Shown: piece after piece, positions 1 through 43,463 of the stretch | Layout of the letters: each line of letters starts with the position of its first letter | Position numbering within the stretch: position 1 is the stretch's first letter | Origin: a virus | Virus record (IMG/VR): IMGVR_UViG_3300032322_001303 | Location: 1-43,463 of that record | DNA length: 43,463 nt | Strand: one strand, 5' to 3' | Made by a program: the position numbers and the translations under genes | Notes under the pieces: generated by a model | The model's database searches: none | The model's input: the letters and a program-made list of their open reading frames with translations, nothing else | What the model was told of the DNA's origin: nothing

Positions 1-816
1 GTCAGCGTATGTTGCTTGTAATCTAGCACCTGTACTTAATTGCCATAAACCAGTAATATTACCTCCACCTGCTAATTCTGTAGTAGTAATTTTATTTGGA
101 GCGATATTACCTGTGAATTGAGTTACTGCATTTGCACCTGTTAAGTAGTCAAAAACGTTAGCGTTTGTGTATGTACCTGCAGGATTAAATGACGCACCAT
201 TAGCGTACATATATCTGTCACATTTTATACCAAATGCGTTTGAAGTCCATCCAATATTGCCATTTTGCATGGTCCAATTACCCTGTGCTGACCAAGCTCC
301 TACAATTGTGCCTGCTGTGGTGGCTCCACCTGTAGTAATTGAAGTTGTATTTGCAGATCCTATAAATGCAACAGTTAAGTTAGCATTAGCCGCAAATAAA
401 TTACCAGATACGTTAGCTGTTGTAACTGTCAGTGAGTTACCAATTATCGAACCATTAGAAGTAATATTACTAGCTACAATATTACCCGTTGCATTCACGT
501 TAGCTAAAGTTGCATTACCTGATGCAGTTGTTGAGGTAAGTGTAATCCAATTACTAGCAACAAGTGTTCCGTCAGCTGGGCAAATACAAAGGGTGCTTGT
601 GTTTGTGTTAAACCATAGTTGCCCCCTTAATGGGTTAGGGGGAGGGCTGGAACTTGCGTAACTTTCCAATTGACGCACAAAATTCTGATCCAATGCCTGT
701 CCATAATTTGATTTATTTCGTCCAGGTAACTGTAATGATGTGCTGGTAGTATTGATAGTACCGTCTTGAATCGTAGTGAGTACAGTACCGTCGCTTCTAA
801 TTATTGTATATGCCAT
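1..816 (-). CDS. Fiber-like virion structural protein, C-terminus cut by window edge
   Basis: The frame stays open from an ATG at 814-816 to the left edge, giving 272 codons with no stop. The start has a GGAG box about ten bases upstream and a late-type GATAAATA box just before that. The N-terminus reads MAYTIIRSDGTVLTTIQDGT and is followed by GRNKSNYGQALDQNF and a LRGQLWFNT segment. This N-terminal layout is common in fiber or minor tail proteins of cyanophage-type T4-like phages, where it probably anchors the protein to the virion (family knowledge from memory). From about residue 90 the chain is rich in Asn, Thr, Ala and Gly with repeated NATGNI/VASN-type strands, as in beta-structured fibers. 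It is the last gene of the minus-strand tail block. The receptor-binding end is outside the window, so the role in adsorption is inference. Confidence 0.8.
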   Translation of the reverse strand, partial: MAYTIIRSDGTVLTTIQDGTINTTSTSLQLPGRNKSNYGQALDQNFVRQLESYASSSPPPNPLRGQLWFNTNTSTLCICPADGTLVASNWITLTSTTASGNATLANVNATGNIVASNITSNGSIIGNSLTVTTANVSGNLFAANANLTVAFIGSANTTSITTGGATTAGTIVGAWSAQGNWTMQNGNIGWTSNAFGIKCDRYMYANGASFNPAGTYTNANVFDYLTGANAVTQFTGNIAPNKITTTELAGGGNITGLWQLSTGARLQATYAD

Positions 817-845
817 GTGTTTTTACTCCAATTTTTTAATTTTAG

Positions 846-853
846 TATTTATC
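846..853 (-). promoter_or_regulatory. Late-type promoter box GATAAATA
   Basis: The minus strand reads GATAAATAC in the short gap between the 206-residue gene and the fiber-like gene, about 30 bases before the fiber start. It resembles the T4 late promoter TATAAATA. The same octamer occurs before three other minus-strand genes here. Function is inferred from motif and position. Confidence 0.6.
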
Positions 854-1474
854 TTATATGGTAACAAGGTTTGTTAAACTTTGTATACGCACAGTGTAAT
901 CTATTTGAATCTGCCTATTTAGGCTTTTTTGAACCGGGTGAAATATCACATGGGTCAAAAGTCTTGTTTGATCATTTCCTGCAGTGTCAGTGCCATAATC
1001 AGCTAATAACCCTATCTCATCAAACGTATAGGTTGATTCTAGTTGAGTGCTATTATCAAATGCTGACTGTCCTGCTGGTTCTCCGTAATCGAGGAGACAT
1101 TGAACTACAATATCACTATAAACTTTACCAATCACATGAGATACTACCATCTTATTCCTAGCTGGGTCAGTATTAAGTACACTGGTATCGTCTACGATCT
1201 TTTCATATGTCTGATTGTATAATGCTGCATTTTGCCCTGTAGTGTTAGGTGGCAAATATGTTATAATTCCAGTACTGTCAATACTAGCACCCCCGTTACC
1301 AAATGCCATTTTGAAAATACCACCGTAACCTCTATTACTTAGAGTATCCGCTATGGATTCTGACATATTTTCATAATGAATAGCATTCTTTTTGTCTACT
1401 AAAATTTCTCCTGTTACAGGGTCAGAAATTTTGACAAATCCTTCTATTTTTAACTGATAATTTATTGTGGACAT
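854..1474 (-). CDS. Conserved T4-like virion structural protein (206 aa)
   Basis: The start chosen is the ATG at 1472-1474, which overlaps the TGA of the upstream mini-gene as TGATG. An in-frame TTG one codon earlier would add one residue but is less likely. The protein begins STINYQLKIEGFVKISDPVTG and contains YENMSESIADTL, FGNGGASID, GIITYLPPNTTGQNA, DYGEPAG and HVIFHPVQKSLNRQIQIDYT. This pattern matches, from memory, a family found beside baseplate or fiber genes of cyanophage-type phages and usually annotated only as structural. No catalytic motif, signal peptide or membrane segment is visible. Its first 35 residues resemble the preceding 48-residue protein, suggesting a shared attachment element. 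Its exact place in the virion is unknown. Confidence 0.85.
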   Translation of the reverse strand: MSTINYQLKIEGFVKISDPVTGEILVDKKNAIHYENMSESIADTLSNRGYGGIFKMAFGNGGASIDSTGIITYLPPNTTGQNAALYNQTYEKIVDDTSVLNTDPARNKMVVSHVIGKVYSDIVVQCLLDYGEPAGQSAFDNSTQLESTYTFDEIGLLADYGTDTAGNDQTRLLTHVIFHPVQKSLNRQIQIDYTVRIQSLTNLVTI

Positions 1475-1620
1475 CAATCGTCGCCTCTTTTTTGTACTAG
1501 TACCTCTGAAGTTTTTGGGTCAAAAATCTTAATTGCTGAACTGAAAATGAATCCAGCGTTTTCGTCTGGTTTAGATTCACTCTTTTCTTTTTTTGTGTCT
1601 ATTTGGTCTTTTTCAGTCAT
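1474..1620 (-). CDS. 48-residue mini-protein paralogous to the N-terminus of the next gene
   Basis: A short frame starts at ATG 1618-1620 and ends in a TGA sharing one base with the next start (TGATG), a typical sign of translational coupling. An AGGAG box lies 13 bases upstream and overlaps a GATAAATA late box. The first 20 residues are charged and probably flexible. The rest, GFIFSSAIKIFDPKTSEVLV then QKRGDD, aligns with VKISDPVTGEILVDKK of the following 206-residue protein. It is therefore probably a real gene made of one small beta element also present in its neighbour. It may be a tail-attached accessory subunit, but that is inference. The gap between the giant gene and the 206-residue gene would otherwise be empty. 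Confidence 0.75.
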   Translation of the reverse strand: MTEKDQIDTKKEKSESKPDENAGFIFSSAIKIFDPKTSEVLVQKRGDD

Positions 1621-1626
1621 AATATA

Positions 1627-1634
1627 TATTTATC
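1627..1634 (-). promoter_or_regulatory. Late-type promoter box GATAAATA overlapping a Shine-Dalgarno
   Basis: The minus strand reads AGGAGATAAATATATATT just before the mini-gene start. The late box and AGGAG share bases, so initiation at this box would remove the AGGAG from the new transcript. Either the box is a chance match or the mini-gene is translated mainly from longer read-through transcripts. Confidence 0.4.
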
Positions 1635-1642
1635 TCCTATTT

Positions 1643-4600
1643 TTAGTCTCGTTTTAAGAAATTAGCAGGAACAGAATTGCTTATTTGTAGGGGATCCCCG
1701 TTGGCTGAGTAATCGTCACTATTCCAAACTTTATCATAATAGAATGGATCTAATACGTCTTTTGTAGACAGACTTAAAACATTGGAGTATATTTCGTGTA
1801 CCGGAAGAACCGCCGTTCCTTCAGCCCCTCTAACTATATTGGTAATAGTATTTTCTTCAATATTAATACCTCTAAATGTGATTTTTTCACCGTTAATTAT
1901 AACAGTATCTCCAAATCTTAAAGTGAATTCAAGTATATCATTATCTTCTACCCCAGCTGTAAATATGACTTCTGTTGTAGAATTTACTGTATTTAAATAA
2001 TAAGAGGTTTTAGCTAATTCTGTTCCTGTTGTGAAATTATATACCGTCAGCAGCACAATATCCACAATGTTATAATTTAAAAAGCAATACAGATTTTCAG
2101 TTGTAGTGTTGTAGGAAACTCTAATCTGTTCATAAGTTACATCAACCAATTTTGACACATCTTTGACTGATATCGTAGTATCTGTAGGGAATAACGGTTC
2201 TACTAACCATGTTCTATTTTGAATATTACTGTTAGCTATAGTCATTTCACCCTTCTTGTTAACTAGCAATGTGTACCAAAGTTCGTTAGGAGTTGGTGAA
2301 GGCATATAACTAGTAACAATAACAGTTTCTCCTAAGGCTATAGGTGACATGATACTAAGCCTATTATTTGGTTGATTAATTCTTAAATTATCAGGAGTAA
2401 CTCTAGTTCCGTTTATATGTACAAACAGGCGGTTAACATCAACCACATCAAAACTAGGTTGAGTCAATTGTATCGTATCTGAGTATTTCCAAATATAACC
2501 GCCTGATCCAGCTCCATTAACAAAGTATGTTCCGTATGTGTTACCAACTACCGGAATACTTAAATTAGTGTCAAGATATAATTCAAATGGATAGTAAGTC
2601 ACTGCATTTTCTACGTATGTTGGTAACACTCTTACATAAAATATGTTATTATTAATTTCAGGTATGTTTTTTACTCCATCTATTAATACCTGGTCTGTAT
2701 TAACAAAATTTGGATTAATTGCAGTAGTAATGATAACCGGAGTAGCAGGAGTATTTACATAGTAAATTGGTGTTACTCTTATTGTAGTGGAGCTTTGTGT
2801 TACGAAAGACTGATTGGTTGTATCATTAAATGAAGTGACACTGACTATAGTGGTTGCTGCAATCACAGGTAGTATTGTTAATGTGTTCCCGACTATAGTA
2901 TAGTCAGTAGTGTTTCTTGCTCGTATTCCATTTACCTCTACTACTGCATTAGAGGGATTAGCTCCACTCATTGAATTAGTTAGGGTAAATGTTCTTGGTC
3001 CACTAGTGTATTGGAACACCTGTGTTTCTGGCATGCAGTATTGATAATTACTTGATGCGGGACCAAACAATGCATAACTGACATATTCCGTAAGATTATC
3101 AATTACAGAGGTAAACACTATTTTTATTCTGTTAGTTGCATCAGGTTCAATTTTATAATCAACGTTGATTACCTGTTTGATTCCATTTACATAGACCAAT
3201 GGATATAGATAAACGCCATCTTTATATGGGTAATTTGTATCAATGTAGCTTACATTATTTGTAGTATCTAACTTAATAGGAGTTGTATCAGATGTACCTT
3301 TAACCTCTTGGTTTCCTCCGCCAATATCATAAACCTCAAAATAAATTTGTTCTGTAGAACTTAGTGTCCCTGTTAAAGTCACTGATTTATTTACCCAATC
3401 AATAGACTGTATTCTTGTCAAACTTGTTTGTGTTGGAACATCGTTGACACCATAAATTCTTGTTGCTCTTGTGTTTGAATTAGATACAACATAAACTGCG
3501 ATCTGCGTTGGATATTTTGATACATTTCCAAAGTAAAAACCTGTTGTTTGTGCTAAGTCAAGTGTAAGTCCAAGAACATTAAATCCAAAATTTTCATAGG
3601 TAGCTGGATCCCAAAGTGATCCAGGTGTCGTTTTTACAGTTAATTGCAAGTTATCTGACACTATTGAAGGAATCATTTCTTCAGGACCGTATCCTGATAA
3701 GAAAGTTTCTCCCTTAATATTATATTCAGGTTCGTCAGCAACTAAGAAAGAAATATTTTCCCAGTCTATAACATTAGTGCTTCTTAGTATTGTAGAATTT
3801 TCACCAACCACAATAAAATATGTTCCGTCAAATGCGATTTCATTTAGATTATTGATAGATATTCTAGCAGTTTGATTCCAAATCAAACCGTCACCGCTGT
3901 AAAGTATAAATCCATTATCACATATTAAAACATAAGTGTTAAGTGCATAAATCCCATGATTAATCTGTTGGTTGAATGCTGGTCCTAATATTGTTGCTGC
4001 AGTCCAATTACTTGCATTTGTTGACCAGTATATTTTACCGTTATCTCCTGCTGCTACAATTTTAGTTGGTGAACTAAAAACTACATTAAGATTAGAATCA
4101 AAAGTTTGATTTGTATTGATCCACGTAGTGCCATTAAAACTTATAATTACTCTGGCTTGATTAGAAAAAACAGGAGATGGAGTGTTTTCACCTTCAATTA
4201 TAGATGTGCCATTACCTACCGCTATGAATCCCTCAAAACTTAAACTACTAGACCCTGCTACATAGGTGACAGAGTTAAGAACATTTGGTAATCTACTACC
4301 AAAACTAAATCCTGTTCCCCAAGCAGTAGCATTAATACTACTTAAAATATTATTTCCTACAGAAACATAAGTGTTGTTATAATAAACAACATCATATAAT
4401 TCGTCATTTGGAGTTTCTACAGATAACGTATCAAATCCTGTAACATCAAATGGTGCATCATCATATACAGTATAAGATCCTACACTTACCCAATTAAAGC
4501 CATCATAACTTATTAATAATGGAGCACTATCATTTTGAGCAGAAATTACATAAAAAGATCCTGAATATATTAAACTTGTAACATTTATTGGAACGTCACT

Positions 4601-7600
4601 TATCTTTTTAAATAGCCAATCTCTTCCTGTAGTGCTATAAAGAATTGTTGCGTAGGTAGGTGTATTCCCTACTGCCACATATTTGCTTCCATCAAACACA
4701 ACACTTTTTATATCAATGTCTGAAGGGTAAAAAGGTTTTCCTTGTAAATTAACATCTAACTCAATGTTCTCATCAAAATTATTACCTAAATTTGTGCCAT
4801 TAGGATATTCTAATCCTGTCATTAACAATGGTAAATATTTACCGGGCATGTTAACAGTTGGCTGGTAATATGTAACAATTCTATCTAACGCATTGATGTA
4901 TGGATAGTCACTTTGTAATAACTCCCATTTAGCTAAATCAAAAGTTGCGTCCGTATTTGATACTATACATTTGTACAATTTATTATTGTATGCTACTAGT
5001 GACGCTGCAGGAGAAGCGAACGGCTCAGGATAAAATCCAATGTCTCCAGTAGTGAATATGAACGGATTAGACATTGTGTTCTTAACCGGATCTGTGAGTA
5101 TAGAATTGTTGTACAGTCTAACCTGTGTTGGACTTATTGGCACTGTATAATATTCTGCATATGCATTAGAACAAATTCCTGTAAGTTTATAGAAAGTTAT
5201 AGCACCGGTAAGAGCAAAAGTAATAGTTATTATTAAATCGTTAGCCGGGGACGTGCCACCTAGCGATGTACCAGGAATAGTAATTGTATCTCCTGTACTG
5301 TAGATATTTCCAAAATCTTTTATGTCAATAGAATATTCATTTAAAACAGTTTTGCCGTATATTCTAGGACTAGTAACCCAAATAATTGCACCTCCAGATC
5401 CGGAATCATCGTAAATGTACGGTGTCGTTAATCTCGCTGACTTATAAAAATAAAGTTTTGTTTTATTTAAATAACCAGGAGATAAACTACTATTTGCATA
5501 GTTTAGTGTAACAATAACATTGTTAGTGCCAGATTCTGTAGTGACTGCTGAAATAGGGATAGTTGCTCCCTGTAGGCTTGATGTAACTACAGTAGACGGT
5601 ACACCTTCTACCGAATAAGTTAGAATTGATCCAGCGAGTGTAGTGGTAAGCACTGTTATAGTACAACTATTCGTAGGTGCTACACCGCCTAAGTCATTAC
5701 CTGAAATTGTAATTACATCATTAGGTGCATAGCCTAAACCACCACTGTTTACATCTGCAGTGTAAACTCCAAGATTGTTTCCAGAGGAATAAAAGTTTGG
5801 TGGTTCATCTTCATTTCCATAAATCCATGCGTACACATCAAATATAGCGTCGGATCCTCCAGCTGGACTAACCGGTCCTGAAACAGAGGTGTATGGTATA
5901 GCTGTTGCTAACTTACTAGCATAACTTGCATCGTTGCCAATACTATTGTAAGTTGAAATATAGAATTGGTTAGGCTCCCAAACTGTTACCTCAGGTCTAT
6001 AGCTAGTTCTATCAAATTTTAAGACAGGAGTGATCTGTCTAGTAGGTGCATTACTTGACATTGGAATTAATCTAGCACCCAATGTTAGAACATGATCATT
6101 GCTTACGCTTCTACCCTGAATTAAGGGCAGTCTATGAGTATCAGTTATTGCATTAATTTTTGAAATATAAAAAGCTATTGCAGTTGGTCTATTTTGATTT
6201 GCCAATGTCACTTCTGGTTTTTGTAAGCCATATTCAATAAGTCCAATATAGTAATATTGTTTATCTATTAAGCCTAAAATAGGTAAAGTATTATTACCTT
6301 TCTTGTATTGCAATAAATCTCCAGTTTCAAATAACTCAAATGGAACATTGACAGTAAAATTAGTGTAATTTATATCAGCAGTATCAAAATAATGTTCTAT
6401 CGAAGGTTCTACTATTAATTCAGGTAAAACTTTGTATCCTTCGCCCGCATTCAAAACTGATACATTAACTACTTCGTCCCCTGATAGTTGCGCTTTTAAT
6501 GATGCCTGTACTTTTGGAGCAGGAAAAACTGATGTATCAACATAGGTAATAATATTAGGTGGTTCTGTATACCCTCTGCCTGAATATAAAACACTGACTG
6601 CAGGTAAGTCTATATAAATTGTTGCTCCTGGCATATGATCAACAACTTGTGTGTCTAAAGCACCACGTGTCAACCCAGATAATACACCTAAATCTCTATC
6701 TACATTAGTGTAACCAATGTATTCATTGTCAATTTTAATGACACCTGTTACAGGATAACCAAATGCATTATCTACTACAATTATTTTAGTTGCAACAGGA
6801 ACATATTCTTTTAATAACCCTATCAAATAATTTGATTTACCTTGTAACTTGACTCCGTAGTTGTTAAACCATTGATTATATTGAGGTTCATTCCATATCG
6901 TATCAGATGCGTTATATTGAGAAGCAGCAGTAGTTTCACTAAAAACTAATTCTGGTGTTACAAATGATTGTAGTTCACTATTCCATTGTGCTGGCAAATC
7001 AAAATCTGTGATATCCCCGTCATAAACATTAGTTTTAGTATATTTTAAACTAAAGTCTTTTAATTTTACTCTGTAAGGTTTAACTTCGTTAATATAACCA
7101 TATAAGAAATCTTCATTGTCTCTTTGGAAATTCTTAATCTGTTCTAACTCTCTCAATGTGTGATCAACGTCTAAGAAAGAAGTTTTATTTAACCAAGGTA
7201 AATAGTTACCAAATTCATCACTTTCTGTAATAATATAATTAAAGAGTAAAATCAATCCTTGATTTCTGTAAATTAGTAAATTTTCAGTAAATACTTCTTC
7301 GTTTAATCCACGGATTATGTAGTAAGTTTCTAAAGAAGGGAAACTATCATAAGGTTCGCTATCAAAGAAACTATCACCAAATCCTATTCCATTTATAGTA
7401 TAATCATAAAGAGAACTTTTTATTTGTATAGTTCCTAATTCTAATCCTATTCTTTCCCAATTACTATTCTTATAAATGTAAACTTCTCTTTTTCCGTTAC
7501 TGTTTGTATTAACTCCAGCAATCATATTTTCATATGGAGTTAATTTATCCAAATCATAATATTTAGATACATCAATATCAGTGCGGGTAGAATTGGAATA

Positions 7601-10600
7601 GCCCTCTGCCCACCAATTTACATATTCCCAATAATCATTTGTATCAAAATTGTCACCGGTAATAGTGAAAAATGCCGGAGCATTAGCACCAGTAAGAGCA
7701 ACTCCACCTAAGGACAAGAAACTAGGATTTTTAAGTTCAGTAATAGGAAACTGTAGCATCACTCTATTAGCGAACTGTACGTAATTTTCTAATGCATTTA
7801 GTCTATTATAGAAGAAGCTTTGGTTAGGTCTTAAACTTGTTCCAGTTTGTAATAATCTAGGTAATAAAGGGTTAGGAACAGACTGACCTTGTGCATCCAC
7901 ACCGGCAAAGCTATCTAACAATTTTTGATATAAACCATCCGGTCTTACAAGATTATTGTATAGTGTAGGTAGTCCAGGTAGAAAGTCCTCTGCGTAGCCA
8001 TCTCTTATTAATTTAAATTCTGTGTGTGCAACATCACTGCCACCATTTGATTTGTAACCTAAATGTAAGCTTGTAAAATTAGAACTTATAAATTCAAAGG
8101 CATTGTATAAAGCAAATACATTTTGCTTTAGTGGAGCTAAAAACGGAACTCCTGAAGTGATTGGGTTCGCAATATAAGACGAAATTATATTATCAGAAAG
8201 CTTTTTATCTTCTCTTAATATGTCGCCTATATCTTTGACCCAGTAGTAATACCTTGTGACTACTGTGCCGCCATCTACTACTTCATACAGGGTTGTGTAC
8301 GCATCAATATCATATACTGTTCCAGCACCAGTGTAATTAATTGGTAATACATCACTTTGAATCCATGTGTACACTGAAACTGCGCTTCCTGGAAATACTG
8401 TTCCCCAGTATTTGCTATTATAAACGGTATCATTTTGGTGATAGTCTATGAATTTTGTTTGTGATGTGTCAAACCATAATTTACCTATATAGTCTTGACC
8501 CCATACAACTTTTCTATTATTATTGCTATTATATCCTGCAGGATCTGTACTTGAAATATAATCAAGATTTTCTCTAACTACCCCTAAAAGTTTACCTTGT
8601 AGTGGATCAATATAATCTAAATTAACTATGGTTAAATTATTTAAATTGTTATATATTGAAACGATATGTAGCTTTTCAATATCTACTGTATTGGTTGGGC
8701 TTCTATAAATTGACCAGTTTGGTTTATTAGCAGTGTTTCTAAAAATATTCACTCGGCCATTAACAGTACCAGTTAAATAGTTTGGTGATCCAATAATAAC
8801 GTTATAATTGTTAAACGCAATATTATTTCCGTAATATGGCGCATTACCTACTGTAGTTATTGTATCGTTTACTAACTGTCCAAGAACAAATTTTCCTATA
8901 TTATCAATACTTTCATTATATGTACCTAAATAATCATATACATATGCTGATCCTGAATCAAGTAATACTTCAACAAAAACAGTAAAGTTATTGTCAAAAA
9001 TTGTATCGTTGGTATAATCCTCATCATCTGTAAAATCAAAATAAGTTTGAGTATATCTATTACTTGTTGGTGCTGTAATTACAACTGAATTTGATTCATT
9101 AAACTTTATTGCAGTACCATACTGAGTATTATTTTGTATATTAGGATCATGTAATTCTTGTGTCTTTTTATAATAAGTGATACCCAAACTTGCAAAATTT
9201 GCTTCTGCAAATACTGTTAGGTTTAACTTATCTTCAATAACATTTAAACTCTGATTTATCAACTGGATAACCAATTTGTTATCTACCGTTTTAGATGCTA
9301 CTACATTTGGAATATTTGCTTCATTGATTGCCGTAATAGCATTATTAATTCCAGTAGACGGTAACGTTACTAGATAACCATTTATTAAAATGTTTATTTG
9401 ACTTAATAAATTATAGGCGCTTGTTCCTGTAATAATACCAAACTTTTTACCAGCATTTGTATATCGTAATACAGTGCCTTCTGTTCCGGTAGCATCAACA
9501 ATATCAAATGGTGAACCAATTAACAATTCATTACCTAAATTATTGTTGCTTAGTCCTTTTCCGTATAATATACCTACACGTGGATTAGTAACTTCACTGT
9601 ACCCTACTAATGTTTGACTTAAAATAAAATCGTTACTTTCTACAACTATTAAGTCTCCTGCCTTAAGTACAATCTGTGGCAGAATAGTTAAAATATTTGT
9701 AGATATGGTATAAGTGCTATTATCTAAAACAGTACCATTTAGTAATACAGTTACAGAATTTGTCGGAGTCCACGCTAATGTAAAATCAGTTGCTATTGTT
9801 TGTATTGGAGTAAATCTATTTTCAAATACCTGTCTTACTCTATTATAAACATAAACAGCACCCGTATCAGTAAATGCACTAAAATCTTGATTAGGTGCAC
9901 TTACAAAAAGTTGTGTTCCATTATAATTTGTAGAAATATTTGTACCAAAATTTGTTGCTGAACCCGCATCCGTAATTGTCGCTACGCTAGTGTAGTTGTA
10001 ATATGCTCTGTATACAGTAGTACCTGAAGCTACGTTAGAGAAAAAATTTCCTTCAATAGTAAATGTTGTTATATTGGCGCTAGAACTATAATCACCTGTT
10101 ATTATTTTATATGTTTGAGTACCTGTTGTATTAGAAAAACTTACCATTTGTCCTTCTAATAACAATGATCTACGGTCTCCTGATACTTGAAATTGTGTTC
10201 CGTTTGCTACAATTGCTGAGGTTAGAGTATAACCTATGCTAGTATAAGTTAAATTTGTATTTTTTCTATATACAAAAACCTGTCTCGTAGAACTTTTGCT
10301 TACAAAAAAGTAATTACAATCATCTGACATTACAATTTTATCTGTAATGCCACTTATATTGAAAGAATTTTGCAATGCTACTGCTTCAATTTTTTCAGTT
10401 TGTACTAGTTCATAAATGTAGGCTGTACTTGTCGATGCAGATTTTAGTATTGCTAAGAAATTTTGTTTTTTATCCATGCTAGCACCAAATCCAGTTGGAC
10501 TTGATGATAGTGTAATTGTTTCGTCTAAATTCCAAAAATTTATGCTTGATTCATATTTGTATCTATAAACATTTCCTGCACCCGAGTCTGCTAAAAAGTA

Positions 10601-13600
10601 ACCTAATTTTGTATCATATGCAACACTACTTCCAAAAGAAGTTGTAGGTGTAGGTTTAGTAAATGTTGTAGCACCTTGATAGTTTATTGCTTTTCTATAT
10701 ACAGCCCAAGTACCGTCTATGTTTTCATCTACCCAAACTGTGCTTAAAACGAATTCCGTGTCAACTAAATTAAGATTACCTATATCTTTTGGAGAATTTA
10801 CTCTTTGATTTTGTAATTTAGATACGATGCCACTTCCTTCTACGTTTGAAAGTGATAATGGTAAACTTAAATCTATAATTACGGATGTTGCGTTACTAGT
10901 TCTTATTATGATATAAAATCCATCAACAAAAGTAGAATAGTTTAGTATGAGAATAACGTCATTTGTAGATAAGTTATGGGGCTTATCAAAAATCACAGTA
11001 CATGTACCATTTAAATTATTGATTACATTTACAATGGACACAGGTGATTCAGGATTTAAAGAGATTGTCGCATAAACTTTCCAATTACCCTGAAAGTCTG
11101 CTATCCAAATATATTGATTTTTTAATATGTCATAAATTGAAACTGCATTTTGATTTAAATTGCCTACTCTAAACGAATGTGCTACAACATCTTCAAAATT
11201 TACATACCCTGCAGAAGGTAACTGATTCATTTTATAAGATGGTAATAATGGTAATATGTTTATACTTTCAGGAACTCTACCATAGTTTGTTAAGCCATAA
11301 AGAGGAACTTCTTGCATTGATCCTTCTTCTGCTATTCCATTTATAATACTGACTATAGCAGGATTACCATTTAGTTTTTGTTCTTCTAATTTGAATTCAA
11401 TGTAATTTTGATCAAGTACACCACCGTAAAGTCCTATATTGATTGCCCAATTTTCATAGGTAGTATAGTTGATTACACCCGTTTGCAACGTGATATTTTG
11501 AATTGCAGAAGTAGCCTGTTTGCTGCCCTTTTCAACAATCATTGTTTTATAAAGATTTACCTGAGAGATATCGTCTAAGTTTGCAGCGACTAGATATTCT
11601 CTTGGTCTATATCCTATTAATGAAAAAGCCAAAAGATCGGCATCGTTTTCTAGATTAGCTTTATATGAATCATAATATAATGTGCTTTCATATGCTCTAC
11701 TACTTGCATTAGGTAACAACCCTTTTTGTATTTCATCATAATCTACTTTTACCCACAATCCCTGCTGGAAAGTTGCGGAGGGTTGAATTATCTCGTTTGA
11801 AGCATAGTAATTATTTTTATATTTTACAATAACACCCTTGGTGTATTTTGTATTTGCTTGCCATTCTACAACATTATCCTGATTTAAAATAAAACCCTTT
11901 GTATCAACTGTTCCGTCCCAAATAGCTGTTTTTGCACCTTTCAGTAACATACGATATTGTCTTAATCCTGTATTTGGATCGTATATCAAATCGTTAAATA
12001 AGGTTACATTGTCAAATACAATTGCATGTTCAATGTTACTTAAATTCGCATTAAAATAGGAAATAGTATCATCAACTTTTATTGGTATAGCAGAAAATTC
12101 TACTCCATCACGAACAATTGACATGTCCTTAATTTGTATAGGAATCAAGTTTTGATTTAATGCATAGTTTTGATCTTGTATGGTAAGTGGCTGTACAATT
12201 GAATTTTCTTTATTAATTGTAATTTGTTTAGCTAAAGGATTAATATTTAAAATAGATCCTGTTTCCCATCCTGCTTGAATCCAAACAAGAACCTCTTGAA
12301 TCATTTGATTCCAATTTAAAATTAAGTTATTTTCAACTTGATCAAACAATAGTCCTTGAGAGCTTAAATAATTACCGTATGAATTAATAAATTCAGCAAG
12401 TGCTTGTGGGGTTGTGAATTCAGTGCTGTAGGGCACAACCACAACTCTTTGACTAAAGTTCTTAGAAACTTTTACCGATAATGATCCCGAAGTAATGGTG
12501 TCATATTTTCCATTAATAATAGGTGCCAATACTTTAAAGTAAATTTTATTCTGACTATTTCCAAATACTTGATATCCTGTATCTGTTTTCTGAATTATTA
12601 CTGAACTATAAATTATAGAATCAAAGGGCTGATTTTCATGCAATAATACAGTGTAACTTTCATCTGGTATCAGTAGACTGTTGTTTTTGCTATTTGGAGA
12701 TCCCTTGTCTACATAAAATTTTAACAGTTCCTTATCACTGAAGCCAGCTAATCTGTAAACCAATCTTACGTCTAGGTTGTTTAAATATTGATTTAAAATG
12801 TCATAACCTGAGTTCCCACTACTTTGGATGTAGTCAACAATCCAATCTAAGTAACTATGCTGCGCCACTCCGCTACCATATAAAACTGAGCCGCTAGATG
12901 TAAATCTAAATTTATCGTTGACTAGATACTGATTAAATTCAGTATTATACTTGTAACTATCTAAATTTTCACCCAAAGCAAAAAACTTTGCAGGCTTACA
13001 AAGTGCTAGAATTTTGACTAAATCAAATGGCCAAGAACTACTCTTTAAATAACTATATTCTGCAGGACCCCAGTCTCCAACTTTCCAAGGTGTTTGAAAG
13101 GTCAGCTCATCATAATTGCCAATAACTGAATTCATTGGGTCAACAAGATTACCTAAGTCATTAACGGGTAAAACTTTAAGTAGACCAGGTCTTTTTCTAG
13201 ATTCAATTATAACAGGGTTACCATTATTATAATCGTATCCGTTCTCCATATCAGTCCATAGCACTAAGTTATTTTTAGTGTACGGTGGTAAACCATAATA
13301 ACTATCCCACCAACTAGGCTTATTTGTATATCCTATCATCTCCCAAGGCGTAAGATTTGGCGTTGTGGTGTCAAAGAACCAGTTATATAAACCTTTCCAA
13401 TTACCACGTTTTACGACCGTATTGTCTAATCTATTTGTAGCTTGATAATAGTTATAGGTGTAAGAATTAGTTGACACATAGTATTGTGACTTATAATCTA
13501 TTCTATTTTGACCTACCCAGTTTAAGAAAGATAATGAATAAAGTTGTGCAATTTCATCATAATTATAATTTGTTTTTCTAAATTGTCCAGGTAACACTTC

Positions 13601-16600
13601 ATCACTTGATATTGGAATTTTAGAACTAACTTTAATGTTATTATAAATTCTACATTCAAATTCAAAAATTACTTGATCTCTATAATCATTTAAATACCCA
13701 TTTTTGTAAGTTCCGTACAATGTTGTTAGTGAACCATCATGTCCTTTTATAAACCATGTAGGATTAATATAAGAGGTATCATATATCACTTCAGGGACAG
13801 TTGCGGGGTAGAATCCTAATTTTGTAGGTGTGTTAGGGACATAACTTCCGTAAGTTTGGTTATATTCATTAACTACAAGTACATCACCAATAACTAAATC
13901 TGTGTATACAGTAAGTAAAGGTTCATCTGAACTTATAATATAGTCTATACCTTTAATTAGTTGACTTTCAACTAAAACTCCTTCAACATTTCTAACAAGA
14001 TAAACTAAAACACTATTGTAGTTTGCTGATGTAAAATCATATATTTTACTTAATGAAAATTCAGACTGATTTACTTCTGCGTTAAAGGTATACCTATTCG
14101 TAATATAAGCACCGCGACTAGGCAACATGTCTGTCCAAAAGAACGAATTACTTTGTGTTTTGTATGAAGTAATTTCATTTATGGCATTATCTAAAATCGT
14201 AGAAGCAATTTGATAACTTTCATATGGAGTTTTGTTAACTACATCAACTAGTAAACTTTTAAATTTTACATATTCGGTTGAACTAAAATTTAACGCATCA
14301 ATTATATTATAATTGGCATTTTTTAAAAGTGCTCCTGCAAAAGACAACGGGGCACTATTTTGAATTATCTTTGTTCCATATCTAACTAAATTTGGTAAAT
14401 CTCTATAATTATTAGAACCAAATATTTGACCTTGTATCTGTTTACTATTAGTGCAAATACTTAGATAGTGATTTTTGATGTCTCCTAAAGCAGCACTCTT
14501 TATTTCTGAATTAAAAATGTTGTTTTCTAAATTTGTAGGAACAGTAAAATATGCACTTTTACTTACTGAATCACTATAAATTAAAATTTGAATTGGTGTC
14601 TCAATGATTGGTACAGCATTTAATGTTACAGTTGTTATATTATTTTCTACTGTATATGTAAAGTCAGTATCAAATAAAACATTATCTCTTACGTACACCT
14701 GTACTACTGGCCAAGCAGTTGATTCAACTGATTTTGCTGGTATATCACATATAAATGTAGGTTCACCATTAATAGGATTATAATTAAACGTAAATGCCTG
14801 ATATTGAAAACTCTCTGATATAGCGGTTTGCCACCCTAATTCTCTTGTATATGTTTCTCTATCAGAGTAGTTGTAAACATATCCTTCATTTACTTTTTGC
14901 GTAGTTGGTATGCCATTTAAAACATAATTAAATTCATCTGTGTTATAAGAAACTGTAAATTGAATGTCACCTATATTATTAACAGAGCTATACTTTAAAG
15001 GAAACCCTAAAACTGGATCGTCATTACCAGTTCCCACTGCATATTGAAATAACGATGAACCAATGAAGCTACTACTATTGTAATAATCCGTATCCCCAAA
15101 ACTTAATCCATTTTTATCAAATATATCAAACAATGGTGGTTGATTAACAGTCGTTTTTAGTTGCCCTGCAATCCAATTTACACCATCAAACCAATAACTA
15201 TTACCTTTTCTATTTTCTCCTAATAGCACCACAGTTTGATCAAGATCAAATATGTCACCATCTGCTAGTTTAGACAAAGTAATTACAGGTGGTGATTGAG
15301 TAATTAAAACGTTACCAGTTGCGTTATCTAATTGAATAAAAGATGATAAATTAGGATCAGTACTTAGACGTATAGAAGTAGTATTAGGTTTGTCATATAC
15401 ATAATATTTTGTAAATGCAGTTAAATTACCTATATCTTCATTAAGTGACACTAAACTACCTACAACAAATTGTGTTGAATCAGTAACTGTAAGCCTGTCA
15501 GTTGACGATGAAGTAGAACTAACTACAGTTGATGTTTGTGTAGCTATTGAAGTGGATACAAAACTAACTCTAAAAATTTTATTTCTTACGTTTACATCAT
15601 TATCGGCACTAAAAACTACTCTACATCCATTGAAAAGACCAAAACTTGATCCGTCAGGATAATACTGTAGTTGACTAGCTACTTGAGTAAATGCGTCTGT
15701 CACAGTAACATCAAAATAATCAACAGGACCTTTGGCTTGAGTGCCTAAATTAAATAACTTTAAGTTAGGATAAAATTCAATAATTGGTCTTTTACCTCTG
15801 GCTTCATTACTATTAATAACATTAAGTAAATTTTGGCTATTCGTATGTTTTATTGTTTCTTGTATAACCTGCGAATGAAACCATCTGTTACCACGTGACC
15901 ATGCATTTAAATTAGTTGCTGCTCTACTAATTGTGATGTAGTCTGGAGTTATGGGTGACTCAACTATGTCTGAATAAGGAGCTATGTCGTAAGGTGAAGC
16001 ATCATATGGTTCATAAACACTTTGAGAATATGATTCAGGAGTTACTAATGAAGAACTAGCTACAAGCTTTATACTTGACCCTACCCCCTCTACATAGTAT
16101 TGATCACTCTTATATTTTTCTGGTATAACATCTCCTGAAAAACTTATTTTAAGGCCGTTTGTGAACTTTACATTGTTAGGTGAGGTGTAAGTAGCTTTTC
16201 CTAAAATATTGGTTTCAACATTAATAAAATTTGCTTCATTATTGTCTATGATTTTTATTACGCCATATTTTTTATTATTTTGACTATCCTGATAATAAAG
16301 CGTATCCAGTGGAGCTGTCACTTCAGGAATTAATTGTATTTCCCCTGTATTCAAACGTACAAATTTTTTAGAAATGTATTCGACCCCTGCTAATACGGTA
16401 ATGTTTGTGTTTTGAGGTATTACATTGGTATACGTTAAATTAATTATTGGATCACCGGGAATGTCAGTTTCTTCGTATTTTATTTTAAAGAAATATTGAT
16501 TTACATTCACGACAGTTGCAGCATCATATCCTTCTGGATTTACTGTATCTTGATCGAATCCTAAATTATCGTAAAAAGTATCAATTGGTACTAGTTGAAG

Positions 16601-17491
16601 TGCAGAAGATCCAAAAAACATTAAAGTTTTATCAAGTAAATTAGTAGCACCGTCTATACTACCAATAGTACTTAATCTCTGTCCATGTATTAATTCAAAT
16701 GGCTGATCACTTACTAAATCTACATTTAAATTTCCTTGATAGTTTTGATTTTGTTGTGCGTCTGATAATGGTACCTGAAAGGTTATTACTCCTTCAGATA
16801 TCCCATTATTTTCTACTCCGTACACATCTCTTGAACTAGTATTTGGTCGATTAATAATTGTTCCGGAAGTTCCTGGAATAGTTTGAATCCAAAATTGTGA
16901 GGTTTGATCTACATTAAAATAGTAAGTACCGCCTCTCAACAACGTGATGGTTGGATTAAATTCTTCAATTTGAAAATTGTCCTGCACAAATGTAAATTCG
17001 TTGACTTGACTTTGTACATCAAAAAATGAAGTAAGATTGACTGGCAATGGCTCAATGTTGACAACATCAGGACCAAAAGGTAACCAATAGTATTGACTAT
17101 AATTTGATAACTTGTCGAGATTTGCAAAACTATCCCAACTGTAAAACTGATTATCAAATAATAACGAATTATTTGTAACTGGGGAGCTTTGTAATCTAAG
17201 AGCATCAATGATTTCAGGATATGTTATAAAATCTATTGCCCTAGATGTGTCACTTTTCTTAAAAACAATAGCAGGTTCTAATTGATAATCGGTGCGTGTT
17301 TTATTAATTTCAGGTATATAATAAGAATTTGGAGTTAACCCATACTCAAATCGTCTACCTATATAACCCTGTAGTTTTTCTAAATCTTGTTGTTGTACTA
17401 GTTGGTCTAGCGTGGCGGATAAGAAGTTATCATTCGGGGTCGTTTTAAATATTTCCGGAAGAAAATCAATTGTTCTAACTTGCGCTACCAT
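1643..17491 (-). CDS. Giant modular tail/baseplate protein (5282 aa)
   Basis: One uninterrupted frame covers more than a third of the window. It starts 14 bases after gp6, the position of gene 7 in T4. The N-terminus (RTIDFLPEIFKTTPNDNFLS, residues 6-25) looks like a baseplate-docking element. Residues about 1380-1560 contain a Trp-rich block (PSWWDSYYGLPPYTKNN). Residues about 2290-2920 carry FG-GAP-like blades (FGTNIS..NGTQLFVSAP, YGNNIAF..NVIIGSP). Residues about 3600-3750 hold RG..GT-type and Gly-Tyr-rich strands. Residues about 4268-4590 form a second propeller-like run (ILYSTTGRDW, LLISYDGFNW, IYWSTNASNW, ILYSGDGLIW, ILRSTNVIDW). Several VxxNGxx..Y.I..N.L.I modules recur. No enzyme motif is seen. 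Comparable giant proteins, some labelled VrlC-like, occur in marine T4-like phages. A gp7 equivalent with added propeller domains is plausible but unproven. Confidence 0.85.
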   Translation of the reverse strand: MVAQVRTIDFLPEIFKTTPNDNFLSATLDQLVQQQDLEKLQGYIGRRFEYGLTPNSYYIPEINKTRTDYQLEPAIVFKKSDTSRAIDFITYPEIIDALRLQSSPVTNNSLLFDNQFYSWDSFANLDKLSNYSQYYWLPFGPDVVNIEPLPVNLTSFFDVQSQVNEFTFVQDNFQIEEFNPTITLLRGGTYYFNVDQTSQFWIQTIPGTSGTIINRPNTSSRDVYGVENNGISEGVITFQVPLSDAQQNQNYQGNLNVDLVSDQPFELIHGQRLSTIGSIDGATNLLDKTLMFFGSSALQLVPIDTFYDNLGFDQDTVNPEGYDAATVVNVNQYFFKIKYEETDIPGDPIINLTYTNVIPQNTNITVLAGVEYISKKFVRLNTGEIQLIPEVTAPLDTLYYQDSQNNKKYGVIKIIDNNEANFINVETNILGKATYTSPNNVKFTNGLKISFSGDVIPEKYKSDQYYVEGVGSSIKLVASSSLVTPESYSQSVYEPYDASPYDIAPYSDIVESPITPDYITISRAATNLNAWSRGNRWFHSQVIQETIKHTNSQNLLNVINSNEARGKRPIIEFYPNLKLFNLGTQAKGPVDYFDVTVTDAFTQVASQLQYYPDGSSFGLFNGCRVVFSADNDVNVRNKIFRVSFVSTSIATQTSTVVSSTSSSTDRLTVTDSTQFVVGSLVSLNEDIGNLTAFTKYYVYDKPNTTSIRLSTDPNLSSFIQLDNATGNVLITQSPPVITLSKLADGDIFDLDQTVVLLGENRKGNSYWFDGVNWIAGQLKTTVNQPPLFDIFDKNGLSFGDTDYYNSSSFIGSSLFQYAVGTGNDDPVLGFPLKYSSVNNIGDIQFTVSYNTDEFNYVLNGIPTTQKVNEGYVYNYSDRETYTRELGWQTAISESFQYQAFTFNYNPINGEPTFICDIPAKSVESTAWPVVQVYVRDNVLFDTDFTYTVENNITTVTLNAVPIIETPIQILIYSDSVSKSAYFTVPTNLENNIFNSEIKSAALGDIKNHYLSICTNSKQIQGQIFGSNNYRDLPNLVRYGTKIIQNSAPLSFAGALLKNANYNIIDALNFSSTEYVKFKSLLVDVVNKTPYESYQIASTILDNAINEITSYKTQSNSFFWTDMLPSRGAYITNRYTFNAEVNQSEFSLSKIYDFTSANYNSVLVYLVRNVEGVLVESQLIKGIDYIISSDEPLLTVYTDLVIGDVLVVNEYNQTYGSYVPNTPTKLGFYPATVPEVIYDTSYINPTWFIKGHDGSLTTLYGTYKNGYLNDYRDQVIFEFECRIYNNIKVSSKIPISSDEVLPGQFRKTNYNYDEIAQLYSLSFLNWVGQNRIDYKSQYYVSTNSYTYNYYQATNRLDNTVVKRGNWKGLYNWFFDTTTPNLTPWEMIGYTNKPSWWDSYYGLPPYTKNNLVLWTDMENGYDYNNGNPVIIESRKRPGLLKVLPVNDLGNLVDPMNSVIGNYDELTFQTPWKVGDWGPAEYSYLKSSSWPFDLVKILALCKPAKFFALGENLDSYKYNTEFNQYLVNDKFRFTSSGSVLYGSGVAQHSYLDWIVDYIQSSGNSGYDILNQYLNNLDVRLVYRLAGFSDKELLKFYVDKGSPNSKNNSLLIPDESYTVLLHENQPFDSIIYSSVIIQKTDTGYQVFGNSQNKIYFKVLAPIINGKYDTITSGSLSVKVSKNFSQRVVVVPYSTEFTTPQALAEFINSYGNYLSSQGLLFDQVENNLILNWNQMIQEVLVWIQAGWETGSILNINPLAKQITINKENSIVQPLTIQDQNYALNQNLIPIQIKDMSIVRDGVEFSAIPIKVDDTISYFNANLSNIEHAIVFDNVTLFNDLIYDPNTGLRQYRMLLKGAKTAIWDGTVDTKGFILNQDNVVEWQANTKYTKGVIVKYKNNYYASNEIIQPSATFQQGLWVKVDYDEIQKGLLPNASSRAYESTLYYDSYKANLENDADLLAFSLIGYRPREYLVAANLDDISQVNLYKTMIVEKGSKQATSAIQNITLQTGVINYTTYENWAINIGLYGGVLDQNYIEFKLEEQKLNGNPAIVSIINGIAEEGSMQEVPLYGLTNYGRVPESINILPLLPSYKMNQLPSAGYVNFEDVVAHSFRVGNLNQNAVSIYDILKNQYIWIADFQGNWKVYATISLNPESPVSIVNVINNLNGTCTVIFDKPHNLSTNDVILILNYSTFVDGFYIIIRTSNATSVIIDLSLPLSLSNVEGSGIVSKLQNQRVNSPKDIGNLNLVDTEFVLSTVWVDENIDGTWAVYRKAINYQGATTFTKPTPTTSFGSSVAYDTKLGYFLADSGAGNVYRYKYESSINFWNLDETITLSSSPTGFGASMDKKQNFLAILKSASTSTAYIYELVQTEKIEAVALQNSFNISGITDKIVMSDDCNYFFVSKSSTRQVFVYRKNTNLTYTSIGYTLTSAIVANGTQFQVSGDRRSLLLEGQMVSFSNTTGTQTYKIITGDYSSSANITTFTIEGNFFSNVASGTTVYRAYYNYTSVATITDAGSATNFGTNISTNYNGTQLFVSAPNQDFSAFTDTGAVYVYNRVRQVFENRFTPIQTIATDFTLAWTPTNSVTVLLNGTVLDNSTYTISTNILTILPQIVLKAGDLIVVESNDFILSQTLVGYSEVTNPRVGILYGKGLSNNNLGNELLIGSPFDIVDATGTEGTVLRYTNAGKKFGIITGTSAYNLLSQINILINGYLVTLPSTGINNAITAINEANIPNVVASKTVDNKLVIQLINQSLNVIEDKLNLTVFAEANFASLGITYYKKTQELHDPNIQNNTQYGTAIKFNESNSVVITAPTSNRYTQTYFDFTDDEDYTNDTIFDNNFTVFVEVLLDSGSAYVYDYLGTYNESIDNIGKFVLGQLVNDTITTVGNAPYYGNNIAFNNYNVIIGSPNYLTGTVNGRVNIFRNTANKPNWSIYRSPTNTVDIEKLHIVSIYNNLNNLTIVNLDYIDPLQGKLLGVVRENLDYISSTDPAGYNSNNNRKVVWGQDYIGKLWFDTSQTKFIDYHQNDTVYNSKYWGTVFPGSAVSVYTWIQSDVLPINYTGAGTVYDIDAYTTLYEVVDGGTVVTRYYYWVKDIGDILREDKKLSDNIISSYIANPITSGVPFLAPLKQNVFALYNAFEFISSNFTSLHLGYKSNGGSDVAHTEFKLIRDGYAEDFLPGLPTLYNNLVRPDGLYQKLLDSFAGVDAQGQSVPNPLLPRLLQTGTSLRPNQSFFYNRLNALENYVQFANRVMLQFPITELKNPSFLSLGGVALTGANAPAFFTITGDNFDTNDYWEYVNWWAEGYSNSTRTDIDVSKYYDLDKLTPYENMIAGVNTNSNGKREVYIYKNSNWERIGLELGTIQIKSSLYDYTINGIGFGDSFFDSEPYDSFPSLETYYIIRGLNEEVFTENLLIYRNQGLILLFNYIITESDEFGNYLPWLNKTSFLDVDHTLRELEQIKNFQRDNEDFLYGYINEVKPYRVKLKDFSLKYTKTNVYDGDITDFDLPAQWNSELQSFVTPELVFSETTAASQYNASDTIWNEPQYNQWFNNYGVKLQGKSNYLIGLLKEYVPVATKIIVVDNAFGYPVTGVIKIDNEYIGYTNVDRDLGVLSGLTRGALDTQVVDHMPGATIYIDLPAVSVLYSGRGYTEPPNIITYVDTSVFPAPKVQASLKAQLSGDEVVNVSVLNAGEGYKVLPELIVEPSIEHYFDTADINYTNFTVNVPFELFETGDLLQYKKGNNTLPILGLIDKQYYYIGLIEYGLQKPEVTLANQNRPTAIAFYISKINAITDTHRLPLIQGRSVSNDHVLTLGARLIPMSSNAPTRQITPVLKFDRTSYRPEVTVWEPNQFYISTYNSIGNDASYASKLATAIPYTSVSGPVSPAGGSDAIFDVYAWIYGNEDEPPNFYSSGNNLGVYTADVNSGGLGYAPNDVITISGNDLGGVAPTNSCTITVLTTTLAGSILTYSVEGVPSTVVTSSLQGATIPISAVTTESGTNNVIVTLNYANSSLSPGYLNKTKLYFYKSARLTTPYIYDDSGSGGAIIWVTSPRIYGKTVLNEYSIDIKDFGNIYSTGDTITIPGTSLGGTSPANDLIITITFALTGAITFYKLTGICSNAYAEYYTVPISPTQVRLYNNSILTDPVKNTMSNPFIFTTGDIGFYPEPFASPAASLVAYNNKLYKCIVSNTDATFDLAKWELLQSDYPYINALDRIVTYYQPTVNMPGKYLPLLMTGLEYPNGTNLGNNFDENIELDVNLQGKPFYPSDIDIKSVVFDGSKYVAVGNTPTYATILYSTTGRDWLFKKISDVPINVTSLIYSGSFYVISAQNDSAPLLISYDGFNWVSVGSYTVYDDAPFDVTGFDTLSVETPNDELYDVVYYNNTYVSVGNNILSSINATAWGTGFSFGSRLPNVLNSVTYVAGSSSLSFEGFIAVGNGTSIIEGENTPSPVFSNQARVIISFNGTTWINTNQTFDSNLNVVFSSPTKIVAAGDNGKIYWSTNASNWTAATILGPAFNQQINHGIYALNTYVLICDNGFILYSGDGLIWNQTARISINNLNEIAFDGTYFIVVGENSTILRSTNVIDWENISFLVADEPEYNIKGETFLSGYGPEEMIPSIVSDNLQLTVKTTPGSLWDPATYENFGFNVLGLTLDLAQTTGFYFGNVSKYPTQIAVYVVSNSNTRATRIYGVNDVPTQTSLTRIQSIDWVNKSVTLTGTLSSTEQIYFEVYDIGGGNQEVKGTSDTTPIKLDTTNNVSYIDTNYPYKDGVYLYPLVYVNGIKQVINVDYKIEPDATNRIKIVFTSVIDNLTEYVSYALFGPASSNYQYCMPETQVFQYTSGPRTFTLTNSMSGANPSNAVVEVNGIRARNTTDYTIVGNTLTILPVIAATTIVSVTSFNDTTNQSFVTQSSTTIRVTPIYYVNTPATPVIITTAINPNFVNTDQVLIDGVKNIPEINNNIFYVRVLPTYVENAVTYYPFELYLDTNLSIPVVGNTYGTYFVNGAGSGGYIWKYSDTIQLTQPSFDVVDVNRLFVHINGTRVTPDNLRINQPNNRLSIMSPIALGETVIVTSYMPSPTPNELWYTLLVNKKGEMTIANSNIQNRTWLVEPLFPTDTTISVKDVSKLVDVTYEQIRVSYNTTTENLYCFLNYNIVDIVLLTVYNFTTGTELAKTSYYLNTVNSTTEVIFTAGVEDNDILEFTLRFGDTVIINGEKITFRGINIEENTITNIVRGAEGTAVLPVHEIYSNVLSLSTKDVLDPFYYDKVWNSDDYSANGDPLQISNSVPANFLKRD

Positions 17492-17505
17492 ATCTTTTTC
17501 TCATT

Positions 17506-20500
17506 TTAAGGTTGTAACTGTTCAGGTGTAATCGCTGAAATTATAACTATATCATTTGATTGCGCACCATTCACGAATATTTCGTAGGGAGCGCATCTTA
17601 TCTCATACAGGTCGCCAAAAGTTAATGCAGGATCTTTAGGAACTAGAATAGCTGAACTAATTAGTCCATTTAAATTAGTATGCAAATAAGCACTTAACTC
17701 ACTGAAGAAGAACGTGTCTCCAAAATCCCAATTATCTATACTGAAATAATCATTCATTGCGGTTAAAACCGCAGAACGAACCTCACTATCACTTGCAGTT
17801 GTCAGGCTAGATTTGATTACTTTAATAGTTGCCTGTAACTGAGGGGCTGCTTTGTCACCAAATAATGGTTTAAATGTAACACTGTTGAATACGACCGTAT
17901 CGCTAAGCATTTTGTAATCATTTACTTTGTTATATTCTTGAGACAATTGCTCAACTGTAGGTTTAGCAGGTTCTGATATTGTTCCTGTAGTGTCTTTTAT
18001 CCAATTAGTATAAGATGTATAATATGCTAAAGTAACAACATATAAATCAATTATGTTTGTTGTGCCTGGATCTATTCTAGTAGTATTATTACTCAAATGA
18101 TTATATTGGAAAAACAAACTTTGTCTGCCTGTTAGAGCAGTGTAGTTAGTTACCTCAGTTAAATTTATAATGTTTAAAGAAGTAGTATCGGATACTGATT
18201 TGTAAAATTTATTTTCACTAAATGCGTAAAACACTTGTCCAACTGGATATTCATACTTAACTACTTCAACATCATTTTTATTAGCATATATGTAGTTTAT
18301 TAAAGTTGGTTCAGTTAATCCGTTTCTCGTAAGGTAGTTTATATCAGTTACAGTTTCAATAAAAACAAAATATGCTGTGTTAGTAGAGTTAAAAGTATAA
18401 CCTGTGATAGTGCTGAAAAAATCTGGATTGTCTATCAATGATGAGTTTTTTGAATCCAAACTACTTACTTCAATTGAATAATCATCTGGATAGCCATCAC
18501 TTTCAACTGTTTGACCAACAACGTTTAAATTAAAATCTTCACCTAAAATAGAAAGTGTGTTTGGTGTTGTGTTGGTTTTTAAAACTTTTACTTTATCGTA
18601 TGCTAGTGTTCCTGTTAATGGATCAAATATTATTTTTTCAGAATCAAAAGTAAATCTAGTGTTTTTTACACTTCCAAAATAATAAGTAATCGCTTTGCTC
18701 GTAATGCGATAAGCCCCGCTACCTAAGCTTTCAAATTTAATAAGTGCGTCAGGTCTGTTGTAATCTCCCAAAAACCATCTATCAACATTAACTGGTAAAC
18801 TGTTTACATAGTACAATGAAAAACTTTGTAGGTTTTCAAAATAATCTAATACAAGTTGCAGTATTGGGGTTGGTAATATGTTGTCAAAAACAGGTATGAT
18901 GGTATCTAAAATTGCACCAGTTGACACGAACTTACTTAGACTTACGGGTCCCAATCCATTATATAGATTACCTTCTCCACCATTAAATCCATCATCAACT
19001 ACGTTTAATACGTTTACCCACATAAAGGTATTATTAATAGACGGGGCTGCGCCTGATACCAATCTGTCGTTTTGGAAATAATAACCAGATGGTGCAACGA
19101 ATTTTAATAATGCGCCTGCAGTACAATACTTCATATTGTATGCATTATAAATTCCTGCAGCTACTGGACCAGCTAAATTCTCAAAATATCCAGTTACTAA
19201 TGTACCATCATAACTTGTCTGATTCCAAGTAGTTACTCCATCACCTGATGCAACATTGATACTATATCTATTGGCGTTTACTACATAATATTGGTATAAA
19301 TTTCTATTAGAAATAATTTCTAAAATTTGATTACTGAATAATCTATTCGCCGACCCTGAGGATTGACTCGTATTAAAATCATAGAACTTATCATTTGCAT
19401 TATAGTATAATGCTCCATCATCGGCAAAACTTGTAGTACTAGAATATTTCCCAGTTGGATCAAGTAAATCAAAATTTCTAGAAATACCAATTGAGCTTCT
19501 ATTCAACGCCTTTGTTTTAATTATAGAACTGTATAATGTGTATGGAAAATTATTATAATCTTCTCCGTTAACCATTCTGTTCTGCGCATAAAAATGCACA
19601 GGAGCTTTGGCTTTAATATCCCCAATTGATTCTCTTGACTGTGCATTGTTGACAGGCTGTGTAAGTTCAACAGTTAATGTTAATGTTTCAATACGGTTAA
19701 ATTTACTTACATAACTGAATGTTAATGTTGTGTTTGTTAGTTCTGCTGGATCAACTGCATATTGTAATCCATTACTTGATCTTACATATGATCTAAATGA
19801 GCCAACTGGAATTTCACTGAAAACGCCATCACCAAATATATAATTTACCTGATCATTAAATCTTGATGTTACAGAGAAAACAGCTTTTCTTGAGTTTTCT
19901 TCACGTAAGTATGTGTTAGCGTACAGATTTTCAACTTGTAACCAGTTTAGTAATTCATTAGTTGTAGGATCTATTTTATATAACCAAGTATCTGTATTGT
20001 TAACACCTTGTATTTCTCCAATAGGAATTACCTGATTTGCGATTTGTTGATTTAGTGTAAAATCAAAATTAATTAACGACCCTTGTTTAAAATATAAGAA
20101 AAATCCAGTGTTTAAACTACCGTAACCTAGTTTATCATTTCTGTAAAGTATGTTAAACGTTCCCTTTGGATTAGGTGGAATTTCGTAAACATAGGTTTCG
20201 TTAAGTGACGTTGCACTTACACACTCAAAATTCATTGTGACGCCACCTACAGTTGCATTAAAAGGTATTACTGGTAGAACAGTGTTTGGTATTCGTAAAG
20301 TGTATTCTTCAGTTTTAATATTTGATATCTCTTGTGTGTTACCAGGTCTACCAATTCGTTGGCTATCAACTAATGTGGCATTGATTACAGAATTAAATTG
20401 TTCTAACCAATTTGGATTCGCTGGATCGTTCCAAAAGATAGGAATGCCTGCAAGCCCTAATCCATTAATATCAATAACATTTTCAGTAGTTGTGATACTA

Positions 20501-20862
20501 GTAATTTTTAAAAAGCCCTGAGCAGCGTTGTTACGCTTAGGATTGTAGTTAACTAGGTTTGCAAGCTTAATAACACTGTCTCTGCGTTCTGCAGTATCAA
20601 TGAAGTTTTCACGTGTGTTTAAGTCATCCCTAAATGCTACAGCCTGACCCATAAAGGCTATAACGTCAAGTAGAGCTATGAATTCACTGCTTTCTACATA
20701 ATCGTTAAAGGTTTCAGGGTAGTAAAGGCGTAAATAATCTATGAAACTTTTTCTTAAAGTTTCATAATCGTAGCTTTGAAAATTTGCTTGACTGTATGTT
20801 TTATAAACGGTTTTCCAGTCATTTACGCCAAAAATTGTAGCCTGTCTTGAACTTGTAGCCAT
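17506..20862 (-). CDS. gp6: Baseplate wedge subunit gp6
   Basis: This 1118-residue protein matches T4 gp6, the wedge protein that forms the continuous inner ring of the baseplate. The diagnostic N-terminus has FGVNDWKTVYKTYSQANFQS, then YDYETLRKSFIDYLRLYYPE and FIALLDVIAFMGQAVAFRDD, followed by LNTRENFIDTAERRDSVIKL. It is longer than T4 gp6 (about 660 residues), the extra length lying in the beta-rich middle. The C-terminal part (AVLTAMNDYFSIDNWDFGDT and following) resembles the dimerisation region of gp6/gpJ-type wedge proteins. It has its own GATAAATA box upstream and is followed closely by the giant gene. The assignment is firm from the N-terminal signature; domain limits are approximate. 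Confidence 0.93.
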   Translation of the reverse strand: MATSSRQATIFGVNDWKTVYKTYSQANFQSYDYETLRKSFIDYLRLYYPETFNDYVESSEFIALLDVIAFMGQAVAFRDDLNTRENFIDTAERRDSVIKLANLVNYNPKRNNAAQGFLKITSITTTENVIDINGLGLAGIPIFWNDPANPNWLEQFNSVINATLVDSQRIGRPGNTQEISNIKTEEYTLRIPNTVLPVIPFNATVGGVTMNFECVSATSLNETYVYEIPPNPKGTFNILYRNDKLGYGSLNTGFFLYFKQGSLINFDFTLNQQIANQVIPIGEIQGVNNTDTWLYKIDPTTNELLNWLQVENLYANTYLREENSRKAVFSVTSRFNDQVNYIFGDGVFSEIPVGSFRSYVRSSNGLQYAVDPAELTNTTLTFSYVSKFNRIETLTLTVELTQPVNNAQSRESIGDIKAKAPVHFYAQNRMVNGEDYNNFPYTLYSSIIKTKALNRSSIGISRNFDLLDPTGKYSSTTSFADDGALYYNANDKFYDFNTSQSSGSANRLFSNQILEIISNRNLYQYYVVNANRYSINVASGDGVTTWNQTSYDGTLVTGYFENLAGPVAAGIYNAYNMKYCTAGALLKFVAPSGYYFQNDRLVSGAAPSINNTFMWVNVLNVVDDGFNGGEGNLYNGLGPVSLSKFVSTGAILDTIIPVFDNILPTPILQLVLDYFENLQSFSLYYVNSLPVNVDRWFLGDYNRPDALIKFESLGSGAYRITSKAITYYFGSVKNTRFTFDSEKIIFDPLTGTLAYDKVKVLKTNTTPNTLSILGEDFNLNVVGQTVESDGYPDDYSIEVSSLDSKNSSLIDNPDFFSTITGYTFNSTNTAYFVFIETVTDINYLTRNGLTEPTLINYIYANKNDVEVVKYEYPVGQVFYAFSENKFYKSVSDTTSLNIINLTEVTNYTALTGRQSLFFQYNHLSNNTTRIDPGTTNIIDLYVVTLAYYTSYTNWIKDTTGTISEPAKPTVEQLSQEYNKVNDYKMLSDTVVFNSVTFKPLFGDKAAPQLQATIKVIKSSLTTASDSEVRSAVLTAMNDYFSIDNWDFGDTFFFSELSAYLHTNLNGLISSAILVPKDPALTFGDLYEIRCAPYEIFVNGAQSNDIVIISAITPEQLQP

Positions 20863-20881
20863 ACTTTTTATCTCTTTTTAA

Positions 20882-20889
20882 TATTTATC
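20882..20889 (-). promoter_or_regulatory. Late-type promoter box GATAAATA before gp6
   Basis: The minus strand reads GATAAATATT in the 48-base gap between gp25 and gp6, about 20 bases before the gp6 ATG. A GAGA-type ribosome site lies between them. It matches the box before the tube-cap-like gene at 28251-28258, including the trailing TT. Confidence 0.6.
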
Positions 20890-20910
20890 TAATCTGAAAA
20901 CGCACTATTT

Positions 20911-21366
20911 TCAACGGTTATTTAATGATACAAGACCGCTACCTCTATCAAAGTTCAATTGAAGCAACTGAACTAGATTAGTAGTTGACACAGCCATTTC
21001 AATTTCTGTTAAAAACCCATTTTCATAGGGGTAAGTAGTGATTTTTCCTAAGATTATTCTAGGATCCAACGCTGCGATTCTGCGTATTTCGTTATCAATT
21101 TGAATTTGAACTTCCGGTATGTTAGGTTCAAATATATAGGTCCAAACTGAAGTGCCATAAGCAGGGTTTCCGACCTTTTGACCCTGCGGTGTGTTTAGTG
21201 CATTCAAAAAATCAACTATTACTAATTGATCATCAAACAGACTAAATTTTTTATTTGGATATAATGGGGTTACAACTGAGCCTGGTCCACCACTTAATCC
21301 CGGAGGAATTACCGACGGCTTTTGCTTGTTTGTAAAAAGTGTACTGAATCCTTTATATATAACCAT
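20911..21366 (-). CDS. gp25: Baseplate wedge subunit gp25 (gpW/gp25 lysozyme-like fold)
   Basis: The 151-residue protein has the gp25 layout. A variable N-terminus is followed by FSLFDDQLVIVDFLNALNTP, QGQKVGNPAYGTSVW, then EPNIPEVQIQIDNEIRRIAA and DPRIILGKITTYPYENGFLT. gp25 joins the sheath-proximal wedge core with gp6 and gp53 and is also conserved in type VI secretion (TssE). It is slightly longer than T4 gp25 (132 residues). A GTGAGA ribosome site precedes the ATG at 21364-21366. It lies between gp5 and gp6, as in cyanophage-type gene order. The fold is lysozyme-like but structural; no catalytic role is implied. Confidence 0.92.
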   Translation of the reverse strand: MVIYKGFSTLFTNKQKPSVIPPGLSGGPGSVVTPLYPNKKFSLFDDQLVIVDFLNALNTPQGQKVGNPAYGTSVWTYIFEPNIPEVQIQIDNEIRRIAALDPRIILGKITTYPYENGFLTEIEMAVSTTNLVQLLQLNFDRGSGLVSLNNR

Positions 21367-21379
21367 TTTGCAATCTCAC

Positions 21380-24253
21380 TTAAGTATATAGTTCTGCATA
21401 AGCTGCATCAACTGCAGTCTGCAAAGCAGAAATTTCATTTAACGTGTCTTTATAATCTCGCAATGCGTTAACTGCTTGCAGAGAATTTTCTCCATATGTT
21501 GCTTTTGCTTCACGCCATTTATTTCTATTTTCTGTTTTTAAAGCTTCTTGAACCTGTAGCTGTGCCCTTAGATCATTGTATTGTTCTAATATTTCTGCGT
21601 TGGGCGGTCTAGAATCTGCGCTATCTGAATAGGGTAATGCGATTCTACTATCTCCATAAATTTCTGTAGTTGCTGCTTTTATTGATGACCTATCTATTGT
21701 ATCAGTAGCTGCTGTTGGCATTTTAGCTGGATTAGGTCCATTTGAGGCTATAGCTTTGCTTGCACTTTGTAGACTAGCCAACTCATCTGAAGGAACGCTA
21801 GCCACTGTAGAATTTACTAAGCTTTCTGTTGAAATTTGTGTAGGGACAGTTACGCCGGTGTAAGATGAACTTATGTTGTTGCTGATTGCATTATCTCCAC
21901 CGTATAATCCACCTACTACTTCTCCTGTATTTTGTAAATTTTTACTGTTTAGCGCAGTTAAATTTTGTGGAGTTTTAGCTGCAAGTTTCGTGTAGCTATT
22001 TTTAATAGCTCCAAATACAGTTGCCGCTGCACCAACCACTGCAGAACCTATTGCAGCTCCAGTTGCAATTATTGATCCTACCATTGAACCAACTGGGCTA
22101 AGTACTTTTTCAGCCATATTTGCTGCATAATTTCCAGATGATATTGTTGAAGAAATAGCACCATTATTACTTTGACTAGACGGTGTAGGGCTGGATCCTG
22201 ATGCTCCATTAACATAAGAAGCTACGGGGCCTATTCCAAATGCTGCTACTCCATTTACTAATCCTGCAATTTGTGTAGGGCTTTCTTTGCCAGTTATCAC
22301 ACCACTTCCCACCAACTGATCAAATCCGTTATTCATAAGTTGTACTTGAGTAGCCGTTTGAGCATTGCTTGCTTTATTATATGAACTTGCATTTGTTATG
22401 CCATCTTTACCTGTAAATAAATTTGGAGGTAGAGCTTGATCTAATGATTTATTATCTTGTATCAACTTATTAGCTACGCTACTTGAGCCGGGTTTAAGAA
22501 CGCCCGCTTGCTCTAATTGATTTGGTGAATGGGCAAGTTTTCCTAATACGGCAGTTTTGCTACCATTGTTGGTTACTATTCCTCCGCCTGCTAATGCAGC
22601 TTGACCTTTTATTGGATCAGTTCCTGCTGAAACAGCTGCCTGAGACACAACTGTTGACGTAGTGTTTTTATCAAAATTACCCTTTGCTGATGTAGTATTA
22701 GGAACGGTAGCAGCTACTGATGGGGTCGTTACTTTTATTGGAACATTTGAACTTGCAGCGTTTGTAGCTTGCAATGGTGCTGAAGGGGTTGAGGGGAAAT
22801 TGCCACCGGCACTTTCGTCAATCTCTACGTCAACTCCTTTGTTGGCATCTGTCCATGGCGTATGTGTGGGAACACGTGAGTTAACACTGGGTAATTTTGA
22901 TGGTGCTGGCACCCAACCTTGTGTGTCATCAAAGAATGTATCAGAGTGCTGTACTACTGGTATCGGTTTAACTTCTGCTGGTACTGTCGGTGAGCTTCCT
23001 GTATTCAAATTAACTTTACTTCCATTAATGTATGTTACTGAATCACTTTTAAAAGATGAATTACTTTTAGATAAGAAACTCATAGATTGATCAACCTTAA
23101 CAGTATGATTTTTTACTGTTTGTTGACTAAAATTCTCTCCAACCCTTACATTTGTATTTTTATCGCTAGTAACATTAATTTCTTCTGCGTAAATGTTTAA
23201 TTGTTTTTTAGCATTAATGTTTATATTATTGTCAGCATGTAAATTTAAATCACCTTTGGTTCTTACATTAAAACTATTTGTTGCGTATATATCAACTGTT
23301 CCCTCTTTACCTAATTCAATATAACTTTGTCCATTACTATGAATAATAAAAAGAGTTTGTCCATCATCGCTCATGGTGATTTGATGTCCTGATGCACTAC
23401 GCAACCTTATTAAATTGTTCTGTCCAAAAAAATCACCATCATCAAATACTAATGTGTGTCCACCTTTGCGTCCTATTAGTTTTGCTTGGTCAGTTGATGA
23501 TGAATCAATATTTTTAGATATTTCTCCTTCACTAGCACCAGTTACACCTTTGTATATTGGTCTGCCTGGGGTTGAGATTCCAAATACTTGTGATGGGCTT
23601 TCTCTTGTAGAGCTACTTGTAATTGTGCCTCTAACGGAATCTCTGATTAATCCTTGTTGCCAAAGTTGTGCTGCTATAACTTTATGCACTGGTTTAGTTT
23701 TGTCATAAAATGTCGGTGTGTTATATAGTTTATTGTTCTGAACATTCATTTCAACTGTTGGTAAATTTGTAGCGCCACCAAATTTTTCTGATTCAGACTC
23801 ATCCATAAAAACATCGTTTGTAGCCCCGATCGCAGGAACCATATGCGTTATGCCTGGTTGCGGAATACAACCTATATAGTATCCAAAATCTTTTTTTCCG
23901 TATAAGAAAATACAAACGACTTCTGTTCCGATATCAGGAGATGTAGCCCAAAAACCATATGAATGGGGATTTTCTAAAAAACTTCCGAATGAAGAATTGT
24001 TTGTTGTACTAGGTGCGTAATCCCCTGGTAAAAATCCATAAAAGGGTGACAAGTAGCTTACAGTGACCCATGAATTAGAGTCAGTTGGATCTAATGCACC
24101 AAAGTCTGCAATGTAAACTTTTATTCTTCCAGTTCTAATAGTATCAACATTTTGTTTTACGATTCCCTTTACTGCAAAAGGATACGAAATTGATCCTCCC
24201 GGATTAAGCTTATATTGTTCAGTGGTGCCAGAAGTTTTTATTACATTATCCAT
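21380..24253 (-). CDS. gp5: Baseplate central spike gp5 without lysozyme domain
   Basis: This 957-residue protein forms the needle of the baseplate hub. Residues about 25-150 are the OB-fold typical of gp5/VgrG (GIVKQNVDTIRTGRIKVYIA, SYLSPFYGFLPGDYAPS, ATSPDIGTEVVCIFLYGKKD). Residues about 250-420 are the beta-helix region (GHTLVFDDGDF, GHQITMSDDGQTLFIIHSNG, repeated NLNLHADNNININAK-type strands). I see no phage T4-type lysozyme motif between them. The second half is Ser/Thr/Ala/Pro-rich linker, then a module with KTAVLGKLAHSPNQLEQAGVL, ALPPNLFTGKDGI and SPTQIAGLVNGVA that I recall from other phage hub proteins. A hydrophobic glycine/alanine-rich stretch lies at about 715-752. A probable C-terminal coiled coil ends the chain (NAEILEQYNDLRAQLQVQEA). 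The start lies one base after the upstream stop, so translation is probably coupled. Confidence 0.9.
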   Translation of the reverse strand: MDNVIKTSGTTEQYKLNPGGSISYPFAVKGIVKQNVDTIRTGRIKVYIADFGALDPTDSNSWVTVSYLSPFYGFLPGDYAPSTTNNSSFGSFLENPHSYGFWATSPDIGTEVVCIFLYGKKDFGYYIGCIPQPGITHMVPAIGATNDVFMDESESEKFGGATNLPTVEMNVQNNKLYNTPTFYDKTKPVHKVIAAQLWQQGLIRDSVRGTITSSSTRESPSQVFGISTPGRPIYKGVTGASEGEISKNIDSSSTDQAKLIGRKGGHTLVFDDGDFFGQNNLIRLRSASGHQITMSDDGQTLFIIHSNGQSYIELGKEGTVDIYATNSFNVRTKGDLNLHADNNININAKKQLNIYAEEINVTSDKNTNVRVGENFSQQTVKNHTVKVDQSMSFLSKSNSSFKSDSVTYINGSKVNLNTGSSPTVPAEVKPIPVVQHSDTFFDDTQGWVPAPSKLPSVNSRVPTHTPWTDANKGVDVEIDESAGGNFPSTPSAPLQATNAASSNVPIKVTTPSVAATVPNTTSAKGNFDKNTTSTVVSQAAVSAGTDPIKGQAALAGGGIVTNNGSKTAVLGKLAHSPNQLEQAGVLKPGSSSVANKLIQDNKSLDQALPPNLFTGKDGITNASSYNKASNAQTATQVQLMNNGFDQLVGSGVITGKESPTQIAGLVNGVAAFGIGPVASYVNGASGSSPTPSSQSNNGAISSTISSGNYAANMAEKVLSPVGSMVGSIIATGAAIGSAVVGAAATVFGAIKNSYTKLAAKTPQNLTALNSKNLQNTGEVVGGLYGGDNAISNNISSSYTGVTVPTQISTESLVNSTVASVPSDELASLQSASKAIASNGPNPAKMPTAATDTIDRSSIKAATTEIYGDSRIALPYSDSADSRPPNAEILEQYNDLRAQLQVQEALKTENRNKWREAKATYGENSLQAVNALRDYKDTLNEISALQTAVDAAYAELYT

Positions 24254-24254
24254 A

Positions 24255-26627
24255 TTATACTGTTCTACCCTCTTGATTAACTCTTAAAAAATCGCTTACT
24301 AAAGTATCTGATTGTATTGAATCGTCATCTACTACTGTTAGTCCATTAAACGCTGCTTGTTGATTAAATGCGACACTTACATTGCTACCCACGGTTGATG
24401 CAGTAGGTGTTGCACTATTACCTGTAATCGTTGCAATAATAGATTGTTGTGTTTGTTCGTAGGTTGGTGTCTCAGTCGTTTCTTGTGTTTGCGGTGTTTC
24501 ATTATTCGGAGCTTCTTGATTTGCAAAACCATAAGTATTAGTACCTAGTTGTTCAGCTTGATTGGTAGTTGTCTCTCTGCCCTCACTAGTAACTGCAGAT
24601 TTAGGTTTTATATTAGGATCGCTCCATAATACTAAATCTAAATCCTGTGTGAATCTACCTTTACTAAATGAACTAACCACGCTTAATACCATATACACTA
24701 ATCCACTAACTGACTTGTTATCTTTATAGGCATTCTGTGGAATAGATTCTGTATCATAGAATGTGATATTTTTATTAATACTTAATAATCCGGTGCTTAT
24801 ATTATAATCAGTTCCTTCATAAAAATTTATTTCAATAAAAATTTGTCCTCCAACTGGGTTAATAGCTAAGTTGTTAGTATAAGCCGCTTCTCTAGGAGTA
24901 CTTGCATTGCTTGCAGTGCCAATTGAAGTCATCAAGTAATCTGGGTCTCCCATTATTTGTAATTTAGCTTTTATTTGATCTCCTGGGCTATACAAATTAG
25001 TTTTAATGCTTCCAACAGGAATTCCACCCTTAGAAGCTTTATTTTCCATAGAAATGTTTTTTGCACCTGGTACAACAGGAGTGTTTGCTAATCCATCGTT
25101 TGTTTGTTGTTTTTGATCATCAGACCCACCAGGTAAAAAATAAAGTGCGCTATATGATGTTTCAAAATTTAAGACTTCCGTGTTATTACCTGTAAAATAG
25201 TAATCATAAATTTTATAAGGACCATAATAATCCGTTTTGTTGGCAGGGTCAACAAATACTGATTTTAAATAAGGAACCTTATAAGGAGCTATATTATATG
25301 TTATATCAAATACATAATCATTTCTTAGTGAATCGTATCCTACAGGTTTAACTACTGGATTTATAGAATACCAATCTAATTTACTTGCTCCTTTATTACC
25401 TTGTTTTGGTTTATCATCAAGTACACCATCTTCTGTATAAACTGTGTCTAATGCTTTATATACATATTCGCTTTGCAAAATTGTATTGTCAATAAATTTT
25501 GTCAATGTTATTCCGCCTGCAACAGCTAGTGTTCTAGTATTTGGATTGTATGATAAATTTTTTCTACTGTCTTTACCACTTATTTTACTACTGTTAGTTG
25601 GGGTGCCCATAACAGCTTTCTCTTTATCATACCTATCTTCTGATGTGAGTCTAGCAAATTTAATGGTGTCAGCAATAACGATATTATATTTGTTAGCGTA
25701 TTTGGCTTGTCCGTTACTAACTAATTGTTGCTCACGCTGATTCAAAAGCTGTACTATACCCTTTGCGTTTGGATTATCTGCTTCTGCCTCATTACCAATT
25801 AAAACTTCACCTACTGTTGTACCTGAAACTTCCCTATCTTCAGGTATCATATTTCTTTTGACACCGTATGCCTCTTGGATAGACAACACCGCAGCTTTTA
25901 CAGTGTAAACTGTACTCTTGCCATCTAAACGAAATGAAAAGTCAGTTATAGTAAGTGGGAAAAAACTTACATTGCTTCCAAAATTAGAACCAATTCCTCC
26001 AGAATCTTTGTTAGAATAGCGGCCTGTTTCTACACCCCCAATACGCTCTAGTACTTTTTCACCTGCATCATTGTATCCCGTAAAACTAACTGCTAATACG
26101 TAGAATTGTTTGACCCCATCTTTATTATCTCTAATGCCTGGCAAACTGCTGTTTAATGCAGTCTCAAGCGCACGTTGTTTCAACACGCTAGTAAAGCTGA
26201 ACCCCATTGGTTCATATATTTTAAATTCAAAGTTAATAGAATTAGTTGGAGCCTCCATTGATTTTGGATTACAAAATGTTTTAAAAGTTAAATCATCTAT
26301 AAAATATTCTGCATTTTCATTTATCCTTGGAGCATCTCCTTCCTGTGGGCTTCCACCTGATTCTGCAACAGTGTAAAAGCCTTCTTGGTTACCAATGTAT
26401 GTCATACCAGATTCTATAAATCTAATATATGCTTCTGCAGTTACCATATAGAGAGTCAATTTGTAGGTGAAGGAAGCATACTGACCTAAGGGATTACTTG
26501 GTCTACCTTTATAAAGAGCAACTAAATAATCGCTGTCAGTTTCACCAGTAACTTCGATGGGTCTAGTACCAACTGTTTCACCTGTTGGTGCGTACCCATC
26601 ATCTTGTGCTTGATTTTGATCTGCCAT
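24255..26627 (-). CDS. Baseplate hub candidate directly upstream of gp5 (gp27-position)
   Basis: A 790-residue protein whose gene ends one base before gp5. It begins with an acidic leader, then SDYLVALYKGRPSNPLGQYA, FTYKLTLYMVTAEAYIRFIE and IYEPMGFSFTSVLKQRALET. A second part around residues 370-640 contains LAVAGGITLTKFIDNTILQS, YVFDITYNIAPYKVPYLKSV and YDYYFTGNNTEVLNFETSYS. The C-terminal 150 residues are Gln/Thr/Asn-rich and probably disordered. Similar proteins in marine T4-like phages are usually called structural. Its position next to gp5 fits the role of gp27, which forms the hub cylinder holding the spike, but I cannot show homology by eye. No enzyme motif is seen. Confidence 0.75.
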   Translation of the reverse strand: MADQNQAQDDGYAPTGETVGTRPIEVTGETDSDYLVALYKGRPSNPLGQYASFTYKLTLYMVTAEAYIRFIESGMTYIGNQEGFYTVAESGGSPQEGDAPRINENAEYFIDDLTFKTFCNPKSMEAPTNSINFEFKIYEPMGFSFTSVLKQRALETALNSSLPGIRDNKDGVKQFYVLAVSFTGYNDAGEKVLERIGGVETGRYSNKDSGGIGSNFGSNVSFFPLTITDFSFRLDGKSTVYTVKAAVLSIQEAYGVKRNMIPEDREVSGTTVGEVLIGNEAEADNPNAKGIVQLLNQREQQLVSNGQAKYANKYNIVIADTIKFARLTSEDRYDKEKAVMGTPTNSSKISGKDSRKNLSYNPNTRTLAVAGGITLTKFIDNTILQSEYVYKALDTVYTEDGVLDDKPKQGNKGASKLDWYSINPVVKPVGYDSLRNDYVFDITYNIAPYKVPYLKSVFVDPANKTDYYGPYKIYDYYFTGNNTEVLNFETSYSALYFLPGGSDDQKQQTNDGLANTPVVPGAKNISMENKASKGGIPVGSIKTNLYSPGDQIKAKLQIMGDPDYLMTSIGTASNASTPREAAYTNNLAINPVGGQIFIEINFYEGTDYNISTGLLSINKNITFYDTESIPQNAYKDNKSVSGLVYMVLSVVSSFSKGRFTQDLDLVLWSDPNIKPKSAVTSEGRETTTNQAEQLGTNTYGFANQEAPNNETPQTQETTETPTYEQTQQSIIATITGNSATPTASTVGSNVSVAFNQQAAFNGLTVVDDDSIQSDTLVSDFLRVNQEGRTV

Positions 26628-26628
26628 G

Positions 26629-26928
26629 TTATATACCGTACGCTGCTGTTAATGTTTCTTGCTGAGGTAAATAAATTCCTACTCCAGTTACGAAATCAAA
26701 AAGTGGATCTTGCAGTCTATTAGGATTGCGTTGAGCAAATACCCACCAAAGAGATGGGTTGCCATATAAGTCGTAGGCTAACAAATCAGGGCGTAAATTA
26801 TAAGTAGGAGTTATTTCCCAATAAATGTCACCTGCTTTTTTAGGTAGTGGTCTATCTACCATAATATCTAAAAATTGATTGTTAACTAGGCTTGTCAAGT
26901 AATAAGGGCTTGTTGTTGGATATAACAT
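26629..26928 (-). CDS. gp53: Baseplate wedge subunit gp53
   Basis: The 99-residue protein has the gp53 core: YLTSLVNNQFLDIMVDRPLP, then PTYNLRPDLLAYDLYGNPSL, WWVFAQRNPNRLQDPLFDF and a terminal GVGIYLPQ segment that resembles the LysM-like end of gp53. The start chosen is the ATG at 26926-26928, overlapping the upstream stop as TAATG, with GGAGG nine bases before it. A TTG two codons upstream would leave only three bases to the GGAGG and is less likely. gp53 clamps wedge arms to gp6 and gp25 in T4, and all three are in this block. Confidence 0.9.
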   Translation of the reverse strand: MLYPTTSPYYLTSLVNNQFLDIMVDRPLPKKAGDIYWEITPTYNLRPDLLAYDLYGNPSLWWVFAQRNPNRLQDPLFDFVTGVGIYLPQQETLTAAYGI

Positions 26929-28229
26929 TACCAAATTCCTCCTCTATTTGATCTATAAGTTCCAACAGATAATCTACCAGTAGCATATTCTTTTACACTA
27001 AAGTCGTTAGCCATTGCTGATCTAGAAATTATTGGTATGCACCCAAGACTAATTTGTATCTTTGTTGGCACATAGGTTGGATCAGATACATCACCCCTTT
27101 GAAATTCAGGTCTCGTTGATTTTGCTCCAGGTGATAGTCCCGCATTTTTAAGTCTAAAAAATGATGATAATAGTGTACCTATTGAAGAACCACCTGATAT
27201 ATTTTTTGGTATATTAGTTTGACCTTCAATGTTTTGTCCTCCAGTATTACTAATTACGCCAGCCTTTATGTAATCAACATCATTAGGTAATGAGTATGAA
27301 AATGAAGTTATAGCAACTGGATGATAATTAAATTGATATCTACCAAACCCTGAAAGATAACATAATGGGGGCGGTGTGCCTCTTATAGGATCCTCATCTC
27401 TACCATAAAACATTTTTGTTACAGATTTGAAAAAGTGTATTACTGCAAGCAAGTAATTTGCCTCATGCGTATCTTGAGCAGTGAAGTCTCCTGTAATGTT
27501 TATATCCCCCACATTACTATTTTTATATTGGTAAATTCTATAATTTGTATGTGCTAAATCTGTTGGTTCGTAATTTGCATTGTAAGAGACTGCTACCTGT
27601 GGCACATAGGGGAATATAACACCCTGTGTCGTTTGTAATGGATTTAAAATATGTGCTGCATCTCGGGCGTCAGGATCGTTGTACAGGTAATTTGATCCAG
27701 GTGCAAGACTTATCCTAAATCTCCAGTCTTGCGTAGCTAAAAACTGTGCCTGATCTCTATTAACGCCCTGTTCTTGTGTAGTTATAAGCCCACCAAGGTT
27801 TACTCCAGCTGCTGGTTGATCTAATGGTGCTGGATTAAGATTTAATGGTCTAGCAAATTCGTTGACTGGTTCTGTATTAGGATTAATATTAGCACTTGAA
27901 CTAACTCCGTTTGGTAAATCACTTAAATTAGATTCTCCCAAATTAAGAGGACGATTAAATTCCGAAGTAACAGTTTGTTGTGGGGACGGTACAGGAAAAT
28001 TTGCTGCTGTAACAAGCGTTCCGGACGGCGCAAATAACGTAGTATTCACATTACTAGGAGTCGGATTTTGAATCAAAAACCCAATAGGAGACGATTGGTA
28101 GTACCCCTGTTCTAAAGCCGAAATTCCAGCTTGGTTAAACAGTTGTGCTTGACTTAAATTAGGACTAGCCTGACGTAACTCGTTGTAGGCCTGAGCTTTA
28201 TCAGCATCAAATCCATTGACAAATGCCAT
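26928..28229 (-). CDS. Tail tube cap/initiator-like baseplate protein (gp48/gp54-type)
   Basis: This 433-residue protein opens the minus-strand tail block. The first 150 residues are low-complexity linker rich in Pro, Asn and Leu. The conserved core follows: DWRFRISLAPGSNYLYNDPD, GVIFPYVPQVAVSYNANYEP, DLAHTNYRIYQYKNSNVGDI, ITGDFTAQDTHEANYLLAVI, HFFKSVTKMFYGRDEDP and PPPLCYLSGFGRYQFNYHPV. From memory this core belongs to the tube-like proteins annotated gp48 or gp54 in cyanophage-type phages, which sit between hub and tail tube. I cannot choose between the two names. An AGAGGAAA ribosome site and a GATAAATA late box precede the start. The stop overlaps the gp53 start. Confidence 0.78.
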   Translation of the reverse strand: MAFVNGFDADKAQAYNELRQASPNLSQAQLFNQAGISALEQGYYQSSPIGFLIQNPTPSNVNTTLFAPSGTLVTAANFPVPSPQQTVTSEFNRPLNLGESNLSDLPNGVSSSANINPNTEPVNEFARPLNLNPAPLDQPAAGVNLGGLITTQEQGVNRDQAQFLATQDWRFRISLAPGSNYLYNDPDARDAAHILNPLQTTQGVIFPYVPQVAVSYNANYEPTDLAHTNYRIYQYKNSNVGDINITGDFTAQDTHEANYLLAVIHFFKSVTKMFYGRDEDPIRGTPPPLCYLSGFGRYQFNYHPVAITSFSYSLPNDVDYIKAGVISNTGGQNIEGQTNIPKNISGGSSIGTLLSSFFRLKNAGLSPGAKSTRPEFQRGDVSDPTYVPTKIQISLGCIPIISRSAMANDFSVKEYATGRLSVGTYRSNRGGIW

Positions 28230-28250
28230 ATATTTTTCCTCTTATTTTAA

Positions 28251-28258
28251 TATTTATC
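28251..28258 (-). promoter_or_regulatory. Late-type promoter box GATAAATA for the tail block
   Basis: The minus strand reads GCGATAAATATTAAAATAAG about 22 bases before the first gene of the tail block. It is identical over ten bases (GATAAATATT) to the gp6 box. It probably drives the long minus-strand late transcript. Confidence 0.65.
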
Positions 28259-28300
28259 GCTAAATAATATGACGTTTTTTACCTTTTCTTTTGAAAAGGC

Positions 28301-28330
28301 TTGCATTTCCCCCATCTTCACTGTTACAAT
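28301..28330 (+). promoter_or_regulatory. Sigma70-like promoter for the gp55 gene
   Basis: TTGCAT at 28301-28306 and TACAAT at 28325-28330 are separated by 18 bases, close to the bacterial vegetative consensus. Transcription would start near 28337, about 19 bases before the gp55 ATG. It is divergent from the late box of the tail block in the same 126-base gap, which fits early or middle expression on one side and late on the other. Confidence 0.6.
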
Positions 28331-28355
28331 AGTAGCAACTTAACCCAACTAACTT

Positions 28356-29252
28356 ATGACAATAACACCAAAAAAGCCAGTAAATTACTTAAACAATAAA
28401 GACATTCTCAAAGAAATACATGCTAGTAAAAACACATATTGCACATATTTGGATAAAAATACTGATCACAGGTATGATTTTATCGTAGATATGCCACATG
28501 CTAGTATTGAAGAAAGTCTAAAATATGCACTAAAACCTAAAATTATAAAAGAAGCAAAAGAAACTAGAGCAGCTAGACTTAGCATAGAAACTGGGGAAAC
28601 AGTAAATCCAAAAAAGATTCCTAATTCCGATCTAGTGTTTAGAGTTATGACATGGGATCATGTGCCAGTTGCCCCAAAACAGCCTAGAAAAGTTGAAAAG
28701 AAAAAATCAGCAAAAGATATTTTTGAGTTTGAAGATACGGCTGAGGACATACTAAGTGAACTAGAAGATCCTTCATCAAAGGATGAAGTAGACGATATGG
28801 TTCATGTACGTGTAAATTTCCCACCATTTCAACATTTTCGTATGGATGAAAATAAGACATTTCATTGCATAGGAAAAAGTCATTGGGAAGGGGATTTAAA
28901 AACAGGGTCTTTCAACAAAGACCACGGCAATATCACAAATAAATTAGCACGTATGTACATCATGCTCTGTGAAAAATACGCAATGAAATTTAATTGGCGT
29001 GGATACACTTACAATGATGAGATGCGCAATAGTGCCATTCTTCAGTTGACATATGTTGGGTTACGGTTTAATGAAGCCAAATCAGCAAATCCTTTTGCGT
29101 ATTACACAGCCGCAATAACTAATAGCTTCTGTAGAGTGTTGAACTCTGAAAAGCGCAATCAAAACATTCGTGATGATATATTAGAAATTAATGGGTTAAA
29201 CCCAAGTTGGAGTAGATTAAGCAGTGCAGGATTCTCTACTTACGAAGAATAA
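28356..29252 (+). CDS. gp55: Late transcription sigma factor, gp55-like, with long insertion
   Basis: gp55 directs host RNA polymerase to T4 late promoters. The N-terminus NYLNNKDILKEI resembles NYVNNKELLQAI of T4 gp55. The C-terminal third (residues about 195-285) matches the sigma region 2-like part: NKLARMYIMLCEKYAMKFNW, RGYTYNDEMRNSAILQ, FNEAKSANPFAYYTAAITNS and FCRVLNSEKRN. Between them lie about 170 residues absent from T4 gp55 (185 residues in total), including a Lys/Pro-rich stretch, an acidic DIFEFEDTAEDILSEL helix and an aromatic VNFPPFQHFRMDENKTFHCI segment. I do not see the terminal clamp-binding SLDFLYE motif of T4. No clear Shine-Dalgarno precedes the ATG. The order 55-47-46 is as in T4. 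Confidence 0.82.
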   Translation: MTITPKKPVNYLNNKDILKEIHASKNTYCTYLDKNTDHRYDFIVDMPHASIEESLKYALKPKIIKEAKETRAARLSIETGETVNPKKIPNSDLVFRVMTWDHVPVAPKQPRKVEKKKSAKDIFEFEDTAEDILSELEDPSSKDEVDDMVHVRVNFPPFQHFRMDENKTFHCIGKSHWEGDLKTGSFNKDHGNITNKLARMYIMLCEKYAMKFNWRGYTYNDEMRNSAILQLTYVGLRFNEAKSANPFAYYTAAITNSFCRVLNSEKRNQNIRDDILEINGLNPSWSRLSSAGFSTYEE

Positions 29253-29261
29253 CCGTTTGCA

Positions 29262-29290
29262 TTGTTTATCGTTTTATTAGTTGTTATAAT
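29262..29290 (+). promoter_or_regulatory. Sigma70-like promoter abutting the gp47 start
   Basis: TTGTTT at 29262-29267 and a perfect TATAAT at 29285-29290 are 17 bases apart. The gp47 ATG begins seven bases after the TATAAT, exactly where transcription would be expected to start. No Shine-Dalgarno lies between them, so the transcript may be leaderless. Confidence 0.6.
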
Positions 29291-29296
29291 GATTAC

Positions 29297-30313
29297 ATGA
29301 CAAAATTATTTAACAAGGCAGCGGTATTTACGGATATACATTTTGGATTAAAGAGTAACAGTCTGCAGCACAATCAAGACTGTGAAAAGTTCGTAGATTG
29401 GTTTATCTCTCAAGCAAAGAAAGAAGGGTGTGAGACTTGTTTCTTCTTGGGAGATTACAACCATCATCGTGCAAGCATTAACATCCATACCATGCAATAT
29501 GGTCTTAGAGCATTGGAGAAATTAAATGACAACTTTGATAGGGTCTTTTTTATTCCTGGTAACCACGATCTTTATTACAGGGATCGTAGGGATATTCATA
29601 GTGTTGAGTGGGCTAAACATTTACCGAATGTTGAAATAGTAAATGACTGGTTCATTACTAAGGATGTAGTAATTGCTCCTTGGCTTGTGCAGGAAGATTG
29701 GAAACGATTACAAAAGTTAGGTGGCAAATATTTGTTCGGTCATTTTGAGCTTCCAAAGTTCTATATGAATGCTATGGTTGAGATGCCTGATCATGGTGAA
29801 TTAAATGATGCACACATGCATGGCTTTGAAAAAGTTTTCACAGGACATTTTCATAAACGTCAAGCACGTAATAATGTATGGTATATAGGCAATGCCTTTC
29901 CACATAACTATGCAGACGCAGGAGATGACGCACGTGGTATGATGATACTTGAGTATGGCGGTGAGCCTGAGTTTCATAGTTGGCCAGATCAACCACGTTA
30001 TCGTGTCTATAAACTAAGTGAAATATTAGAAAATCCTGCAGGATTACTATTGAAAGATTCTCATATAAGAGTTCATTTAGATATAGATATAAGTTACGAA
30101 GAAGCTAATTTTATTCGTGAAACGTTAATCCCACAACATGGATTGCGTGAAATGGCACTGATACCAATGAAGGTTGATCAATTAAACAATGACGCAGCTA
30201 TTGGTGAATTAAAGTTTGAATCAGTTGATCAGATTGTGTTGGATCAAATTAGTGCAATTGAAAGTGACTTTTATGATAAAAAGTTATTGTTGGACATTTA
30301 TAGAAATATATGA
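29297..30313 (+). CDS. gp47: Recombination endonuclease subunit gp47 (SbcD/Mre11-like)
   Basis: The 338-residue protein is a calcineurin-type metallophosphoesterase. All metal-binding motifs are present in order: DIHFG (Asp13, His15), FLGDYNHHR, IPGNHDLYY, LFGHFELP and FTGHFHKRQ. With gp46 it forms the Mre11/Rad50-type nuclease that resects double-strand ends for recombination-dependent replication in T4, and its length is close to T4 gp47 (339). Its TGA overlaps the gp46 ATG as ATGA, so the two subunits are probably translationally coupled. A TATAAT box seven bases before the ATG and the lack of a ribosome site make a leaderless transcript likely. Confidence 0.95.
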   Translation: MTKLFNKAAVFTDIHFGLKSNSLQHNQDCEKFVDWFISQAKKEGCETCFFLGDYNHHRASINIHTMQYGLRALEKLNDNFDRVFFIPGNHDLYYRDRRDIHSVEWAKHLPNVEIVNDWFITKDVVIAPWLVQEDWKRLQKLGGKYLFGHFELPKFYMNAMVEMPDHGELNDAHMHGFEKVFTGHFHKRQARNNVWYIGNAFPHNYADAGDDARGMMILEYGGEPEFHSWPDQPRYRVYKLSEILENPAGLLLKDSHIRVHLDIDISYEEANFIRETLIPQHGLREMALIPMKVDQLNNDAAIGELKFESVDQIVLDQISAIESDFYDKKLLLDIYRNI

Positions 30314-32070
30314 TACAATTAAAAAATATAACCCTACGTAATTTTTTAAGCATAGGTGCTGTTACTCAAGCAGTAAACTTTGATCGTACTGATCTGACAC
30401 TTATTTTAGGTGAGAACTTAGATTTAGGTGGCGACGGTGCAAGAAATGGCACCGGTAAGACTAGTTTAATTCAAGGATTATGTTATGCATTGTTCGGTAG
30501 TCCTATCAATAATATTCGCAAAGATAACTTAGTCAATCGTACCAACGGTAAGGCCATGATGGTTACACTTGAGTTTAGTGTGAACGGTATTGATTATAAG
30601 ATTGAGCGTGGTCGTAAACCAAACGTACTACGTTTCTATACCAACAATGAGCAGACAAGTAAAGACGATGCTCAGGGTGAGAACAAAGAAACACAAATAG
30701 CAATTGAAAAAGTTATTCACATGAGTTTAGATATGTTCAAGCACATTGTTGCATTGAACACTTACAGTGAACCTTTTTTGGCTATGAAGGCAAATGATCA
30801 ACGAAATATTATTGAGCAGTTGCTTGGCATTACACTATTAAGTGAAAAAGCCGAATCAATTAAGCAATTAATTAAAGATTCTAAAGACAATATTCAACAA
30901 GAAGAATTTAAAATTAAAGCAATTGAAGAAGCCAACAAAAGGGTCAAAGAACAAATAGAGTCACTAAAGCGTAGACAGACCCTTTGGAAGCAGAAGCATG
31001 AAACTGATACCAATGCATTGATGAATCAATGGTTAGAACTACATGATGTAGATATTGCCAGTGAACTGCAAGCACATAAAGACCTAGCAGTTTATAACAA
31101 CAAAGTAAAAGAAAAGGCTGATTTACAAAAATGGCTCACAAGCGCAGAACTAGCGTTGGGAAAAGAATCAAAACAATTAGAAAAATTAAAATTAGAAGTT
31201 GAGAAATTAAAGAAACACGAATGCTATGCATGTGGTCAAACCATGCACGATACTAAACACGAAGAAGTTTTATTAGGCAAAGAAAAAGCATTACAAGAAT
31301 CAGCGTTGCAAGTTTTAACTACTAGCGGAGAAATAGAAACACTAACAGGGCAAATACAAGATATTGGTGATGTAGGACAAATGCCTAAGTGCTTTTATGA
31401 TACAGAACAGCAAGCATTTGAACATGCAAACAAGATGACAAATCTTGAAGAAATTATACGAAAGAAAGCGGAAGAATCTGATCCATATTCTGAGCAAATA
31501 GCTGAGATGGAAAATCAAGCACTACAAACAATTGATTTTGATGCTATCAATAGAATTACTAGGACTATGGAACATCAAAAATTCTTGTTAGACTTATTAA
31601 CTAGCAAGGATAGTTTTGTTCGCAAAAAGATTATAGATCAAAATCTAAGTTATCTAAATGGTAGGCTTACCAACTACTTAGACAAATTAGGATTACCGCA
31701 TCAAGTTGTATTCTTAAATGATTTAAGTGTAGAAATTACAGAACTTGGTCGTGAGTTAGACTTTGATAACTTGTCCCGCGGTGAGCGTAATAGATTAATC
31801 TTAGGATTAAGTTTTGCTTTCCGTGATGTATGGGAAAACTTATACGTTCCAATCAATACATTGTTTATTGACGAATTGATTGATAGTGGTCTTGATACAA
31901 TGGGCGTTGAAAACAGTATTGCAATTTTAAAAGATATGTCACGCAGACGACAAAAATCAATTTGGTTAGTCAGTCACCGTGAAGAATTAGCAGGACGGGT
32001 ACCTAGCGTACTAAAAGTTATTAAAGAAAATGGTTTTACAAGTTATAATACTTCAGTGGACGTAGAATGA
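30310..32070 (+). CDS. gp46: Recombination endonuclease ATPase subunit gp46 (SbcC/Rad50-like)
   Basis: The 586-residue protein has the SMC/Rad50 plan. Walker A is GARNGTGKTS near residues 43-52. A long coiled coil (about 180-400) is broken by the zinc hook CYACG. Near the C-terminus come the signature LSRGERNRLILGL, the Walker B TLFIDELIDSGLD and the H-loop LVSHREE. It powers and tethers DNA for the gp47 nuclease. T4 gp46 is 560 residues, so the size fits. The gene overlaps gp47 upstream and the nucleotidase downstream by four bases each (ATGA), indicating one operon. Confidence 0.95.
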   Translation: MIQLKNITLRNFLSIGAVTQAVNFDRTDLTLILGENLDLGGDGARNGTGKTSLIQGLCYALFGSPINNIRKDNLVNRTNGKAMMVTLEFSVNGIDYKIERGRKPNVLRFYTNNEQTSKDDAQGENKETQIAIEKVIHMSLDMFKHIVALNTYSEPFLAMKANDQRNIIEQLLGITLLSEKAESIKQLIKDSKDNIQQEEFKIKAIEEANKRVKEQIESLKRRQTLWKQKHETDTNALMNQWLELHDVDIASELQAHKDLAVYNNKVKEKADLQKWLTSAELALGKESKQLEKLKLEVEKLKKHECYACGQTMHDTKHEEVLLGKEKALQESALQVLTTSGEIETLTGQIQDIGDVGQMPKCFYDTEQQAFEHANKMTNLEEIIRKKAEESDPYSEQIAEMENQALQTIDFDAINRITRTMEHQKFLLDLLTSKDSFVRKKIIDQNLSYLNGRLTNYLDKLGLPHQVVFLNDLSVEITELGRELDFDNLSRGERNRLILGLSFAFRDVWENLYVPINTLFIDELIDSGLDTMGVENSIAILKDMSRRRQKSIWLVSHREELAGRVPSVLKVIKENGFTSYNTSVDVE

Positions 32071-32552
32071 AATCAACATTATATTTAGATATGGACGGCG
32101 TAGTAGCCGATTTTGACAAGTACGCATTTCATGCGATAGGTGCTATGCCTAGTGGTGGCATTTATCCTGATGATAAATGGGATAAATTAGCATTAAACGA
32201 AAGATTGTATAGAGACTTAGACAAGACACCCTATGCTGATGAACTCGTAGATTTTTGTCGTGAGTTTGCATGGAACAAATATAATTTTTACTTTTTAACT
32301 GCAGTTCCAAAGAATAATGATTTACAATGGTCATTCTATGATAAGGTGTTATGGGCTACTAAACATTATCCTGGTATTCCTGTTATGTTTGGGCCATATA
32401 GTAAAGACAAACATGAACATTGTCAAATTGGTGACATACTAATAGATGACAGAACTAGCAACATAGAAGAATGGCGTGCGGTAGGTGGTATTGGCATCCT
32501 TCACAAAAACTTTACGGACACAATTGAAGCACTAAAAAATATACAAGACTAA
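32067..32552 (+). CDS. 5'(3')-deoxyribonucleotidase-like HAD phosphatase
   Basis: The 161-residue protein begins LYLDMDGVVADFDKYAF, the HAD motif I with nucleophile Asp8 and Asp10, in the form used by NT5C-type deoxyribonucleotidases. Motif II is FYFLTAVPKNND and motif IV is GDILIDDRTSNIEEW. Such enzymes dephosphorylate deoxynucleoside monophosphates and are common in phages, where they tune nucleotide pools during host DNA breakdown. Four-base overlap with gp46 places it in the recombination operon. Substrate preference cannot be read from sequence alone. Confidence 0.87.
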   Translation: MKSTLYLDMDGVVADFDKYAFHAIGAMPSGGIYPDDKWDKLALNERLYRDLDKTPYADELVDFCREFAWNKYNFYFLTAVPKNNDLQWSFYDKVLWATKHYPGIPVMFGPYSKDKHEHCQIGDILIDDRTSNIEEWRAVGGIGILHKNFTDTIEALKNIQD

Positions 32553-32557
32553 GGACA

Positions 32558-33127
32558 ATGATAAGTAAAAACATGCCTTCACCACAAAAAGCAAAAGGAT
32601 CTGGATTTGAGCGAGAGATAGCTAAATATCTCAGCGATTTATACGGCGAGAGTTTTATTCGTGCGCCTGGATCTGGAGCTTACATTGGAGGCAAAAATCA
32701 AAATCGCACACAAATTCTACATGAAGGACAAATTCGTAGCTTTAAGGGTGACATAGTACCCGGCGAGAGTTTTCCAAAATTCAATGCGGAATGTAAATTC
32801 TACAGCGATTTTTCATTTCATTTGTTACTTAGTGGAGAACATAAAGTACTTGATAGTTGGTTAGAACAGTTACTAGCTGTAGCTGATCCAGGTGATTTAA
32901 ACATATTGTTTATGAAGTTTAATCGCATAGGTCGTTATGTAGCAGTTCAATGTCAACTAACTTGGATTACTGATAACTTTTTCTTTTATGGAAGTAAAAA
33001 GTTTGGTGATTGGTACATTATGGAATTTGACACATTTATGGCACAAAACAAAGATATTATTAAATCTTACTCAGGCAAATCAATAGACACCACGTCAGCA
33101 GATTCAATTTTAACAATACAAATTTAA
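32558..33127 (+). CDS. PD-(D/E)XK nuclease, possible resolvase
   Basis: The 189-residue protein starts five bases after the nucleotidase with an AGGA ribosome site; a second Met at residue 6 is an alternative. It has the order of a PD-(D/E)XK nuclease: GSGFEREIAKYLSDLYG with a conserved Glu on helix 1, RAPGSGA, GDIVPGE with the catalytic Asp, and NAECKFYSDF providing Glu-x-Lys. The family includes Holliday-junction resolvases and replication-fork nucleases. Its place behind gp47/gp46 suggests processing of recombination intermediates, but the precise structure cut is unknown. It ends the operon; the region after it holds the candidate structured RNA. Confidence 0.8.
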   Translation: MISKNMPSPQKAKGSGFEREIAKYLSDLYGESFIRAPGSGAYIGGKNQNRTQILHEGQIRSFKGDIVPGESFPKFNAECKFYSDFSFHLLLSGEHKVLDSWLEQLLAVADPGDLNILFMKFNRIGRYVAVQCQLTWITDNFFFYGSKKFGDWYIMEFDTFMAQNKDIIKSYSGKSIDTTSADSILTIQI

Positions 33128-33130
33128 ACA

Positions 33131-33466
33131 ATTAGACGACCGAGTTGTCGGTCCTCCTTGAGGACGTACAGGTAGTGCTGTGCTGACGGATCTGGAGTAT
33201 GCTTAGGAGTGATCCTAAGGAACACCGACAGGGCAATCGTGTGGAGCGAACCCTGAATGAGTACATAGTTAACTTTGTCTTGCGACTATGTAACATGCGT
33301 TGCTGAGATGAATAATCTCACTACAGTCCCAATAAACCTTACAGAGCAACCGGTGGCACATAGCAGCGAAAGGGCTAGTTATGTGGGGAATAGACAACAT
33401 GGGTGACGGTCATGGCAAGTACCTTTACCATTGGTAGTGCTGAATAGCACTACCATGGCTTCTAAT
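33131..33466 (+). ncRNA. Candidate large structured RNA (unassigned family)
   Basis: No protein frame fills this stretch, yet it is about 48% G+C by hand count (164 of 340 bases) against about one third in neighbours. Hand pairing gives a closing helix 33131-33136/33461-33466 and a long helix 33145-33152/33224-33231. Perfect hairpins occur at 33202-33208/33213-33219 (GTGA loop), 33262-33269/33285-33292, 33304-33309/33315-33320 and 33433-33441/33446-33454. A further one at 33357-33362/33380-33385 encloses GAAA. GNRA loops appear only in plus orientation, supporting this strand. It lies after the nuclease gene and may be transcribed with that operon. I do not recognise the family. tmRNA and RNase P were excluded by missing core motifs. 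Confidence 0.6.
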
Positions 33467-33486
33467 CGGCAATATCTAAATAATAA

Positions 33487-33553
33487 TAATCCCGAGTATA
33501 TGAACGAACGAAGTGAGTGAATAACGAAGGGATTAGATGAACGAAGTTCATCT
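33487..33553. repeat. Convergent-gene spacer with two hairpins and AACGAA repeats
   Basis: TAATCCC (33487-33493) pairs with GGGATTA (33529-33535). Directly after, AGATGAAC (33535-33542) pairs with GTTCATCT (33546-33553) around a GAA loop. AACGAA occurs four times (33503, 33507, 33523, 33540). The second hairpin abuts the stop of the gp26 frameshift extension, so it may protect or end transcripts arriving from both sides. No T-run follows in either direction, so it is not a classical intrinsic terminator. Confidence 0.55.
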
Positions 33554-33783
33554 TAAAAGAATGGAATGTTTGTTTTCTTTGTTGTTTCTAGATTTTCTTC
33601 AATGATTTCATTTAATGAACCTATTTCAGTAGGACTCATATTTAATACATCTGTATAACTAACTGACCCGCGCATATACCAAGCTATTCGTTGTGCATTT
33701 TTCTTAATAGCTTTACACTCCTTTTCCATTCCGTCTATCAGCTTCCCAATACCTTCGGAGTCAAGGTATAGAAGCCTTAGACG
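33553..33783 (-). CDS. -1 frame extension of gp26 (possible gp51-like domain)
   Basis: After the slippery run at the end of gp26, the -1 frame stays open for 76 codons to a TAA at 33553-33555. It has no good independent start; an internal ATG at 33727-33729 has only a weak upstream GGAA. The peptide runs RLRLLYLDSEGIGKLIDG, then a Lys-rich helix, then AWYMRGSVSYTDVLNMSP and EIIEENLETTKKTNIPFF. It is helical, with the look of a tail-assembly chaperone C-terminal domain. Frameshifting would make a 351-residue gp26 fusion. In T4, gene 51 lies next to 26 and both act in hub assembly, so a gp51-like role is possible. Reading frame and signal are seen directly; function is inference. Confidence 0.75.
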   Translation of the reverse strand, partial: RLRLLYLDSEGIGKLIDGMEKECKAIKKNAQRIAWYMRGSVSYTDVLNMSPTEIGSLNEIIEENLETTKKTNIPFF

Positions 33784-33789
33784 AAAAAA
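33741..33789 (-). promoter_or_regulatory. Programmed -1 ribosomal frameshift signal
   Basis: The minus strand has the slippery heptamer T TTT TTC at 33789-33783, in the correct phase (GAT TTT TTC GTC TAA) and one codon before the gp26 stop. After a seven-base spacer, GCTTC (33775-33771) pairs with GAAGC (33745-33741). Inside it, ATACCTT (33769-33763) pairs with AAGGTAT (33755-33749) around a seven-base loop. The loop TCCG (33759-33756) could pair with CGGA (33733-33730) as a pseudoknot. All three standard elements are present at standard distances. Confidence 0.8.
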
Positions 33790-34607
33790 TCACTGACGTT
33801 TAATGTAAACATTTGTTCGTAATCATGACCGCATCCAGAACATTTAACCTCTAGTGGTTTCATCTGCGTAGTTTCTCTTAGGCTAAGGCTTTTCTCTTTA
33901 ATTTTCTCAACGATTCTTTTATCTGCATTTTGTAAGAAATCTAAAATATATGCCTTTTCAGTCACTGTAAATTCAGTGCTTGAAATGGATGCTATCGTGC
34001 TTGCAATAATGTCTAAGGTACTTAATGCTATGGTTTTATACAAATCACTTGATTTTTTATCACGTTCAGGGGTATCTTCCATACTAGTGATCATAGTCAA
34101 TGCTTTTTGTATTTCAAACTGTCTTATTGCGTTTTCAGTCAATTCTTTATAATTCAGTGGTCTAAACTTAACTTGTAAGTCACCCATTGTGATTGGATTG
34201 CTATAATCTCCTGCTACAAAATTGTTAAGGATAAAAGACAGATTGATTCCATACTTGAAATCTTCATCACATTTTGGGCAATGTGTCTCAATATCCATGT
34301 CATTTCCGTTAGTAGCAATACGCACAGCAACAAGTATCGCATCCAAATCAGTGCTACTGATTTTCCATGGGTCACGGATTGCAGGCACGCAACTTCGGAT
34401 AATGTCTGCTACAGCAGTTCCATTATACAAACTATCAGGGGTTTTGCTAGTAATCTCATCAATAGCAGTCATTGGATAAATTGGTATCTCTCCGTTATCA
34501 GGTATTGAAATAACATCCGGGGTATAGTCTACGCCCTTGCTGGGAAGCTTCAAATAAATGCTTGGTCTACGGAAATACTGCTTTAACGGGTTGTTTTCTA
34601 TTGACAT
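33777..34607 (-). CDS. gp26: Baseplate hub assembly protein gp26-like
   Basis: The 276-residue protein begins NNPLKQYFRRPSIYLKLPSK and contains EIPIYPMTAIDEITSKTPDS, NGTAVADIIRSCVPAI and a Cys pair in ETHCPKCDEDF matched by a later CSGCGHDY, probably a zinc-binding unit. This matches the T4 base plate protein family containing gp26. It is longer than T4 gp26 (208). gp26 acts in assembling the central hub. A GGAG five bases before the ATG supports this start. The gene is divergent from the tape-measure paralogs, each with its own CTAAATA box. Its end carries a -1 frameshift signal, so a 276-residue and a 351-residue form are expected. Confidence 0.85.
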   Translation of the reverse strand: MSIENNPLKQYFRRPSIYLKLPSKGVDYTPDVISIPDNGEIPIYPMTAIDEITSKTPDSLYNGTAVADIIRSCVPAIRDPWKISSTDLDAILVAVRIATNGNDMDIETHCPKCDEDFKYGINLSFILNNFVAGDYSNPITMGDLQVKFRPLNYKELTENAIRQFEIQKALTMITSMEDTPERDKKSSDLYKTIALSTLDIIASTIASISSTEFTVTEKAYILDFLQNADKRIVEKIKEKSLSLRETTQMKPLEVKCSGCGHDYEQMFTLNVSDFFV

Positions 34608-34637
34608 ACTTTCTCCAAAAGTGTGATTTTTAGTAAA

Positions 34638-34645
34638 CTAAATAC
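34638..34645 (+). promoter_or_regulatory. Late-type promoter box CTAAATAC for the tape-measure genes
   Basis: CTAAATACT lies 50 bases before the tape-measure start and matches the box before gp20 over nine bases. It sits back to back with a minus-strand CTAAATAT box in an 80-base divergent spacer. Confidence 0.55.
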
Positions 34646-34652
34646 TAACATG

Positions 34653-34660
34653 ATATTTAG
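34653..34660 (-). promoter_or_regulatory. Late-type promoter box CTAAATAT for gp26
   Basis: The minus strand reads CTAAATATC 46 bases before the gp26 ATG, seven bases from the opposing plus-strand box. Both genes are late structural or assembly functions, so a divergent late promoter pair is reasonable. Confidence 0.5.
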
Positions 34661-34687
34661 AACCATTCTTTATGGAGGAATTATTCT

Positions 34688-36820
34688 TTGGATGACGCAC
34701 AACTAAGAGCAGAACTTTCAAAACTATCTGACGCTGCGGATAGATTATCCTCGCAGAGTGACGCCACAGCGGGGCTTTTTGAGAGAGTTGGTAAGTCAAT
34801 GGGGATGTCTGCTGAAAGCATCTCTAATACAAGTTTTGCAATGAAACAAATTGGTAGTGGGATAGTTTCTTTCAATAGAGCAATCTCATCTAGTGAGATT
34901 ACCTTCTCCAAATATAACACAACTGTTACTCAAGTTACAGGTGGACTTGGCGGCATTTTCGCAAATTTTGGTCCTCTTGGAAAAGCGTTAGGTGCTGTCA
35001 CCGAAGTAGTAGGTGATTTGGTTGGGTCAGTATTTAAACAAAACGATCAATATTTAAGTGCATATGATACACTTGCTAAGTTTGGTTATGCAGGTGAGGG
35101 AACAGCAGATAGCTTATTTGATATAACTAAAAACACAGGGTATTTGGGCGATCAATTAACTGATTTAGTATCAATTACTACTGGGTTAGGTACTGATTTA
35201 ACTGGATTAGGATCCACTGCAGGGCAGGGTATTAAAACTTTTTTTGATATTGCCACAATAAGCAAAGAACAAAGAGCAGCTTATATACGGTTAGGTTACT
35301 CACAAAAAGAAATAACACAAAATCAAGCAGATTATATTAAACAGCAAATTAAACTTGGAGGCTTACGAACTAAAGATATAACTCAATTAAGAGAACGCAG
35401 TCTTAACTATAGCAAACAGCTTATGGAGTTAGCTGCATTAACTGGTCAAACTCCTGAAGCAATTAAGGCAAAACAACAGGACGCTCTAAAAGATTATGCC
35501 TTTAATATGTCAATAAGAGAAGAGGCTAAAAAATCAGGCAAGGACGAGGAGGAAGTTAGAAATAGAATATTAGCTGGATTAACTCAAGTTGACGAAGCTT
35601 TTGGTGAAGATACCAAAAAAGGTTTTATGGATCTATTTGCACGTGGCCCTGCAGCACAGAGTGATGAAGCTCAGGCTATGCGTATGGTAGCAGGTGATTC
35701 AATATATAAGTGGATGAAACAGTACAAAGACGGTACAATTGATATAAACGAATTTAATAGGCGGTATAGGGAAGCAAATAACAACTTTAATGAAGAAATG
35801 GGTAAAGCTGCAATAATGAGTCAAGAGTTTGCAGACAAAGCTAAAGTAAGTGCTGAACGAAATGCTTCAAATTCTAAAGAATTTAACTCTGAACGTGAAA
35901 AAATAATACAAAATCAAGTTAAATCACAAATGGTTCCAAAAGAGGGTGGAATCAAAGAAACACAAATTAAACTGATTGAAACACAACTTGAAGTACAAAC
36001 AGCATTTCAAACACTAGTTAAATTAATTGCAGATTATGTTAATCCTGCATTCACTTATTTGTTAAAAGGATTAGATCAACTTACCCAAGGACTAATGTCA
36101 ACATTATCACATTTAGGTGTTGTTGATGCTGACTTCCCGTATATGTTTAAAGACGCTGGTGAGCTTAATAAAATTTTATTAGAGAAACAGGGTAGACTTG
36201 TTGAATTACAGAAAGATAAAGAAGTAACTACAGGTCTAGAAGCGGCAGGCGTTGATTTAAGTAAACCAGCAGATGCAGTAAAAAAGGCATATGTTGATCA
36301 ACAAATAAAATTACAAGAAAAAGAAATAGATGCACTTAAAAAACGACTAAAAGCATTAACAGGCAGTGATAGACCTACTATTTCTGCACCAGTCTCAACT
36401 AGTGGTAGTGCTAACGGAACTGGTGGAGGAGACTTCTCAACGACTAACAATTTAAATTTTGGAATATCGTCGGGGTCTACGGAAGGCTATAATGGATTTT
36501 TAGGTGATCAACTTCAAGCAGTGGTTCCATTACCTGATGGTAAAAGTATACCGGTTAGTTTTAAAAATTTACCTAGCGAATTATTAAGTAAACGACAGAA
36601 TCCTTTATCACAAAGTGATAACATAGCTGGCTTACTAAGTGGATACGCATCATCAATGGTTAGTAATTTAAATCAAACAAATACAGTAAGTTTTAATCAA
36701 ACCACTGATAATCAAAGTGGCATTATTGATTTGATATCAAGTAAAATGGATACACTTTTGGATAACATCTCTAAAAATAATCAGTTACAAAATGACATGC
36801 TAGTATATTTAAAGAGATAA
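34688..36820 (+). CDS. Tape-measure/hub-like protein, first paralog (710 aa)
   Basis: The start is TTG at 34688-34690, seven bases after a strong GGAGGAA; no in-frame ATG lies near. The N-terminus is predicted coiled coil (QLRAELSKLSDAADRLSSQS). A Gly-rich hydrophobic stretch follows near residues 75-120 (GGLGGIFANFGPLGKALGAV). Residues about 120-450 align with the next gene: FDIATISKEQRAAYIRLGYS here and FSKIVRTGDGVVSEFMRLGV there. Another coiled coil lies near 470-560, then a linker. The end has DQLQAVVPLPDGKSIPVSF, the C-terminal motif of many tape-measure proteins. In T4 this role is played by gp29, which sets tail length. It lacks the peptidase of its paralog. The assignment rests on layout and motif, not a clear gp29 match. 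Confidence 0.7.
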   Translation: MDDAQLRAELSKLSDAADRLSSQSDATAGLFERVGKSMGMSAESISNTSFAMKQIGSGIVSFNRAISSSEITFSKYNTTVTQVTGGLGGIFANFGPLGKALGAVTEVVGDLVGSVFKQNDQYLSAYDTLAKFGYAGEGTADSLFDITKNTGYLGDQLTDLVSITTGLGTDLTGLGSTAGQGIKTFFDIATISKEQRAAYIRLGYSQKEITQNQADYIKQQIKLGGLRTKDITQLRERSLNYSKQLMELAALTGQTPEAIKAKQQDALKDYAFNMSIREEAKKSGKDEEEVRNRILAGLTQVDEAFGEDTKKGFMDLFARGPAAQSDEAQAMRMVAGDSIYKWMKQYKDGTIDINEFNRRYREANNNFNEEMGKAAIMSQEFADKAKVSAERNASNSKEFNSEREKIIQNQVKSQMVPKEGGIKETQIKLIETQLEVQTAFQTLVKLIADYVNPAFTYLLKGLDQLTQGLMSTLSHLGVVDADFPYMFKDAGELNKILLEKQGRLVELQKDKEVTTGLEAAGVDLSKPADAVKKAYVDQQIKLQEKEIDALKKRLKALTGSDRPTISAPVSTSGSANGTGGGDFSTTNNLNFGISSGSTEGYNGFLGDQLQAVVPLPDGKSIPVSFKNLPSELLSKRQNPLSQSDNIAGLLSGYASSMVSNLNQTNTVSFNQTTDNQSGIIDLISSKMDTLLDNISKNNQLQNDMLVYLKR

Positions 36821-36823
36821 TTT

Positions 36824-39379
36824 ATGGCAGATAACGCATCAGATTCAGTGCAAGAAATTACCTCTGCTCTAAAGAGGTATAACAATGCCGTTAGTTCAAT
36901 GGGAAATTCCTCACGGGGATTGAAAAGCGCACTTGATAGTTTAAAAGATGCTGTTGGGTCTACTACTACGGCGTTGTTATCAAGTGACGCATCATTTACC
37001 AAATGGTCAAAATCTGTTGAGGATTCAACAAAGTTTTTAAAACGTACCGCAATATTTTCTCTTGAAAAATTACCTGGCACAAGATTTGCAGTAGAAACTT
37101 TAATTGCATCAGCTAAAGGATTAGTAACAGCAGTTCTTGAAAGCAACGATGCACAAGTTCAAGCATTTGATAATGCTTCAAGATTTGGAGTAGGAGTAGG
37201 AACAAGTGTAGAAGGATTGACTAAAATAACCAATGAAGCAGGATTTTGGTCAAAAAATAATGCAGGTTTAATTAAATCATATGAAAAATTAGGCACTAAA
37301 TTAACTGGGTTAGGAGAAACATCTAATTTAGGAGCAAAAGAATTCAGTAAAATTGTAAGAACAGGTGATGGTGTAGTTAGCGAATTCATGAGGTTAGGAG
37401 TTAGCCAAAATGATTTAGTTACTTTACAAGCTGACTATGTATCAATGTCACAAAATTTAGGATCAAAATATGCAAAAAATGATGAAAAAATGAGAGATGA
37501 AAGCCGAGCATATGTAACTTCACTTGTTGGTCTATCAAGATTAACTGGAGATAGTATTACAGAAATATCGGCTAGAATCGCAGATCAAGCTAGAGATTCA
37601 CGATTTGCAACAAGATTACTTCAGCTAAGAAAAACAGCACAAGGTAAACTTCTAGCAGACAAATATTCAGAGACTGAAGCTATTTCAAAAACATTCTTTG
37701 GACCTGAAATGGCAAAAGCAGTAAGAGATTTTCTTGCAACTGGAACTGCAACTACTAGAGAGGGAGAGGCATTATTAGCGCAAACTAAGGGAAAAATATT
37801 TCAATATAAAGCAGATTTAGATGCAGGAAGAATTACAACACTAGAGTTTAATCAATTAATTGGAAAATCTGCCAAAGAATTTGAAAAACAAAATAGAAAA
37901 TCATTAATACAAAGTACAGATTTTCAAACTAAAACTCTCACTAGCATTCAAGTGTTGGAAGGTGCTGACAAATTAGAAAGTGCTAGAAGTTTAAAAGACA
38001 TTAATGCAGAAATAGAAGCTTATAAAAAAGGACAAAAAAACGGAGAAAAGGTTAACGATGCATTAAAGGATGTGCAAATCGCAAACTTTGAATTAGCTCA
38101 AAGCACCGGACTAGCACAAGACAAACTCGTTGCCCTAATACAAGAACCGGTGAATGGAACATTAAGAAAATTAGCAGATTTTGTAAAACAAACAGCAATT
38201 GGTACTATCAGATTAGGTGCATGGATGTTGGGCTTAGATAGTAGCAAAATTGATGAAGCATTAGTAGCATTAGGTGACACATCACAAATTAAAGATTATA
38301 TTAAAAATTTAAATCAATCAATAAATGAAACTGATAACCAATTAAAGGCTCAACAATCGTTTGCTAATATACAAAAAGAAAATGAAAGAAAATTGCAGGC
38401 AGCAATACAAAAACAAAAACAACTTCAGGCTAAAATTTCAGAATCTCCTGCAGATAAAGCTAAATTATCCGGTGAGTTAGCGGCAACGGATTTAGAAATA
38501 AGAGAATATCAAGAAAATATCAAAACTAATAAAAGAGAAGAAAAAGAAAAATTTGGGCAAACATCTGATGAATTGCAAACCAAACGTGAAGATTTAATTA
38601 AACGTAAGAAAGTTGCTGAAGGTCAACAAGCAGAAAGTGACCGTGCTGAAACAAGAAAATCAACGGCATACAAAACTTACATTGATGGTAAGGGTTCAGA
38701 TTATGAGCGTTGGACTCAAGTAAAACCTGATTTCCAACAAAAAGTTCTATCAATGGCTCAAAAATATTTTGAATTAACTGGTAAAAAATTACAGATTACA
38801 AGTTCATATCGTTCAGACGAAGAACAGTTAGACATGTACAATGAGTGGCGTGCAGCAGGCGGGAGATACCCACATGAAACAAATCCAAATCCTAAAGTTA
38901 AAACCAGTAAATATGGTTGGTTGTATATGCCGTCAAAATCACCTGGTGGACATGGAAGAGGCACAGCAGTTGATATTAATCAAGATCAATTAGATTGGTT
39001 AGAAAAAAATGGATTGCTAGATGAATATAACTTGCGCAGACACTATCCTATAGCAGACGATCCAGTACATATAATGCCAAAAGCAAAGATGGGCGGCATC
39101 TTTCAGGGCGGAGACTGGATGGACTTGCATGGTACAGAAGCAATACTGCCATTTAACGGTACTATACCTATTGAACTAAAGCAGTCTGGAAACATGAATG
39201 ATTTTTCTAACGTGAGAAGCACTATCACGAAACCAAAGATTAATACTCCCACAGCTTCTGCAAAACCAAAATCAGATGAACTTGCTACTGTTTTACTTGA
39301 TAAAATAGACAGTCTTACCCGCAAAATATCAGAAAGTAACAGCATTTACAGTGACATTAAACTGTACATGAGCAATTAA
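36824..39379 (+). CDS. Tape-measure paralog with C-terminal M15 peptidase (851 aa)
   Basis: It starts three bases after its paralog. Residues 1-480 share the plan of that paralog, including coiled coil, Gly/Val-rich stretch, SNDAQVQAFDNASRFGVGVG, TKLTGLGETSNLGAKEF and SLVGLSRLTGDSITEI. Residues about 500-620 are a long charged coiled coil. Residues about 635-755 are a D-Ala-D-Ala carboxypeptidase/M15-type domain: LQITSSYRSDEEQLDMYNEW, GGHGRGTAVDIN (zinc His and Asp near 709-716) and DPVHIMP (zinc His near 748). The end has GGIFQGGDWMDLHGTEAILP, the tape-measure C-terminal motif. The enzyme part would cut peptidoglycan peptide bridges during DNA entry. The spike gp5 here lacks lysozyme, so this may be the virion lysin. 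Confidence 0.8.
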   Translation: MADNASDSVQEITSALKRYNNAVSSMGNSSRGLKSALDSLKDAVGSTTTALLSSDASFTKWSKSVEDSTKFLKRTAIFSLEKLPGTRFAVETLIASAKGLVTAVLESNDAQVQAFDNASRFGVGVGTSVEGLTKITNEAGFWSKNNAGLIKSYEKLGTKLTGLGETSNLGAKEFSKIVRTGDGVVSEFMRLGVSQNDLVTLQADYVSMSQNLGSKYAKNDEKMRDESRAYVTSLVGLSRLTGDSITEISARIADQARDSRFATRLLQLRKTAQGKLLADKYSETEAISKTFFGPEMAKAVRDFLATGTATTREGEALLAQTKGKIFQYKADLDAGRITTLEFNQLIGKSAKEFEKQNRKSLIQSTDFQTKTLTSIQVLEGADKLESARSLKDINAEIEAYKKGQKNGEKVNDALKDVQIANFELAQSTGLAQDKLVALIQEPVNGTLRKLADFVKQTAIGTIRLGAWMLGLDSSKIDEALVALGDTSQIKDYIKNLNQSINETDNQLKAQQSFANIQKENERKLQAAIQKQKQLQAKISESPADKAKLSGELAATDLEIREYQENIKTNKREEKEKFGQTSDELQTKREDLIKRKKVAEGQQAESDRAETRKSTAYKTYIDGKGSDYERWTQVKPDFQQKVLSMAQKYFELTGKKLQITSSYRSDEEQLDMYNEWRAAGGRYPHETNPNPKVKTSKYGWLYMPSKSPGGHGRGTAVDINQDQLDWLEKNGLLDEYNLRRHYPIADDPVHIMPKAKMGGIFQGGDWMDLHGTEAILPFNGTIPIELKQSGNMNDFSNVRSTITKPKINTPTASAKPKSDELATVLLDKIDSLTRKISESNSIYSDIKLYMSN

Positions 39380-39381
39380 TA

Positions 39382-39388
39382 CTAAATA
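39382..39388 (+). promoter_or_regulatory. Late-type promoter box CTAAATA immediately before gp20
   Basis: CTAAATACT begins three bases after the upstream stop and ends only a few bases before the gp20 ATG at 39395. No Shine-Dalgarno fits in the gap. Transcription from this box would begin at or near the ATG itself. Confidence 0.5.
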
Positions 39389-39394
39389 CTAATC

Positions 39395-41170
39395 ATGGCA
39401 TATAAAAAACGTTTTTCTACTGTAAACACTACAGGTCAACTTAGTCCTATTTCAGGCAATAACAGTAATACTGGTTCTTGGAACGGTGCTGGCTATAACA
39501 ATGAACAAACTGGTGGCTGGAACAACGATCAATTTGGGTACAAGAATTACATGAGTAGACTTCCAGAAGTCTACACTGGTCACCCAAATCGTGTTGAGCG
39601 TTACAATCAATATGAAATGATGGATGTAGACGCTGAAATTAATGCTTGTTTGGACATTATTGCAGAGTTTAGTACACAGAGGAATGAACATAATAATACA
39701 CCATTTAGTCTAGAATTTAAAGAAGATCCAACTCCTCACGAAGTAGAATTATTAAAAAAACAGTTACAGCAATGGTGTAAACTCAACGATTTTGACAATC
39801 GTATATTTAAAATTTTTAGAAATACCGTAAAATACGGAGATCAGTTTTTTGTTAGAGACCCAGAAAATTTTAAATTATATTGGGTAGATGCAACTAAAGT
39901 AGGTAAAGTTATCGTCAATGAAAGCGCAGGAAAAGAACCTGAACAGTATGTCATTAAAGACATTAACGTAAACTTACAAAATCTAACAATAGCAGCAAAG
40001 ACTACAACGGATTTTCAAGCGCAGCCACCAACAGCAGGATACAGCGCACCATACAGTTATACAGTACCAAATGAGCCATATGGTACTACAGGAAGCAGAT
40101 TTAGTTTAGGACAAAATGAAGCAGCAATAGATGCTAAACATGTGGTTCATCTAAGTTTGACAGAGGGTTTAGATAGATATTGGCCGTTTGGTCAAAGCAT
40201 TTTAGAGAGTATTTTCAAAGTTTATAAGCAAAAAGAACTATTAGAAGATGCTATTTTAATCTATCGTGTATCACGTGCACCTGAACGTAGAGTGTTCAAA
40301 ATTGACGTTGGAAACATGCCAAGTCATATGGCTATGGCTTTTGTTGACCGTGTTAAAAATGAGATTCATCAACGTAGAATACCTACTTCTCAGGGAGGCT
40401 CTAGCGTATTAGATGCTACATATAATCCGTTAAGTATTAACGAAGATTACTTCTTCCCAACCACTGCTGATGGAAGAGGTAGCACTGTAGAGATGCTACA
40501 AGGTGGACAAAACTTAGGCGAAATTGATGACCTAAAGTACTTTAATAATAGATTAGCACGTGGATTACGTGTTCCTAGCAGCTATTTACCAACTGGTCCT
40601 GATGATGGTCAAGTACCATTGAATGATGGTCGTGTTGGAACTGCAATGATTCAAGAGTTCCGTTTTAATCAATATTGCGAAAGACTACAGAATTATATCG
40701 CTCAAAAACTAGATGATGAGTTTAAGTTATTCTTACGTTGGAGAGGATTTAATATTGACAGTGGTCTGTTTAATATTAAATTTAATGCTCCACAAAACTT
40801 TGCAGCATATCGTCAAAGTGAGTTAGACAAAGATCGTGTTGCAACATTCCAAACAATGGAAGCATTCCCATACATAAGCAAGCGTTTTGCATTACAAAGA
40901 TTCTTAGGATTGACTGAAGAAGAAATAACAGAAAATGAACGTATGTGGGAAGAAGAACGTGAATCTGAAGTCACAGACGATGCAAAAGGTAGTGATCTAC
41001 GTAGCATTGGTATCAGTGCAGGTGACATAGATACTGATTTAGAAACAGCAGAAGGTATGGGTGATCAGGAAGGGTTACCCCCACCTGAAGTAGCTCCTGG
41101 CGTCGCAGGACCTCAAGCAATGCCCGGTGGTGGAGTCCCAGCAGCAGCGGCTCCGGCCCCAGCTATATAA
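39395..41170 (+). CDS. gp20: Portal vertex protein gp20
   Basis: The 591-residue protein is the dodecameric portal through which DNA is packaged and to which the neck binds. Diagnostic segments include YMSRLPEVYTGHPNRVERYN, MDVDAEINACLDIIAEFSTQ, YWPFGQSILESIFKVYKQKE, the hallmark YRVSRAPERRVFKIDVGNMP and GLRVPSSYLPTGPDDGQ. A Gly/Pro/Ala-rich tail ends the chain (PGVAGPQAMPGGGVPAAAAP). T4 gp20 is 524 residues; the extra length is mainly at the two ends. The gene begins the head block but is cut off from the following head genes by a convergent homing endonuclease whose 3' end overlaps it by eight bases. Confidence 0.96.
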   Translation: MAYKKRFSTVNTTGQLSPISGNNSNTGSWNGAGYNNEQTGGWNNDQFGYKNYMSRLPEVYTGHPNRVERYNQYEMMDVDAEINACLDIIAEFSTQRNEHNNTPFSLEFKEDPTPHEVELLKKQLQQWCKLNDFDNRIFKIFRNTVKYGDQFFVRDPENFKLYWVDATKVGKVIVNESAGKEPEQYVIKDINVNLQNLTIAAKTTTDFQAQPPTAGYSAPYSYTVPNEPYGTTGSRFSLGQNEAAIDAKHVVHLSLTEGLDRYWPFGQSILESIFKVYKQKELLEDAILIYRVSRAPERRVFKIDVGNMPSHMAMAFVDRVKNEIHQRRIPTSQGGSSVLDATYNPLSINEDYFFPTTADGRGSTVEMLQGGQNLGEIDDLKYFNNRLARGLRVPSSYLPTGPDDGQVPLNDGRVGTAMIQEFRFNQYCERLQNYIAQKLDDEFKLFLRWRGFNIDSGLFNIKFNAPQNFAAYRQSELDKDRVATFQTMEAFPYISKRFALQRFLGLTEEEITENERMWEEERESEVTDDAKGSDLRSIGISAGDIDTDLETAEGMGDQEGLPPPEVAPGVAGPQAMPGGGVPAAAAPAPAI

Positions 41171-41780
41171 TTATTATCCAGTTTTTAGTAGAGCGATATT
41201 TTTTCGTTACTAACCTACTAACGCTACTTTGATCTAAATTGTACTTAATACGTAATTCATATTGTGTACAAGTAATGCATTCACCTGTAACTTGATTGAA
41301 AAAGGTATATCTCTTATTGTCTAAGTTAGGGTTAGCTGCTCCCTCATACTTTCCTTTTTTAGACTGACTCATTTTAATCCTAGTAGTAGCGGATTTGTGT
41401 ATGCCCTTCATTATTTCTGATTGATGTTGTTTCTGTTTATTTGATTGTGCCCTACCAAACATTGGATTTCTAGTTCCCTTTCTATCATCTGATGACGGTC
41501 CTTCCCCACCCTCAGTCTTGTTTCTCAGTATACCTGTCTTTAAGTCCTTCCTTCCGTACCACTTGATATATCTACGTTCTAGTGCAAATGCACCTACATC
41601 AGTAAGATTTGCTTCTAATATTGTAATTTTAGATTGGTTTTTGGGTATAGAAACGCTATGGTTCTTATCCCATGCTCTTTGTTTTGTTCCTTTTCCTATA
41701 TAATAAGGACTCCCATCATTGCGCAAATAGGCGTAAACGTAGTATCCTGCAGGAGGGTGAAATTTTGAATAAATAGTCAT
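41163..41780 (-). CDS. GIY-YIG homing endonuclease, free-standing (Seg-like)
   Basis: The 205-residue protein opens with the catalytic GIY-YIG fold: YYVYAYLRNDGSPYYIGKGT, where YVY and YIG are the name motif. ALERRYIKWYGR supplies the catalytic Arg/Glu region and NKTEGGEG follows. The C-terminal half has NUMOD-type DNA-binding repeats (RNPMFGRAQSNKQKQHQSEI, KKGKYEGAANPNLDNKRY) and a helix-turn-helix-like YELRIKYNLDQSSVSRLVTK. It lies on the strand opposite gp20 and the head genes and overlaps the gp20 end. This fits an invading mobile gene of the T4 seg type. GGAG eight bases before the ATG supports the start. Its target site was not identified; the uninterrupted gp20-head spacer is the usual guess. 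Confidence 0.88.
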   Translation of the reverse strand: MTIYSKFHPPAGYYVYAYLRNDGSPYYIGKGTKQRAWDKNHSVSIPKNQSKITILEANLTDVGAFALERRYIKWYGRKDLKTGILRNKTEGGEGPSSDDRKGTRNPMFGRAQSNKQKQHQSEIMKGIHKSATTRIKMSQSKKGKYEGAANPNLDNKRYTFFNQVTGECITCTQYELRIKYNLDQSSVSRLVTKKYRSTKNWIIII

Positions 41781-41802
41781 GCTGATGCTCCTTTAAAGCG
41801 TT

Positions 41803-41836
41803 AGAGTAGTTGGGTCTGCTAACCGCGAACTACACT
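41803..41836 (-). promoter_or_regulatory. Hairpin in the endonuclease leader
   Basis: On the minus strand AGTGTAGTT pairs with AACTACTCT across one A-A mismatch, with a short GGT/ACC helix in the loop. It lies upstream of the endonuclease ribosome site without covering it. T4 homing endonuclease genes often have leader hairpins that limit translation, so a control role is possible. It is not a tRNA: the cloverleaf arms are missing. Confidence 0.4.
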
Positions 41837-41838
41837 AT

Positions 41839-41846
41839 TATTTATT
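41839..41846 (-). promoter_or_regulatory. Possible late-type box AATAAATA for the endonuclease
   Basis: The minus strand reads AATAAATAAT about 59 bases before the endonuclease start. It overlaps a very AT-rich stretch, so chance is a real alternative. Confidence 0.3.
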
Positions 41847-41854
41847 AAATTTTA

Positions 41855-41862
41855 AATAAATA
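41855..41862 (+). promoter_or_regulatory. Late-type promoter box AATAAATA for the small head gene
   Basis: AATAAATAG lies 17 bases before the ATG of the 72-residue gene, with an AAGGA ribosome site between. It would restore transcription of head genes after the endonuclease insertion. Confidence 0.5.
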
Positions 41863-41879
41863 GTTGATAAGGATACCAA

Positions 41880-42098
41880 ATGAAACTTTTTGAAATGTTT
41901 AATCCAGCGGTACCCGGTTATCAAGATACTGAATCTGATAACAGTAAACCTAAATGGAAAGAGACCCGCAAAACAAAACTAACATTACGTCAGATTAGAA
42001 AATTACGTAAAATGCTTGATGTTAGAAATTTTGAAAAGGCAAAAAATTTAGAAAAAGTCCGAAAACAATATAAACCACCCGCACAGCCCGCAGCATAA
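41880..42098 (+). CDS. Small basic protein in the prohead cluster (72 aa)
   Basis: The frame begins MKLFEMFNPAVPGYQDTESD and continues with a strongly basic helical part (KLTLRQIRKLRKMLDVRNF, EKAKNLEKVRKQYK), ending PPAQPAA. An AAGGA site and a late box precede it, and an intrinsic terminator follows 34 bases after its stop. It occupies the place between portal and protease where T4 has gp67 and gp68. Small proteins annotated gp67 occupy this slot in cyanophage-type phages, but I cannot confirm homology. The basic charge could complement the very acidic core protein encoded next; that is inference. Confidence 0.75.
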   Translation: MKLFEMFNPAVPGYQDTESDNSKPKWKETRKTKLTLRQIRKLRKMLDVRNFEKAKNLEKVRKQYKPPAQPAA

Positions 42099-42131
42099 AG
42101 CCCTATATTCTACAAAAAAACGTAAAAAAAT

Positions 42132-42154
42132 AGCACATTTTGTGCTGTTTTTTT
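42132..42154 (+). terminator. Intrinsic terminator after the small basic gene
   Basis: AGCACA (42132-42137) pairs perfectly with TGTGCT (42141-42146) around TTT, followed after one G by seven T. A run of seven A lies just upstream, so it could also act on the opposite strand. The next gene has its own late box right after it. Confidence 0.8.
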
Positions 42155-42162
42155 ATATACCC

Positions 42163-42170
42163 AATAAATA
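42163..42170 (+). promoter_or_regulatory. Late-type promoter box AATAAATA for the core protein gene
   Basis: CAATAAATAACT lies eight bases past the terminator T-run and 37 bases before the core protein ATG. A strong AAAGGAGAAA ribosome site lies between. The order terminator-promoter-gene separates this gene from the portal unit and would allow high expression. Confidence 0.6.
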
Positions 42171-42206
42171 ACTATTACAAAGCCATTTCTAAAGGAGAAA
42201 TTTACA

Positions 42207-43055
42207 ATGGATAACAGAAAATTTGAACAACTTATTGAGTTAATTATCAATGAGAACGAAGAACAAGCACGTGCATTATTTCACGATATAGTGGTTGAAA
42301 AATCAAGAGAAATATATGAGTCAATAATGGACGAAGAAGCAATGGCAGAAGACATGTCCGGTGGCCTTCTAGATGAAATTGAAGCTGATGTAATGTCTGA
42401 CGAAGAAGGCATGGCTGAAGCCGATGATGAATTTGCTGATATTGAAATTGATGACGAAGAAGGTTTCAGTGACGAAGAAGAATCCGAAGACCTAGAAGAT
42501 CGTGTTGTTGACCTAGAAGATAAACTAGATCAATTAATGGCAGAATTTGAAGAAATAATGGGTCATGAAGATGATATGGACGACATGGACGACGAAATGG
42601 GCGACATGGGTGACATGGACGACAGAGACATGATGGAAGCTGCAGATGACGATGAAGAAGATGTCACTGAAGCTAAAGAAGATGACGAAGAATCTGTAGA
42701 AGAAAGCCTTGAAGAATCTGTACAATTAAATAAAGTACCAGGTTTGTATGACAGCAAAATTGGTGGTGATAACGGCGCACAATCAAAGAGCCCAACACTA
42801 ACAAAGCCAAAAGTTACACAAACAGGTGCTAAGCCAGTTAATTTCAGCGGCGAAAGCTCAACAGGTGGAACAAAAGGTGGATTAGCAAGTCCTGACACTA
42901 AAGATGTTGAACATGCTAGTCAGTGGAGAAATCGCCCATCACAAAAAGGCATGAACTTAGAAAAAGCTCCTAAGCCAGTACATGGTGATAATGGATCTAA
43001 TACTAAGAGTCCACTAGGTGAATCTAAAGCTTCAGTTAAGAAGCGTATTAAGTAA
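42207..43055 (+). CDS. Acidic prohead core protein, gp67-like (282 aa)
   Basis: The N-terminus LIELIINENEEQARALFHDI resembles LIEAIKSNDLVAARKLFAEA of T4 gp67, and both then become extremely acidic. Here residues about 45-175 are dominated by Asp, Glu and Met, with a Met-Asp run near 125-150 and a heptad-like segment (DLEDKLDQLMAEFEEIMGHE). The last 100 residues are a Lys/Gly/Ser-rich linker with two similar pieces: GGDNGAQSKSPTLTKPK and HGDNGSNTKSPLGESK. T4 gp67 is only 80 residues, so this is an enlarged relative. Core proteins scaffold the prohead and are digested by gp21, encoded next. Assignment rests on the N-terminus, acidity and gene order. Confidence 0.72.
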   Translation: MDNRKFEQLIELIINENEEQARALFHDIVVEKSREIYESIMDEEAMAEDMSGGLLDEIEADVMSDEEGMAEADDEFADIEIDDEEGFSDEEESEDLEDRVVDLEDKLDQLMAEFEEIMGHEDDMDDMDDEMGDMGDMDDRDMMEAADDDEEDVTEAKEDDEESVEESLEESVQLNKVPGLYDSKIGGDNGAQSKSPTLTKPKVTQTGAKPVNFSGESSTGGTKGGLASPDTKDVEHASQWRNRPSQKGMNLEKAPKPVHGDNGSNTKSPLGESKASVKKRIK

Positions 43056-43072
43056 TAGGAACTCTAAAGCAA

Positions 43073-43463
43073 ATGGCTTTGTATCTTAGAGAGAATCTAA
43101 CGTTTGACCGTGCAAATTTGGTCGTTGAAAGCGTTAGTGACGGGGAAAACAAGAAGTCCCTTTACATGAAAGGGATCTTCATTCAAGGTGGGGTAAAGAA
43201 CGCTAATGAGCGTGTTTACCCTGTCGAACAAATTGAATCTGCAGTCGAACAACTCAATGAACAAATTATGAATGGCAACAGTGTTTTAGGTGAAGTTGAC
43301 CATCCAGACGATTTAAAAATCAATTTAGACCGTGTAAGTCACATGATTACTAATATGTGGATGGACGGCCCTAATGGTTTTGGCAAATTAAAAATATTAC
43401 CTACTCCAATGGGAGAACTTGTTTCTACTATGTTACAGAGTGGTGTAAAACTAGGTGTTAGTA
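43073..43463 (+). CDS. gp21: Prohead core protease gp21, C-terminus cut by window edge
   Basis: The frame opens at ATG 43073 after an AGGA site and runs off the right edge (130 codons seen). It contains KSLYMKGIFIQGGVKNANER, YPVEQIESAVEQLNEQI and GEVDHPDDLKINLDRVSHMI. The His in DHP is the probable catalytic His of the gp21 serine protease family; the catalytic Ser lies beyond the window. gp21 matures the prohead by cutting core and capsid proteins. Order portal, core, protease is the T4 order, so gp22 and gp23 are expected downstream. Confidence 0.93.
   Translation, partial: MALYLRENLTFDRANLVVESVSDGENKKSLYMKGIFIQGGVKNANERVYPVEQIESAVEQLNEQIMNGNSVLGEVDHPDDLKINLDRVSHMITNMWMDGPNGFGKLKILPTPMGELVSTMLQSGVKLGVS

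Follow-up and report, generated by a model that had tools for sequence, protein, structure and literature searches.

A compact RNA with two pseudoknots at a fixed site between convergent genes of T4-like giant phages

Large structured RNAs of phages

Few large, ornate RNAs are known from phages, and what they do is unknown. In the open-access literature that was searched, the nearest kind to the RNA described here comprises GOLLD, ROOL and OLE, and a description elsewhere is not excluded. GOLLD is more than 800 nt long; both it and ROOL often lie near tRNA genes, and they form oligomeric cages of RNA alone (PMC12286853). The present RNA occupies positions 33131–33473 on the + strand of the window, that is, the whole 43,463-nt stretch of DNA that was analysed, which is a piece of a T4-like phage genome. 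It resembles GOLLD in being a large, elaborate and pseudoknotted phage RNA of unknown function, but it is only about 340 nt long, lacks a covariance-model match and a nearby tRNA, and is flanked by other genes. Similarly, ROOL is a phage or prophage RNA that contains several pseudoknots and for which no protein partner is known, whereas the present RNA is shorter, does not lie beside tRNA islands and gives no match to the ROOL model. Being conserved, covarying, pseudoknotted, non-coding and phage-borne, it meets the loose criteria for large structured phage RNAs, and it is likely to represent a new family in the same broad category as GOLLD and ROOL while belonging to neither, although abundant discrete expression has not been shown. 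It thus adds a compact family with hundreds of homologs to this small group.

An earlier note, made before any database search, had left the family unrecognised, and this held: Rfam cmscan of the window and of two divergent homologs, at the gathering thresholds and at E ≤ 10, returned only chance-level matches. The compact pseudoknotted core, the long-range helices and the conserved joining strands recall the self-splicing group I and group II introns of phages, but neither the window nor the two divergent homologs matches these families in Rfam, and no intron-like interruption of a gene was met, the RNA lying between the same two genes in 293 loci, contig cuts aside. An ARAGORN scan of the 43-kb window detected neither a tRNA nor a tmRNA with its tRNA-like domain and tag frame. 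The guide RNAs of IscB and TnpB (HEARO, reRNA) are likewise structured RNAs of about 200–400 nt near a nuclease gene; here, however, the neighbour is a PDDEXK/RusA-like resolvase, there is no Rfam match and there is no sign of mobility. The remaining identified genes of the window are T4-like structural and replication genes, with no IscB or TnpB nuclease among them.

The locus and its homologs

The RNA lies where two gene series meet. The rightward series encodes the gp55 late sigma factor, gp47/gp46-like SbcD/SbcC recombination subunits, a 5'(3')-deoxyribonucleotidase and a RusA-like/PDDEXK_15 endonuclease (32558–33127, + strand), which is the 5' neighbour of the RNA. The leftward genes encode a small 58-aa protein (33553–33729, − strand), which lies nearest the RNA and which we take to be gp51-like from T4-like gene order and not from a family search, and a T4-like baseplate hub protein (33777–34607, − strand). 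Here, about 425 nt separate the endonuclease and gp51-like genes, and most relatives have a gap of up to about 570 nt. The earlier note had described a gene-free stretch of raised G+C at a late/recombination junction. The first part held: the ORF listing of the window shows none of at least 60 aa over the RNA, the corresponding gap is without genes in most homologs, and G+C is about 44–46% compared with 32–38% in the surroundings. The junction is correct only in the sense that the RNA sits where convergent genes meet, and the change of skew at the locus merely tracks gene direction. No conserved promoter was recognised ahead of the RNA.

A search of virus contigs with the endonuclease protein yielded 80 loci, each with related intergenic sequence, and DNA patterns of the conserved parts added further loci, including a divergent group. 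More than 290 RNA loci were gathered, and in a pool of 429 loci the 3' hairpin occurs in 164 distinct contexts; since the loci overlap, the independent viruses number between 164 and 429, or fewer. Non-redundant alignments contained 36, 76 and 92 sequences, with mean identities of 72%, 68% and 69%, respectively. In all 293 loci, except for sides cut by contig ends, the endonuclease gene lies 5' and the gp51/hub genes lie 3' of the RNA. Furthermore, all 25 additional endonuclease relatives, some of which share about 57% identity with the query, carry the RNA, one of them truncated at a contig end. R1, a covariance model of the core with 191 positions, found exactly one strong copy per contig in 12 of 12 contigs of 110–352 kb, which puts giant phages among its carriers; the sole additional match in these large contigs has an E value of 0.8, which is at chance level. 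Throughout a clade of T4-like giant phages, the RNA therefore occurs as a single copy whose place, flanked by the endonuclease and gp51-like genes, does not change. Such clade-wide, single-copy and fixed-site conservation argues that it is under selection, and, as hundreds of related phage contigs retain it once per genome at one unchanging site, its job is probably important to these viruses.

In PA5oct, Phosso, SCTP-2 and Atu_ph07, which are named relatives among the giant phages, sequence comparison found no match and the covariance search none that was significant; a DNA search of named phages found matches of 30–50 nt only, none spanning the RNA. The core pattern had no match in bacterial and archaeal genome contigs. 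In PA5oct and Phosso, the gaps beside the same RusA-like gene (L253:2494–3156 and L254:3000–3990) are gene-free and fold strongly (z −7.0 and −4.1); no similarity to the present RNA was detected there, and other structured RNAs at these places are possible. In two further contigs, an ORF is inserted between the RNA and the gp51-like gene, which by eye is homing-endonuclease-like in L056 and unidentified in L018.

Evidence for the fold and its strand

The + strand folds at −114.8 kcal/mol compared with −96.5 ± 5.6 kcal/mol for dinucleotide shuffles (z −3.3) and beats all 100 of them. The − strand likewise beats its shuffles (z −3.9), so the folding of a single sequence cannot assign the strand and on its own carries little weight. 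The consensus fold of the 92-sequence alignment reaches −139.9 kcal/mol, compared with −38 ± 6.6 kcal/mol for column-shuffled alignments. In the core alignment of 60 sequences, 96.9% of 3,296 cells are paired, including those of two pseudoknots, and pairing falls to 31–40% when the core structure is slid by 1–3 columns. Double-sided changes occur in 45 of the 55 core pairs of this alignment, which none of 500 shuffles comes close to.

Covariation was also scored against a tree-aware null that preserves the tree, the branch-wise substitutions and the column rates (E < 0.05 over the pairs tested). By this measure 45 of the 91 proposed pairs are significant, compared with 0–5 when the structure is slid by 1–3 columns. 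Only proposed pairs entered this count, and the alignment used to test them had also served in part to choose the structure. An earlier covariation analysis over all pairs, with a stricter correction, found 6–7 pairs significant, and almost all of these are Watson-Crick or G-U. The claim of a new large structured phage RNA has accordingly held, with a folding advantage, covariation among homologs and no remnant of a protein gene.

The strand is fixed by wobble pairs, which are frequent on the + strand and become A-C mismatches on the − strand. In P10, 97% of cells are paired on + and 89% on −, with 78 and 6 G-U cells, respectively; P1 is 83% paired on + and 70% paired on −. Taking the evidence together, we regard it as established that 33131–33473 encodes a real structured RNA read from the + strand.

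Helices and pseudoknots

The body (33131–33473, + strand; coordinates below refer to this strand) is conserved in the successive sets of 36, 76 and 92 non-redundant homologs, and its exact ends are undetermined. It is compact and consists of about twelve helices, P1–P12, and two pseudoknots. The P1 hairpin (33138–33153) shows significant covariation in four of five pairs. P2 (33154–33197) encloses the P3 hairpin, in which one pair covaries, and joins CUCC (33154–57) to GGAG (33194–97); all of its cells are paired and it is nearly invariant, a divergent homolog (L273) showing CUUC:GAAG by eye. A CCUCCUU segment was considered as an anti-Shine-Dalgarno sequence and rejected, as its CUCC sits in P2 and changes together with its pairing partner in that homolog. 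P4 (33202–33219), a hairpin with a mostly GNRA loop, covaries in four of five pairs.

The long-range helix P5 (33223–33355; 33223–27 with 33351–55) closes a junction containing P6, P7 and P8; it is 98.3% paired, and three of its five pairs have compensatory changes in the 60-sequence alignment. Within the junction, P6 and P6b (33229–33255) are 100% and 99.4% paired, with covariation. The P7a/P7b hairpin (33257–33296) is 99.4% paired with double changes in 10 of 11 pairs, and all eight pairs of P7b are significant in the tree-aware test. P8, with its inner hairpin P9 (33299–33350), is 95% paired with double changes in four of six pairs, and P9 is 82.5% paired. P10 (33357–33385) follows the junction and has double changes in all 11 pairs, nine of which are significant.

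The strand 3' of P10 pairs back into two of the preceding loops. In PK2 (33327–33389), positions 33386–89 pair with 33327–30 in the P8 loop (93% paired, double changes in three of four pairs, one pair significant in the tree-aware test). In PK1 (33275–33397), positions 33392–97 pair with 33275–80 in the P7 hairpin loop, which forms the 5' arm; all cells are paired in 60 sequences, five of six pairs show double changes and three are significant in the tree-aware test. The conserved unpaired segments AUGCGUUGC, ACUACAG and ACAGAGCAACCGG surround the nested pseudoknots. A small hairpin follows the PK1 strand, and then the strong P12 hairpin (33432–33455), whose sequence is nearly invariant by homolog comparison.

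Part of this layout had been anticipated in the earlier note. Its hairpins held, P4, P7b, P10 and P12 being conserved and P4 mostly having a GNRA loop, and a long-range helix does exist, the covarying P5. The proposed helix joining the two ends (33131–36 with 33461–66) failed, as three of its six positions are mostly unpaired in homologs (29%, 43% and 13% paired). The conserved body agrees with the proposed size of about 340 nt, and both pseudoknots had been missed.

Conserved elements outside the body

Conservation reaches past the first-reported ends of the locus on both sides, with a left limit at 33086 and a right limit at 33553. On the 3' side, two hairpins (33488–33534 and P13, 33535–33553, + strand) form a putative terminator or processed end, and they finish at 33553, the stop codon of the gp51-like gene. 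P13 is 99–100% paired and four of its eight pairs are significant in the tree-aware test, while the evidence for the 33488–33534 hairpin is a sequence observation. The hairpin word GAACGAACGAAGTGAGTG (window 33493–33522) shares about 93% identity, across 30 nt, with sites of Enterobacter and Klebsiella phages, and it is possibly a widespread phage hairpin.

On the 5' side, an 11-nt mini-hairpin, GAC-ACCAC-GUC (33086–33096, + strand), lies within the endonuclease coding sequence, at its 3' end. Among homologs it reads GAC-ACMAN-GUC and falls within the last codons of the gene, which are near-fixed: the Asp codon is GAC in 61 of 62 cases, while Asp codons elsewhere in the gene are mixed. Its stem covaries (GUC/GAC, GGC/GCC, GAG/CUC), and no partner for its loop was found. 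One contig, L444, is without the endonuclease gene, yet it has the RNA together with two non-coding copies of the mini-hairpin just 5' of it, which argues that the mini-hairpin belongs with the RNA locus and not with the protein. It remains conceivable that the copy in the endonuclease gene is a separate regulatory element. The ORFs that replace the endonuclease in this contig (L444:5786–7246) appear radical-SAM-like and GIY-YIG-like by eye, without a family search.

Repeats that drift together around P12

P12 is flanked on the + strand by two matching segments, N-C-AU-GGCAA on its 5' side (33410–33418) and N-C-GGCAA on its 3' side (33466–33472). In 72 of 76 homologs, compared with 37.9 expected, positions 33410 and 33466 hold the same base, which may be G, U, C or A, and the tree-aware score for this pair of positions is E ~0.04 over all pairs. 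The repeat words agree within a sequence and differ between lineages; they are mostly GGCAA, with GGUAAU, AGCAAU, CAGCAU, GGCAUGU, GAUAAU and GUUGAA in other lineages. In 43 deviant contexts, the sum of matches to the own copy is 230, compared with 192 ± 5.8 after permutation, and none of 5,000 permutations reaches it; the permutation tests carry no correction for relatedness or shared ancestry.

Inside the RNA, no consistent complementary third strand was found for the repeats, and pairing of 33182–86 with 33466–70 was rejected because it fails in many homologs. Matched sites flanking a hairpin also recall a ribosome bypass in the style of T4 gene 60, which was rejected since by eye no conserved reading frame runs through the region. 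Codon-like contacts with tRNA are unsupported, the best-matched base (33410/33466) lying outside the codon-like triplet. As the copies match each other and yet drift together, they may touch a common partner, in trans or a protein; this is an inference, and no such partner has been identified. An unrecognised cis interaction could also account for them. Repeat copies that change in step are a rare clue to function.

Possible roles of the RNA

We favour, as somewhat more likely than not, a separate RNA that is produced where the replication/recombination gene series ends and that binds a partner through the P12 region. This is inferred without transcript data. The RNA would be made from the 3' end of the gp55-gp47-gp46-nucleotidase-endonuclease series, by read-through or processing; an upstream origin is suggested by the lack of a recognised promoter and by the conserved structural element inside the last gene. 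Its 3' end would lie at the hairpins of 33488–33553, and it would then work in trans as a preformed scaffold holding a partner. The likeliest contact site would be the near-invariant P12 with its two matched flanking segments, because these segments co-drift between lineages and have no third strand within the RNA.

The main rival, which remains possible, is a cis-acting 3' UTR without any life as a separate RNA, whose fold protects or regulates the gp46/endonuclease messenger and, jointly with the 3' hairpins, terminates convergent transcription. This reading is supported by the position of the RNA directly 3' of the endonuclease wherever that side is present among the 293 loci, by the conserved hairpins at its end between convergent genes, and by the overlap of the mini-hairpin with the end of the coding region; the strict synteny would suit a cis-acting element too. 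Against it, the size and intricacy of the RNA, with two pseudoknots and long conserved unpaired stretches, are far above the needs of a stabiliser or terminator, and L444 kept the RNA after its endonuclease gene was replaced, which argues against a mere endonuclease 3' UTR. A ribozyme, whose double-pseudoknot core would cleave or join RNA, for instance for self-release from the upstream messenger, has little direct support and seems unlikely: the conserved unpaired segments around nested pseudoknots do resemble catalytic or ligand-binding RNAs, but no ribozyme or intron of the Rfam catalogue is similar even at E ≤ 10, no conserved cut site has been identified and no gene is interrupted.

R-loop priming is exemplified by T4 origins and ColE1 RNA II. 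A replication-origin RNA, that is, a structured transcript priming DNA synthesis as an R-loop, could be read from the single copy at a fixed site near recombination genes and from the hairpin between direct repeats, but the skew change only follows gene direction and nothing indicates pairing with DNA, which leaves this option with little direct support and very improbable. A DNA-level element, such as a protein-binding or packaging site whose inverted repeats mimic RNA helices, would suit the palindromic P12 and the direct repeats; it is very strongly disfavoured, as G-U is accepted on one strand only and the pseudoknots covary, neither of which is expected of double-stranded DNA.

A bolder form of the favoured reading, in which a partner-binding RNA acts in trans, can be entertained as a possibility: as a new sort of phage RNA machine, a preformed double-pseudoknot scaffold would show two copies of a short recognition sequence, one on each flank of a fixed hairpin and evolving in concert, to a lineage-specific nucleic acid or protein partner, and it may even be catalytic. 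At about 340 nt, the RNA is small enough for probing and cryo-EM, and it offers a testable system for the roles of such RNAs in giant-phage infection.

Other features of the window

The T4 late-promoter word TATAAATA was found 0 times in window 1–43463, compared with 8.7 expected. Words resembling TAAATAYTAA stand ahead of several late genes (ending or starting at 816, 20862, 28229, 34688 and 39395); they may be a variant late promoter, the T4 word being avoided. The end of the portal gene is overlapped, on the other strand, by an ORF (window 41163–41780) that has weak similarity to homing endonucleases. In addition, the window contains an ORF of 5,282 aa (1643–17491), residues 1–1,000 of which match a virion structural protein family.
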